A stretch of 64,000 bases of DNA from Physcia stellaris (Eukaryota > Ascomycota > Lecanoromycetes > Caliciales > Physciaceae): positions 310,001-374,000 of the forward strand of contig JABSSW010000041.1 in assembly GCA_018902385.1 (NCBI GenBank), written 5' to 3'. The position numbers and the translations under genes were made by a program. The notes under the pieces were generated by a model. It did no database searches. It was not told where the DNA came from and was given only the letters and a program-made list of their open reading frames with translations. This document shows, one piece after another, positions 1-64,000 of the stretch. Positions within the stretch are counted from its first letter, which is position 1. The number at the start of each line of letters is the position of its first letter.

Positions 1-172
1 TTTCTAGACCCAAGGCTTCGAATGATGAGGGGTACTAGGAAGAAGTGTCAGTTCCTGAAACAAGGTTCATATATGATAAGTCACCTCACGTTCACACATC
101 TCTCTTGATCCTATTGTCAATTTTTGCAAGCCGTTCACGATATCTCGTCTGCGCTTTTGGTAGATAATCAAA

Positions 173-1801
173 ATGGCTATCCTCTCCACCAAACATTTCG
201 TTCTTCTAGCTCTTTTCGTTTATTTCAACCCCCTGACGTTTGCTGCACCAGTAGTAATTTCTGGTTATGCTCCTACGCCAGCGACGTGCCCAAGCACCCC
301 TCTTGTCCGGACAGCATCTGGTACATCTTCTTCGGAGTCTGCATATGTCGCTGCTCGAAAATCTGTCGCCGCTGCCGCTCTCGGTAATTGGTTGAAGAAA
401 GTTGATTCCAGCTTTCAAACATCCAATCTTCCAACAGTGGCTCTAACGACAAGTGGCGGCGGTCTTCGTTCTTTACTCACTGGGGCCGGTGTGATACAAG
501 CACTTGACAGTCGCGACAGCAATGTCGGTACCAGCGGCCTTTATCAAGGCCTTACCTACGAGGCTGGCCTTTCAGGTGGAGCTTGGCTACTCTCTTCCCT
601 GGCTGGGAACAACTATCCCACCATCTCTTCATTGCAAAATAACCTATGGACGACAGCCTTTGCGCAGTCCCTACTGGCGCCGAACGGCCCACTTGCAGGG
701 CCAGCTTACGCTCAGATTTCTGCAGACATCAGTGCAAAGTCAGCGGCTGGTTTCCAACCTACACTCGTCGATCCATACGGCAGGCTACTTTCATATCAGT
801 TACTATACGGCCCTGATGGTGGTGTCACAACTGATTTGTCCACGGTATCCACACTTTCCAACTTCACCTCCCACAACGTGCCGTATCCTGTGATTACCGC
901 CTTGAATGTCCAAACCGCCAGCGGAGTCTGCCTACCTCCAGCTAATGCTGTGATCTACGAATTCTCTCCTTATGAATTTGGAAGCTTTGATAACGGCGTC
1001 AATGCATTTACGCAGACCAAATACCTAGGTACATCTTTAAGCAACGGCCAGCCCACCAAATCCACCTGCGAAGTCAACTACGACAACCTTGGATTCATCC
1101 TCGGAACCTCTAGCGATGTGTTCAATGCGCTCTGCACCACCTTTCCCGCCGTTGCTTCCATGCCTGGCCTGATTGGTACTTTAGCAGGCCTTATCAGTCA
1201 AACCCACGCGCTGACATTCATGGACGAATACGCACTTTACCCGAACCCATTCTACCAGTATGCTCCTTCTTCGTTGGTTTCGGCTCAAAAGACACTTAGC
1301 CTAGTGGATGGCGGCGAGTCTCACCAAAATAACCCACTTTTCCCGTTCCTTCAGCCATCGCGCGCTATCGACGTCATCTTGGTCAACGACAATTCAGCCG
1401 ACACATCGGCGAACTTTCCCGACGGCAGCGAAATCTATCAGACATATCAGCAGGCCCAGCTCGCGGGTCTGACCAGAATGCCGGTCATCCCTCCTTCGTC
1501 CGTCTTTTTGGCACAAGGATACACCATCCGTCCTACGTTCTTCGGCTGCAATGATAACGGCAAGATTACAATCGTCTATCTTCCAAACCACAACTACACT
1601 TTCCCGAGTGGGCAGAGCACCTCGAAGCTGCAGTACAGTCCTGCCGAGACCGACGGAATGATCAAAAATGGAGGCCAGGTCGCCACATACGGCGGGAACG
1701 CGACTTTTGCGAAGTGCCTTGCGTGTGTGGTGGTGAAAAAGTCAGGGACAGCACTGCCAGCCGACTGTGCACAGTGCTTCATGGACTTTTGCTACAACTA
1801 G
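173..1801 (+). CDS. Secreted lysophospholipase (fungal phospholipase B family)
   Basis: The 542-aa single-exon product begins with a hydrophobic signal peptide (about residues 1-24, cleavage near TFAA-PV). The body is the fungal lysophospholipase / cPLA2 catalytic domain, which hydrolyses acyl chains from (lyso)phospholipids. The oxyanion motif SGGGLR is at residues 94-99, the nucleophile elbow GLSGGAW at 132-138 (Ser134), and the catalytic-Asp motif LVDGGE around Asp379, followed by NNPLFPF. The C-terminal 40 residues hold several cysteines typical of the secreted enzymes. No GPI-type hydrophobic tail is visible, so it is probably free in the medium or periplasm. The length is slightly shorter than the usual 570-650 aa. 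The start was chosen because it directly precedes the signal peptide. The family call is firm; the natural substrate is not determined. Confidence 0.93.
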   Translation: MAILSTKHFVLLALFVYFNPLTFAAPVVISGYAPTPATCPSTPLVRTASGTSSSESAYVAARKSVAAAALGNWLKKVDSSFQTSNLPTVALTTSGGGLRSLLTGAGVIQALDSRDSNVGTSGLYQGLTYEAGLSGGAWLLSSLAGNNYPTISSLQNNLWTTAFAQSLLAPNGPLAGPAYAQISADISAKSAAGFQPTLVDPYGRLLSYQLLYGPDGGVTTDLSTVSTLSNFTSHNVPYPVITALNVQTASGVCLPPANAVIYEFSPYEFGSFDNGVNAFTQTKYLGTSLSNGQPTKSTCEVNYDNLGFILGTSSDVFNALCTTFPAVASMPGLIGTLAGLISQTHALTFMDEYALYPNPFYQYAPSSLVSAQKTLSLVDGGESHQNNPLFPFLQPSRAIDVILVNDNSADTSANFPDGSEIYQTYQQAQLAGLTRMPVIPPSSVFLAQGYTIRPTFFGCNDNGKITIVYLPNHNYTFPSGQSTSKLQYSPAETDGMIKNGGQVATYGGNATFAKCLACVVVKKSGTALPADCAQCFMDFCYN

Positions 1802-2090
1802 TTACGCTGGGAAGATGAGATTGGCGCACGAAAACGAGGACGGAACTCAGGATTACGGATCGATCATTGCGGGGAGAGGAATACACACATGGAATACACA
1901 GACTTGTTCTCTATCATGTTATCTTGGTTTCGTGGACGAGTCTTTACTTGGTTCTTCGCTATGTACCAGGAGTCTGTAATCTTGTTACAGGCAGGGTACA
2001 TTCAATGACTTCCTCGAAAGAACTTAACTCGCATCTATTACACATTACTCTCCACAGCTAAACATCCCCCCCTATACCACACCCACTAAC

Positions 2091-2740
2091 TCACTCACGC
2101 CTCAATAGCTCCAGATCCAATTCATGATCCTCAAACCACTTCCTCGAAGCATCACTCAACCTCCTCATCCCCTCCATCTCCTCTTCCTCAAAGACAACTT
2201 CGACCGGCCGAGGAAAAGCCTCACTGTGTTTCCTCTTCCTCGAAACCCCTCCCGAAGCCGCTTTCTCCATCTTTTCGCCGGCATCGATATTCTCAGCCAT
2301 ACCATCAACCATCTCCCCAAACCCCTCAACATCGATCATATCCACGAAGCTCCCTCTTCCGCAGCGAGCTCCCTGACCGCCTCCTTAAACTCTGCAAAAA
2401 TCTCGCCGAAAGCCTGAAAGAGGTCTTCGAGCCTCTCCCTCTCCTCAACGACCTGAGTCTGAGCTCGTCTCAAGCCGTCCCGCTCATGTTGCATCTCGTC
2501 GAGTTGGTTCTTCAGCGCTACGTTCTCGGCTTTGAGGGTGCGGATGTGTTGGAAGGTTTTGTAGAAGATGTAGAGAGGGAGGGGGGTGGTGCAGATGTAG
2601 ATGCTGAAGAGGAGGGTAATAGAGAGGGGGAGGAGGAGGTGTTGGAGTAGGGCATCGGTGGCGGTGGTGAGGAGGGGGTGGAGATGGAGGGGGAGGTGGA
2701 GGGAGGAGGTCAGGTTAGAGAGGGGTGGAAGGGTGGACAT
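2091..2740 (-). CDS. Small membrane/coiled-coil protein, frame broken once
   Basis: I do not recognise a family. Reading minus from ATG at 2740, the first frame gives a hydrophobic stretch (LLLPLSITLLFSIYICTTPL) and then a charged coiled coil (LKAENVALKNQLDEMQHERD and onward). It stops at 2338. A second open frame continues seamlessly to 2091 with acidic, Lys/Arg-rich sequence (SRKRKHSE, VFEEEEMEGMRRLSD). The two frames join if one base is restored in the short G-run at 2352-2354 (coding strand GAGGGAGC), giving a protein of about 216 aa. An upstream in-frame ATG at 2821 would add 27 residues, but composition suggests 2740. The coding strand is very C-rich at the 5' end and G-rich at the 3' end, as in many neighbours. 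The first ORF alone is a reasonable fallback. Confidence 0.5.
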
Positions 2741-2821
2741 GTTGGTTTGGGTTTTTGGGGAGATTTTGAGTTGTTTGGGTTTCTTTTGGTAGGTGGGTGA
2801 TTGATTGCGGTTTTGTAGCAC

Positions 2822-4259
2822 TTGGTTGATGGTGGTTGTTCTAGGGTAGTGGCAGGAGGTCTTTGGGGGTTTGGGACATGTGGGAGATGTTTTTCTCTAC
2901 TTATAGTCCGAACAGAAGACAGAGCGATCAGGTACAGACAAAGGCATTGTCATCAGACGAAGGGGATAGTCAAGGTGGAAGACAGAGCGATGAGGTAAAG
3001 ACAAAGGCATTGTTGTCAGACGAAGGGGATACAATCGAGACAATGGATACTCGGTCCTTTGTGCAGCTCAGGGAAAGCGAAATCCAATTTCCATTGATGC
3101 AGCCAGATGAATGCTTTCAGGTAAGCGCTTTGGGTTACAGAGACATGTCGCTCGTACAGCTTACCCTATCATGTGGATCTAACAACGGGTCGAGCCGAAA
3201 AAGGAGGAGAAGATATGAAAACATACTTACCTTGACATTGATTCCGAGGAAAAATATGTCTGAATAATAGGATTTCAGGAGGAACAAAGAGAAGCCAGTT
3301 TATTTTCGTGCTACCTTCTCCCAACTAAAGGCATGATCAAAGACGAGAATACTGACTTTCAATCGACGATTGCCATGACCGTAATTCAGGATTCGCTCTG
3401 TACTTTGCCACTCTCTGGGACGTCTCCTCGGAGTATAGAACCATTTTCAGACGTAAATCAAGCTTGGCTGACGTGGACTTTTCCACTTCCTCCTTTGCAG
3501 AGCACAAGGCTTGAATCAGGACTTTGATACGATTTCGCAGAGACGATAAACCACTCGCCGGGAGACATTCATCCAGCCTCGACTCGCAGAACATAAATTA
3601 CAATTGAGCAAGCCCCGAATGTTGCGGGTGCTTCCTCAAGATCAAACTTGATCTGATTTGATGGTGGATTGAAATCTCAGTTTGTTCCTATGGGTGGAAC
3701 GTGAGAGTAATCCATGCGTTTGAATACAGCAGATCACGAAGCTCGACCGGTACCGTTGAGTTGTTTTTGCATTATCTGATAGCAAGTCATTTCGTGGTCC
3801 CTGTCCTCGTGCCGACAGCGTTGGTGATGTGATTTGAGGAGGATTGGCAATTGAACAGTTAGTTCGTCGTCTACCGACAGCTTGATCCAGTCTAGACTGT
3901 CTAGTAGCATATCGCTGATGTATTGGGTGTATGATATCAACTTTCCAACTTTTCTGTTGATAAGCTATGGTCCAGTGGGTTTTTTTATTTGAAAGCAAGA
4001 ATGAGGGTTTACTTGGTGTCGTCAGGTCCTTCATAGCTTTTTGTGGCGCTTTATCGTCATCAGAAGACTCAGAGTTAATCCTTTTGCTGACTCCATCAAT
4101 ATTCCATGACACATTTCCTCATCGCCCTTCCATAAAAGCCCAGGACTCACCAGCATCTCCAAAACCCTCTTCTAACAAAAACTGAACCATCCAACAAGCT
4201 CCCCATCTCCCTTCCCAACCCTCCCTCATCTCCCAAACCTCCCCATCCCCCCTCCCCCA
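2822..4259. other. Intergenic region, no convincing gene
   Basis: Only short ORFs on both strands without recognisable domains are present. The longest are a 134-aa plus ORF at 2863-3267, which contains the tandem duplication listed separately, and a 156-aa minus ORF at 3642-4112. Neither has family motifs, clear codon bias or splice structure, so I do not call them. Confidence 0.5.
2915..3040 (+). repeat. Two-copy 63-bp tandem duplication
   Basis: The segment starting GAAGACAGAGCGAT at 2915 recurs at 2978 with only a few differences. The period is exactly 63 bp, so it stays in frame within the 2863-3267 ORF and encodes a repeated unit of the form RRQSDQVQTKALSSDEGD. Divisibility by three is compatible with coding but could be chance. 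Confidence 0.8.
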
Positions 4260-4695
4260 ATGCCATCCCCCCCGCCCACCTCAGTCCAAGCCGCCCTCAC
4301 CCACATCTCATCCTCCATCACCATCCACTCGACCACATCCCCCTCTCCCCAGCTCAAAAACCCTACTTCACCCCCCTAAAACAGCTCCATCCGCACGCCC
4401 CAATCTCCGGGCCCGAAGACGAGCAAACGCCTCCTGCAACGCTTGGAATATCTGAGGAATATGATTTTCGATGTTAATGCAGCGGTGGTCTTGGGCGCTG
4501 TTTTTCGGGAGCGGCTTTGTGGGCTTAGTGGAGGTTGGGATGAGGAGATTGGGTGTTTTGGGGCTTTGGGGGGGATTGAGGGATGAGATACTGATGATTG
4601 TTGGATTTAGGGATGAGCCCGGGGTGCCGGAGCCGGGGAGTGAGAGCTATGGGCATTGGTTCTCGGCTTTGGATTTGGAAGAGCCTGAGGGATAG
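4260..4695 (+). pseudogene. Possible small gene with several frame changes
   Basis: The stretch has the C-rich start and G-rich end seen in real genes here, but no single frame is open throughout. Protein-like segments alternate between frames: PQLKNP, then YFTPLKQLHPHAPISGPEDE in a second frame, then RLEYLRNMIFDVNAAVVLGA in the first frame, then LRDEILMIVGFRDEPGVPEP in a third frame ending at 4695. The shifts go in both directions, so one explanation (intron or single indel) is not enough. It is best seen as a degenerate or badly sequenced small gene. No family is recognised. Confidence 0.3.
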
Positions 4696-5161
4696 AGAGA
4701 GAGAGTCGGTTGTGCCGGAGTGAGCTCGAGTAAGGATTCAGTATTAGATGTTGTGCTTATGTTCTCAACCCTGGGAGTTCGGGTGGGGAATGGGGAAAAT
4801 CGTCTATTGATATTTAAGTCTGCAATTAAGTAGCTTCTGAAATTTCTGCGGAAACCTCTTTACCTTACTGATGGGCGACATAGCCCTTCTTCATCCGTAC
4901 TCTGGAATTCGTTGCGTTGGAGGCGTGCGCTTTGTGCCCAGTAAATCCATTGCCACGTTCAATTTTTGCTGCTTCGGGTTGCTGCTCACCCTTGATCTTT
5001 CCCATAAGGCAGAGATTGTTCTTCGAGATCGCTGGCTATGATCCTGCATAGCTAACGGCCTTATCAAGGTGGGGTTTTTCAGTCGTGAATGTTAACGGGT
5101 AGGTATGTCTAGGTCTTGCTGGTTGTGGATTGATGATGCCCCTCTGACATGTTCGGTGCGA
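4696..5161. other. Intergenic, nothing recognised
   Basis: No ORF with gene-like features, repeat or RNA signature was noticed in this stretch. Confidence 0.5.
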
Positions 5162-5749
5162 CTACTCATATACAAAGGTACATTCGACATCCAGGCGCCT
5201 GCGTACCGTAGTTTTTCTTATTGGTGGACGTTCCTTGATGTTCAGGTTATGCTGCACTCCGTCCCTATCCTGAATCAGGTGGTCGTCGCGTTGAGCTTCA
5301 AGCGTGGGCGCAGGTGGGTGATTGTCCTGTAAGGTGCTCCGTTTGGTTCTCCAAGCTGTAAACGCTCCGTACAGTCGTAATCCACATTGCCCTAGAACAT
5401 GGCGTATAGTACCAAACAAGCCTCTACCTGCCACGAATCTCAGAATAAGTAGAGCCATAAGTAGAGCCAGGAGGAGATAAAACCATGGGCAGTTTGGCAT
5501 CGGAGTTCTAGGGGACACAGAGGAAAGGAAACATGAGTAGGAACACAGTGTTATGCTCCCTAACGCCGACATATCCCTGTCAGATAGCTTGTCTGTAATT
5601 GACCACAATAAGAGTTGCCGAAGAAGATCTAATGGTGATGAGCAACAGCCAGACTTCATGGTATAATCGTTGACTTCGGTGGCATTTGTAAATCGTTGGA
5701 TGTTGACCCAGGCCAGCTGGGTAGCATTTTCTATTGGCATCATGTTCAT
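5162..5749 (-). CDS. Hypothetical single-span membrane protein
   Basis: The 195-aa ORF is not recognised. It has one clear transmembrane segment near residues 89-110 (WFYLLLALLMALLILRFVAG), a Cys-containing N-terminal part and a basic hydrophilic C-terminal tail (RPPIRKTTVRRRLD). No homologous domain is apparent and the start codon is simply the first ATG. Codon use does not show the C-to-G switch of neighbours, which lowers confidence. It could be a chance ORF. Confidence 0.35.
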   Translation of the reverse strand: MNMMPIENATQLAWVNIQRFTNATEVNDYTMKSGCCSSPLDLLRQLLLWSITDKLSDRDMSALGSITLCSYSCFLSSVSPRTPMPNCPWFYLLLALLMALLILRFVAGRGLFGTIRHVLGQCGLRLYGAFTAWRTKRSTLQDNHPPAPTLEAQRDDHLIQDRDGVQHNLNIKERPPIRKTTVRRRLDVECTFVYE

Positions 5750-6203
5750 GGAATTTGGCTGTCGTGGGTTTCGATGTTTGAATCTAGGAGAAGTCGGTGA
5801 AAGAGCGATATTTGGATCGAAAATCGGAAAGCTCCCAGCTTTGTAAAATGCATGCTGCGATTGTTATTGCAAATTGTGAGACCCAGAACAAAAGATGTCT
5901 CAGGGACAACCTGGACAGAATTGAGACATTTGGCTGAAATGATCAAAGTCAAGATGTGTCGGACAGAAACCTATTGGTCGATAATGCGCAATCAAGATAG
6001 AGATAAAGAACGGTATGTTACGTACTCACATTGTCACAATGAAGCTAAGATTGGCTTTCATTCAATCAATCACCCCCCGTGGTGGAGGAAGAACCATGTA
6101 GGAGCCAATGCATTACCCATTTGGGGCATGTTTCGCTTAAGCACGAGTGATCATGCCACATCTTCTAAAGCACGGTCTTGGTGTCTCATAGCTTCCACAG
6201 CCC
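5750..6203. other. Intergenic region downstream of eL13
   Basis: This lies at the 3' side of the eL13 gene (minus strand). Only short overlapping ORFs are present and nothing is recognised. It presumably holds the eL13 3' UTR and terminator. Confidence 0.5.
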
Positions 6204-7143
6204 CTATTTCTTCGGAGCCGAGTCGCCCTCGGCTTTAGCCTTCGCCCGCTTCTCCCTCACACCTACGAGACGGGCATCGCTCCTCGCTTTCCTCAGCGTG
6301 GCATACGCATCTGTTGTTCCCTCGCCCATGTCGCTTGTCTTGACTTCTCCAATAGCATCCTCCAAGCTAACGTTCTCAATCGGCAGAATCTTGCCAAGGT
6401 TCTTGATGATCTTGCCGTGCTCCTCCTCAGCAGCCTTAATCTCTTCTTTCGAAGCGTCCAATGTCTTGTGCTGGCCGGACTTACGGGGGAAGAGGATTAG
6501 ACGTGCTTGGTAGGCTTTGAGGCGCTCGACGTTGGAGGCGAGACCTTCTGCAGAGAGGTTGGCGCGGCGGGGATCGACGGAGATGCCGATGGTGGGGGCA
6601 AGTTTGCGGGGAATGCCGGCTTCCTACGAGGAATCATCGTGTTAGAGGGACGATAATGACATGTGGGAAGAAGCTCGCTGTGTCGTCGCAGGGCTTACGT
6701 ACCTTGAGCTCGGCGAGGGAGAACCCACGACCGGCGCGCACTCGGCGATTGTACTTGATACCTGGGCAACGGACAACAGGGCGGAGCTTATCGACTGGCC
6801 GTGGCGCAACAGCTACAGCTTTGGCGTGGCGAGCATTTCTACGACGCAGCTTGCGGCCGGGCTAACAGCTTGTGTCAGATTGCATTGTGGCAGAAGAAGA
6901 GTGGTGAGTGCACACCTGATCGAAATGGCACCGGACTCGACGTTGCCAGTCCTTACGGAAGTCTAGGACTTGTCAATGGCTACTAAAAGCTCATGATGCT
7001 CGGGGTAGACTCACGGTTGTGCTGGATCTGTTGATTGTGTTTGATCGTCTGTCGGGCGTCAGTCAGCCACTGCGCTCTTCTTCAAATGCCGCTGAGCAGG
7101 TGGATTGCATTCGCTATCAATGAGCGAACAGAGGACATACCAT
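6204..7143 (-). CDS. RPL13: 60S ribosomal protein eL13 (L13), five exons
   Basis: Structural component of the large ribosomal subunit. The exons I read on the minus strand are 7143-7141 (ATG alone), 7048-7015, 6962-6916, 6861-6703 and 6623-6204, a total of 663 nt coding for 220 aa. Donors are GTATGT, GTGAGT, GTGTGC and GTACGT; acceptors end in CAG or TAG. The joined protein begins [20 protein letters not shown] and contains the hallmark [20 protein letters not shown] and [12 protein letters not shown] segments, ending in a basic tail ([17 protein letters not shown]). All phases join without frame conflict, which strongly supports the model. The start codon is followed at once by an intron, a layout common in fungal ribosomal-protein genes. 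Confidence 0.96.
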
Positions 7144-7729
7144 AGTGGCTTTGGGCGATCAATTCTTCGCTATTGATGTGGTTCGCCGCATGAAGTTTTC
7201 ACTTGAAGCTCGACCGTCATGCTCAACAAAGGTTAGGTGCGCGCTAGTACTTTTAGCGCAGCCCTTAGCATTTCGCTTAACACGGAAGTCGAGGAGAATC
7301 ACGTGCTGTGATATACTGCCCGGTACCTACTCCGTACCTACCCTGCACATAATTACTCGATCATGGGATAACATCACATATGTCATGGCCTTTACTTTTC
7401 CGATTGACGTTAAAAGCCTCCAGGTCTTATTGACTCAAATTAGACGGTCTAATCTGTCTATTGAACATGCAAGCAGCCACTCTAGGTGTCCAGCATTAAG
7501 CCAAAGCATCGGATCCCTTAACCCTGCACTACATCTGTCCCTGATGTGCCCTTTCGTTAACTACCGGCATCAAGAAAAGCATACCAAATGTGTTTTGCTG
7601 TCGCAAGGTACATATGTGCAAAGAAGCTCTCAAATGCCTGTGCTGTCAGACCGAATGCAAGAAGCCAGCGGCAATGGTGACATCAACCCCTTTCGCGACA
7701 TCTTCGTCAATTTGACACCTCCAACACCT
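7144..7729. other. Promoter side of eL13 and 3' flank of the next gene
   Basis: The stretch lies upstream of eL13 and downstream of the coiled-coil gene (both minus strand). A 216-aa plus ORF spans it, but it overlaps the neighbouring gene and has no domain-like sequence. I therefore treat the region as regulatory. It contains CCTTAACCCTGC near 7516-7527, faintly like fungal ribosomal-protein promoter elements, but not a firm match. Confidence 0.4.
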
Positions 7730-9226
7730 CTAAAATGTAGGACTAGGCAAGTCTCGAATACCCAGACCAACGCGGCTCTGAGGAGCAGCATTTAACTTAA
7801 CCTTCTTGGCGCTCCTCTTGCCTTCAAGACGGGGATCCGTCTCTGCCGCACGTTTTACAGTGAACTTGGGCTTCTCCTGTCCAGGCTTTTTGACCTGACC
7901 GAAAAGCTTTCCTTGAGTCATTGCTGGCGATCGAATTAGCTTGCGACCTCCTGCATTAACGGTCTCGCGCCGAAGCATGCTGGTAGCCTTCTGGCTAGCC
8001 TGGGAAGCCTGAACAGTATCATCGTTAAAAACCTCGTTCTCGCTCTCTGATGCCGAAATAGTGCTGTCGCGGCTGGACCGTCGCCGTTCTTCCTCCTCAT
8101 ACGTCAACTGGGCGCTCGGAGTTGGTACAGCCAAGCGTGGAGTGCGCCCAACTTTTTCAACCGGTGTCACCAAAGTACTGCCTGTAGGAACTTGTTTGGC
8201 TCGTTTAGGTGTGGTTGGCAATGACGACATGGAGTGTGCGCCGCGGATATGGCTGTGATGGAGCTTCTTTGCGCTGGGCCGAGTTGGTGTCGTTGGAACG
8301 CTGTTAGCTTCACCGCTCATCACCTCGCCCGCTTGCAACAATGCATTGAACGCATCCTGACTTCCCACTGGATTGACAGTCAGAGTAGAACGAGCCGTGC
8401 CAGGGGTTTTAGGTGTTCTGTGCAATGGCGTACGGTAATCCATAAGAGGGGTGCCGTTGATCGAAAGAGAACCGGACGCACGCATTGCATTCAGATGATC
8501 CCTGTTGTCTTTAATTCGGTCGCGAAGAAGCTTGTTTTCCTGCTTAAGCTCGAAGTTATCACCATCAAGTGTAGCAATGCACTTCTTCGCCTTCCGAAGT
8601 CTCTGCTCGTATGCAAAGGTTTGACTTTGCAGCTCAGTACATCTCTTGAGAGCAAGGTCCAAGTGCCGAGCTGTGGACTGGGGAGATCGGGGGCTTGCTA
8701 AAGGCCCACCGCGATCGACTCGACCTTCTTGAAGAACTTTCACCTCGCGCCGGATCATCTCATGTTCAACTTCAGCCCTCTTGATGTATTCCGAATTTTC
8801 GATGCTCAAGAGATTGTGCTGGAGTTTGGCGTGAGCGGCGGTCATTCGCGCCTCGGTAAGAGCAGGTAAAACTTCTGAAAGGAGACTTCGCAGCTGTTCC
8901 TCGCTAAGCTCTTGAACCGAGTCAAGAGTTGGTACTTCGCCAAACAGCCCGCTGCTCTTAAGGGCAGGAGTTGCCTTCAAGGTTGATGGAGGTGACGCTA
9001 ACTGATTTACGTTTTGTTTCGATATTGGTGATCTTGCCACAGGCTTCCTGATCTGCGGCGAGGGTATTTGCGAAGATGGCGGAGGCGTTAACTCTGCGCC
9101 GACGCGTGAGTTAGGCGAACTGAGGCGATTATCGTTTGGCGTATTTGATGTCGCCATGATTGGTTTGGAGCCAATGACAGAGCTGAAATTGGGGGAAGGA
9201 GTGCGGGGGACGATGATTTCCGGCAT
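7730..9226 (-). CDS. Ser/Pro-rich coiled-coil protein, probably nuclear or cytoskeletal
   Basis: The 498-aa single-exon ORF is a conserved-looking fungal hypothetical with no enzymatic motif visible. Residues 1-100 are low complexity with many SP/TP sites. Residues about 105-170 form a helical segment (ELSEEQLRSLLSEVLPALTE), and 180-250 form a coiled coil (LALKRCTELQSQTFAYEQRL, KQENKLLRDRIKDN). The C-terminal half is again disordered, with repeated TP sites (HRTPKTPGT, VPTTPTRPSAKK) and a basic stretch (KRSAKKVKLN) that could be a nuclear localisation signal. The SP/TP density suggests proline-directed phosphorylation (inference). It is divergent from the LRR gene starting at 9752. Confidence 0.8.
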   Translation of the reverse strand: MPEIIVPRTPSPNFSSVIGSKPIMATSNTPNDNRLSSPNSRVGAELTPPPSSQIPSPQIRKPVARSPISKQNVNQLASPPSTLKATPALKSSGLFGEVPTLDSVQELSEEQLRSLLSEVLPALTEARMTAAHAKLQHNLLSIENSEYIKRAEVEHEMIRREVKVLQEGRVDRGGPLASPRSPQSTARHLDLALKRCTELQSQTFAYEQRLRKAKKCIATLDGDNFELKQENKLLRDRIKDNRDHLNAMRASGSLSINGTPLMDYRTPLHRTPKTPGTARSTLTVNPVGSQDAFNALLQAGEVMSGEANSVPTTPTRPSAKKLHHSHIRGAHSMSSLPTTPKRAKQVPTGSTLVTPVEKVGRTPRLAVPTPSAQLTYEEEERRRSSRDSTISASESENEVFNDDTVQASQASQKATSMLRRETVNAGGRKLIRSPAMTQGKLFGQVKKPGQEKPKFTVKRAAETDPRLEGKRSAKKVKLNAAPQSRVGLGIRDLPSPTF

Positions 9227-9751
9227 ATTGCAGGGGATTTATCAGCTTGAGATTGTAAGTGAAAGATGACTCGATGGCTTGTGATTCACTTACGGCAGCG
9301 AATGAAGCGGACAAGAGGTCAGGATGATGAAGTCGTGCCTATCGGCTCAACGAGTGAATGAACACTTGTGATTGAATACGAAACGAGGAGCGCAGGAGCA
9401 AGCAGCAGTCTCAACGCAGGATCATTGCTCTGTATGACTGAAGGCAGAGCTGTCTGTCAACTTCGCGACAAGTCAGCGAGCTGGTTGAAGTGGGAGGTGG
9501 GGAGGCTGGTAAGAAGACCGAAGGTTGGGATGGACCCCTGTTCGTTGCCGAGGGTGACAGCACACTAGCGCCGGGGGGACGTTGATCCGGTTGCAAGGGG
9601 AGCAACTCGATGGATGAAAGCAGCATACAATTGTATTGTAAGGTATTGCATACCTCACACCCAGTCTCGGCTCGTTCGTTGAACGATCGACGCTATCAAC
9701 TTGATTGAAATTTGTGCTGATCCAAGTCAATGACACTGCCAAATTTGAACC
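9227..9751. promoter_or_regulatory. Divergent intergenic promoter region (525 bp)
   Basis: The region separates the start of the minus-strand coiled-coil gene (9226) and the plus-strand LRR gene (9752), so it must carry promoters for both. Only short ORFs are present. No TATA box or known operator was identified with confidence. Confidence 0.6.
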
Positions 9752-12724
9752 ATGAGCCAGTCTTCAACCTCTAACAAAAGCAGTTTACCTAGGTTGTCAG
9801 CTATTCCTCGTCCTTCTCGGCTACCTGTGTCTCGGAATACATTCGAAGTTCCCCCAGTCCCCCAAGTACCTTCCAGATATCAAGCCAGCCCCTTGAGATC
9901 AAAAGGAGGTGATCACGATCAACAATGTGCACCCAAAACCGAAGAACCTGCCGGGTGGAACGAAAGTGCAGACAAACTCAAGAGCTATGTGCAAGGGACC
10001 GATGTCAGCAATCATCCGGTGCAAGCTGCATTGGTGAAACAATCATCTGGGGAAGAGCAAGGGCAACTGGATACACAGGTTGAACCTCGTCGACGCCCAA
10101 GACCCTCCTTGTCTGATCGCACAATCGAGACCTTGTCACAGCTACCTCCTTCCCCGTCTCCGCATCGAAGGAAGTCAAGCTTCTTCCCATCTGAGAGTCC
10201 AGACCGAAATGTATCTCGTCCAGCCTCATCACTGAGTCGACCAAGGCCAAGCACTAGCCATGGCCACCGCACGAATCAATCATCTATGGCTCCTCCTTTG
10301 GGATCGCCGATCAAGAACAAACAGAAACAGATACCCTCCACAAATGTCACACCTAGCATGTCGACACCTTCGAGGAGGGCTGTGAGCTCATACATGCCCA
10401 AGAGTGTTCCCCATAGCGGCGCAAAAACCGGACATGCACTCAATGGTACGCCATCAAAGCAACCAAAACCCCCGACGGGAACGGCAAATCAGACGGCAGC
10501 TGTCAATCAAACCTCGAACTCTCCGTTGAAGCTTGCGACCGGAAGTAAGACCTTGGCTGTAAGATCATCCAAGACACGTTTACCACTTACCGGTACCTTC
10601 AAGAAGCCTGAAATCCCAGCTGGAGCACAAGGGCCTTTGATTAGGAAGGAGCAAAGAGACGTCTCAAATCACTCAACGGATTCTGCTGTATCCTCGATGT
10701 TCTCGCCAACCTCCAGGAAATCTTCCCTAACCTCACACGCCTCGAATGACTCCATGGATGCTCATGCTACTGAAGAATTACGTCAACCGAAAATAGCCTC
10801 GTCGGCAGCTCTAAGGGAGACTATTGCGAAGGCAAAAGCGGCACACCGTAAAGCCGCTCAGTCCAGTTCAAAGCCATCATCCGGGTTACAGGCTAACGAT
10901 GACGAAATAAATCTTGTACATGGCAACAGGGACCTACTACGCAAACGGATTGAGACGGCTAGGTTAGATGGACGACTGAACATTGCCGCACTCGATCTTA
11001 CTGAGATCCCATCCGAAGTCCTGGGGATGTATGATCTTGACTCCGTAGGAGCCAGTGGCGGTAATTGGTTTGAAAGTGTTGATATCACCCGATTGATTGC
11101 CGCAGACAACAGATTTGAGTCTTTGGGTGACAACATCTTCCCAGACAGATCCGTGGAGGATCTGAGAGATGCAGACGAGGAAGCCACTGGGACCTTATTC
11201 GGGGGCTTAGATACTTTGGACCTGCATGGTAATCTCTTGGGGAAGCTGCCTGTTGGTTTGAGGCAGCTATCTTTTCTGAAGATTCTGAATCTGTCCAAAA
11301 ATAAACTTTCCAATGATTGCTTCCATACTCTGGCCCACGTTGAAACACTTCATGAGCTCCGGTTGGCCGACAACTATCTACAAGGGGCACTCCCCAACGA
11401 CATATGCAAACTGAGCAATTTGCAAATTCTCGATGTACACAATAACAAGATTAATGAGTTGCCGGATGGCCTCCAAGATCTCCTTCACCTCAGGATCCTC
11501 AATGCTGCTGGCAATCAACTACGCTCCGCGCCAGTGGACTCGTTGAGTAGTCTTCCTCTGGTGGAGCTCGATCTATCGCGTAACAGGTTGGGTGGATCAC
11601 TGCTGGGTAAACAGGTGCAAGGTTTTCGGAAACTGCAGATACTCGATGTCTCGAAAAATTCGCTCAGATCCTTGACCGAGCAAGAGGCTGTGAACCTGCC
11701 AGACCTTCGGTCCCTGAACGTCTCTGAAAATTGCCTGCAATCAGTTCCGAACATTTCAGCCTGCGATGCCTTGACGAATCTGGCCGCAGCCAACAATACG
11801 CTAATTTCCTTTCCCGAGGGAATGGCAGCCTTAGGCAATCTCAGAAACGTTGATCTGATGTGTAACAACATAAAGAAGCTAGAGGACGACATCGGAACAA
11901 TGAGCAACTTGTCAATGCTTAACATTGCTAACAATCCTCTCCGGGAGCGTCGGTTCCTGACAATGAACACTGAGGACCTGAAACATGAATTGCGAAAGCG
12001 TTTGCTACCTCCAGAGCCCGATCAAATACCTCACAACCAAGAAGACCCTTTGGAGACTATCAGCCAGGAAAGTCCGGCGCAGTTGAAGTCGTGGTCTGTC
12101 AAACCAGGCGGTGTTCTAGACCGATCCTCCACATCTTTGTCTTCGATCAATAACTCAGACCTTGAACCTCTTCTCTCCTACTCTGTGAGATCTGTCATCC
12201 TTGACCATAATAGCCTAGACGCCATCCCTAGCTCACTCTCCATCCTCAGTTCGACCCTCACAACCCTCGATCTCTCACATAATAGGCTTACAGGCTCCAC
12301 TTACTTGTCAAGCAATGTCTCATTTCCCACCCTCCGTGATCTGAATCTCGCTTCGAACACCATTACGTCCCTCGAACCTATCATGGCAAATCTGACTGCG
12401 CCACGCCTCGAGAATCTCAATATCGGCTACAATCGTCTTACAATATTACCTAAATTGGTCGATTGTTTTCCGGCTTTGGTAACTGTAGTGGCGCCAGACA
12501 ATCAGATAAGGGATCTGCCTCTGGACAGTGTCAGGGGGTTACAGGTGTGCAACGTCGCGAGGAACGATGTCGGCCATCTAGAGCCGCAGCTGGGTTTGCT
12601 AGAAACTGAAGGGTTAAGAACACTGGTGGTGGAAGGCAATAGATTTCGTGTTCCTAGGCGGGACATTGTCGAAGGCGGCACTGAGAGACTACTGGCGTGG
12701 TTGAGAGGTAGGATTCCTGATTGA
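9752..12724 (+). CDS. LRRC40-like leucine-rich-repeat protein
   Basis: The 990-aa single-exon protein has residues 1-380 disordered and Ser/Pro/Lys-rich (RLSAIPRPSRLPVSR at the start). A conserved segment follows (RDLLRKRIETARLDGRLNIA, ALDLTEIPSEVL). About 20 leucine-rich repeats then run from about 430 to 960, for example LDLHGNLLGKLPVGLRQLSF and LQILDVHNNKINELPDGLQD. A short linker at about 750-800 interrupts the repeat array. The end (GNRFRVPRRDIVEGGTERLL followed by AWLRGRIPD) matches the characteristic C-terminus of LRRC40-type proteins. LRR proteins are interaction scaffolds; no catalytic domain is present. Function in fungi is not established from this sequence. Confidence 0.9.
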   Translation: MSQSSTSNKSSLPRLSAIPRPSRLPVSRNTFEVPPVPQVPSRYQASPLRSKGGDHDQQCAPKTEEPAGWNESADKLKSYVQGTDVSNHPVQAALVKQSSGEEQGQLDTQVEPRRRPRPSLSDRTIETLSQLPPSPSPHRRKSSFFPSESPDRNVSRPASSLSRPRPSTSHGHRTNQSSMAPPLGSPIKNKQKQIPSTNVTPSMSTPSRRAVSSYMPKSVPHSGAKTGHALNGTPSKQPKPPTGTANQTAAVNQTSNSPLKLATGSKTLAVRSSKTRLPLTGTFKKPEIPAGAQGPLIRKEQRDVSNHSTDSAVSSMFSPTSRKSSLTSHASNDSMDAHATEELRQPKIASSAALRETIAKAKAAHRKAAQSSSKPSSGLQANDDEINLVHGNRDLLRKRIETARLDGRLNIAALDLTEIPSEVLGMYDLDSVGASGGNWFESVDITRLIAADNRFESLGDNIFPDRSVEDLRDADEEATGTLFGGLDTLDLHGNLLGKLPVGLRQLSFLKILNLSKNKLSNDCFHTLAHVETLHELRLADNYLQGALPNDICKLSNLQILDVHNNKINELPDGLQDLLHLRILNAAGNQLRSAPVDSLSSLPLVELDLSRNRLGGSLLGKQVQGFRKLQILDVSKNSLRSLTEQEAVNLPDLRSLNVSENCLQSVPNISACDALTNLAAANNTLISFPEGMAALGNLRNVDLMCNNIKKLEDDIGTMSNLSMLNIANNPLRERRFLTMNTEDLKHELRKRLLPPEPDQIPHNQEDPLETISQESPAQLKSWSVKPGGVLDRSSTSLSSINNSDLEPLLSYSVRSVILDHNSLDAIPSSLSILSSTLTTLDLSHNRLTGSTYLSSNVSFPTLRDLNLASNTITSLEPIMANLTAPRLENLNIGYNRLTILPKLVDCFPALVTVVAPDNQIRDLPLDSVRGLQVCNVARNDVGHLEPQLGLLETEGLRTLVVEGNRFRVPRRDIVEGGTERLLAWLRGRIPD

Positions 12725-13152
12725 GTGACCCTTACTCAAGAATCTGAATGGTGTAACCACCGGCCAGCAAGGAACTCAAGTCCAAGTATTGATTGAAGCT
12801 GTCTGCCTGTGATTTGATGCTCGAGCAAGCATCACTGAATCTCTGAAGTATTCATGTGTGGTTCCCACGTATTGTACCTATGTAAGAAGATCACCAAGCA
12901 CTCATTCACCGCACCGTGATTCCGACCGGAAGACTTGTCCCCAAGTGAACAAGCCTTGAGGCTTCTCCCACAATTGCGGAGTATCGGTTACATTAACACC
13001 CTCTCTTGCTCCTGGACAGTCCTCCCGAAACACTCGCTCACGATCCAAAATCGATCATTCTATGACCCCAATGACCGCCATCACGTAAGTACTCACCTCT
13101 CCTAAACGCACTCACATGACCACAGCACACTAACGCCGAAGAATACATCAGC
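12725..13152. other. Intergenic, nothing firm
   Basis: No ORF of note is present. An ATG at about 13062 followed by GTAAGT could be a short upstream exon of the next gene, but the phase does not fit the 13153 frame, so I do not include it. Confidence 0.4.
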
Positions 13153-13478
13153 ATGCGCACAAAAATCCACTCCCTCTCCCGCAGTCTCCGCCACCTCTCC
13201 GCCTCCCTCCGGAGCCTCTTCCCCAAAGTCCAACCCCACTCCAACAACCACAACCACAACCATCACCCTACCGTAACTCTAGAAGAGATGATCGAAGCCA
13301 ATGAAAAACCCCGCACCACCAAGAGCACGAAACGACACACTGGAAAGGGCTCGTGGGGAAGATGCTGGGGTTCCGTAAGAGCGATGGGGATGGGGGGAGT
13401 GTGCTTTCTGGACGGACGTTGTTGGAGGGAGGGGATATGGAGGCTTCGCTTGCGGGGTTGCAGATTTGGTCTGCTTGA
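13153..13478 (+). CDS. Small hypothetical protein, apparent frameshift
   Basis: The first frame from 13153 reads MRTKIHSLSRSLRHLSASLR with a His/Asn-rich patch and EEMIEANEKP. After the G-run at 13355-13358 this frame becomes Gly/Trp/Cys-rich and implausible. The -1 frame instead reads GKMLGFRKSDGDGGSVLSGR and then TLLEGGDMEASLAGLQIW before a stop at 13476-13478. One extra G in the run would fuse them into about 108 aa. The coding strand is C-rich at the start and strongly G-rich at the end. No family is recognised. A short intron near 13285-13320 is an alternative explanation. Confidence 0.4.
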
Positions 13479-15452
13479 TGGGGGAAGGGGAGGGAAAGGG
13501 GAGGAAAGGGGGGGGGGGGGAATTTGGGGAAAATTTATGGGGGATAATGGGGCTGTGGGATTTGTTTTGTATGGGTAGATTGGAATATAAAAGTTCACTT
13601 CTTTGGCTTTGGTGCGTTGTTGTGTTGTTGAGGGACAGCGACGCTGTGATTCGAGGGTCTTGGTCGACTGGTTCTCCGTTGCAGTGTCTCGGGTAGGGTG
13701 CCCGGAATGATCCCCGCGCTGATTTTAGAATGGGGGACCTGCTGAATTTGACTCTACGGACTTGGACCTTACTACTCAACTTACCATGATACCAATCGTC
13801 GGCCTTGAACGGGTTAAGCTGTCGCTCTGTGGATCATGGAACCGTGCTGTGGTTCAAGTCAACCAAGTCACCCTCAAAGCCTCCAACAATGAGGAATGAA
13901 TGTCTCCCCAGTGTCCGTCTTCCTCGCAAGTTACCTTTGATTGTCTGCCATGAGCTTGGTTCCGTAGATCGATGACGATACGAAAGTCTCAGCACGAGTT
14001 GGGGTTCTCAACTCTGTGAATAATGAGGCTGTAGCATTCTTTGTTGTAATCGGAGCTCAAGTCCTCTACTCGGCGTTCTACGATTGTACCTCCTACTCAT
14101 ATACAATCTCACACTACTCAGCACGGAACTGACTGGGAACGATTCGAAAGAACCCGGAAATGACCGCATTGTACCCTAGTGAAAGGGTCAACGTTCAGCC
14201 AGTCCGATCTGCTGCAGCTCCTTGAGTAGGTCTTCTATCCAATAATGGCTTTTGGCGCTGTTATGTATTGGCTCCTCGGTCAGGCGGTTTCAGCCGAGAG
14301 ACAGTTGATGCGGTGTCTAGAGTATCGACTAAGCGTTCGGAGCAGTCTTCTTATTCGGTGGGTTTCTGTTCGTAAAGTTGGGGATGCTAGAGCTGATATC
14401 TTACAGGTCGTGTATGGAATTTACTCTATCTGGTTCTCTACCATCCTCATGACTGGAACAAATTGAGCAAGATACAGGCCTGACATTACAACCCTCTTGT
14501 ATTCTCGGCTGGTGTGGCAAATAGACCTGCTATTGTCAACACTATAACTGTTCTTATTTTCTACTACTCGCCTCACTAGCTGCTCCCTGGACCTGACGTG
14601 GAAGATACATTAAGAAGGTCCGATATATCCCATAATCTGGGCTGCCGCTATCTTGCCTCTGAAGCATCGTCACTATTACATTCATTATGACAAAACACGT
14701 ACTTGTCTCTGGGACAAAAGATATGAAGACGACATAAAAATAATCTCAATTCTTTAATTTCGTCCCAGGTTGGGTAATTGCGGATTTATCGATGCATCGT
14801 AAAAATTAGCATCAGTTATTACCAGATCATGGGATAAGACGACCAGGCCTACAGTCACTGTTCTAAAGTGGCCGAGGTTTCCCTATACGTCTATACTTGG
14901 ATCGAACAGAAATTGCTCTATCCTCAGGAAGCGCGTTGTCCCATGCAGTCCCATCTATATCAAGCTTGCAACAGTCTTGCCAGAGAAAGCATCCCAAACG
15001 GTGCCAATCTGCTTGAGTTATTCATTGCCGCTACAGGCTGGTGGTGGGCAGCACCTTGCGAGGAATGCAGTTTCCAAGCTATGAGGTACAGCCACTGGCT
15101 CCTGTACGTCCGAAAGAACTGTGACATGTCGCATAATTGGCTGGATCATTATGGTATCGCGGGCTTGTATCTGCACACGATGTCAATTCTTCTCTACGTT
15201 ACGACACTGGAGTCCACGCTGCCCAACTCATGCTGGAAGCGCCAGCACGAGCGAGGCTAATAACCATACATAGCAGGAGCTAAGACCAACACTCAAACAC
15301 AGCTTCATGCGCTCCCGCAATGACATCTCGTTCTGAGCGGCTCTCCCTCATCGCGACTTGCGCCGCGACATGCCAACAAGCGCGAGCACAGACAAAAAGA
15401 GCATTAGGACCCTGCGTTCGATACTTACCCTCATCCATATCAATCCATCAAC
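13479..15452. other. Long intergenic region with one dispersed repeat
   Basis: A 13-base G run lies at 13508-13520. Several short ORFs exist (14245-14466 and 14868-15260 plus), but none shows a domain, membrane segment or codon trend that would make it a gene. One copy of a dispersed repeat lies at about 14729-14855 (listed separately). Confidence 0.5.
14729..14855 (+). repeat. Dispersed repeat, copy 1
   Basis: Shares an ordered set of blocks with 17770-17925: ATATGAAGAC, AATTTCGTC, GTAATTGC, TTAGCATCA and an end of the form ACCAGATCATGGGATA. The blocks occur in the same order and at similar spacing in both copies, so common origin is likely. No ORF or terminal inverted repeat was found. Confidence 0.6.
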
Positions 15453-16019
15453 ATGCTGCGGTCAATTCTATACAGTCTTTTGCTAACACCACACCCCATC
15501 CGCTGTCCCGCAGCAGCAGCAAGACTCCCCAATCCCTCATCGACACTCCAACCTCCCACCCTCAACAGCACCTCCCCCTCAATCCCAGACCCGCGCTCCC
15601 TCAAAATCGCAACCCGTCAACTCCTCGAACACGACTGCGGTCTGCACATCACCTACCAATACACCGAGCTCCTGCCGGCAACCCTCAGCACCGTGCTCTC
15701 GCGCGCCACCTCGGAGATCGAGGCCAATCTCCTGCGCTTCGGCGACGAGGCACTGGTGCACGATGACGTCGTCGTGGACGAAGACTCGCTGCTCTTCGTC
15801 GCCGAGAGCGATCGGCATTCGCCGACCGTGGAGCTGACCTGGGGCATCTTGGAGGAGGCGTGGCGGGTTTTGAGGGATTTTTTGAGGGGCAGACCGCATC
15901 CGTTGAGGGTGGTTGTTGCGGAGGGGTGGAATGGGCGGGGACCGAGGTTGGGGGAGATGGTGCTTTTTGATTATGGGCGGAGGAGGGGAGGGTGGGGCTT
16001 GTGGAGTCGGAGTAGATGA
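15453..16019 (+). CDS. Hypothetical protein with N-terminal targeting-like segment
   Basis: The 188-aa protein is not recognised. The N-terminus (MLRSILYSLLLTPHPIR) is hydrophobic and basic, compatible with a signal peptide or mitochondrial presequence. The middle is a well-formed mixed alpha/beta stretch (LKIATRQLLEHDCGLHITYQ, SEIEANLLRFGDEALVHDDV) without known motifs. The end is Gly/Arg-rich. The C-to-G composition switch is extreme: C 63, G 13 in 15481-15600 against G 65, C 9 in 15901-16020. This is typical of neighbouring real genes and supports the ORF. Confidence 0.55.
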   Translation: MLRSILYSLLLTPHPIRCPAAAARLPNPSSTLQPPTLNSTSPSIPDPRSLKIATRQLLEHDCGLHITYQYTELLPATLSTVLSRATSEIEANLLRFGDEALVHDDVVVDEDSLLFVAESDRHSPTVELTWGILEEAWRVLRDFLRGRPHPLRVVVAEGWNGRGPRLGEMVLFDYGRRRGGWGLWSRSR

Positions 16020-17643
16020 GAGCTGGGGTCGGGTTTGAGTCTGCGGATTCTCTCAGATGAGTGCTTAGCAAGAACGCTCGTCTTGAGAAAATAATACCAC
16101 GATGCCATCCTCCTTCCTCTCTTTTGTGCGGTTTCTCGATTGTTGCAAGGGGATGGAGGAGAATCTCTTTCTCCCGCGGAGACACCTCTTACGGTGCCTC
16201 TGTGCTATCCAGCTCCTGAAGTTTATGCTGACTTCATATATCTCCTACTACTAAACCAAGGGGTTTGCACCAGCTCATTAAGCCTAAAAGCTTGAAATCA
16301 AGGCTGCCCCAGCACAACCCCCATTTCGGTATGCGCACCCCCTTCCCCGGAGGTCGTCTGACCCCCATTTTTCATCTCCGCCCATGATTGATTTCACCAT
16401 ACAAGTCGGACCTTGTTGTTTGATAATACTCCATTCTTTCAATAGTTCATATCATAATCCGAGATAAATGCAGAGGTAAGGCCTGGATTGAGTGTAAAAT
16501 ATGCAATATCGAGGAGGTTATCTCTCATATCTCATACTATTCAATCTGCTTTTCGACTACTTTTCGCCAGTCTTCTGTCTGTCTCCTGCATGGGGTCGAT
16601 CTTCAGATCAATTCCAGCAAAACCCCGGATTTCGAAGCAGGAAATGACTGCGCTATTGATTACATTCTCTCGATGGCGGCAAAACGTTTGATTGAAAAGG
16701 ATTGCTCGCTGATGACGATGCAAACCATCACTGAATCCAAAAATAACGTTGCGCTAATCCTGCGTACTTGCTTCATTGCTATTTACCAAAAACCCCAGTG
16801 TTTTGGGCCTAGCCAGCCTGTAGATCTCCTGCATGAGCTCAACAGCTCAACAGAGCATGACTACTTCTTTTGCCTCTGCAATCAAGTTTCGAAGCAAAGT
16901 CTCATAAGAAGGTGCATTCGTCAAAGAAAATCAAAAACGAAAGTGAGTGGAAGAAGAGACGAAAGATGAGAAACGGAAGAACTGAAGCGTTGATCTTTTG
17001 GTTAATCAGAAGATCAGTCCCTTCAGGCTCTTTTCATTTCGATTTCTGCGTTAGCGCCCATGTCTAGCCTGGACGAAGATGCAGCACGTGAGGGAGGAGA
17101 TTGGAAAAGTACACCCAAAAAAAAAAAAAAGATATATAGCTGCATGATTGGGACAAGATGCGCATACTGTACTGTGAGTGCGCAGACCGGAATGGAAGAT
17201 GCACACGCCGGAAAGGGGATGGGCTGACTGACAGCCAAAATTAAGTCCGCTAGCATTAAGTTCGCAAGTATCAGCCTTTTGGCACCTCGTACCAAGAATT
17301 TTTGTACCTGCCGACACTCACGTCTGGCGCTCTTATGCTGTGTTGAGTAAAGGAAAGTGAAATTACTTGTCGTGGGACTAGTGTGAGCGATTGGTTCTGA
17401 TTTCGGAAATGCGTGCGGAGACAGGAACTTGGGATGGGATGGGATATAGCGATTGGGAGTATGACATTTTGAGGGCATTTACGGGGTTGTTGCGGGGTGG
17501 TGGGTAGTAAGTGGGGTGAGGTGTGAAGGGCCGTGGAAAAAAGGGGGGTGTTCAGCGGAAGATTAATGTATGTGTGGAGAGCAGACACACGAACAAAAGG
17601 ACTGGCAGAAGGGGGGTTGGGGATTATCGATACATTTAGGTAA
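16020..17643. other. Intergenic, no gene supported
   Basis: Short ORFs on both strands only. A 14-base A run lies at 17117-17130. Nothing resembling a protein family, tRNA or rRNA was seen. Confidence 0.5.
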
Positions 17644-17683
17644 GAAAACGCTTCAATCCTACGTACAAAGTGAAAGCGTTTTC
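17644..17683. repeat. Perfect 10-bp inverted repeat
   Basis: GAAAACGCTT at 17644-17653 is exactly mirrored by AAGCGTTTTC at 17674-17683, with a 20-nt spacer. It could be a regulator binding site or a cruciform. It lies downstream of the NmrA-like gene (minus strand, ends 17962). Confidence 0.7.
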
Positions 17684-17769
17684 ACGTGGTCTTGTGTGGT
17701 GCTATTTGGCCTCTGAATGCAGCGCCACAAATACATTCGCTATAGGAACGCGAACCCGTCTTCAGCACA

Positions 17770-17925
17770 AAGCATATGAAGACAGCATGAAAGCGACATG
17801 AAAAGGACATGAAAATAAATAAAGAACACATCATTTTCTAATTTCGTCACAAGCCCAGTAATTGCAAATCTGTTGATGTATCCAAAAAATTTAGCATCAC
17901 GTACTATCAGACCATGGCATAGTCA
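17770..17925 (+). repeat. Dispersed repeat, copy 2
   Basis: Counterpart of 14729-14855, with shared blocks ATATGAAGAC, TAATTTCGTC, AGTAATTGCAAATC, TTAGCATCA and an end ATCAGACCATGGCATAG. It carries an extra internal triplication of GACATGAAA-like units at about 17783-17818. It lies just beyond the stop of the NmrA-like gene. Confidence 0.6.
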
Positions 17926-17961
17926 TACTATCGTGTTTCGCGTAGGTCCCGAGGCTGTTGT

Positions 17962-19091
17962 TCATTTCCCTGCCCAATATTTAGTGATGAACTCATCCGT
18001 CTTAACAGGCTTTACCTCGGGATATTGCTTGTTGAGCGTATCATCGCCCAAATCGAAGACTCCAGTCACCATAGCCACCGCGAATGCAGCCATCATTTCC
18101 AGGAAGAAATCTTTGGGAAGGACCTTGTAGATGGGCACGTAGGCAGGAATCTCGGTGATCCTGCCAGCTCGAAGATCTTCCAAAGAGTCATGGACAACCT
18201 CAAACTTGATGCCTGCTACGGTCAGTTGTGAAGACGCTATACGGAGAGAACAGAGTAGAATACCGCGAGCCTTCTCTGCAGCTTGCAGGATCTCATTGAG
18301 TGTGACGCTGTCTCCAACAATCACACTCTTCTCCGGCCACGGCTCTGTCGACTCCACCGCCCGTCGAACGAACTTAGCTACATCCTTCGTATACGTAAGA
18401 GCTACTTTGTTCTCATCGCCAGTACCGGGAATCGCCGCCTTACCAGCCTGAATATCAATGAAGGGTATTTCGGGAAGCATATGCGATGGGGCATGCGGCA
18501 CGCCAAAGTAATCCATAAAGAACCCATTGTAGACCGACGTATACTCGAGATTCGGATGCTTCTTAAGTTCTGCAATCGCTTCCCGTTTCAGGGCTTTCCA
18601 GGGCGCGGGAAGCGGCAGATGCTCGTCGTCGTGCGAATAATCAACTCCCCATTCACTTGGCACAAAGCGTTTCACGGTCCCGCTCTTGGCGGCTGCACGG
18701 ATGAGGTTGAGTTCGATCTGGTGGACTTCTGGTGCCGGTGGGCTGAGGACCGATATGAGGGTGTGTATCTCGTTCGCTTTCAGGAGCTTTTCGAGGCTGT
18801 CGACGCTGTTGTAGGATGGATTGAGGAGATTAATATTGGCGGAAATCTCAAATGGTAGGGTTGTCTGTTTGATGGCTCAGTGACAAGATGCTTGCAACCT
18901 TGAACCAAGGCCGGGAACTGGTGTTCAAGATCATGCCAACCAAACCGATCCCTCGCATCGGGGTGACACAGATTTGATTCCCTTACCTTCCTGCTCAGAA
19001 TGAATACCTCATGTTCGCTGCCCTGCATAAGCTCCTCCACCAGCGTACGTCCCAGCCCTCCAGTGCCGCCTGCAATAGCAATGCGAACCAT
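17962..19091 (-). CDS. NmrA-like / isoflavone-reductase-like NAD(P)-binding protein, three exons
   Basis: Exons on the minus strand are 19091-18987, 18864-18264 and 18212-17962 (957 nt, 318 aa). The N-terminus MVRIAIAGGTGGLGRTLVEE is a Rossmann GGxGxxG nucleotide-binding motif. Exon 2 continues with SYNSVDSLEKLLKANEIHTL and ISVLSPPA, then KRFVPSEWGVDY and NGFFMDYFG, all characteristic of the NmrA/isoflavone-reductase group of atypical short-chain dehydrogenases. Introns have GTAAGG...CAG (122 nt) and GTATTC...CAG (51 nt). The second intron is a multiple of three without a stop, so it can be mistaken for coding sequence. The exact substrate is unknown: members are either reductases or redox-sensing regulators. 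Confidence 0.9.
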
Positions 19092-20410
19092 GATGATATA
19101 AGATAGACCTTCTTGGATTCGAAAGATAGCCTTTATCCAGTTTGTTGGAAGGGTAGATTCGATGCAACTTCAATTAGATACGTTTGTGGGCGTTCGGTCA
19201 CGCTCTGGAATGATAGTAGGATAGTGGTCTAGCGACAGCCTCTCAATGTACGTGGAGTGGACGATTCCGATAGTTCTGGGGTGAAAAAAGACACGTTGCT
19301 CGATACGACAGGTCACAGTTCGATTCGTACCTCTCTCTACATGCCAAGAGCCTACGAACAGTCTGACGCAATGTGATCAGGCCATACCATACAATCGGCG
19401 GCGGGCTTCGTGGTGTGGCGTCACCAAGCGTTGTAGCTGATGCGGGGTTAAGCTTCAAAACCTGGGCATACAAAGTAGCTTAGAAGTTGCGTCTCGCAAG
19501 CATACTTTGGTATCGCACGGTGATCACAGCATCGGTATGAGACATTGACGCCTCCCCCTTTGCTATGAATCAACGAACTCGGAAGTGATGAGACGAATAA
19601 TATAGAGATAGTCTACGAGTAAAGGCGCCCCGAATTCAACAATTTCCAAATTCATCCAGGATTTGTCCCCCGCCAAGGAACTAGGACGTATCGGGTAAAA
19701 GTCACTTCTCGGCCCGTCTCGTGAAACAAAAGAATCCGAAGCGGACCAATTGATTCTGCCTTATGTAATCAGACTTCTTGCTTTGACATTCATAAGCTGC
19801 CTTTTGTTATTCTGCATATCCTGCACTTCTAATAAATAACAGTCACGAATTACGAACAAGACCCACGTACACCAGTTGCGTCATAGTCATTTTGCAGAAC
19901 GTTTGGGCCTCAATGGCCGTATCAATTTAGCGCTCCTAGTCATGCAGTAGATATCCGATATTCTCGTCTGATGAACCAAGCCTCCAAGGTGCTATTTCCT
20001 ACTACTGTGCCGCCGAGGCGCACTCGCCGAGACTCGCTGATCATGGTGAAAACCCTCGTCGTTCTCACTTTCACCATGCCTCCTGCTCAATCTCCACAAG
20101 GTGAGCCTGGATGTGGGATCAATCATGCCAGTGGGAAAACTGTGTCAGCACATACAATAGCGCTTTGGATTACATCCTACCTCATAGTACTCTGTACCTC
20201 AGCAGATGCTACCTGCCAAGCAAATGAAACATCAGATCATTTCTACGTCACCGCCCCCAATGCTAAGACCTCCGCCAACGGCGCTCCTTGGCACTTTCTT
20301 GAAGCCGCAGGAAGGCTGATATATAGCGCAAGTACTCGGATACAAAAGACGAGTCTTTTTCCAGGATTACCTACTTTACACCACCCTCATCCATCTTTCC
20401 TGACAACACG
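19092..20410. other. Intergenic with probable promoter of the 20411 gene
   Basis: No gene is supported. A TATA-like ATATATA at about 20318-20325 lies roughly 90 bp before the next start codon and is a plausible core promoter. The 166-aa ORF at 19971-20471 overlaps the following gene in another frame and looks like a shadow. Confidence 0.45.
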
Positions 20411-21348
20411 ATGGAGCTGCTCAGGTCAATCCAATGTATACTTCATCTCCCCGTCCTCCTCGCCCTTATAGCCTCAGCCACCTGCCTCGTCCCCAGCGAT
20501 CCCGGCTTCTCCTCCGTCCCACCGAGCATCCAACTCCGTCCCGCTTCTCTCATAACAAACACTTCCCCGCCCCTGGGCGCCTCATCGACTCGCGATCGCA
20601 CGGGCAGCACTTCCCCCGCCTTCTTCCACACTCTTCAACTCAACCTCTGCAACAGCGGCGTAGCGGACTGCTACGCGGACGGGGACTCGATTCCAGAAGG
20701 CGCAGCGCTCATCTACGCCACCGGACCAACGGTAGTGACCATTAATGAAATCTGCTCCAACGACGTCTCGGAACTGCAAGCCAGCCTACGGCAAGCGTGG
20801 CCCACGGATTACACCTATTCGGCTTTCATCCCCGCCGTGGACCGCTCCACGCAGAAGTCGTACAAGTGCGTCAACGGGAACGCCTATGGCAGCGCCGTAT
20901 TAGGTCGCGTGGCCGCGGAGAGCTGGAGCGGGATCAGCGCGTATGGGGGAAGTATACGGCTCAATACAGCAAGTCGGGGGAAGAGCGCGTTTTCGTATGT
21001 GTCGCTGCCAAGGGGGAACATTTTGCGTGTACGTCGCATCTGGCTGCGGGCGATAAGACGGTTGCGCTGGCGCAATGTAAGGCTTTGATGTTTGATGCGG
21101 TTCCGTATTTGAAAGGTGTCGCCGGAGCAGTAAGGACGACGGTGGTGGGTGGGGATTTTAATCTCAAGTACAATGAAGGTGCGGCGACGAATGCGCAGAA
21201 CTGCGTGCCGAATGGGTATACGAGGAAGGGGGATGGGGATGTGCAGCATGTTATCTTTTCGAATGACTTGGCGTTTGGCTCGACGAAGAACTATGGGCTG
21301 AGTTATACGGACCACGATGGCTTTTTGGTTAGGCTTACTGCTTCCTGA
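20411..21348 (+). CDS. Secreted endonuclease/exonuclease/phosphatase-fold protein, one frameshift
   Basis: DNase I-like (EEP superfamily) protein of about 312 aa. The signal peptide is near residues 1-26 (LHLPVLLALIASATC). Catalytic motifs are present in order: LQLNLC, INEIC (metal-binding Glu), then after the frame change TSHL, VVGGDFNLKY (Asp/Asn) and YTDHDGFLVRL (Asp-His). The reading frame moves by -1 at the five-G run 20945-20949. Restoring one G joins YGG to KYTAQYSKSGEERVF without gap. All active-site motifs being intact argues that the break is a sequencing error or a very recent mutation. The likely role is an extracellular nuclease or phosphatase; the substrate is unknown. Confidence 0.85.
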
Positions 21349-23256
21349 TGGGGATGGAAGCTGTCTCGCGGTGAGGTAGTATGCATCCTTGATATACCAA
21401 CCTTCTTCTCTTACATCGCTTATTTCTTTTCACAAGTGGCGTTATGGCTGCAATAGTCTCATACTCACGTGATAGCATCTAGAAAGTGGAGAGGACGCTG
21501 AGGCGAAGCGCTCAATCTGGTTATACATCACATCTCCAGATGACTTCCGTCATCTGCAAGATACCAGCTACATTACATGTACACTCTTTCGTGTTTCCCA
21601 ACTCCCATTCATCCATCACCCAAGTCTTCGATTTTCAGATCGTGAGGCGAGACCTGTCGCTGAAAATTCATTGGAGGCGTAACTCGATAGGAGTTAGCTT
21701 CGCCGAAAATGCATGTTTCGCATGTAATCATGGCTTTACCTCTGCAATTATCTCGGACAATAAGATGAATTGTTGATTTGGTGGAGTATCTCCAATAGAC
21801 AGGTCCTTTTTGTGTGGCAAAATCGAACTTTGACAGGAGATGGGGGTCGAAGGAGGTCCGGGGGTGGTTCCGGGTGAGACTTCTGGATGGAGGGTCTATT
21901 TACCGAATTCGGGGCGTCCATTTACCAAGATGGGGGGTCTGTATATTGCTAGCCTATATGGACACATAGAGATTAATGAAAAGAAGGGAAAATAAGGCGC
22001 TGGTGATAGCAGGGGATTGAGAAGGGAAATGGTGCAGAAGATAGGAAAGAGGAGACTGAGGCAGATGATGAGTTCGATATCATCGTTCCTGCGAGACGGG
22101 CGAACAGTGTCAGAACCTATCCATCCGTCGGATTAAACGGCGCCCGAACCACTCCATGCGTCAAAACCATCAGAGTACATCACATCTGAGTCGTCTCTTG
22201 CGTCACTGTGCTCAGTATCTACTCAGTTCTTCTCTATGCTATCGCACATTCCAATACCTGAAATGTTGCGTGGGTCCAAATCTGTCAATTGGAACTGGAC
22301 GCCGCTTCAGTCGAGGTCTACATGACGAATCATGACTAGATCGGAAAACGACAAAGACTGTGATGACATAAGGAGGCGACTCAGTTGGACGCATAGCTCA
22401 GTAGTTATTATGAGCTTGACATCTCTGAAAGACTGCGTGGATACGGGCATGGATGGATTACAGGGCTGCTACGTTGAAAGAACAAGATAGCCTTTGAAGA
22501 GCGAAGCGCATGTTCTACTTTCACTCTCTGGGGGTTGGAGCACCGCGCGCTATGGAGATAGAAAATGTAGGTACGTACTACCTTGCCTGTGACGAAAAGT
22601 CCCCTCATATAGAGCATTTCGATGTACAGGAATCGCCTCAGAAAGAAAATAAACAACCGAAATAGTCCTCGAGAGCCAAGACTGCAGTCTCACAAGTCTC
22701 TGCTGACTAATAACCTGACGTTGGCACCCAAGCGTAGAGATCCAACAAACTTCCTTCCAGAAACCTCAATCTGGCTTAGCTCCACTCGAATGTGTCAAGC
22801 GGAAGGTCGTGCCTGCTAAGCGAATATCAAAGAGGCGGGGTGAGGGCGATAGGGCTGGGGATTGTGTTGATGGAGGGAAGATGCCGAGGTAGAATGGTGT
22901 TAGGGTATGTCATTGTTGGGGGGAGGGATGGACTTGCACTTGTTGGCTTCTTGCAGCTGGGTGGTGAAATGTGATGTGAGGCATTGTTCGTCGAGCTTCT
23001 GTTTGTCCCTTTGTTATGGCGAACAGACCATTGTTTCCTGAGCGGTAAGTGTTTACTTTACTTATGAACAGAGACTCTGATGCATTGAGGACCTACATCT
23101 TCAACTTCCTCTTCTCCAACCCTCCCACCTCTCACTAACCCACACTCAAACACAATACCTAACACCTCACTGACCAAACCCCAAACACAAATCAGCTCTC
23201 AAACAGAAATCTACTTCCGATCCACCATAGCAATCATCTACCCCCAACCAGACCCC
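21349..23256. other. Intergenic, nothing recognised
   Basis: About 1.9 kb with only short ORFs. A G-rich stretch at 22830-22970 resembles the 3' half of local genes by composition, but no matching 5' half or protein family was found. A tRNA-like D-arm near 22392 does not fold further. Confidence 0.45.
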
Positions 23257-23574
23257 ATGGCATCCATACCTCCCACAGGAGCGCTTCTCTACGCCAGCGT
23301 CCTCCTCTACGCCGTCTTCCTCTATACCGCCTACTTCCTCCTCGCTCTCCTCCTCTTCGGCTGTATTTTCAATTTCTTCCTACAGCGTCTGGCAAAGAAG
23401 CGGGTTTTTGGGAGTCTTTCCGCTGAAGAGGCAAAGGAGCTTCTGTTGGAGAAAGGGTTCGAAAAGGATGGAGAAATTCAACGAGATTTAGAGGAGAGCA
23501 GGGGGATCGTGGGTACCGAGGAGAGGGGGAAACGGTATGGGACTATGGTGCGGGTGATGGTGGAGCCGAGCTAG
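23257..23574 (+). CDS. Small hydrophobic membrane protein
   Basis: The 105-aa ORF is not recognised. Residues about 8-46 are strongly hydrophobic (LLYASVLLYAVFLYTAYFLL, ALLLFGCIFNFFLQ), forming one long or two short membrane spans. A cytosolic-looking charged tail follows (SAEEAKELLLEKGFEKDGEI). Composition goes from C-rich upstream and at the start to G-rich at the end, as in other genes here. It may belong with the small membrane proteins that follow at 24.6-27 kb. Confidence 0.5.
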   Translation: MASIPPTGALLYASVLLYAVFLYTAYFLLALLLFGCIFNFFLQRLAKKRVFGSLSAEEAKELLLEKGFEKDGEIQRDLEESRGIVGTEERGKRYGTMVRVMVEPS

Positions 23575-24640
23575 GTGCTGGAGGTGGAAAGGGCGGAGAA
23601 AGCGAAGAGTTGTATTCCCAGAAAGACATTTTTTGTGGCCCTCATATGGAGGTGGGCTTCAACGTCGCGAGATAGGATGTCAGATTCCAAACATCATGGG
23701 AGAGCATGCGTACGGGTACCTGAATTAATCGCTTTTGTATCAACTCACCAATGTCTATAGTCCGGCTTAGGCCCTTCACGCTTCTCAAGATTATATTCTC
23801 CTTGTATTTATTCATATTTGAATTGCCCAATGACGTTGTCGGTGTTTCACACCTTTCGAGACTAGTGATCTTGGTGTGTCTTAATCTTCACAAGTGCTGG
23901 TTCTTCACTTACCTCGTCTACATCGCGCTAGAAATCTACATTCGGCACCGTATTGACCTGCTCTAATAGCAGCATGATCAGTTCCAAATCCAGCCCTCAG
24001 TCAGCACAATCGACGCCAATTCCAACAGTATGACTCAGCTCAGGACTGATTGACGAGATCGCGAAGCTGGAAGTGCTGAGAGATGAGCAGAGGTGCCTTG
24101 ATAGGATTCGGAGAATCAGGTGGTCAGCCAGGGATGTTGGCGCTCATGCTATTCATCGGTGCTTTTAGGGGCTGTTGTGAGGGAAAAGATTGAAGAGAGC
24201 AGGTGATACTGACTCAGACGGAAGATCGGGTGGAGAGTGGACTCGGCGTCGGTAGCGGCCAGACATAGACGACCTGTCGGGTTTCCTGACTGTGTCAAAG
24301 CGTGAGTTTGAGGTCGTTAGACACAGGGAGTCGGAGCCAGAGCGTTGTCTTAGTGAGACATCAAGGAATGGAATAGGAGCTTAGTGTCGCGAGGATCGAC
24401 ATGCCATCACTCGCCGAGACAAGTACTAAGAGCCAAACTATGTCACAGACCAAGTCCGTCAAAGTTGTAAGAAGAGACTGGGGCGCTAGAAAGCCAATGG
24501 TTCAACATTCGGAGTTGACATTTAATGAGCGGACTTACTCCAAGCACCTACAACCACCGAACTTCACTCCAAACAAGTCTCTATACCACAACCCTGACAT
24601 GCCCAAAATTTTCTGCTGGATCAGACTGCTCTACCTCAGG
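23575..24640. other. Intergenic, nothing recognised
   Basis: No gene with recognisable features. The open frame of the next gene extends upstream to 24401, but that extension lacks gene-like composition. Confidence 0.4.
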
Positions 24641-25156
24641 ATGACCAACTCTTCAATATACGCACATCCATCTCCCTCTCCCTCTCCCTCAAATCTACCA
24701 TCTGATCCATCAAACAAATCAGACAACGGCATGAACATAGGCTCTGTATTCATGATGGTATTCTCCATCACAGTCGCATTTTTCGGGCTTCTGCGTATCA
24801 TCAGATGGACCACTGAAGCATATCTGTCGCGACGCATCCGCCGTATCAGGCAGACCACCCCTGTCAGATCAGCAGCCGAGATAGCAACACTCCGCAAGTG
24901 GAAAGACAAGTACAAATGGTTTCCGATCTGTAGTTTGGGACTTGTGGTCTTTGATATCGCGCGGCGAGTAGGCCGGGTCTATATGGGGAGAGTAACGGAT
25001 ATTGTGGGGAGTGTGCAGTTGGTTCTTGGGAGATGGCGGATGATTCGGATGAGACCAAAGGTTTGGAGAGGTGAAAGAGGGGCCGAGGTAGACTTCGAGA
25101 TGCAGGCGGCGCGAGGAAGAGGCTGCGATGTTTGGGGAGGTCGTGAGATGGTTTGA
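24641..25156 (+). CDS. Hypothetical two-span membrane protein
   Basis: Not recognised. From the chosen start the protein is 171 aa. It has a Ser/Pro-rich N-terminus, transmembrane segment 1 (GSVFMMVFSITVAFFGLLRI), a basic loop (SRRIRRIRQTTPVRSAAEIA, RKWKDKYKWF), a second hydrophobic segment (ICSLGLVVFDIARR) and a basic tail. The same frame is open from 24401 (251 aa), with other ATGs at 24599. I chose 24641 because C-rich coding composition starts there. The arrangement resembles the product of 26046-26462. Confidence 0.5.
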   Translation: MTNSSIYAHPSPSPSPSNLPSDPSNKSDNGMNIGSVFMMVFSITVAFFGLLRIIRWTTEAYLSRRIRRIRQTTPVRSAAEIATLRKWKDKYKWFPICSLGLVVFDIARRVGRVYMGRVTDIVGSVQLVLGRWRMIRMRPKVWRGERGAEVDFEMQAARGRGCDVWGGREMV

Positions 25157-26045
25157 CTCTACTTGTCTAGGCCAGAATGACGGGAAGCCAATCCCCGTTA
25201 CTAGCGATGAATCCTACTACACGTCTTTTTTCCATCTTATTTCTTCATACTTAACGGCAGTTCCTGGAGCAAGCTTCTTCTAGCCTCCTCGATTTTCCGT
25301 CCCTGGAGTCGCTGATATTGATACTTGAACCTGAAGCCCATTCTCTTCACCACCACCGCGCTGATCCACTTCCCTAGTGGCTCTAGACTGCTGGCCATCC
25401 CTCTTGCGCACAATAGCCCAAAGTACACTCAGTCAACCCTCAAGCCTAGAAATCACTTTCATCACCACAAAAATCCCATCCATATCCCCAAGCGCCCAAA
25501 TAAGACTTGTTGAATCCTTCCCTCAATTCTTTACTAGCAACAAAAGAATCCGATGATTCTCCTTACCAATGTCACCTCCAAAAGTAGCGGCGTTCGCTAG
25601 CTAGATGAGCTCTAGATATGATTGACAAATTGGCGTTAATAGTGGTCATGCGGAGTTGCCGCAGATGGGCGATGCGAGAGGTGATACGCGTGGTTGATAG
25701 GCTAGAATGTGAATTAATGAATGATATGGTTGGGATGATAGATAATCGCTGAGAGTTTATTAGAATTGTGCGAGCTTGTAGGTTCTTGAACAAATTTTTC
25801 GGATTGACACAGGTTTGCCGTAGCGTTGCCTCTAGCCTTTGATGCTAGAATGTCTCGGAAGCCGCGGCAGCCTACCATGACACACCCAAAGGTGATGGAG
25901 CTGGGTTGAGCCGTATGGGTGATGTAATGACCGAAAAGCAGAGCCATGCATACATAGTCACAACTTTCAGATCCAAATCTCTTGTTCTCCCAGATAATCA
26001 AGATTCTATCTCCCATTACAAGGAACATTATATCTCCAAGGCACC
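25157..26045. other. Intergenic, nothing recognised
   Basis: Only small ORFs without features; presumably the promoter of the 26046 gene lies here. Confidence 0.4.
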
Positions 26046-26462
26046 ATGCTGTCGGAAGAAAATGCCATAATAATCGCCGTTGTGGTACCTGGCTCTCTCG
26101 CTCTCATCGGCGGTATTTACTACCTAAACCTCTTCATCGGACTCTACATCTATCGACGGATCATCAAATTGCAGAGTTTGGACACCGATGATGCTCGTCG
26201 CAAGGTCGCATATCTCTCGAAGCTTGAGGAAAATGGGAAACTCTTCCGTTGGGGCCGCTACGCTTACTTGGGTATGATGATTCTCTACCCAGTAATTCGG
26301 CCGGTCAACTCCGTGGTGGGATGGATGTATCTTGTCGTCGGAAGAGCAAGAAATAAGGCTGGTAAAGAACCCCTCAAAGTATTCGGACGTCCGACAGACG
26401 GCAGCCAGGTGGATGTTGAAGCCAGAGCTGTTGGAATGGATATTGAGTTGGGTACAAAATGA
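26046..26462 (+). CDS. Hypothetical two-span membrane protein
   Basis: The 138-aa protein is not recognised. Transmembrane segment 1 is at about residues 8-35 (IIIAVVVPGSLALIGGIYYL), followed by a charged loop (RRKVAYLSKLEENGKLFRWG). A second hydrophobic segment (YLGMMILYPVIRPVNSVVGW) precedes a hydrophilic tail ending VEARAVGMDIELGTK. The span-basic loop-span layout and tail (VDVEARAVG here, VDFEMQAARG in the 24641 product) suggest distant relationship. The start is supported by a hydrophobic segment close to it. Confidence 0.55.
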   Translation: MLSEENAIIIAVVVPGSLALIGGIYYLNLFIGLYIYRRIIKLQSLDTDDARRKVAYLSKLEENGKLFRWGRYAYLGMMILYPVIRPVNSVVGWMYLVVGRARNKAGKEPLKVFGRPTDGSQVDVEARAVGMDIELGTK

Positions 26463-26711
26463 CTACGAAGGGATGGGGAGTCAGGTGTTAGCTCTGGTTG
26501 AGAATAAGCGTGCAACGCCAGATGTGTGTGAAAGTTCTGTGTCATGAGTCTGGCGTCATTCGGCTCTTTGTCACTCAGACAATTAATAAAAGCATATTTC
26601 GCAGCCTGAAGGTTCTAAAACTGTTCTCCTGTCGAATTGATATGTATCTTGACGCTCAATACCAAAGACATTGGTCGTATTCATCGAACATCTGAGGTTT
26701 GATTGGCCATC

Positions 26712-27061
26712 ATGGAGTGGTCGCTCAATCTTTGGGTAATCTTAATCCCGGTCATTGGCCTCTTGAGCTTGTTCATACTTTTTATCATCTCCCATTGGGT
26801 CGCGGTACTTTATGTATTCGTCGTATTAAAGGCCTTGAGAAGAGCAGTTTGCCAGGGGCATCAGAAGAAGTCGCTCGGTCGAGAGCGATTCAAAGCTCCC
26901 GTACTCTTTGTGAAAGGAGAGAAATATGGTACATGCTCAGTGACATCGCAAAGAAATTACTCTTCTTGAGCTACCGGATCCTGTGGGGAGTGTTCCAATG
27001 TCCTAGCATTGATTCCTCGATGGATGATACTCTATATTCTGTATCGCATATTTCTGTTTAG
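26712..27061 (+). CDS. Hypothetical membrane protein, apparent frameshift
   Basis: The first frame from 26712 gives MEWSLNLWVILIPVIGLLSL and a second hydrophobic stretch (FVVLKALRR at its end). After the G-run 26855-26858 the -1 frame is the better continuation: ASEEVARSRAIQSSRTLCER, then DIAKKLLFLSYRILWGVFQC, stopping at 27061. One added G would give about 116 aa with the same span-basic loop-span layout as the two preceding genes. An unrecognised intron is possible. Confidence 0.4.
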
Positions 27062-28290
27062 CGACCATGCAAGCTGACTTGACTATGTTATGTAGGAGGT
27101 GGAGACAGCGGACAATACTGCTGTGGGAGCTCTGCATCACTCGACGGAGCCATAGTCAGAAACTACGGAAGTAATACGAAGACATCGAGATCGGTGGTGT
27201 GGATGATGCGGATAGATTGCGGCTTCGAGCCCCGGCGCTGCGGCTTCCAGCTCTGTAGGCAGGCGCGGTTGGATTTTTAGGTCCTGATCCTGTAGACGGT
27301 CGCACTTGAGTATGCGTGTGTGGCAATAATATAGTGTCATGCTGGACATACTCTTGGGAAGGGGAGAGGTATTCTAAGAAAGTAAATGGTCGACATGGCA
27401 CGGGGGTTCTCTCACACTTCGCGTTGTTGGAAGCTCCGTCTTACACATGTCTCGATTGATCGTGGGTCAGGATCCACAATATATTTGGGGGCCTCCTTTT
27501 CCAAACACTCGCACTGAAAGACAGTGGCTCTTACCTCCCGAGTTATCTCATGGTCCGGTACTTAGTGGTGCTAAAGTATTCAAGCCCTGACGGACCTACG
27601 ATCACGCGACTTGAAACGGAATCCGAAGATAATGTCTTTTTCATGGTAGATTCATGTCCTTTGTGTCAAGAACGGTAGAGGTTTTGTCACAATGGGTATG
27701 TCACTGACGATGCATGAGAGACCAGGTACTACCATACCAGACCATGGGATAGCACCCTTTTCATAGGCATAGGGCCACGTAGACCTAGGCTCAAAGCTGC
27801 CCCCAAACTGTGTTCCAGGTATATCGGAAGGTGCTGGGCGAAATCCCCAGAGCACTAACCGTTAGGTGTCCTGCGGCCGCTAAAAATGGGTGCACCCTCC
27901 ACCAGTGCATCGGTTATCGCTCACGTCTCGTCAAGCTCCTGGATCTCTGTTTTACTTGTGGATCTGGTAACAATGACAAAGAGATTGTCTAAGCAATGTC
28001 TCGGAAAAAGAGGTAGGTATCCGGGATGTGAGACCTTTAATCTCAGCACAATCGACAGGACTGTAATAGAGTCATGTATTCTGCTCCTTTGTTCTCACAA
28101 GACATACCTCCAGATATAAAGTCAAATCAAGCCTCTCTCTCTGGTTATCAATTCAAAAGAAATTACTTCCCACCCATACAAAATCATTTTCATACTTTAG
28201 CATCCACGGCAAAGTTCATTGCTGCAAGTTCCTAAGATACACCGTCTCCGGAAGTGGTCTCCCAGCTTACCATAACGAATATCCAGAACT
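27062..28290. other. Intergenic, with a possible third copy of the dispersed repeat
   Basis: Around 27660-27760 the sequence carries TTTTGTCACAA, a GATGCATG block and CATACCAGACCATGGGATAG. This matches the end block of the repeat at 14729 and 17770 but is more diverged. No gene is supported. Confidence 0.4.
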
Positions 28291-28743
28291 ATGAGTTTCC
28301 ACAGATACATGACTGTCACTGACCTAATGGTCGATGTAGGTCTTATATCCCGAATGCCGTCCCCACGGCAATTGAGGCGGGATTATAACCGGAAGATCCA
28401 AGAGCTGAAAAAATCAGCCAAGGAGACACGGAATGCCTTTTTCCGACACCTGGAATGGACCTCACGCAGGGACAGATGGATCCATGAGATGGAGAAGCAG
28501 GTGGTTGCATGCCTGATGCAGACGCGCAAAGAGCGTACCGGCCGCCTCAATCGAACCACACCTACTATCGAGGAGGCCCAAGCTGTTGTTGAGATCAATA
28601 ATTCTGCGACATTAACGCAAACGACCGATGAACAGCCTAGATCCGGTGCATCGCCGCATCTCCTGCCCAACGCTCGACCAGGTATCCCACAAAGAAGCTC
28701 GAACCAGTACCGCCGGGAGACTCGACGTTACACGCCTTACTAA
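28291..28743 (+). CDS. Basic hypothetical protein
   Basis: The 150-aa ORF is not recognised. The central part is predicted helical and basic (LRRDYNRKIQELKKSAKETR, RHLEWTSRRDRWIHEMEKQV); the C-terminal third is polar and Pro/Ser-rich. No membrane segment or signal peptide. Kept because of the regular helical pattern; it may be a chance ORF. Confidence 0.4.
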   Translation: MSFHRYMTVTDLMVDVGLISRMPSPRQLRRDYNRKIQELKKSAKETRNAFFRHLEWTSRRDRWIHEMEKQVVACLMQTRKERTGRLNRTTPTIEEAQAVVEINNSATLTQTTDEQPRSGASPHLLPNARPGIPQRSSNQYRRETRRYTPY

Positions 28744-29254
28744 GGCGCGAGATATTGCTAGACGCACAACGGTACGTCGTATGGTGGGGTCCCTGCTATG
28801 CTATAAGGTTGCCAAACATGGGAGGATGTCTTTTTGAGCGAGAGTATTTCTAAGTGTTTGTACGTCCGCCATAGATTGTTGTGTGGTTGCGGGCGCCTGT
28901 TTTTCAAAGTGTACCAAGTAATATTCACTGTACTAGACCGCATGAATTAATTCATTCAAGACTGCAGCTGTGCAACTGTGTGAATCAAGCAAAGCCTGAC
29001 TGACCATAGCATTATTCATTGAAGCATGCGCAGTATCTGTACCCCCAAGTAGGTATTTTTCCCCATGACACAGTTGAAACGATCCAACTTTTCTCGAGAC
29101 TAGTCTCGAATAAACAAGGGACGTTAGTACATCAATTTAATAGCATCTCTAGAGATGGACCAAAGTTCCTCAATCAAGATCCCGCGTTGAGGTTCGTCGC
29201 GCTTGATATCATCGTATGGATCGCTTTAGTGACATGCAAGGACTCCCCTGCATT
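28744..29254. other. Intergenic, nothing recognised
   Basis: Short ORFs only; holds 3' flanks of the converging genes at 28743 and 29255. Confidence 0.4.
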
Positions 29255-29785
29255 TTAGCACAGCGTTCTCAAAACGCCCCTCACCGACTCAATATCCCCA
29301 TGATCAGCCACAATAGCCGCAATTAGGGCAGTATCGAGACCCGGAAACTCCATTTCAAGCTCCTTTTGCACCGTATTTTGTGGCGCCGCAGGACCATCAT
29401 GTACAGCTAGAGCCCGCTTGTTCTTTTTCGGAGCTTTAATATAGTCGCCCAAGCTACCCAGATCGGATAAAGCCGCCGGATCATGGCCGTCGCTCCTCAC
29501 ATCCTGTTGCAGGCCTCTCCTGCTCGGGTAATTGGCCGTTTGTGGTGATACACTAGTCTGTTCGGGCAGAGCAGAATTGGTAGACGAAGCATTTCCAGAG
29601 TACAGGGATTGAACACGACCAATCTGGCCATCTGCTAGGCGAACTTTGATGCCACGGGGATGATCGCCTTTCGTTAAGATATCGGCGATTTTTCCAGGTG
29701 TTAATTTGCCACTGCTTTGGTCGGCTTTGAGAACGATCTGGACGATAACGCCGGGGGAAAGTTGCGAGTATTTCGGGACGGCCAT
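29255..29785 (-). CDS. YwbE-domain (DUF2196) plus CUE-domain protein
   Basis: The 176-aa protein starts at MAVPKYSQLSPG; the frame is open 17 residues further upstream to 29836 but with less gene-like sequence. Residues about 8-58 (VIVQIVLKADQSSGKLTPGK, GIKVRLADGQIGRVQSL) match the small basic YwbE family, best known as a stand-alone bacterial protein of unknown function. The C-terminus (QKELEMEFPGLDTALIAAIV followed by DHGDIESVRGVLRTL) is a CUE-type ubiquitin-binding helix bundle. A linker rich in Ser/Pro and a KAPKKNKRAL patch separates them. A role linking nucleic-acid or ribosome binding with ubiquitin is conjecture. Confidence 0.8.
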   Translation of the reverse strand: MAVPKYSQLSPGVIVQIVLKADQSSGKLTPGKIADILTKGDHPRGIKVRLADGQIGRVQSLYSGNASSTNSALPEQTSVSPQTANYPSRRGLQQDVRSDGHDPAALSDLGSLGDYIKAPKKNKRALAVHDGPAAPQNTVQKELEMEFPGLDTALIAAIVADHGDIESVRGVLRTLC

Positions 29786-30198
29786 TTTGGATAGTATTGA
29801 GATCAACGGTCTCATCGAGTCTAGAAAGAAAATCAAGCGTACAGGTTGGAAAAGCGGAAGAGGGAGGTTGGAATTAAGTTTGGCTCAGGCTTGGCAGGCA
29901 TGTACTTGCATATGTAAGGCTGAAGCATTAAAAATATACGGGGCATTCACGAGGAAATCAGGATATGACCTTACTTAGGATATAACGGTCATTGTCACGG
30001 CTAAGAGAATATCAAATAGAAGATTTTAGCTCAATAGAAGACACTGTAGATTGAGGAAGGGATCCCGCATCCCCCGCTTCTGCATCGCGACTACAACCCT
30101 GACGCCGAACAGCTAGGTAGAGTGTCAACCAGCAAACCCGTCTACAGATGCAGCATCTACACAACCCCTAATCGGCCGTACCGCTTCCTGTATCATCC
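29786..30198. other. Intergenic between two minus-strand genes
   Basis: Promoter region of the YwbE/CUE gene and 3' flank of UBC6; no ORF of interest. Confidence 0.45.
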
Positions 30199-31081
30199 CT
30201 ATGCGCCTTCGCCAACCATTCTTGACAGCACCACATAGGTGAATACGACAGCTGCAATGACCTTCCACTTATGCCGTGAAATCCAACCTGTACCCGCTTC
30301 GCGAGCTGCTTGTCCGCCGTCCCTGACAGCACCTAGTCCTCCGCTTCCCCTCGGCCCTCTTACTAGGGCTACCACTTCAGCGGCACATTCCGTCGTTGCC
30401 TTTCCGGCCTCATCGGGTATCAGATTCCCCGTCGCAGGATCGATGCGGTGCTTCTTCATCCAATCGAAGTTCTCCGAGTCCAGCTCTGGCCACTCAGCCC
30501 TGAACTTGACACCACCATCTCCTGCCTTGACTGCGCCAATACCTTTCACACTGGCTGTGACTCCAGCCTTCTTCTCCGTCCTTGACCCACCCCCTGTGCT
30601 GTTCCACCATCGTGTTCTTGCTGCCAGCCACTTTCTCTCCGCGTCGGTCGCGTGCACACTCCCTGTCGTCATCTCATCGCTGGTCATGAAGCTCATAAGG
30701 CCGATGAGTATTGTGCTAACCTCCCATGCGGGATTGAATGATTTAGGGTGGAAGTCTGAGATTGAGAGGCAGAGACGGGTTGAGGGTTGGAAGCGGCCAG
30801 AGGGAGTATGCATGCGGATCGAGGGCGGGGCAAAGGGATAGTCGGGAGGAAAGAGGAGTGTTCCCCAGTACTGGCCGCCCTCATATGGCGTCGAAGGAGG
30901 GCCAGTGAGGATATAGTGCCATTCGAGGATGTTGGTTTCTGATGGATGAGCGATGATGTAGGGCGGCGGGTTTGCTTGGATTGCTGTATATTCGCGGGTC
31001 AACTAGACTTTATTAGCAATGACAGATGATACTGTGCGCAGCAATTCGGCATACCCGCTTGTTTGCTGCCCGTGTGGCCAT
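30199..31081 (-). CDS. UBC6: ER-anchored ubiquitin-conjugating enzyme E2 (Ubc6 / UBE2J type), two exons
   Basis: Exon 1 is 31081-31055 (MATRAANKR) and exon 2 is 31002-30199, beginning LTREYTAIQANPPPYI. The intron is 52 nt with GTATGC donor and TAG acceptor, phase 0. The protein is 276 aa. The E2 core is at about 10-165, with catalytic Cys87 in STRLCLSISDFHPKSFNPAW, the same residue number as yeast Ubc6. A flexible linker follows, then a C-terminal tail anchor (WKVIAAVVFTYVVLSRMVG) placing it in the ER membrane facing the cytosol. It works in ER-associated degradation with membrane E3 ligases. It is head to head with SAM50 across 352 bp. Confidence 0.95.
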
Positions 31082-31433
31082 AATTTGTGGCTGCTGACTA
31101 GGCTGACTGATAAAGCGTAGTCTTTGGGCGGGAAAATGGATTTTGGTTGCTGTTGTAGGTGCTTAGATATCTGGGGGATATGTGATCGCAACGGCAAGGT
31201 CTTTATAGATCTCTGAGGAGAGTGATGGAGGTAGACGGTAGACGGTAGCAGGGTGATGTGTGTGTCGTGAGTTGTGAGCTGTCATTAAACGCTCCTGGTT
31301 CCACAAGGCTGAAGTTGCCGGCGCCTGTTTCTCTTGCCGGCGCTAATGCAGCCCTATTACACTGAAGCTTGGCTTCAAGACTTCAAAATCAACAAAGAAC
31401 ATGTGAAGCTTTCGAAGCTCACAAGAAGCCTCA
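31082..31433. promoter_or_regulatory. Divergent promoter between UBC6 and SAM50
   Basis: The 352 bp between two opposite start codons has no ORF of note. It contains an inverted motif GCCGGCGCC...GCCGGCGC at about 31317-31344 (two nearby GCCGGCGC copies), a possible regulator site. Confidence 0.5.
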
Positions 31434-33115
31434 ATGGCTTCATCTGGGGCCCCTGATGAGACAGTGAGTTTTCATGAAGGTCACTACAAGATGCTGTGAC
31501 CCAATGACTAACACAAATTATTCTCAGATCTTCGAAACTCTGCGAAAGGGCGTGGATCCGCAGCTCCAGGAAGAAAAGCTGCGTGAAGCAGCTGCGAGAC
31601 AGCATGCTGTACAAGTCAAAGAGCAGAGAAGGCTAGCAGAGCTGGTACAGCCATCAACTGAACGCTATATTATCAATTGAGGCTCACGCTCCGCTAGATT
31701 GATTCCAATTCCAGCCTTCCCTGCACAATCTCCTCAATCCGTGTCCTCAATGCGCCCCACACACGCAAAACCTTTCTTTCCCGAATCTTCGACCCAATCA
31801 TCACCGCAAACAAAGAACGCCCTTACACCCTGGCGGAAGCAATCCGTGAAGTCTCCATCGGTGCCGACAAGCTCCACAGATACGACATTTTCCATCAACC
31901 AATTTCCCTCTTCATCGACCGCCCTTCTAAAACCGATCCCTCCTCCACCCCTACAGACATCGACATTTACCTCTCTGTCCGTGAAAAGTCCCGACTGCTC
32001 CTCAAGACAGGCACAGACGTCGGCAACGCAGAAGGTTCCGCCTACGGCAATCTCCTATTGCGAAACATCTTTGGCGGCGCCGAGAGCTTAAACCTGAACG
32101 CCTCTCTCGGCACACGCACTCGCTCATCCTATCAAGCCGCCTTCGAAGCCCCTATCCCCTCAGCCACACCCGGAGATCTCAGGGCCGAAATCGGCGGTCT
32201 CGCAAGCTCAACCCAGAATGCTTTCGCCAGCCACGAGGAAGTGCTAAAAGGCGCCTGGACCAAAACCCGCTGGATCAGCAACAGTGGTACCAGGCACGAG
32301 CTCAGCTACAGCGGAACCTGGCGCCAAATCACCGGCTTAGGCAGCAGTGCCTCGCCCACCGTGCGCGGCGACGCGGGCGACAGTTTCAAGAGCAGCATCA
32401 CACATACATACATCAATGACCGGAGAGACAACGCGCTCCTCCCCACGCGCGGCTACTTCACCAAAACCCTCCTCGAGCTCGCAGGCTGGGGTCCGCTGCA
32501 GGGCGACGTTGCCTTCGCCAAGACGGAGCTGCAAACCCAAGGCGCGATCCCGATCCCACTTCCAGGCGTTCAAGGCGACAGCGGCGTTTCCCTATCCACC
32601 GGGTTTCGAGCCGGGCTGCTATATCCGTTATCGCTGGGCTTCGACTTCGACTCCAAACCCACTCCATCGCGTATCAACGACCGGTTCCAGCTCGGGGGCC
32701 CGGCCGACGTGCGCGGTTTCAGGCTCTCGGGGCTAGGACCGCGCGATGGCGCGGACTCTGTCGGCGGGGATTTATATGCGGCTGGCAGCGCGAATCTGCT
32801 CTTCCCTATCCCGCGCGTGGGAGTCGATCGACCATTTCGCTTCCAAGCGTTTGTGAATGGGGGCGGTTACTCGCTTTGAAAGGCTCCGATACCGACGAGA
32901 AAGGCGAGATGAGCAGGGAAGGTGTGAGGAAGAGTGTCTCGTCAACGATCCAAGAGCTGGGGAATGGATTACCGAGTCTGGCCGCGGGAGTGGGGCTCGT
33001 GTATGCGCATCCGGTGGCGAGGTTCGAGTTGAATTTCACGCTGCCGTTGGTGTTGCGCAGGGGGGAGGATGCGCGGAAGGGGGTGCAGTTTGGGATTGGG
33101 ATTAATATGTTGTAA
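31434..33115 (+). CDS. SAM50: Mitochondrial SAM complex beta-barrel subunit Sam50, three exons, one frameshift
   Basis: Omp85-family outer-membrane protein that inserts beta-barrels. Exons are 31434-31463, 31528-31644 and 31698-33115; introns are GTGAGT...CAG and GTACAG...TAG, both phase 0. The N-terminal helix (LQEEKLREAAARQHAVQVKE) precedes one POTRA-like domain (SLPCTISSIRVLNAPHTRKT, LHRYDIFHQPISLFIDRP). The barrel carries the family signature GRNIFGGAE-like RNIFGGAESLN, then DRFQLGGPADVRGFRLSGLG. In the last exon the frame changes by -1 at the G-run 32859-32863. After it the barrel end reads LLALKGSDTDEKGE and finishes FELNFTLPLVLRR...GVQFGIGINML. Restoring one base gives about 521 aa, the normal size. 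As SAM50 is essential, a sequencing or assembly error is the best explanation. Confidence 0.92.
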
Positions 33116-33279
33116 AAGTACAGACAAACACTGCATAGCTTGACTTGTTTTGAGCATACTTAGGTTTTTGGCATTGGTCCAATACCCCCTGCCCCTATCC
33201 CGTCCCCTATTTTCTAGAGACGGTCGGAGCTGGCATCAACAGCCCAATCCAAAGCAAAGCACTAAACCAAAACCAGCCC

Positions 33280-33753
33280 TCACCCCCTCACCCCTTCACC
33301 CCCTCTCCCCCTCCCCCAAACATCCGTCCACCCCTTCACAAACGCCTTCCCCTCCTCCCCACCCTGCATCATCATCTGCATAGCCATCCTCCCCGCCTCC
33401 GACCGCTCCCTATCCCTCTGCTTAAAGGCCTCGAACCTCTCCTTCCTCCTCTCACCCTCCTCCCGTACCTCTCTCTCCCTCGTCGCATGCATCGCCCTCA
33501 GCTTCTCCATATTCATGTTTTTCCATTTATCTTCCGGCACGCGCTCGGATGCTGATGTCCCCCTCTCCTTGATGTTCGTTGGTTTGAGTGATATCGCTAA
33601 CCATGTTATGGTGCCTGCGATCCAGAGGAGCGCGTTGGATAGTACGCTACGAATGTGTGCGGGGTAGATGAGGAGGAGTAAGGCGAGGATGGAGAGAGCG
33701 AGGAGTGGGAGTGGCTGAGTGAGGATGGTGATGAGGATTGCAGCAGCGTTCAT
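33280..33753 (-). CDS. Small membrane protein with coiled-coil tail
   Basis: The 157-aa protein is not recognised. Starting at MNAAAILITILTQPLPLLAL it has two adjacent hydrophobic segments (LALLLLIYPAHI; ALLWIAGTITWLAI) and then a long charged helix (MHATREREVREEGERRKERF, FKQRDRERSEAGRMAMQ). The same frame is open to 33954, but that extension is unlike coding sequence. On the coding strand 33661-33780 has C 62, G 8 and 33301-33420 has G 68, C 9, the local gene signature. It could be a small assembly or chaperone-type membrane protein; function unknown. Confidence 0.6.
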   Translation of the reverse strand: MNAAAILITILTQPLPLLALSILALLLLIYPAHIRSVLSNALLWIAGTITWLAISLKPTNIKERGTSASERVPEDKWKNMNMEKLRAMHATREREVREEGERRKERFEAFKQRDRERSEAGRMAMQMMMQGGEEGKAFVKGWTDVWGRGRGGEGVRG

Positions 33754-34160
33754 GGTGTGGTAAGGGTTGGAGGGAGGGCTGGCTTGTATGGGAGAATTGG
33801 AGTAGCTGATTGTGGGGAGCGAGAATGGGGGTTTGGTGAGAGAGATGCTCTCTTGATGAGTTTCTTGGGTTTTGTAGGTGCGGGTTGGCGAGAAAGGGAG
33901 GTTAGAATCGAGAAGATTGTGTAAGGAGTAAAGATAGATCGGGGCTTTGATCATTGTGATGTGGTTGTTGGTGAGCTTCCGCGGTGATCAATGAAACACA
34001 CTTCCCTCAGGTGGTCACTTCTGACACAGTATTTTCGTGTCATTATTGGTTCATGGCCATTGATCGTTTGAGTCGTAGGTTTTCTGTGATTCGCACATCA
34101 CATTACGTGCCTCCCCACTGTCCTGATTGCATTTCGCTTGATTTGGCCAAGTAAGTCATT
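33754..34160. other. Intergenic, nothing recognised
   Basis: Promoter side of the 33753 gene and 3' flank of the 34817 gene; no feature seen. Confidence 0.45.
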
Positions 34161-34817
34161 TCAGGAAACCCTCGTGTTCCTCTTCCCCCTCGTCGTCCGC
34201 TTCCCAACCGCCGTCGGTTCATGTCTTATTTCTCGCTCACAGAATTCTACCACCTCACGAAAGTCATCACATTGCTGGATCGCCGCGATCTTTCTTTCGA
34301 TATTTTCTCTCTCGCGCCGTGTCCTCGCCATCTTCCTCTCGATCCTGAGGACCTCAATTATTTCACTCTTACTCTTCTCCAGCTCCCTCTCAGTTCTCTC
34401 CCTTATGCGCTCCATCTTCCTCCTATTTCCCTCCAACTCGCGCTTCTTCATCCAGACCCTGACGTTCAAAATGCAAAGCGTCACCTTTGCCAGTGTCCAG
34501 GATAGCACACGTACTGTCCACGCTCCTGCCCGGTATAGATGGTGCAGGAATATGTATCCCAAGAGCTTCATCCAAAGGAATCCGAGTTGTCGTAGTGTCT
34601 GAGGTACTATTAGAAAAGCCCCAGCGAGCGCAAGGAGTTCTCCAGCGATGATTTCTTCCCAGCCTACGGGCTCAGAGGTGAGAACGAGGGTGGCGCAGAC
34701 ATAGAATGGATAGATACTGAGGAACATAGTGAAGAACAGGAGCACGGCGAGGATGGGGAACGTGACAGGGGCGATGAGGAGGTTGAGAACGATGACGGTC
34801 GGGGTAGGGATGTCCAT
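34161..34817 (-). CDS. Hypothetical multi-span membrane protein with coiled coil
   Basis: The 218-aa protein is not recognised. There are three to four hydrophobic segments in residues 5-115 (LLIAPVTFPILAVLLFFTMF, IYPFYVCATLVLT, GELLALAGAFLIVPQTL, AKVTLCILNV). A strongly charged coiled coil follows (RRKMERIRERTERELEKSKS, RKMARTRRERENIERKIAA). The tail is basic. Composition shows the C-rich 5', G-rich 3' switch. The membrane plus coiled-coil layout resembles the 33280 and 2091 genes only in general design. Confidence 0.6.
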   Translation of the reverse strand: MDIPTPTVIVLNLLIAPVTFPILAVLLFFTMFLSIYPFYVCATLVLTSEPVGWEEIIAGELLALAGAFLIVPQTLRQLGFLWMKLLGYIFLHHLYRAGAWTVRVLSWTLAKVTLCILNVRVWMKKRELEGNRRKMERIRERTERELEKSKSEIIEVLRIERKMARTRRERENIERKIAAIQQCDDFREVVEFCEREIRHEPTAVGKRTTRGKRNTRVS

Positions 34818-35112
34818 CGCTTGAAGCTAGGTGTGCACTTCAGTAGTTGCCGTAGATTACTCAACAAGCTGTGGTGACGTGAAGAAGCGGGTGGACGTTG
34901 AAGCTGTTGAGAAGTGGAGTGTTTTTCTTAATTTTATGACTTCTTGATATGACGAGGTAGCAATTCCTAAAGATGCGGGTTGGGCTAGGTGGTGGAAATT
35001 GTGCGCCGAGTGAAGAGAACGTAGGTGTTGCGACAAATTTATCATGGCAGGCCATTGATTCTTCGAAGTGTTAAACCCCCAAAGAGCTAGTTGTTCTGAC
35101 ACCACCGGTCAC
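34818..35112. other. Short intergenic region
   Basis: Upstream region of the 34817 gene; short overlapping ORFs only. Confidence 0.4.
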
Positions 35113-35678
35113 TTACATGCGATGCGATAGTCCGAATATCACACCCCATTCCGGCCCATTGCCTTCCCCTCTTGCATGACTTAACATATATGACTCTTCC
35201 ATCGACGTATTGGTTCGATCGTTTCTTGTCAGCACTACGTCTTCCACCTTCACTTTTCCACTCGGCAACCCTCTCAAAAAATCCTTGTATCTCTCTCCCC
35301 CCTCCCTGTCCTTGCACTCTCCCCAAAAAGACCCAGCTCCGCCCACAGTCTCTTTCTCAAAATCTCCCTCCCTTCTCCCTGCGGTCTTGTGCCTATGTAT
35401 CTCCCTTCCCCATCCGTGGCCCAGTAGGCTTCATACTCGCTCCTCGACATACGCACCTTCTTGGTTCGCTCTGTGGGTTCGGGGCCGGTAGAGGAAGATG
35501 CTGATGTAGATGCGTTGTGGGATTGGCGCTTGCGCGAGATGATGCGCGTGAGCCAGAACGTTCTGGTGCAGTCATCTTTGTAAGTGTCGAGGCGGGCGAT
35601 TTCTTCGGGGTAGAGGAGTTCGTCGAGAGGGATGGTGACGGTTACGGTGTCATTGGACGCGGGGGATGAGGAACTCAT
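35113..35678 (-). CDS. Hypothetical soluble protein, apparent frameshift
   Basis: Not recognised. The first frame (from 35678) reads TVTIPLDELLYPEEIARLDT, FWLTRIISRKRQ and SRSEYEAYWATDGEGRYIGT, then stops at 35274. The -1 frame continues from the six-C run at 35297-35302 (a G-run on the coding strand) as ERYKDFLRGLPSGKVKVEDV and VLTRNDRTNTSMEESYML, ending at 35113. Adding one G to the run gives about 188 aa. The pattern of charged, regular secondary structure on both sides of the break supports a single gene. Confidence 0.5.
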
Positions 35679-36235
35679 TGTGGCTCTTGTCGCTGTACGA
35701 GAAAGTCTCGACTAGATGTTTGCGAATTGATTTTTGTTTTCCAATCGAAGAACGCCTAAGATTAAGTTGTCGATGTGTTCGATTGTACGGTCAGCCTAAC
35801 CCTTCGAGCTGACATCCTTTGGGATTCAAGTGGGGAAACAAGGCTGATGGGGTGTAAGAGCCGGGCCATGATCGTAGTCAGAAGACGTGTGCCAGACTTG
35901 GCTTATGGTGGCGACAAAATAATGGAATGCAATTGAAGCAAGGCGGCTTTAGCGTTAGCCGCTTACCGAGAGCGGCTATTGGCGGATGCAGCAATTTGGC
36001 GGCTCCAGAAAAACGCGAAAACATGCTGTTAAATTTTGCGAAACCTTCTATCGATGGAATCAGATATACACAAATAATTGCACGTTTTATATTTTTACTA
36101 TATTTCTCGTAACAAACGCACTTAGTACCGGGCCACAGGGTTCAGGGGCGGCAGACATAGACCTTAGGTAAGCAGTAAGCCAGGCGGTTTTTGGCGACCC
36201 TTTTGGTGGCCTTCGAGTCCCTTGGGAGATACCAG
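35679..36235. other. Intergenic, nothing recognised
   Basis: About 560 bp with two short ORFs and no domain, repeat or RNA signature. Confidence 0.45.
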
Positions 36236-37105
36236 TCACCATATAAGTTCCCGAGCATGAAGTAGATAGGCGAGCTCTAGCAGATAAGGCTGCAAAATTC
36301 GATCAACCACCTTCTCTTTGATCCAAGAAGACTGCCAATCTGGCCAGTACAAAGCCTTGACATATTCCCAATACTGCGGATAGAAACCCGAGAATTCCCA
36401 ATCAAGAATACCCACCACATTGCCTTCTCGGACCAGAATATTCCTTGGCGCAAGGTCATTGTGGGTGAAGACTATCTCATGCTTGGGCAGAGCCTGTATG
36501 AAACGCACAACCATTTCGGTCCACGTATTGAGACCTCGTGCTTGGATAGCCCTTATTAGACCATCATTGAAGGACTTTTCTGAGTCAAACGGCCCATAGC
36601 TCTTAGGGTTTTGATCGAAGAATTGATCGTTACAATGTGTGCCATCGACGGAGCCAATGAAGGTCCCTGGTATCCGGCGTAGCTCGGCCATGTATTGCTT
36701 CAGCTTCTCCACAATCTGGTCTTTTTGTGTCTTATTATAAGAATCCCAGACCTGGTCCAGTGGTCGTCCGTTTATGTACTCCATGACTATACACACATTT
36801 TTACTCTCCTCTTCAACAAACGCATCGGACACCTTAGGTACGGGTATGGAGGTAATTTCCCCCACGAAGCGCATCGATGCCGCCTCCGTCATGCGGACGG
36901 CCTCACTTGTCTTGACAACCGTCGTCGGATTAATTCGGTAAATGTGAGGGGCATTGGGCGCGACACGCTCGGAGCGTAGGAGGACCTCCCGAGTAATTCG
37001 TTCATTAGGTTCAGCAGGATATCCTTGATGATTATCATGCTTTGACGTTACATTATTCAATGTGGTCCTTCGAACGCTGAAAAGGCTTTTGAAGAGATTG
37101 CACAT
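36236..37105 (-). CDS. APH-type (aminoglycoside phosphotransferase family) kinase-like protein
   Basis: The 289-aa single-exon protein has a small-molecule kinase fold typical of the large fungal APH family. Candidate ATP-binding Lys65 lies in TTVVKTSEAV, the hinge is CIVMEYINGRPLDQVW, the catalytic loop VFTHNDLAPRNILV (Asp217, Asn222) and the metal-binding Asp is in GILDWEFSGFYP (Asp235). The C-terminus ends shortly after WPDWQSSWIKEKVV, a usual length. The cytosolic substrate is unknown; fungal members are numerous and mostly uncharacterised. It does not imply antibiotic resistance. The start is the first ATG; a shorter start is possible because the first 35 residues are weakly ordered. Confidence 0.88.
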   Translation of the reverse strand: MCNLFKSLFSVRRTTLNNVTSKHDNHQGYPAEPNERITREVLLRSERVAPNAPHIYRINPTTVVKTSEAVRMTEAASMRFVGEITSIPVPKVSDAFVEEESKNVCIVMEYINGRPLDQVWDSYNKTQKDQIVEKLKQYMAELRRIPGTFIGSVDGTHCNDQFFDQNPKSYGPFDSEKSFNDGLIRAIQARGLNTWTEMVVRFIQALPKHEIVFTHNDLAPRNILVREGNVVGILDWEFSGFYPQYWEYVKALYWPDWQSSWIKEKVVDRILQPYLLELAYLLHARELIW

Positions 37106-37904
37106 CTTGCGTTGAATGGCTTTCTACGGAAAGAGCACATATGTTTTCGGAATCTTGAGTTTTTCTGATGATGTTATAGTACGCTAGGCTGTCGTTAAAG
37201 GGTCTTAAAAAGATTGTTACTGGTAGGTAACAGTTTCTGAGACGAGAGATGATTAGATTGCTTTGTAAATCCGTACTGTTGAAGGTCAAATATTCTACTT
37301 GCTTATGTGACTCATGAGTCATTCGAAGTCTTGCAAAATGGTAAAAAGTCTGATTTTTCTTTTTGACTGTCGAAATCAAAAGGTAGATTTCAATATATGT
37401 AGTCAACGAATATGCGAATATGTGTTGAGCAACTTGTTGAATCATACATATTGATTGAAGAATCGGCCCCGTATGGGGTTCGTTATGCGGCTAAAAACTA
37501 ACCGGGCAAATCACCTCTAGGATGTTCTTGGCTCTATACAAGTCAATTTATCCCTTGGTGTTTTGCTTTTCTGTTCGAACGGAACGAGACAGCTGTGTAC
37601 GGAAGACGTGTGCGGCTTTCTGAAAGCGCTGTAAGTCACCTTGTCGACACGCGTCACTGCTGAACGGACAGAGCTACAGCGAGCGAAGAGAAGCCACGTC
37701 ACCTACCGCAGGCTGTATATAGTTATCACTTATGACAAAGCAGGTGCGACTGTGGGAGACTTCCTTGAAATCGCGAGTATCCCGATACAAGTCACACCGA
37801 TCTGGAGCGGGCCGCACCGGCAAGTAGAGGTCCAATTTCGCCACTACCTTTGCTTCAAGAACCTTCACCTTACCTCCGATATCCGAAGATCGTCCTCGTC
37901 AACC
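37106..37904. other. Intergenic plus 5' region of the thioesterase gene
   Basis: Contains a 130-aa minus ORF (37053-37445) overlapping the kinase start and rich in chance composition; not called. The open frame of the following gene extends back to 37641 but lacks conserved sequence. Confidence 0.45.
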
Positions 37905-38822
37905 ATGGCGCAAGCTCAGTCTCCCCCAAGAAGGATCTCAACAGTGTACCCCGATCCACTGATTGTACCTCCACTTGGAGATCACAGTCAAACTATGATC
38001 ATCCTCCACGGGCGCGGATCCAATGCCAACGTATTTGGTCCGCCTCTGCTCGGAACGCACACATCCACTTCCCAAACCTTCCAATCCTCCTTCCCGCACA
38101 CCAAGTTCATTTTCCCCACAGCCTCGAAACGCCGAGCTCAGATTTTCAACCGATCAGTCATACACCAATGGTTTGACAACTGGTCACTGCAGGACCCCAA
38201 CGAGCGCAGAGAGTTGCAAACCAATGGTCTGCGAGAAACGAGCGCATTCATACACTCTCTGCTGCGGGAAGCCATCCACGAAGTCGGCGCAAAAAATGTC
38301 ATTCTCGGAGGCCTGAGTCAGGGGTGTGCCGCCGCTCTGATCGCGCTCCTAACCTGGGACGGGGAGCCGATCGCCGCCTTCTTTGGCATGTGTGGGTGGC
38401 TCCCGTTCCGGAAGCCGATGGAGGAGATCATGTGCCCTAGTGAGCTGGATCAGGATGCCAACACTGCCGGTGATCTATTCGAGACTTGCGAGGAGAGCAC
38501 TGACAAGGATCTCCCAGACCAAGCTGCCACCTACCTTTACGAGGAGCTGGCTCTCAATGGAACAAAGCCTTCTATGGCCTTTCAACACGTACCGGTGTTT
38601 CTAGGCCATGGTGTCGATGATGAGAAGGTAGTAGTTGAGTTGGGTCGGGAAGCTGCGAGCTGTCTGCGGAGTATGGGGGCGAATGTCAAGTGGACTGAGT
38701 ATGAAGGACTAGGCCATTGGTACTCGGCTGAGATGATTGGCGATATTGCCGAGCTCCTAAAGGATGTCGGCTCCTTGGAGCACGGTACTCAAGCGGATGA
38801 GACAAAATTACCATCTTTTTGA
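37905..38822 (+). CDS. Acyl-protein thioesterase / carboxylesterase-like alpha/beta hydrolase
   Basis: The 305-aa protein belongs to the phospholipase/carboxylesterase (APT1-like) family. Visible features are the oxyanion strand MIILHGRGSNANVFGP, nucleophile motif GGLSQG (Ser138), acid LGHGVDDEKV (Asp238 or Asp239) and His271 in EGLGHWYS. Family members remove acyl groups from proteins or small esters in the cytosol. An insertion at about 173-215 (EELD-like acidic stretch SELDQDANTAGDLFETCEES) makes it longer than the usual 225-240 aa. The start at 37905 (CAACCATGG context) was preferred over the open upstream frame because homology begins soon after it. Confidence 0.9.
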   Translation: MAQAQSPPRRISTVYPDPLIVPPLGDHSQTMIILHGRGSNANVFGPPLLGTHTSTSQTFQSSFPHTKFIFPTASKRRAQIFNRSVIHQWFDNWSLQDPNERRELQTNGLRETSAFIHSLLREAIHEVGAKNVILGGLSQGCAAALIALLTWDGEPIAAFFGMCGWLPFRKPMEEIMCPSELDQDANTAGDLFETCEESTDKDLPDQAATYLYEELALNGTKPSMAFQHVPVFLGHGVDDEKVVVELGREAASCLRSMGANVKWTEYEGLGHWYSAEMIGDIAELLKDVGSLEHGTQADETKLPSF

Positions 38823-39396
38823 GATCACCAACAATACTTTCCGCTTTTGGTCCATCATCCTTCCTTGAAGCTCATTTCTATGTCACTTGAGCTGTTTCCA
38901 TAACTCCTATTTCACCCTTTCTTCAACCGCCTAGGTCTTAATATCTGGGAAATTAGTTCCGGCGGAGTCATAGCATCCACTTTGACTCCTTCGGCTCCCC
39001 GTGGGCTACCAATTTGGCTAGAGACTGACTACCACCCACATAACCCGTATATATTACGGTTGACAGAACAGAATGCACTGAAGGTACATCGACCAAGTGA
39101 TGGTTGGCCTAGCATGGGTACCACCGTTTAAGCAGAAAATATCTATTAAAAAACTCTTCTTAGCATTAATAACACCGATTAAGTTCCTCTGCTGATGTGA
39201 TCGAAAACCGAATCGACATGTGCAAGAAAATGGGCGTCGGAACAGTGAGCTAAGGAACCAAGGTTCCAATGACAACGAACGATATACGAAGAAAAGGAAA
39301 TAGGCGTCGGCAATTCAAGCAGCAGAGCGTCCGAACAAGCCCCAAACCGATAGTGCTTCCCTGCAATAGCACCCCTATCTAGGAGGTTCATTCCTA
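38823..39396. other. Intergenic between converging genes
   Basis: Holds the 3' flanks of the thioesterase gene (plus) and the Cys-rich gene (minus); small ORFs only. Confidence 0.45.
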
Positions 39397-39954
39397 TCAA
39401 TCCCAGCGATGTGTAGGACTCATAATGAATGTAGTCCGATCCCAATCATCCAGATTCGAGAAGTAGTAAGCACAAGCTTCATCGGTCCTCGTACATTCTG
39501 GATGTTCGTCTTGGAATCTGCCACATTTACAGAAGCATTTCATCATTTTCTTTTTCACCAAGGGGATGGTAGCTTTGCCTCCAGCTTCAAGACCCTCTGC
39601 AAGAGAATCCATGTCGAAGTGCGGAGACAACCATGCATTCTCTTCTGTCAAACGGCGGTATGTGAGTAACTCGGTTTTAACAGCGGCCCAGATGGTTGCG
39701 AGAGATCTTTGCCCGCCAAAATAGTTCTTAGCAGGAGACCAGGAACACGTGTCACACTCAAAGGGTAGGTACGGGGGATTCTCTCCATCTTCATTGTTGT
39801 CGCTTCCCTTTTCGCCATCGATGGTGGAAGAATCGAAATCGTCCATACGCTCGGAAATGTTGAGGCAATTTTCGACTGTCAACTCCGACCGTGACTGTCT
39901 CAGAATATATATGATTACCTTCCAGGTTGTAGCCATTTCTTGAGACCAGCTCAC
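39397..39954 (-). CDS. Cys-rich hypothetical protein
   Basis: The 185-aa ORF is not recognised. The N-terminal part is acidic (MDDFDSSTIDGEKGSDNNED). The middle has ECDTCSWSPAKNYFGGQRSL, and the C-terminal part has a cysteine cluster CFCKCGRFQDEHPECTRTDE that could bind a metal. The true start may be an internal Met (for example MDDFD). It sits about 0.9 kb from the AT-rich block but shows none of its mutation pattern. Confidence 0.5.
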   Translation of the reverse strand: MSWSQEMATTWKVIIYILRQSRSELTVENCLNISERMDDFDSSTIDGEKGSDNNEDGENPPYLPFECDTCSWSPAKNYFGGQRSLATIWAAVKTELLTYRRLTEENAWLSPHFDMDSLAEGLEAGGKATIPLVKKKMMKCFCKCGRFQDEHPECTRTDEACAYYFSNLDDWDRTTFIMSPTHRWD

Positions 39955-40018
39955 TCGAAGGGTGGCCGTTATAATGGACCCCTCTGAGAGTCATCTTTCT
40001 TTGCCGTCGGTCATCATA

Positions 40019-40493
40019 TCATCCTCGGTACTTGGCCCAAGCCTCCTCCAGCCGACCTTCATCCAAAAGTGACTCCATTGTAGCCAGAACGGACAAGGCT
40101 ATCACTACCACGGTCTTGGTTGCTCGGTCGGCGCCCAAGTCTTTCAAGCTGAAGGTGGGATATTCAGGTTCTTGAGATGATGGTATGCGAGTTCGTATGC
40201 CACTTTGAGCCCTGTTGGGACTCTAGTTCGCTTGATCGCTACGAAGCCTGCTTTGGGTAATGAAAGACGCGTTTGCTAGAACGAAGGCTTGTGTACGTTG
40301 GTGTTTGGTGAGTAGGCGGCATCGACAATGCCGCTGTAGTAGCCCGAGCATATTTGCGAGCGGCTCCGAAGATGTATTCAGTCGGTGTTCTGATGGTAGG
40401 CGATCGCGATTTGTGGTACTTGTTCAAGGTGGTGTTCTGACGGCAATTTCTGGTTGGAACGGTGTCTGCAAACGGACAGGACGGATCGGGCAA
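40019..40493 (-). pseudogene. Possible small protein gene with broken frame near the repeat boundary
   Basis: The end of the minus frame reads QEPEYPTFSLKDLGADRATK, then TVVVIALSVLATMESLLDEG and RLEEAWAKYRG, stopping at 40019. This is a well-formed sequence with a hydrophobic helix. Upstream, a different frame (to 40239) reads TEYIFGAARKYARATTAALS and SLRSSKRVFHYPKQAS. The two halves are not joined by an obvious intron; an acceptor-like AACTAG lies at about 40230. It may be a decayed gene, a multi-exon gene I could not resolve, or a frameshift. Family not named. Confidence 0.35.
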
Positions 40494-41198
40494 AAGAACC
40501 TGGTCACTTGAAAGTCCAGCCGTTGAAACTTAATCCACAAGGGATAACGGCCGTGTGCTGCCATTCTATAGCAATAATGAAAACTGCTCAGTTATTGATC
40601 CCTTACCTCGCCAGTCTGGCAGCACCCCGGAATTGCACCAAACCTTTCGTTATATCTACCCCGCAGTATAAGCGAGATTATGGTGCATCTCCGGGGTGCT
40701 ACCAGACGGTGAAGGATCCAGATAGTAGAAACAACAAGAGAGTCGATATTACGATAGGGCACAATTGGGTGATAAAGATGATTAATTTACTATCTACGAC
40801 CAGAAATCAGATATGCACTTTGATGACTAATTAACGATCATATCGATCATAACATTTGCAAATTCTACATTATTTTTCTTTAGATTTTTTGATTTTTTAG
40901 TCAAATTTTTTGATTTTTCGTCATTTGTCATAGCGTTTTTATTTGTCGTCATAATTTCAATTTTTTTCAAATGATTGTTTCGATCGTAAACTTTGCACTC
41001 AATCAAAAAAAATTGAAAATCGAAAATAAAAAATATCGAGAAAACTGAACAGAATTTGAACGATTTGATATTTTGTTGTAATTTGTCATAACATTGTTTC
41101 TGTCGTCATCGTAATAAAAAATAAAAAAAAAATCGAGAAAATTGCGAAAATAATTGCTCAAAAATTGAATCGAATGTGAACGATTTGATTTTCTGCTG

Positions 41199-41456
41199 TA
41201 ATGCATTTCTTTTTTGAAAAATAAATCAAAATGAATTGAAAAAATGAATTCAATGATTTCGATCGTAATGCGTTTTTTCTGAAAAATATGTCAAAATAAA
41301 CGAGAACAAAATAAGAAAAATCGAAAATAAATCATCAAAATATGATTTTTGTCATAATGTGTTTCTTTTGAAAAATAAATCAAAATAAACGAAAAACGAA
41401 ATAAGAAAAATATAAAATAAATTATCAAAAAAAAAGTATGATTTTTGTCATAACGA
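41199..41456 (+). repeat. Imperfect tandem repeat
   Basis: A block beginning TAATGYRTTTC recurs at about 41199, 41266, 41355 and 41451, followed by GAAAAATA.ATCAAAATAAACGA-like sequence. Spacing is irregular (67, 89 and 96 bp). The copies at 41266 and 41355 are the most alike. Confidence 0.55.
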
Positions 41457-41989
41457 ACGATCAAGATTAATTTTTCAAAACGATGTCAAAATTTTGAATT
41501 TTCGATTTTGAAAATAAGAAATCGTGATTTTCGACTCGTACAATAATTTTTTTGTTTTTGTTCTTTTTCGATTTCGTTGTTTTTTTCTTTTTTGTTAATT
41601 TCAAGAACTTTTTTGTGTTCATTTCTAAATCATTTAAATACGTTTTGAAAATGTTATTTTTCGTTTTCAACGAACGATTTTGTCGTTTTAATTTTTCAAC
41701 GCGAATACGAAAAATTTTTGTTGTTTTCAATCATAATGCGAATTGTTTTTTATTGACAATTTCGTTAACGATTTGTTTTCGAATCAATTTCACAATTTTG
41801 TTTTCAATCGTTAATCGAATTTTTTTCATTTTGAACATGAATTTGTCGATTTTGCATGTAATAAATTGATAAATCAAATTGACACGCGTTTTTTCGTTAA
41901 TTTTTTTGTTTTCAAATGTTTTTACGATTTTTCGAAAGTTTTTCGTAAAAAATTTTTTGTTTTGTTTCAATTGTTTCATTCGTTTCTTT

Positions 41990-42204
41990 TGTGAAATGCT
42001 ATGCAGAAATATAAATTAATTACATAATTACACGAGAATATCGAAATGAAAAACAAATACATGAAAATCTGTATAGACATATGTAGAAAATTTGATTTTT
42101 CGAATGCGTCAAAACGAATTTCGATTCTAACATTCGATGTGATAAAATAACGATGTTAAATCGATATTAATTTTTCAAATGTTGAATTCGATACACGTTC
42201 GTCA
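41990..42204 (-). repeat. 3' LTR of the gypsy element
   Basis: 215 bp, starts TGTGAAATGC and ends GTTCGTCA on the plus strand. Nearly identical to 49234-49448; the differences are mainly C/T or G/A transitions. Confidence 0.9.
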
Positions 42205-42429
42205 CATTATTTTTCGTTTTTTTTCAATTTCGTTTCGAAACGATTAATTGATTTTTGTTTTCGTCATCGATGAACGTTTTGCGCGATATGTATGTGTTGT
42301 TGAATGACGTTGAATGATTGATCGTCGAAACAAAAAAAAAAACGCGAAACGTCGCGAAATGAATTTCGTCAACGAAATTGATTCGTCAAAATGAAAACAT
42401 TCATGTGATTACATTTTGAAATGAACAAT

Positions 42430-42890
42430 TTGAACATGTTAATGAAATCGTGATAACGATGTTTAACGCAATGATATTTTCGTGTATGCGAACGTCGATG
42501 TGTACATTGTATGCGACAAAATGTGAATGTAATGAATGTTTTGAAAAATGATCAATTCATATAATTCGTCAAAAGCAATTTCGACGAACATTAATAAACA
42601 AACAATTAAAAATTCGATTTCGCGTATTAACAAATTTAAAAATTCTTGCAATATCAAATTGATATCACGAGACGAATAGTTTGAACAAATCGATAAAATT
42701 TTTATCATCATTGTTAACGCGTTGATGTTATCGCATATACGATGTTTGATTCGTATATTGCATTCAGTGAAATATGCATGTATTAAATTTTTTGAAAAAC
42801 AAATATTTTGAACGAATTTTACAAATAGTTTCGCGTGTCATTAATAAACAATTGAAAATTTTGTTGACGAATTTGTAAATATTCGAATTT
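42430..42890. repeat. Direct duplication inside the gypsy 3' region
   Basis: The segment around 42455-42610 is similar to the one around 42710-42860: TTAACGC..TGAT, a TGCATT/TACATT block, TTTTGAAAAA and TTAATAAACAA recur in the same order. This is a diverged duplication in the non-coding part before the 3' LTR. Confidence 0.45.
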
Positions 42891-43581
42891 TCTGACAATT
42901 TGCGTTTATTTATTTCATTGCATGACATTTTACATTATCATTTATTGTTCAATAAGATTTGACGACAATTTTTGAAAATGTTTTTGATACGATTCAACTT
43001 TTCATGCGACGTAAATTCTGATTGTAAACAACGCGAAATGATAACGAAACGAATAACAAAAAAAAAAATTATTGAAATCAATTTGAAAATGAATTGTAAC
43101 GAATTCGTTAACAATTTTCTGATCGATCATAGACAGTAAAATTCATGATTTAATCATTTCGCAAAACAAACTTTGCTGTTTCTGAATTAATTTCGTGAAA
43201 AACATTCACGATATTTTGAACATTTTGAAATTCGTCGTCGTCGACGTAATATCATGTTCGATCGTGAAATTTTCATTCGAATCAATTGCAACGATACTGT
43301 AATCGATGATAATGATATCGAAATTTTAATATATTATCGAATTTTCATTTCGACATTTCATTTGCAATAATTGATTTTGAAAAATCGTTATGTTGTTTTT
43401 TCAACGAATTTTTAAAGTTTTTTCTCAACAATCAAAAATGAAAAATTGAATGAATATGCATGTCGTCGAACAATTTCAATTCATAAACGAGATTTTTTTT
43501 CTTGATCATTTTGTATGAATTCAATTTTTTGTCATCGAATTTGTTTGATAAACGAATCGTTTTTATATGACGACGATTTAA

Positions 43582-44729
43582 TCAAAAATAATTTTTTATT
43601 TCAAAATTTATAAACAAACGAAATTTATTGATTCGAACAATCATTTTCTGTTTCGCGTCGACAACATTGATTTTGACGTATTCGATGATACGATTCATTT
43701 TTTCGACAATGAATTCGCTTTGTTTAATCAACAAACGTTTTTTAATGATTTCGTAATCATTTAAATTCGATTCAAAAATCATTCGAAAATGATAATTCTT
43801 ATTAATGAAAAAAAAAAAAATTTCGTGATCGTTGAAACATCGTTATTGTCAACGAATTTCATGATATTTATTCAATCAACTTAATCGTTTTGACGATAAT
43901 TGCAATACAAACGTAATCGAGTTTCGATATTTTGATTCGTTCGTTCGATTTGATCATCGATTTTTGATTGAAAAACGATGAATAATTTACATTTGATTTT
44001 TAGTCGTTTACAAAAAGTTTTTCAGACACGATTTACGAATTGATCATCTCGATTTGAAATGATGAAAAAAAATAATTCATGAATACGAAATACGTAATGT
44101 ATTAATATTTTGATACAAATTTGTATTGTTAAGTCATCGTCATCGATCACGCAAAAAACGTAATGACGTTTTTTGATTAAACGATCGATAATAATACATA
44201 TAACATTGTTGTTTTTGAAATCAAATAATTCGATTATGAAATTTATCGATATATCAATTCATCGTTGACTAAAAATCGACAATAAAATTAACAGTTCGTG
44301 ACGATTATCGTGTGAAAATTTCGATCGTTGACATTTGTGACAATTTCGAATATAACGTTTAATGAATTTCTCAATACGATTCATGTTCGAATGTGCACAG
44401 AAAAATTGATCGTGAACGTCACGAATTATTTCAATCATGAAATTCAATCGATTTGACATTCATAAATTTTCGTTTTTGAAAAAAATTTCGTTTCGATCGA
44501 AACAATTTTGCAAATTCATTTTTTCGTTGATGATTTGTTTATCGATCAAAATTTGACGATAATTTGTGCAATTTTCATTTTTTCGATTGATTTGCATGAC
44601 GCGTTCGTATAAATCGTTTTGAACGTCAATTGAACATAATTGCAATCGAAAAAATGACAACAAAATTTGTTTTTTATAGAATTTACGTTCGTCGTTTTCG
44701 ACGAAACGAAATTCAAACATTTTAATCAA
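43582..44729 (-). pseudogene. Decayed integrase of the gypsy element
   Basis: The zinc-binding HHCC region is clear: IIRDVHDQFFCAHSNMNRIE followed by KRYIRNCHKCQRSK (His/His/Cys/Cys spacing preserved). The 43582-43782 frame (EYVKINVVDAKQKMIVRINK) fits the C-terminal part of gypsy integrases. The catalytic core between them is broken. Confidence 0.8.
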
Positions 44730-44799
44730 TGCATTTGTTTTGACGTTTTTGATTTCGAATTGATATTGAATTTTGATATTGTAATCGATTAAAATTTTT

Positions 44800-46259
44800 G
44801 TTTAACGCATTTGACGAAAAATGAATTTTTTATTCGTTATAAAAATTTCGAGATTTTTGTGATCGATATAAATTTCAACGAATTCGTCGATATTTTCGAA
44901 TTCGAATTTTCAATGTTTCAAACATCGAATAATGACAAAAAATTTTTTGTCATATATTTCGTAATTGCATTCGATCGAAATCATTTTTTTGTTAAAAAAA
45001 ATCATCGAATGAAAAATTTCGTCGTCGTCGTATTGAAATAAAATTTCATTCAAACATCAATTTGAAAAATCGATTTTTAAAATAATTTTACGATTGCGAT
45101 CGTAATGTCGAAAAATTGAAATTTCGATTATTTGTTTTTTCAAAATTTCGAATGTTTCGTTAACGAAATCGATTCATTCGAAATCAATTTTTTTTTTGAT
45201 CATTCGAATTAAAAATTTGACGAATTTCGAAAACGTTTTAATGAAACGTCGATAGAAATTGCAAAAATTTACAAACGTTTGCATTTTTTTGATGCATGTC
45301 GAGCGAATTCAATTGACGATGTTTTGTATTTTTTTAAAATTCATGCGTAATTTTTTTGTCGATAATATGATTTTTAAAAATGAAATTTCTGTTTGAAAAA
45401 ATTCGCATTTTTTGATATTCATTTGAAAATCAACTTTTTTCAATTTTTGAAATATTTGAATGAAATGTCGTTCATGTTGTTTTCGAATTTTGTTGTAAAT
45501 AAAAATATCATTCAAATACATTTGACAGAAATGATTAATATATTCAAACAACAAATCGTTCATATAATGTTGTCAATTAATCGAATCATTGATAAAATCG
45601 AAAAACAATACATGATATTTGTAAATATTTAACGAACATATAAAAATAATAAAATTTTCGCTTTGTGAATTCATTCGAAATTTGTTGAAAACAAATATGA
45701 TATTCAATTTGAACAAAAATTTACAATCGATAATTTTTGCGAGAATTTTCTCGATCAACGAAATAAAATAATTATTACGTTTAATTATAACGTTCAATTT
45801 TCGATAATCGACACACAAACGAAATTATTCGTTCGATTTGACGACGAATAAAATGAACGAAACATAAAATGTCTTGTTAAAACTAATAAATTTTTTTTGA
45901 AAATTATCGTGTAAATATTTTTGAAAAACTTCGAATTTTTTAGATGATAATGAATAGATTCGACTTCGAAATAATTGATTCGAATTCTCGATCAATTCGA
46001 TTTTGTGATCGTAAAATTTATGAAAAAATAACTTGTTTGTTTTTTTCGAATTGAATACACTTTCGAAACGCTTAAAAAATTCAAAAATTTTACGTTTTAA
46101 TTTTTCGACGATTGTTTTCATGATTTTAAAAACGTTTTTGAAATTTAAATTTGAATCAATTTTTATTTTGATCAATTTTTTTTTGACGTTGTCAATAATT
46201 TCGTTTAATTTTTTCATGATCAACGAGAAAATTTTTTTTTTTTTTTTAAATTTTGTCAA
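44800..46259 (-). pseudogene. Decayed reverse transcriptase and RNase H of the gypsy element
   Basis: Recognisable motifs in order: DHKIELIE and the SLSSKKFEVFQKYLHDNFQK thumb/finger start; CVDYRKLN; the catalytic box as YLNDIFIYN (family YxDD-type, first Asp changed to Asn by G-to-A); KKCEFFQTEI. RNase H follows (KIDFSN, then a stop where Trp is expected, then NEILFQYDDDEIFHSMI). The region is split into several frames and is non-functional. Confidence 0.85.
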
Positions 46260-46850
46260 AGATTGAAACGTCGTTGCGTCAATGAAAATTACGTTTAACG
46301 ATATGTTTAAATCAAAATCTTAATCGTCATTTTGAATTTTCGAAATTGTAATTTTAAATCGTCGACTAGATCGACGCGTAAATTTTTTGAAAATGTCAAA
46401 TTTTTTTATTGAAACGATGATTAAATTCGATTTTTGAATTTCGCGTATGATTTTTATTCGTCGTTTTTTTTTGAAAAATTTGATTGAAAAATATTTTTTG
46501 TTTATTTTTTCAATGACGTATTTGAAATTTGAATTCAAAAATTTTTTTATTGATTGTTCGTTTTTTTTCGAATCTTTTATCGTGAAACGAAAAAAATTAC
46601 TCGAAAAAATGTCGAAATTGATCGTTTTTGAAAAATTTGATATTTTTGCAAATTTGTTGATAAAAACGACGTTAAAAATCGTTCAAAAAAACAAATAAAA
46701 CGTTTTATTCGATTGCTTGTTCGAATTGAATAATTTCTGAAATATAAACGAACGAAATAACAAAAAAAAAATTTTCACGTGATCACAATGATTTGAAATG
46801 AAATAACATTCGTCGTTGATCATATTGAAAATCATTTCATGTTTGTTCAT

Positions 46851-47351
46851 TCAAGATTTTTTTAAAATCAACGAATGCTGTTTTATTTTGATGATAAACA
46901 ACGAAACAAAAAATTTCGAATGATTTTGTAAAATCATTTTGAGCAATATTTGATGAATAATGAATTTGATTTCAATTTTTTCGAAATTAAAAATTTTTTT
47001 AAATCGAATCAAAAATATTGAAATCAAATTTAATTTATGACATATTTTTTGCGCAATTTTTTCATTAATGAAAACGTATTCAAAAATATCGATATCAATT
47101 AAATCATGAATCATGATTTTTCGATCGTTCGAAAACAATTTTATTTTTTTAATTAAAAATTCACAATGAAATTCGTTAAAAATGTTATGTTGAAAATTTC
47201 GTGAACAAATTCTGATAATTTTTTTCGCGTTTTCGAGAAAAGTTGTTAATTTTTCGACTCGTCGAAAGAAAAAGAAAACGCAATGAATGTATTGTTTGCA
47301 TAATCGAAAATTGTTGCAATATTTTGAAAATTGAATATTTTTTTTAATCAA
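46851..47351 (-). pseudogene. Decayed aspartic protease region of the gypsy element
   Basis: The frame contains HDLIDIDIFEYVFINEKIAQ, corresponding to the family ALIDTGAT-type active-site region followed by an A..IC..L segment. The motif is degraded. Its position between gag and RT fits. Confidence 0.6.
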
Positions 47352-47407
47352 ATCGTTTATTCATTCAAATAATAATTTATTCGATTTGCAATTTTTTTAT
47401 CAATGTT

Positions 47408-48703
47408 TTAAATTATCGCAACGACGACATTTCTTTTTACAAAAAAACGAATTATGACAATTTTGTAAATTTTTTTCTCGATTGAATTGATGTAATTGAT
47501 AATCAATTTCGCAAAATATTTTTCGTTTCGACGAATTCGAAATGTTTGTTTGTGATTCGAAAATTTGAAAAAATTCGAAAAAAATTGAATTTTATCGTCG
47601 TCATTTTGAATACGTCGATGACGATTATCAATTGTTTGAATTTTTCGATAAAAAACATCAAACGAAATGAAATTATTCAAATTATTCATAATCAATTTGA
47701 ATTTAACGATAAATTTTTTTCAAATCATGAATTTTGTCGTTTTCAAATTTGTTGAACAATTGATTAATCAATAATAAAAATTTTGAATAAAATTCGCTGT
47801 ATACATTCGAAAATTTCATTTTGAAATCGTCATATTGACGTCGAATATTGCGATCATGATTTGCATCAACGTAAATGATATCGAACAATTTGAAAATTTT
47901 TTCGTAATCGAAAAAAAAATGACGTTGAATTTTACGTCGAATATAAACGTGTTCGACAATTTTGTTTTTTAATCATTGAACGATTGCAATGATTTTTTGT
48001 TGTTCAATAAAATATCAATTTGCATTGATTTTCAATTTATTTACGTATTTATTTTTTCAAATATTATATCGAATGTAATCGAAAACGTTTGAATTTTTGT
48101 GTTCATAAAAAATAAAAAAATCGATGTATTTAAAAATCAATTTTTTGCTTTTCGAACGAATTTTGAAAAAATCAATTTTTTCATCATAATTGATTTTTGA
48201 AAAAACATCGATAATTTGATCATTCGAAAATTTTTTTTTAATTTTTTTTTTACGTTTGATTTTTCGATTAATATGAACGATGAATTGTTTGTTGATTTTC
48301 ATACGAAATTTACGAATTTCAATTCGATTGATTTCGAATTGTTCGTTAATTTCATCGAATTTCAAAAAATGTTTTAAATTTTTCGTTTTTATGTATTTTT
48401 CGCGATTGTTTCAAACACGAATGATATTGATGTTTTTGTTTCTATTTTTTCGAAAAATTTCAAAATTTTTCAAAGTCGTACAGATTGTTCAAAAGTCGTT
48501 TTTTTTAATTTCGAAAGACTGAATATATCAATTGATGTCAAAATTATAATGAAATTCGAATTTGTAAAATCGAACATTGTTGTGATCATATAAATATCGA
48601 GAAAACGTTCGAAATCATCGATTTTCTTGTTAAAATCAAAAATGTTCAATTTTTTTATTTCGTTGAATCGTTGACGTTCTTTTAAACGAATCGAAAATGT
48701 CAT
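47408..48703 (-). pseudogene. Decayed gag of the gypsy element
   Basis: Minus frames between the 5' LTR and the protease are lysine-rich with capsid-like helices (KIDDFERFLDIYMITTMFDF; KFENDKIHDLKKIYR). They are broken into three or more frames, so assignment rests on position and composition. Confidence 0.6.
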
Positions 48704-49233
48704 GATGATGAGAAATAATAAATAATTTAAACAAGAAAAAAATCAAAATCGAAATATCAAAAATTTAAATAATTGATTGAATCAAAAATCGTTCGAATGA
48801 TAAAAATCGTGATTATCATTAAAAATGAAATTTCTAATTGATTTCTTGATGTTTTTTTGTAAAAATGTCATTTTTTCGAAATGATTTGATATGTGTTTAA
48901 TGATGTAATCGAATCATTTTTGAAACAAAAAAATTTTGTCAAATAATAGTGAAACGAATCTGAATCGACGTTCGAGAAAATTATTTTCGTGACATCGATT
49001 ATCGTTGAAATTCGTTTATCAAAATATTCAATTGAATCGACAAACGAATTTATTATGTTTTGCTTTTTCGCATTGACAATCAATCTGTTACGTTTTGTTG
49101 TTTTCTTTGAATGATCAAACGATACGAATCTATTATGTTTCATTATCAGTTTTTGAATTTTGAAACAAAAAATTTTGTTTATTTGAATGTTCGCGTATCA
49201 TAAACGAACATGAAAAAAATAATTTCGATATAA

Positions 49234-49448
49234 TGTGAAATGTTATGCAAAGATATGAATTAATTACATAATTACACGAGAATATCGAAATGAAAAACAA
49301 ATACATGAAAATTTGTATAAACATATGTAGAAAATTTGATTTTTCGAATGCGTCAAAACGAATTTCGACTTTAACATTCGATGTGATAAAATAACGATGT
49401 TAAATCGATGTTAATTTTTCAAATGTTAAATTCGATACACGCTCGTTA
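49234..49448 (-). repeat. 5' LTR of the gypsy element
   Basis: 215 bp, same length as 41990-42204; starts TGTGAAATGT and ends GCTCGTTA (CA end mutated to TA). Confidence 0.9.
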
Positions 49449-52165
49449 TATTTTTTTGATTTCAGTTTTTGTTCGAAACAAATTTGATTCACGAATTTTA
49501 TTTTTGAAAAACGCAAAATTTGATTGTTCAAAAATTTTTAAACGTTTATTCGATTATATAAATTCGTCGTTGTTTTTTTTGAATATCAAATGATAATATT
49601 TTTCGAACAAAACATCTTTAAAATTTCAAACGTATGAAATTATGATTTATCGTTTTTTAATCGTTAATGATTGATCGTTGTTTAATTTCAATAATTTTTT
49701 TTCGTTAAATTTATTTTTCATAAAAACGTTTTTCGTGACATGTTCATATTTTTGTTTTTGTTTTGTTGTCGTTTTTCGTTTTTTTTTTTTGTTTTTTTCG
49801 ATTTAACGATTTTTGTTGTCGATTTTTTTAACATTCATCGTTTGTTCTTGAAAATTTTGAAAATTTTTTTTTGTATATCGAAAAAATCTTTTCGTGTTTT
49901 TTGCAATTTTTTTCGTGTTTTTTGCAATTTTTTTCGTGTTCATTGTTTGTTATTTTGTTGTTTTTTGTTATTTTTTTTTATCTTTATTTTTTTTCTTTGC
50001 AATTTGTTTTTGCTTTTTCGTATTTTTATTTTTTTTTCACAATTTTTTTTGTTTTTTTGTATTCATTGTTTGCATAAATGATTTTTGCACATTGATTGAA
50101 AATATAAATTGTGATAAAATGAATAAAAAAAAATGTGCGAATTTCTCGTCGTAATGTGTTTTTCAATCGAATAATGAAATTGAACTGAATGAAAAAATGA
50201 TTTCGAAAATGAAAAATTTGATAATTCGTTCATGATATTTTTGTCGATCGAAAAATTTTGTAATTTTGTGAAATTGAAATGTTTTTGAAATTAAAATTTG
50301 AATTGAATGAAACAAACGATTTTATAAAATGAAATTTAATTTGAAATATTTTGAATCGAAAAACGTATCGTCGAAAATTTGAATTGCGTAATGATAATAA
50401 AAATATTAAAAAATTGAATACGACGAAAATCATCATGTCGTCGCGAAATTAATTCGCGAAATTGTTATCGTTTCGCGTGCATTTCGTTTCGTTTCGATAT
50501 GTCATTTTGTTATGAATGATTATTTTTGTCATTTGTGTTTTCAAATTTGAACAATCTGAAATCGATTGTTTTATTTCAAATTTTCAAATTTTACATTTTT
50601 CAAAATGAAAATTTAACGTCATCGTGTTTTGAACGAAATGAGAAAATTCACTATTTTATTTTTTTCGAATTTTTTTCGAAATTTTTTTTGTCGAATCAAA
50701 AGTCGAAAAACAATGCATCGTAAATATCAATGAATAATAATTTTTGTGAAATTTTTCAATAATGTCGATAATGATAGAATTTTTTTATAATAAAATATTT
50801 TGTAAATTCGTTTGACGCGAATGATCGATCGAAAAAAATTTTGATTAATTTCGCGTTCGTATTGTTTAAAATCGATAATTTTTTTCAATTGAAAATTCAA
50901 ATTTTCAATCGAAACATATGTCAAAATCATTTTAAAACGTTTCAACAACGTGCAATTACTTTACATTTTGCACATCAATCAACAATTTCATATAATTTTT
51001 ATTTGTTTAATTCAAATTGTAAAACAAAACGAGCGCATTTTAACGTTGCAAAAATGATAAAAATCGATTCATTGTCGCAATAGTTTTGTGATTTCGAAAA
51101 TTTCATGTTTGTCAAATTTGTGTCAAATCGTCAATTGAAATGTTTGCGAAAAAATTTCGCTCAACTTTTCGTGATTTGTACAATTGTTTCGCAATTTGCA
51201 CATCAATCATCAAACACATATGATTTTCATTTATATAATCAAGATTGTAAAACAGAATGAATGCATTTCAACGTTTCAAAAATTATCGAAATCGATTCAT
51301 TATCGCAATAATTTCGAAAATTCGAAAATCACGTCGTTGTCAAATTTGTGTTTTTTGAAATGTGTTGCGTTCGATTTTCGACAATGTTTGCAACGTTTTA
51401 ATGCGATTTCGATTATAATTCAATGCGCATTCGATCGATTTTCGATATTATTGATTATTTGAATAAAATTCATTTCGTGTTTCAAAACGAATTTTCGTTT
51501 GTATGTTTTATTTATTGAATGCAAATGCTGTTAAGATGCGAAATCGTTGAAATCGCAAAATAATTGCGAAATATCGATTTTCGCAATCTTATTAAATTTA
51601 AATTTAATTTTGAAGTTTTGCACGAATTTTTTTTGAAAAAATTCACGAACAAATTTGTCGTTTGTTATAAATGATAATTCGTTTCGCACAATTGTGAAAT
51701 TTCATTATTTGATTTATTCATTGAAATTTATAATTTGAATACAATTTTTTGAATTTTGTGATTCATATTCTGTTTGAAAATAATGTTAATTGAAATTTCT
51801 TAAATGTTATTTTACGACAAACGTTTTTAAATTGAAAAATTTCGTTAAATTTCGAATTTGCGTAAGAATATTCAGAAAATTTTTAAATTTTGAAATTAAA
51901 TGAATGTTAAAAAAAATGTTCGTTCGTTAAAATGTTATCGTCGATTATTTTCGAACACATTTTCAATGATTGTAAAATGAATAATGTAAATTATTGTTGC
52001 GTCAACGTTTTTTAATATTTTTTTAAAACATTATGCGATTTCAATCTCGTTCGATTTTCGATTATTGATTGATTAATTGTTGAAAATTCACGATTTTTTT
52101 CATGTTACGTCATCAATTTCATTTCATTTCGTTTTCATAATTGTCAATTGAAATATTAAATGATA
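49449..52165. other. AT-rich spacer with diverged repeats
   Basis: No element domains are recognised. It holds a 22-bp tandem unit (TTTTTTCGTGTTTTTTGCAA-like, about three copies) at 49889-49945. It also holds a diverged direct duplication of about 165 bp (50951-51115 and 51181-51350) sharing CACATCAATCA, AAATTGTAAAAC-like and ATCGATTCATT.TCGCAATA blocks. Probably older, unclassifiable repeat debris. Confidence 0.6.
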
Positions 52166-52170
52166 CATTT

Positions 52171-52366
52171 TGTTGAAAAATACAATTTTCGCAAAAAGAT
52201 AATCAAGAAATCAATTGATATAATCTGACAAAAAAAAAACTAATGCGTTTTTGTTGAGATTAATGTTTTGACATTCGCACATTTTTTGTGTTTTCACTTC
52301 ATGTATGTTATTAGAATAACGAAATTCAAAACAATAGAATGATAATCATTCATAATTCTTTCAATA
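52171..52366 (+). repeat. 5' LTR of element A
   Basis: 196 bp, TGTTGAAAAA...TTCAATA. Aligns throughout with the unmutated LTR at 62122-62319; most differences are C-to-T before a pyrimidine or G-to-A after a purine. Confidence 0.92.
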
Positions 52367-52710
52367 AATTATGAAAATCGAATTAACAATTTTCGTTACA
52401 TTTAATATCAATTACAACAACATGTCGAAACACACGAAACAATAATATCTAATCGCAAACAATACAGAAATGTACACACGCAATAATTAACTCAATGAAA
52501 TATTCAATTTTGTTAAATTCGAATTGATTCAATTGCATTGACAACATTCAATATCTTAATACGCAATACATTCAGTACATTTTCAATTATTTCAGCAATA
52601 ACATTTATTTATCGAATTTTTTACGAATTTTTCGCGAATTCGTCTATTTATCGAATTTTTTTACGAATATTTTACGATATCGAATCTTTTCGCGAATTCT
52701 ACACTCAATC

Positions 52711-53912
52711 AGAATGACGACATCTATTTTTACTTTTTCGAAATTTGATTTTTTTTCTCGATCATTTCTTTTTTGCATTTGCATTTTAATCAATGACATA
52801 TTCGCGAATAAGTCAATAACGCAAAATTTTCGATGTTTGTACGAACAACATTAACAGAATCAAATCAATCAAAAATGCGTTTGATTCGTTCAAGCAAAAA
52901 AAACACAAAAAAATTATCTGATGCGAAAACATGAGTCGAAAATCAAAAACAAACTCAAACAGAAAACGAAAAAGTTGATGAAACAACAAGAAAAAATTCG
53001 TTTAATCAAAAAACGAACGAAAAAATATACGTGCAAACGTTGCAAAACGATCAAATTCGATAACAATATCAAATTTCACGAATGTATTCGTATTCGTCAT
53101 GCAAAGAAATCGAAATTTGTTTAGCAATTTGTTGTTTCATTTGCTTTCGAATCGAAATTTTTTATTTTTTTTGTTTCGTCATTTTTTTCGTCATTTCGAT
53201 CGATAATTTTCTCATCGTTCACGTCATCGAAATTTTTATTTTTCGCGATTTTTACATCAGAAATTGTACGCGAACGTTTAGAAAACGTATCATTTATTTT
53301 TACAAAACATTTTTTCTTGTCGATTGCAACATCAAAAAAATCGATATTTTGAACAAAAATAATTTCACGATTTGTTGCGTCGAAACTTTTTCGTTTTTCG
53401 ATTGCGACATTTATATCGATGTGCAAATTTTCGAAAAATATAAACGTTGTTTGTTCGTTTGTTTCGTTTCGAACATTTACATTATCGAAATTGTATTTCA
53501 TTGTGAACGATCTGTATCACATGTTCGTTGAAAAATCGAATTTATTTGATTTGCAACGACATCAAATGCGTTCGTTTTTTTCGAAAATTTATAACAAATG
53601 CAATTTCAAAAACAATTGTGATTTCATACAAACGCGCATTACGTTATATTTTCATGCAACGATTTTATTTGTTTTCAAAACGATCAAATTCGAAATATTT
53701 TTAACAATGCATGCATCGATCAAACAGTCGATTCGCATATCATTTTCGCGAATTTTTCGATTTTTTTTTTCTTCGATACGTTTTCATTTTTCGACATTTT
53801 CGCGTTCATTTTTTGTTTGCAAACATTGTCAAAAACGTTTCGTCATTTATTGATTTATCGATTGAGTTATGCGAATTGTTTCAAGAATTGAAAACAATAA
53901 AATATTCATGAA
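52711..53912 (+). pseudogene. Hypermutated zinc-finger Gag-like gene, copy A
   Basis: Collinear with the intact ORF at 62615-63916. The finger is still readable as YTCKRCKTIKFDNNIKFHEC followed by IRIRHAKKSK, and DLYHMFVEKSNLF.LQRHQMR, ITLYFHA and CKHCQKR blocks recur downstream. It is split among frames and carries many G-to-A and C-to-T changes. Confidence 0.88.
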
Positions 53913-54419
53913 ACAACGTTATTGAAATTTCGTTTTTTTTCGTTTTATTTTGAAAAAATATTGATTTTTTTATTTCGAGAAAATCATTATTTTGAAAAAA
54001 TTAACATGTTATTTGTTTGTTTGTTTTATTCGTTCGTTTTTTCTATCAATCGTTAATCGATTTGAAAAAAACTAAAAATTGTTGTTGTTGTTTTAATGAA
54101 TTCGATGTTTCGCTTTTTCGCGCATTTCGACTTGAAAAAACTTTGCAAATTGTTGTATGTTTTGTTTATTTGTTTTATTGTTTAACGAATATGATAAGAA
54201 TTTATTTTTGTTGTGATTTCGTCTTGATTTAACACGACTAATTATCGTTTTTTTTTTATTATTTTTGAAACTTAGTCGTTCGATAAATACGAAAAGAAAA
54301 AAAATGAATACAGTCGTCGTATTTGACGTATTGTACGAACAATTGTTAAAAAAGAAAAAGCAATTTATTAGACAATACAATTTCGAAAAAATATATTGAT
54401 CAAAATGTTCACGTTCAAA

Positions 54420-54535
54420 TAATATCGTTTCGAGAAAACGTATTTTATGAAATCATTATATATTCGTTGAAATCACATAATATCGTTTCGAAAAAACGTA
54501 TTATGCAATCATTACATATTCGACTTTGCAAAACA
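54420..54535 (+). repeat. Tandem motif in element A
   Basis: Two units of about 58-60 bp, each with AATATCGTTTCGA.AAAACGTATT and AATCATTA.ATATTCG. The same motif occurs two to three times in element B at 57838-58000. Confidence 0.7.
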
Positions 54536-54573
54536 GAAACTCGATCGAAAAGAACAAATAATGTTGAAAATAT

Positions 54574-55070
54574 TTGATTTTTTCACATATTAATCGATTT
54601 GATTTTTTGACAGATTTTAATCAAATCAGAAAAATTCGAATTTGCATTCTTTGCATCGATACATTTTTTTTCTTATCGATTTTTCGATCATTTTCAGTTT
54701 TCGACATTGCATCGACATATTTAATGAATTTTTTACAATCAAATCGCATAAATATTCGATCATTGATGTCGCAAAAAATATTTGAAAATTTTGAAACACA
54801 ATGATATTATCAAATCATGATGTGATTTGCATTTTCGTTTATCATCGCAATATTCAAACAATTGATATTTGTTTCATGATATATTTTTTAGTCAATTCTA
54901 AATATCAAATTTCACATCGATATCGCATTTCAAAAAGAATTATAATCAAAACGTCGCAATTTTTCAACTCGATCGCACGTTTTACAAATCGATTTTACGT
55001 CATATTTCAAGTCATTACGTGTATCGAATTTCGATTCGTTCGTTTTTGCAATTTTCGCATCGATGTATGA
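54574..55070 (+). other. Second conserved segment of the short LTR element, copy A
   Basis: The frame starting MIFSHINRFDFLTDFNQIRK and the next frame with NIQTIDICFMIYFLVNSKYQ match element B (57178-57773) at protein level (MIFSHTNRFDFLTNFNQIRK; KIQTIDICFMMYRLFNFRYQ). No polymerase or integrase motif is present. It may be a decayed second ORF or conserved untranslated sequence. Confidence 0.55.
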
Positions 55071-55282
55071 TTTAATTCGTCAAAATTTACGTTATCGAAA
55101 AAGTATGTTCGAAAGTTTCAAACAACACATCGTTGAAAAAGTTCGTTCTGAAAAAATTTACATGAAAATTCTAAAATGCGCATCGTTGAAAAAATTATAT
55201 CGTTGAAAAAGTTTGCACGAAAATTTCAAACTGAATTCGTTAAAATATTGAACAGAAAACACAAACGAATGTTGTGAAAAAG

Positions 55283-55478
55283 TGTTGAAAAATACAATTT
55301 TCGTAAAAAAATAATCAAGAAATCAATTGATATAATTTGACGAAAAAAAAATTAATGCGTTTTTGTTGAAATTAGTGTCTTGACATTTGCATATTTTTTG
55401 TGTTTTTATTTCATATATGTTATTAGAATAACGAAATTCAAAACAATAAAATGATAATCATTCATGATTTTTTCAATA
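55283..55478 (+). repeat. 3' LTR of element A
   Basis: 196 bp, identical in length to the 5' LTR and followed directly by the CATTT duplication. Confidence 0.92.
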
Positions 55479-56838
55479 CATTTCATCATTTTTTGTCGAT
55501 TTTTTTCGTTTTTTTCTTTTTATCGAAATTTTGATCGTTCGTTTGCAATTTTGTTTTTTTAATTTTGATTTTGTTTCGATGTCATTGTTTCACGTTTTGT
55601 CGAATCTGATTGTTTATTTTTGTTATCGATTTTCAGTTTTGATTTGAATTTTCGTGATTTTTTTTTTTCAATTCATAATTTAACATCGTTTATCGAATAT
55701 CGTTTTTTGATTTTTTCGATATACATTTTTTTTAATCAGAAATTTTTTTCGTGTTGCGTCAATTTGTGAACAATATACGAATTTTTTCATTTTGTTTTCA
55801 ATTTGTACGAATGTTGTTTTTTTTGCGTTAAACGTTTGAATTTTATCAAACATTTCGTCGTAATTGAATTTTTTGACGTTTTTTTGTTTTTTTTTTCAAT
55901 CAACATTTTTTTTTAATTAAATCGCTTTTTCACGATTATATCGCGTAATTCATTCAATTTACATAATCGTTGTTCAAACGCAAACTTTTCAATAATTAAT
56001 TTTTTTTCAATATTTGAAAAAAAAATTTTTTTTAAAATAGCATTTTCTATCATTTTTACTCGCAATGAATTTTCGTAAAAAATATTTTCGATAAAATATT
56101 TAAATTGATAATCGAATAATATTTTCGTTGAAAAAAATTCGTATATACGAATTAATTTGATGTTGATTGCATTCACAACGTTAAATAATAACAAATTTCA
56201 TTCGAAAATTATTTTTGAATGATGTTGTAAAATTGCGCGAAAACAATTCAAAATAAAACGATTGTATCGTTCGAAAAATTTTACAAATTAAAAATGCGAA
56301 ATCGAAACAAAAATTTGTCGTATTTTACGATGTGATAAATATTTTGAAAATAATTTCTTAATATGCGTTTTATTATCGTGATATACAATTTTTGAACATT
56401 CAAATACGTTTATCATTTTTTTTTTCAAAAAACATAACAGAATTTTCAGAAATTGCGTTTGATATTGCGTCAACGAACAAAAATCGACACATGTAATCGA
56501 CGTCAATTTGTATAAATTTCGTTTCGTTTTTGATTATAAAATTGATCGATTTCAAATAATTTGTTTCAACAAAATCGAATAACTAAATGAAAACAATAAA
56601 TAAAAATTTTTCAATCGATTTGAACGAATTTAACATTTGACAATTCGAATATGAACGACAAAATTCAAAAATATTTTTAAATTTAATCGATCAATAGTAT
56701 TTTTCGACTGTTTTGATTTGCGTGATTTTTTTCGAAAAATATTCACAAACGTTATGTAATAAAATCAAAATCTGAATCATTTTTTCGACATGAAAACAAC
56801 GATTATAACGTTCGAATCTTTCAAAATACGTCAATTTT
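55479..56838. other. AT-rich remnant between elements A and B
   Basis: Contains a minus ORF at 55913-56194 (LLFNVVNAINIKLIRIYEFF) of retroelement-like composition, but no diagnostic motif. Unclassified repeat debris. Confidence 0.5.
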
Positions 56839-57045
56839 TATTGAAAAAATCATGAATGATTATCATTTTATTGTTTTGAATTTCGTTATTTTTGTAACAT
56901 ACATGAAGTGAAAACACAAAAAATGTGCGAATGTCAAAATATTAATTTTAACAAAAACGCATTAATTCTGTTTTCGTTAAATTATATTAATTGAATTTTG
57001 ATTGCAACATTCGCGAAACACATTTGCGAAAATTGTATTTCAACA
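56839..57045 (-). repeat. 3' LTR of element B
   Basis: 207 bp, reads TATTGAAAAAATC...TTTCAACA on the plus strand; same family as the other LTRs. Confidence 0.92.
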
Positions 57046-57177
57046 TTTTTTTACAACAATCGTTTGTGTTTTCTGTTTTGTATTTTAACGAATTCAGTTT
57101 GAAATTTTCGTACAAACTTTTTCAACGATGAATTTTAAAATTTTTTCAAAACGAACTTTTTCAACGATGCGATTTCT

Positions 57178-57773
57178 TCAGCGATACGTTGTTTGAAATT
57201 TTCGAACAAGTTTTTTCAACGTGACAAATTCTGAAGTCAAATTATGCATCGATGCGAAAATTGCAAAAACGAACGAATCGAAATTCGATAATTTATTGAT
57301 TTCAAATATAACGTAAAATCGAATTGTAAAACGTGCGATCGAACATCTGAAAAATTGCGACGTTTTGAATATGCATTTTGATGAAATAAAACATCGATAT
57401 GAAATTTGATATCTAAAATTGAATAAACGATACATCATGAAACAAATATCAATTGTTTGAATTTTGCGATATTGAACGAGAATGCAAATCACATCATGAT
57501 TTAATAATATCATTGTAAATTTCAAAATTTTCAAATATTGTTTGCGACATCAATGATTCGATATCTAAACAATTTGATTGTAAAAAGTTCATTAAATATG
57601 TCAATGATATAAATCAGACGAAAAATGATCAAAAAATCAATAAAAAAAATAATGCATCGAATGCGAGCAAACTTTTGCGAACATACATCGAAACAAAAAA
57701 TGCAAATTCGAATTTTTCTGATTTGATTAAAATTTGTCAGAAAATCAAATCGATTAGTATGCGAAAAAATCAA
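57178..57773 (-). other. Second conserved segment of the short LTR element, copy B
   Basis: Protein-level counterpart of 54574-55070 in copy A, on the minus strand and in the same position relative to gag and the 3' LTR. Contains FDFLTNFNQIRKIRICIFCF and DVCSQKFARIRCI. Function unknown. Confidence 0.55.
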
Positions 57774-57837
57774 ATATTTTCAATTTTTGATCGAGTTTTT
57801 GTTTTTTTTGATCGAGTTTCTGCTTTGCAAAATCGAA

Positions 57838-58000
57838 TACGTAATGATTGCATAATACGTTTTCTCGAAACGATATTATGTGATTTCATCGAATATGTGT
57901 ACAATACGTTTTTTCGAAACGATATTATTTGATTCGTTTTTTTTTTAATAATTGTTCGTACAGTACGTCAATACGTTTTTTCGAAACTGTATTGACAAAT
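57838..58000 (-). repeat. Tandem motif in element B
   Basis: Two clear units and one diverged unit containing AATACGTTTT.TCGAAACGATATTAT, matching the tandem motif of copy A in reverse orientation. The conserved core is TTCGAAACGATATT. Confidence 0.65.
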
Positions 58001-58396
58001 TGTATTTTTTTTTTTTTCGTATTTATCGAACGATTAAGTTTCAAAAATAATAGAAAAAAGAAACGATTAATTAGTCGTGTTAAATCAAAACGAACAACAA
58101 AAATAAATTCTTATCAATTCGTAAAACAATAAACAAATAAACAAAACATACAACAATTTTTAATTTTTTCAAATCGAAATAGAGCGAAAAAGACAAAACA
58201 TCGAATTCATTAAAACAACAACAATTTTTATGTTTTTTCAAATCTGATCGATCAACGATTAATAAAATAAAATAAACGAACAAAACAACAAACAAACAAC
58301 ATGCTAATTTTTTCAAAGTAATGACTTTTTCGAAATAGAAAAATCAATACTTTCTCAAAGCAGAACGAAGAAAAACGAAACGTCAATAACGCGTTT

Positions 58397-59680
58397 TCAT
58401 GAATATTTCATTGTTTTCAATTTTTGAAACATTTGACGTGATTCAATCGATAAATCAATAAATGACGAAACGTTTTTGACAATGTTTGCAAACAAAAAAC
58501 GAACGAGAAATTTTTGAAAATCGAAAAAAAAACGAAATAAATGAAATCGATCGTGAAAAGATCGAAAATTGACGCGAAACGTTTTCGCGAACATGTGTTA
58601 ATTCAAATATTTCGAATTTGATTGATTTGAAAACAAATGTAATTATTGCATGAAAATATAACGTAATGCGATTTTGTATAAAATTATATTTGTTTGCGAA
58701 ATTGCATTTGCGATTGCATTTGTCAAAATCGCGCGAAAAAAACGAACGCATTTGATGTCGTTGCAAATCAAATAAATTCGACTTTTCAACGAACATGCGA
58801 AACAAATCGTTCACGATAAAATAAAATTTCGATGTAAAAATTCGAAACGAAATAAACGAACAAACAATGTTTGCATTTTTCGAGAATTTGCACATCGATT
58901 TGAATATCGCAATCGAAAAACGAAAAAATTTCGATGCGACAATTGATCGTGAAACGATTTTTGCTCAAAATATCGACTTTTTTGATATTGCAATCGACAA
59001 GAATTTTGATAATACGTTCTTTGAACGCTCGCGTACAATTTCTGATATAAACATCGAGAAAAATAAAATTTTCGATGTGAAAAATGAGAAAATTATCGAT
59101 CGAAATGACGAAAAAAATGACGAAACAGAAAAAATAAATGATTTCGATTCGAAAACAAATGAAACAACAAATTGCTAAACAAATTTCGATTTTTTCGCAT
59201 GTCGAATGCGAATATATTCGTGAAATTTGATATTGTTGTCAAATTTAATCGAATGTTTGCAACGTTTGCACGTATATTTTTTTGTTCGTTGTTTGATCAA
59301 ACGAGTTTTTTTTTTGTTTTGTCAATTGTTTCATTTTCTTTTTGAGTTTGTTTTTGATTTTCAATTCATGCTTTCGTAAATGATAATTTTTTTGTGTTTT
59401 TTTGATTTGAATGAATCAATTATATCGCAAAATTTTAATATTTTCAATCAAATGTATGTTATAAAACGTTTTAAAATTTTGCGTCATGAAATGATTTTCA
59501 AATACGTAATCGCAAAAAACAAACGAAAAAGATAAAAAATCAAATATCGAAAAAATAAAAATAAATGCGAAGACGAATTTGATCGCAAAAATAAAAATAA
59601 TCATTTTGATTGAATAATAAATAGATTTCGCGTAGAAATTCGAATAGATATACGCGAATTCGTAAAAAATTCGCAAAAAG
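58397..59680 (-). pseudogene. Hypermutated zinc-finger Gag-like gene, copy B
   Basis: Minus-strand homologue of 62615-63916. DNA around the finger (59190-59290) aligns base by base with the intact copy, and DLFRMFVEKSNLFDLQRHQM, ITLYFHAI and CKHCQKR blocks remain. Frames are broken by the same class of transitions as copy A. Confidence 0.88.
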
Positions 59681-59973
59681 TTCGTAAATAGACGAATTTC
59701 TGAAAAATTCGTAAAAGTAAATAAATGTTATCGACGTAATTGAAAACGTATTGAATAATATTGATCGTATATCAAAATATTGTATGTTGTCAATGCAATT
59801 GAATCGATTTCGAATTTGACAAAATTGAATATTTCACGATGAAATTGATTATTGTTGCGAATATTGCAAATTTGTTGTATTGTTTAACGATTAATTGTTA
59901 TTGCGTTTCGTTTTTTGACATGCTGTAATTGATATTAAATATAACGAAAATTGTTAATTCGATTTTCATAATT

Positions 59974-60180
59974 TATTGAAAAAATCATGAATGATTATCA
60001 TTTTATTGTTTTGAATTTCGTTATTTTTGTAACATACATGAAGTGAAAACACAAAAAGTGTGCGAATGTCAAAACACTAATTTCAACAAAAACGTATTAA
60101 TTTTGTTTTCGTCAAATTATATTAATTGAATTTTGATTGCAACATTCGCGAAACACATTTGCGAAAATTATATTTCAACA
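59974..60180 (-). repeat. 5' LTR of element B
   Basis: 207 bp, equal in length to 56839-57045 and nearly identical to it; followed directly by ATTTT. Confidence 0.92.
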
Positions 60181-62121
60181 ATTTTCGCGAATTTTTGTTT
60201 TCAATTAACAGAAATTTTCTAAATTTTTTTTCGACATTTTATGAACGATTTCAAGCAAAAAACTATCAATTTTAATAATATTTCGAATTTTGTATTTTAC
60301 GATATTCGCATATCAAAAATCGTTTAATCATTTTTGTCAAATCATTTTTCAATCATTTTTCGAAATCGAAAATGTATTATTTTGAAATTGTTTATCATTT
60401 GTCGTAATTGAATTTTTTGCTATTTTCGACAATTTGTTCGTTAAAAAAATAGAAAAATTATTTCATAAAAACTGTTCGTCATTTGTCGTAATTGAATTTT
60501 CTGTGACAAAAAAAATCGTCATCGTAAATTCGAAATTGAAAAACGATAAAAATGATTAATTTATGATTTTCGACAAATTTTCTGTTATGATTAGTTTTTT
60601 TTTTTAAAATATGTATGATATTCAGATTAAATTTCGATAACGTTAATTGTCAACGAATTATTTTATTTGTTGTATTTTCGTTTTCAAACATTTCGTTAAT
60701 GTTAAATGATTCGTGTACAATTTGATCGAATATTAAAAATTTTGTATTAATCATTTGATTTTTGTTAAACATTTCACGATTATTAATGTTTTTTTTTTCA
60801 ATAATTTGATATTTGATTTGTGAAAAATTGTATTAATAATTTAAAAACATCATTATTTGTATGTCGTTCAGAAATTTTTTACGATAAACGATTTCAAACA
60901 AATGATTATCAAATTGAAATAAAATTTCGTTTGTTTTAATTTTAAAAACGTCGATAACAAAATGTCATTAACGTGTATCGTTTTCGTTTGAACATATGAT
61001 TTTCATAATTGTTTTTTTAATTTTTTGAAACATTCGTTCATGATTGAAAATTCACAAATTTTTTTTTTGTTTAACATTTTGTTTTTTGTTATGTTTCAAA
61101 ATGATAATTTTTTTTTTTATTATAATCGTACGAAAAAAAATCGATCGACGCGTTCAAAAATGTATTTTTTAAAAAAAAATAACATGTACAGAAAACGTTT
61201 CAATTTTTTTTTACAAATAAACGAAAATTATTTTCTAAATATTTTTATTTTGTTTTCATTGAATTTAATGTTTTTAAAATTTCGTTTATGTTTTAATAAT
61301 TGTATTTTGAACGTGAAAAATTCGCATTTTTTGAAATTCAAAATAAATTTTGTTCATATTAATTTTGAAAAATAATGAATATGTAAAAAATTAATCAATG
61401 TTTGTAAAATGTCGAATTTTTTTACGTCGTTATCAATAAAATGATTGAAAATTGAATATTCAAAATTCACATTCGATAAAACAAATTTTAAATTCGATTT
61501 TGATATATTGTTTGTAACAATATTTTTTAATTGAAAATATGTTTCAGATTTTTTTGTTGTATTTTGTTTCATTTTAAAATAACAATAAAATTCAATGATT
61601 GTATTGATGTCAAATTTGTACGTATAAAAAAAATAAACAAAAATCGTTTAAAAATTATTCGTCGCGTTCGTTTTAAATAAATATTTAACGAAAAATTGTG
61701 TTAAATTTTTAAAAATTAATTCGATTTTACGCATTGATTGATTCGTTTTGATAATGATTTCGTTTAAATTACAAAAAACATGTATCATTTTCAATTTTTC
61801 ATTTGATTTTCGAAAAAATCGTGTTTTTCAAAATAAAAAAAAATTGCATTTCACGATGATTTCAACTTTTTTTAACAATAAAAAATTTTTTTTTGTCATT
61901 TCATTTTTTTTGTTGTGTAAAAAACAAATTTTATTATTCGCGAAATAATATGTTGATACGTTGAAATTTTGTGTTCAATTAAATTCGTAAAAAACATGTT
62001 TTTAATATTCGTAACAAAAACGTTTTTTCAAATTTTTAATAAACAATGTATTTCATGTTTTTTTTGATTCGTAACGATCAAATTTTTTATCAAATTTGAA
62101 AAAATTTTCAATCATAAATTG
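60181..62121. other. AT-rich remnant without recognisable domains
   Basis: Only Phe/Lys/Asn-rich short ORFs, such as 61025-61375 plus. It is interrupted at 62122 by the young element. The five bases before that insertion are AATTG, the presumed target-site duplication, whose partner lies beyond the window. Confidence 0.55.
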
Positions 62122-62319
62122 TGTTGGAAATACAGTCTCCGCGGGTGTGCTGCAGTCAGGATCCAGTTGGTATAACCTGACGAAAGAAGGACTAGTGCTT
62201 CCTTGTTGGGATTAGCGCCTTGGCACCCGCACACTTCTTGTGCTCGCACTCCATGTATGTTACAAGAATAACGAGATTCAAAACAATAGAATGGTAGTCA
62301 CCCATGATTCTTTCAATAG
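62122..62319 (+). repeat. 5' LTR of element C
   Basis: 198 bp starting TGTTGGAAAT and ending TTCTTTCAATA; boundaries come from comparison with both LTRs of copy A and their target-site duplication. Confidence 0.9.
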
Positions 62320-62335
62320 GTTATGAGAACCGGAT
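62320..62335 (+). other. Probable primer-binding site of element C
   Basis: GGTTATGAGAACCGGA starts directly after the LTR, where a tRNA primer anneals in LTR retroelements. It resembles the GGTTATCAGAGCC-like sites of fungal LTR elements. The tRNA was not identified. Confidence 0.5.
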
Positions 62336-62614
62336 TAGCAGCTTTCGCTATACCATCAGGACCAGCTACAGCATGAGCGCACGTAGTACCTAGCCGTCGG
62401 GCAGTACAGCAATCGGTTTGCAGTACTCCAGCAGTAACCAACTCCATTGGGAGTATCCAGTCTTGTCAGACCAGAAATCGACCTAGTTGCATTGGCAGCA
62501 CTCAGTACTATCCAGTACACCCTCAGTTACATCGGTAACAGTACCTACCTTACGAATTCGCCATCTACCTACCTTACGATGTCGAAATATCTCGAATCCT
62601 ATCACTCAGTCAGA

Positions 62615-63916
62615 ATGACGACTTCTACCTCTCCTACGAAGTCAACAGCCTCTGCGAGTCCCGCATCGTTCACCTCCACCTCTACTTCGGGGCCTGATAT
62701 CCTTCCTTGGTCACCTCTTCTATGCACCTGTCTATCCGCGGATGATCCAAGAACCAAGCAAGACCTTCGATCGCTGTATCACGAGCACACGAACTCAAGC
62801 CTTACTAGTGTTTCGCGATGCAGTTGGTTCACTCAAGCGAAGAGAGCACAAGAGAGTTACCATTTACGAAAGCATGAGTTGGAGGTCAAGAGCAAACTCA
62901 AGCAGGAAGCAAAGGAGTTGGCAAAACAGAAAGAGGAGGCCCGAATAGCTCAGAAGCGAGCAGAGGGATATACGTGCAGGCGTTGCAAGCATTCGGCCAA
63001 ATTCGATAGCAACACCAAGCTCCACGAGCATATCCGTACTCGTCACGCCAAGAAGCCGAAATCGAAGCCTGATTCGCAGCAGTCAATGCCCTCACCTCCT
63101 GCTTCGTCACCTCAATCGATAACCTCCTCACCCCCATCGTCACCGAAACTCTTACCTCTCTCGATGCCCGCACCAGAAATTGTACGCGAGCGTTCAGAGA
63201 GCGTATCACCGAAATCAGTAGCCGAGTCACTAGCTACTCCTTCCGAAACCCCGTCAGACTCCTCGTCGGTTGCAACACCAAGAAAACCGATATCTTGGGC
63301 AGAAATTGCCTCACGACCAGTCGTTGCACCGAAGCCCTCTCGTCTCCCGATTGCGACACCCAAATCGGTGTGTAAACCGTTGGAGAATGCAAGCTTTGCT
63401 TGCCCGCCTACTGCACCGAGGCCCTACCTCACCGTGGACGACCTGTTCCACATGTTCGCTGGGAAGCCGAGCCCATTTGGCCTGCAGCGGCACCAAATGC
63501 GTTCCTTGCCTCCGCGCGGCCCTGGCAAATGCAGTCCCGCAAGCAAATGTGGCCCCATACAAAGCCGCATTACGTCATACTTCCATGCGGCGGCCTCACC
63601 TGCTTCGAAATCGGCCAAATCCGAAGCATCTGGGCCAACACATGCCCGCGGAAGCGTTCCGCGCCAGTTTTCGGTCTCGCGGTGGCCCTCGGCCTCACCT
63701 ACCTCTTTTCCTTCTCGATTTGCTTCGGTGCGCCCCTCTTTCTCGGCATTCTCGCGCCCACCTCCTGTTTGCAGGCATTGCCAAGGGCGTTCTGCCACCT
63801 ATCGGCCTACCGGTTGGGCCATGCCAAATGCCTCCAGAGTTGAGAACAATGGGATACCCAAGGGGATGCGCTATTGGCGTTTCGCTCCTCTCCACCCTAC
63901 TTTGGGGGAGTATTGA
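62615..63916 (+). CDS. Gag-like C2H2 zinc-finger protein of a short LTR retrotransposon
   Basis: 433 aa from the chosen ATG at 62615 (MTTSTSPTKSTASASPASFT). The frame is open from 62447, but homology to copies A and B supports the later start. Features: Ser/Thr-rich N-terminus; basic coiled coil (KSKLKQEAKELAKQKEEARI); C2H2 finger CRRCKHSAKFDSNTKLHEHI followed by RTRHAKK; a Pro/Ser-rich middle with WAEIASRPVVAPKPSRLP; then LTVDDLFHMFAGKPSPFGLQ, SRITSYFHAA and CRHCQGR. It ends MRYWRFAPLHPTLGEY. This protein type is carried by fungal LTR elements. No protease or polymerase is fused. The likely role is the structural/RNA-binding protein of the particle (inference). Confidence 0.85.
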   Translation: MTTSTSPTKSTASASPASFTSTSTSGPDILPWSPLLCTCLSADDPRTKQDLRSLYHEHTNSSLTSVSRCSWFTQAKRAQESYHLRKHELEVKSKLKQEAKELAKQKEEARIAQKRAEGYTCRRCKHSAKFDSNTKLHEHIRTRHAKKPKSKPDSQQSMPSPPASSPQSITSSPPSSPKLLPLSMPAPEIVRERSESVSPKSVAESLATPSETPSDSSSVATPRKPISWAEIASRPVVAPKPSRLPIATPKSVCKPLENASFACPPTAPRPYLTVDDLFHMFAGKPSPFGLQRHQMRSLPPRGPGKCSPASKCGPIQSRITSYFHAAASPASKSAKSEASGPTHARGSVPRQFSVSRWPSASPTSFPSRFASVRPSFSAFSRPPPVCRHCQGRSATYRPTGWAMPNASRVENNGIPKGMRYWRFAPLHPTLGEY

Positions 63917-64000
63917 CCTCCTCGGGGTCATTACTTTGGGGGAGTTAGCATGTTGTTTGTTTGTTTTGCCCGCCCACCCCACCCTATTAACCGTTGATCG

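Follow-up and report, generated by a model that had tools for sequence, protein, structure and literature searches.

The window analysed here is the whole stretch of 64,000 nucleotides taken from the lichen-forming fungus Physcia stellaris (contig JABSSW010000041.1, positions 310,001 to 374,000), and it contains a block of nested LTR retrotransposons from which the dinucleotides CC and GG are missing. The initial annotation had the block start at 40841; the block is present, but it starts about 40 bp earlier. The features, in window coordinates unless the contig is named, are as follows.

40801..62121, no strand: mutated block of nested LTR retrotransposons without CC or GG, delimited by dinucleotide counts and a sharp left edge
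41990..42213, no strand: family A LTR, first of the pair (repeat D2, 94% to 49234-49457)
45375..45839 (contig 355375-355839), minus strand: family A RVT_1 reverse transcriptase remnant, mutated, with one TGA and one TAA inside
49234..49457, no strand: family A LTR, second of the pair (repeat D2)
52171..55482, plus strand: family B mutated copy 1, with LTRs 52171-52370 and 55283-55482 (repeats, alignments)
56837..60185, minus strand: family B mutated copy 2, inverted, with LTRs 56837-57050 and 59972-60185 (repeats, alignments)
62122..64000, plus strand: family B young copy, nearly unmutated, running past the window end to about contig position 375385

The family A element is probably on the minus strand, since its reverse transcriptase match lies there. 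The young family B copy at 62122 has an apparent target-site duplication, ATAAATTG.

Dinucleotide composition of the block

Between 40801 and 62121 there is no CC and no GG, although 282 and 338 would be expected for its base composition, and roughly a fifth of the expected CT (190 versus 985) and AG (187 versus 960) remains. CpA is not depleted (CA 1117 versus 878 expected; TG 1351 versus 1077), and neither is CpG, at 1147 versus 309 expected; decay of CpG by deamination of 5-methylcytosine, which predicts depleted CpG, was rejected on that count. The interval from 40800 to 62126 is the single stretch in the window longer than 150 bp that is free of CC and GG.

Over the block, TpA/ApT is 0.46 and (CpA+TpG)/(ApC+GpT) is 1.39, the opposite of the classical criteria for repeat-induced point mutation (RIP), and none of the 42 windows of 500 bp passes both classical thresholds. 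This agrees with the earlier claim that such indices would call the block not RIPped, for which 44401-44700 had been counted by hand. Those counts were reproduced exactly (CpG 22, CpA 18, CpC 0 and CpT 0; on the complementary side TpG 20, ApG 1 and GpG 0), as were the indices of 0.26 and 1.46. Standard RIP indices thus overlook DNA mutated at cytosines that precede a pyrimidine (CpY).

Sequence context of the mutations

The context rule and its direction can be read directly from alignments of less mutated with mutated copies, which in three element families gave the order CpC (91-96% mutated) > CpT (60-82%) >> CpA (1-16%) and CpG (0-15%). For the family B copies of the block, the mutated sites were CpC 595/657, CpT 569/721, CpA 120/765 and CpG 100/666, and for the Copia pair L053 to L058 they were CpC 430/453, CpT 321/409, CpA 26/469 and CpG 23/419. 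Two further Copia pairs take as reference L054, which is itself lightly hit, and therefore begin from partly depleted sequence: L054 to L060 (CpC 226/241, CpT 214/356, CpA 6/448, CpG 0/344) and L054 to L062 (CpC 228/238, CpT 288/350, CpA 25/446, CpG 7/343). Alignments of fewer than 100 columns were excluded from the context fractions, and C sites that had become A or G were counted separately. When C-to-T rates are broken down by neighbour, the 3' base decides (CpC > CpT) and the 5' base does not, the mutated fractions being 0.237 for ACC, 0.210 for CCC, 0.206 for GCC and 0.217 for TCC.

The site-by-site rule of reversed context proposed in the initial annotation therefore holds in paired alignments, as does its statement that CpA and CpG are hit occasionally. 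Its pairing of CpC and CpT needs refinement; both are destroyed, but not equally, and CpC outranks CpT. CpA does not merely seem to survive through unusually CpA-rich ancestral sequences, since each comparison offered several hundred ancestral CpA sites and few of them were mutated: 1-6% in the Copia pairs, where CpC reached 94-96%, and 16% in the old block copies, where CpC reached 91%. In saturated copies, 10 to 22% of CpA and 2 to 10% of CpG had changed between copies, CpA being hit somewhat more than CpG, and this residual CpA change implies that there is a weak second activity or that the specificity is relaxed.

Partly mutated copies keep the same context order. Among 29 transposon loci, several of which are fragments of one copy and hence not independent, the CpC fraction was at least 0.19 in seven. 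The other 22 were nearly unhit, with CpC at 0.04-0.16, close to the background given by CpG (0.04-0.11).

Comparison with known mutation systems

RIP is usually recognised by its preference for CpA, and the absence of that preference here counts against a RIP reading. In the other respects examined the block resembles RIP as known from Neurospora crassa and further members of the Pezizomycotina, in that C:G pairs change to T:A on either strand, transposons are the targets, the AT-rich blocks have sharp edges and the genome carries genes of the RID and DIM-2 types. The RIP order is CpA>CpT>CpG>CpC in Neurospora and CpA~CpG, CpT>CpC in Trichoderma reesei (PMC5496416). Unlike in Neurospora, the order in Physcia is CpC>CpT>>CpA>CpG, and TpA/ApT falls rather than rises.

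Botrytis, Sclerotinia and Magnaporthe are described as having a CpT-type RIP signature, along with CpA, and a RID/Masc1-class gene (PMC4352252), and CpT to TpT is given as the dominant change in the RIP-capable controls of another study (PMC7882544). These fungi share with Physcia a pyrimidine after the target C and a RID/Masc1-class gene. They differ in that CpC leads and CpA is spared in Physcia, whereas in the available accounts of the other three CpC is unreported and CpA is a signature. In the basidiomycete Rhizoctonia solani AG8, Table 2 of the published report gives a spacing of changes of 214 bp for CpC, the closest, 370 for CpG, 422 for CpA and 491 for CpT; there the authors describe heterozygous SNPs biased to CpG, in genes as well as in repeats, and do not stress the CpC spacing (PMC4014442). 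RID/Masc1 is recorded as not found in basidiomycetes (PMC4352252). The CpG/TpCpG hypermutation of Microbotryum and R. solani AG8 is like that of Physcia in that the C-to-T change is not led by CpA, but only Physcia has CC-free DNA. No CpC-led RIP signature is described in the papers examined, and the nearest hint is the AG8 table.

The initial annotation called the process unlike the described systems. What is new relative to the literature searched, where signatures are CpA, CpT or CpG, is the primacy of CpC and the near-sparing of CpA; in the other features examined the process is RIP-like, and CpT is a known secondary context (PMC4352252). Transposons saturated at CpC with CpA spared break the CpA rule, and they imply that the target base of a mutator can evolve. 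We consider it likely (probability roughly 0.75) that these nested LTR retrotransposons were mutated by a RIP-like defence with an inverted target rule, CpC and then CpT.

Candidate enzymes

In such a defence, cytosines before a pyrimidine would be converted to T on both strands, leaving CpA and CpG nearly untouched. By analogy with RID in Neurospora, the agent may be a RID-family C5-methyltransferase that selects a different 3' base, RID2 (or else a modified RID) being the likeliest; the target would be duplicated DNA, and the timing would probably be the sexual cycle. Methyltransferases of the RID and DIM-2 types, to which the initial annotation had pointed, are indeed present, as P. stellaris has genes for RID, for a DIM-2-like enzyme and for RID2, a diverged paralogue of RID. 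The canonical RID homologue lies at the C5 locus (annotated gene model P0121). The RID2 gene is intact, and its C5 methylase domain carries the PCQ, ExT, QxRRR and IGNAVPP motifs. RID2 thus shares with RID/Masc1 (Dnmt1 class I) the C5 methylase domain, the catalytic PCQ and conserved motifs, but it is short (513 aa) and differs in the loop that follows PCQ and in the stretch that precedes REFACLQ. In a tree of 52 hand-chosen database rows and the genome's own RID2, built without N. crassa RID and Masc1, RID2 fell in a clade of its own (16 rows, support 100/99); the canonical lichen RIDs and related rows were grouped at 96/98, and their join with the RID2 clade had 30/81.

An alternative is that the specificity of the canonical Physcia RID has itself shifted to CpY, with no part played by RID2. 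RID is present with an annotated gene model, and RID-class enzymes are linked to both CpA and CpT signatures (PMC4352252). In sequence, however, Physcia RID retains the loop and recognition-stretch letters of lichen RIDs such as that of Usnea, and it is RID2 that deviates there; drift of RID is considered unlikely. RID2 is the leading suspect for the CpY mutation, as a candidate that is unproven. It is possible, at somewhat below even odds, that the RIP methyltransferase was duplicated in lichen fungi and so gave rise to a second, RID2-driven mutator with its own code (C before a pyrimidine), which would act beside canonical RIP or replace it, would occur across a clade of lichens and would have been overlooked through indices built on CpA. 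RID and RID2 offer a natural paralogue pair for testing in Neurospora how RID picks its site.

Pace and strand distribution of the changes

The burst character of the mutation is observed directly. L060 differs from L054 by 440 CpY transitions versus 21 other changes, one of them a transversion, and 1 gap in 3127 columns, and C:G to T:A transitions exceed other changes on both strands. The two LTRs that bound the young family B copy (62122), a pair that needs no assumed ancestor, back the RIP-like reading with reversed context; they have 14 differences, all 14 at CpC or CpT (13 of 13 if the last aligned base, which is one of them, falls outside the LTR).

These data bear on slow deamination, in which the DIM-2-like enzyme would methylate CpY in heterochromatin and the sites would decay over time. 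The DIM-2-like gene is present and the heavily mutated DNA is rich in transposons, but with 440 CpY changes to 21 others, and with no differences outside CpY between the young LTRs, the spectrum of change is far too uneven to reflect age, short of an extremely rapid decay of methylated sites. In Neurospora, DIM-2 also methylates cytosines outside the CpY context. We regard this explanation as improbable.

A deaminase of the APOBEC/AID type acting on element cDNA would yield C-to-T changes alone, in retrotransposons, but such enzymes read the 5' base, whereas here the 3' base sets the target, and both strands of L060 are hit (288 CY>TY and 152 RG>RA), which leaves it the least probable source. 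Searches for deaminases gave 8 matches in the genome with PF00383 and no match with PF08210, for which the control was likewise silent.

Slightly less remote is an assembly artefact, in which Nanopore reads miscall methylated CpC and CpT as T and short reads go unmapped in polishing. The assembly was made by Canu on R9.4.1 reads, then Racon, then Pilon with MiSeq reads (PMC7513301). However, the sites are asymmetric, so reads of the opposite strand would be right, and a miscall of every CpC would be hard to achieve. Related protein fragments without Pro, Gly and Trp also occur in other data; they make up 57 of the 120 matches listed, metagenome proteins included, and ENA is among the sources for 50 of these 57.

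Extent in the genome

The mutated DNA examined was identified as element copies, and in the sequence examined the mutation was seen only in transposon DNA. The host genes of the window and six sampled 10-kb regions are free of the CpY signature, and no 500-bp window below 35% GC occurred in the six random 10-kb samples. Arithmetic from GC alone, rather than a count, puts mutated DNA at about a quarter of the genome, given 43.3% GC for the genome (PMC7513301) and values near 50% and 24% for the two classes of DNA in question. Where classical indices have scored a genome as free of RIP, a second scoring may be needed with a CpC index, of the kind already defined in RIPCAL (PMC2621366).

Same-strand clustering of changes, considered as a possible mark of action on single strands, was seen in four of six copies and was reversed in the other two. 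The 287 reverse transcriptase matches listed, from scoring the best 150 of 165 and the best 150 of 527 candidates, contain 651 TGA, 134 TAA and 6 TAG stops, counts that may contain read-through introns; the excess of TGA is expected because the rule turns TGG into TGA.

Results

CpY (CpC or CpT) hypermutation in Physcia stellaris is real and strong. The sequence of this lichen-forming fungus (Lecanoromycetes, Caliciales, Physciaceae; 44.0 Mb, 147 contigs) came from an ascospore culture read with Nanopore and Illumina, as stated in the accessible part of the genome paper (PMC7513301), where a whole-word search found RIP, transposable and AT-rich zero times each. GC content is ~50% in window positions 1-40800 and ~24% in 40801-62121, a block of nested LTR retrotransposons that contains no CC and no GG. 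The left edge of the block is sharp, within ~100 bp; on the right the block ends where a young family B LTR element begins, at 62122. An apparent target-site duplication lies in mutated DNA on both sides of this element, and mutated DNA resumes past it (C41:375501-378500), so the young copy was inserted into already mutated sequence. The young copy holds a 492-codon open frame (62438-63913, plus strand) that matches no Pfam family and includes a C2H2-like stretch, CxxC...HxxxxH.

Relative to base composition, the block has 0 CC (282 expected) and 0 GG (338 expected), CT and AG at about one fifth of expectation, CA and TG over expectation, and CG at 3.7 times expectation (1147 vs 309). A recount of 44401-44700 was identical to the dinucleotide counts made by hand in the initial annotation. 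TpA/ApT (0.46) and (CpA+TpG)/(ApC+GpT) (1.39) both fall on the non-RIP side of their thresholds, 0.89 and 1.03, and none of the 42 windows of 500 bp in the block lies on the RIP side of both. The CpC index, (CpC+GpG)/(TpC+GpA), is 0.000 in the block vs 0.860 in window 1-40000; index and thresholds are as given in the accessible text of PMC2621366. The block is thus CC-free yet CpG-rich heterochromatin, which may bear on any CpG methylation there.

Paired element copies gave the context rule, with the young copy taken unaltered as the family B reference and three pairs of reverse-transcriptase element copies (L-numbers) representing two Copia families.

C-to-T changes by context (changed/total), from reference to mutated copy
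Comparison; CpC; CpT; CpA; CpG
Family B, block copies; 595/657; 569/721; 120/765; 100/666
Copia L053 to L058; 430/453; 321/409; 26/469; 23/419
Copia L054 to L060; 226/241; 214/356; 6/448; 0/344
Copia L054 to L062; 228/238; 288/350; 25/446; 7/343

Reverse fractions in the Copia pairs were 0-0.05, except for CpT in the L054 pairs (0.07 and 0.13); L054 itself is lightly mutated. Between L054 and L060 there are 440 CpY transitions, and all other differences amount to 20 transitions, 1 transversion and 1 gap event, which indicates a burst rather than age. L054 (C20, ~571398-572132) is a Copia copy at an early stage of mutation, with CC+GG at ~80 per kb and 4 TGA stops, and is otherwise near-identical to the fully mutated L060. 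At 29 other family B loci the CpC fraction ranged from 0.04 to 0.75, with CpA at most 0.07 and CpG at most 0.11. Seven of these had a CpC fraction of at least 0.19, with CpC first and CpT second; at the other 22 the CpC fraction was close to background, which means that many copies have so far been spared. The 5' base had little effect (family B: ACC 0.237, CCC 0.210, GCC 0.206, TCC 0.217).

Some observations weigh against this reading, the family B loci close to background included. Among saturated copies (L001 vs L002-L008), 10-22% of CpA and 2-10% of CpG were changed, CpA exceeding CpG. Differences within the block LTR pairs were of CpT type in 8/14, 9/17 and 3/9 cases and of CpA type in 5/14, 5/17 and 5/9. 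The CpA changes in both sets give the order CpC > CpT >> CpA > CpG, and CpA change is slow or secondary. Same-strand clustering of changes was seen in 4 of 6 copies and is mixed overall.

Two tests bear on the rule independently of an assumed ancestor. When the young copy was inserted, its two LTRs had the same sequence; the 14 differences now seen in 199 aligned bases (the last may fall outside the LTR) all consist of C/T preceding a pyrimidine or G/A following a purine. Moreover, if GpG becomes GpA with TpG spared, Trp codons should turn into TGA and not TAG; among the matches listed in this genome (137 RVT_2, 150 RVT_1), internal stops comprise 651 TGA, 134 TAA and 6 TAG.

The assembly is Nanopore-based, and miscalled 5mC might be thought to produce such a pattern. 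This is unlikely, as opposite-strand reads would be unaffected at CpC and miscalling would hardly flip every CpC. The pattern also appears to occur in other data. Every codon for Pro, Gly and Trp contains CC or GG, so none of the three can be encoded where both dinucleotides are missing; they make up 14.5 per 100 residues in L053, the least mutated Copia frame. When fragments of the family A reverse transcriptase, in its mutated form, served as queries against 5.8 billion proteins, there were 509 matches, 120 of them listed (38-85% identity). Among those listed, 100 have less than 2% Pro+Gly+Trp and 57 have none (10,688 residues, keeping 206 His, 318 Gln and 471 Arg); ENA is among the sources for 50 of the 57. 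Loss of these three residues by itself is compatible with other heavy C-to-T regimes, but the retained Gln and Arg argue for spared CpA and CpG. The remnants appear to carry the same signature, which would extend beyond the Physcia stellaris assembly.

Some listed proteins (P0289, P0354) lack Gly and keep Trp, and so must obey another rule. With P0316 and relatives, they are reverse-transcriptase remnants from JGI, NCBI and ENA sources that retain Trp and in which Gly and Pro are scarce or absent, some with Arg apparently changed to Trp or Cys; perhaps a further C-to-T context is at work in other fungi.

Discussion

No account of CpC-led RIP was found in the literature searched, which left out most subscription papers, and to that extent such mutation is undescribed. 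In the accessible parts of the papers cited here, CpC comes last in RIP of both N. crassa and T. reesei (PMC5496416), whereas it comes first in Physcia stellaris. Amselem et al. 2015 (PMC4352252) report CpA, CpT and CpG signatures, CpA and CpT being tied to RID-class genes, with CpC absent from that text. CpA is reported for 70 families in Mycosphaerella (PMC4522978) and for Monilinia, with double changes of CpC to TpT mentioned (PMC8959702); CpA and CpT for Anisogramma, which has two rid genes (PMC10998396); and CpT is dominant in the RIP-capable controls of PMC7882544. A survey of 1,239 genomes concludes on CpA, and CpC and CpT are absent from its text (PMC12543289). In the lichen Cladonia rangiformis, RIP is strong as judged by GC, and RID and DIM-2 homologues are present; CpA, CpC and CpT are all absent from the accessible text (PMC12542154). 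The nearest hint of a CpC bias is in the basidiomycete Rhizoctonia solani AG8, called CpG-biased, where the closest spacing in Table 2 is that of CpC (214 bp), in genes and repeats alike (PMC4014442).

The initial annotation held the process to be unlike described systems. That stands for the inverted CpA context, which sets it apart from CpA-type RIP; in everything else testable it is RIP-like.

Candidate enzymes come from the three loci at which PF00145 was found:

C3:340323-341498, DIM-2-like candidate, inside an open frame of 1118 codons
C5:498855-499792, canonical RID (RIP methyltransferase; database protein P0121)
C6:790900-792562, RID2, a second RID-type gene of three exons, 513 aa from the first Met

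We take the C3 frame to be DIM-2-like from its resemblance; Pfam adds DUF7893 only. RID2 carries the motifs PCQ, EET, QNRRR and IGNAVPP, and its close relatives include P0008 of Heterodermia aff. obscurata (Physciaceae), which also has a canonical RID (P0127). In a 53-row tree the RID2 clade (16 rows, support 100/99) is separate from the canonical lichen RID clade (25 rows, 96/98), the two joining weakly (support 30/81). After PCQ, Heterodermia RID2 reads SFSPAQVVKPEDFEDKQAV vs FFSDAHTVMGKDDDMNTAS in Physcia RID; before REFACLQ, it reads IATGGGLDNYHPDGKRPFT vs ITTQGGG-LIHPSGQRDLT. In the C5-methyltransferase fold, regions such as these contact DNA. By presence and divergence, RID2 would be the leading suspect.

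A further lichen RID-type group (8 rows, 99/97), with P0054 (Haloplaca), P0061 (Lecanora helva) and relatives, lies beside canonical RID, and lichens may have three RID types. The best match to the PF00383 deaminase domain (C64:178666-179121, minus strand) has 4 TGA in 456 bp, which may reflect introns or a duplicated host gene mutated by the CpY process.
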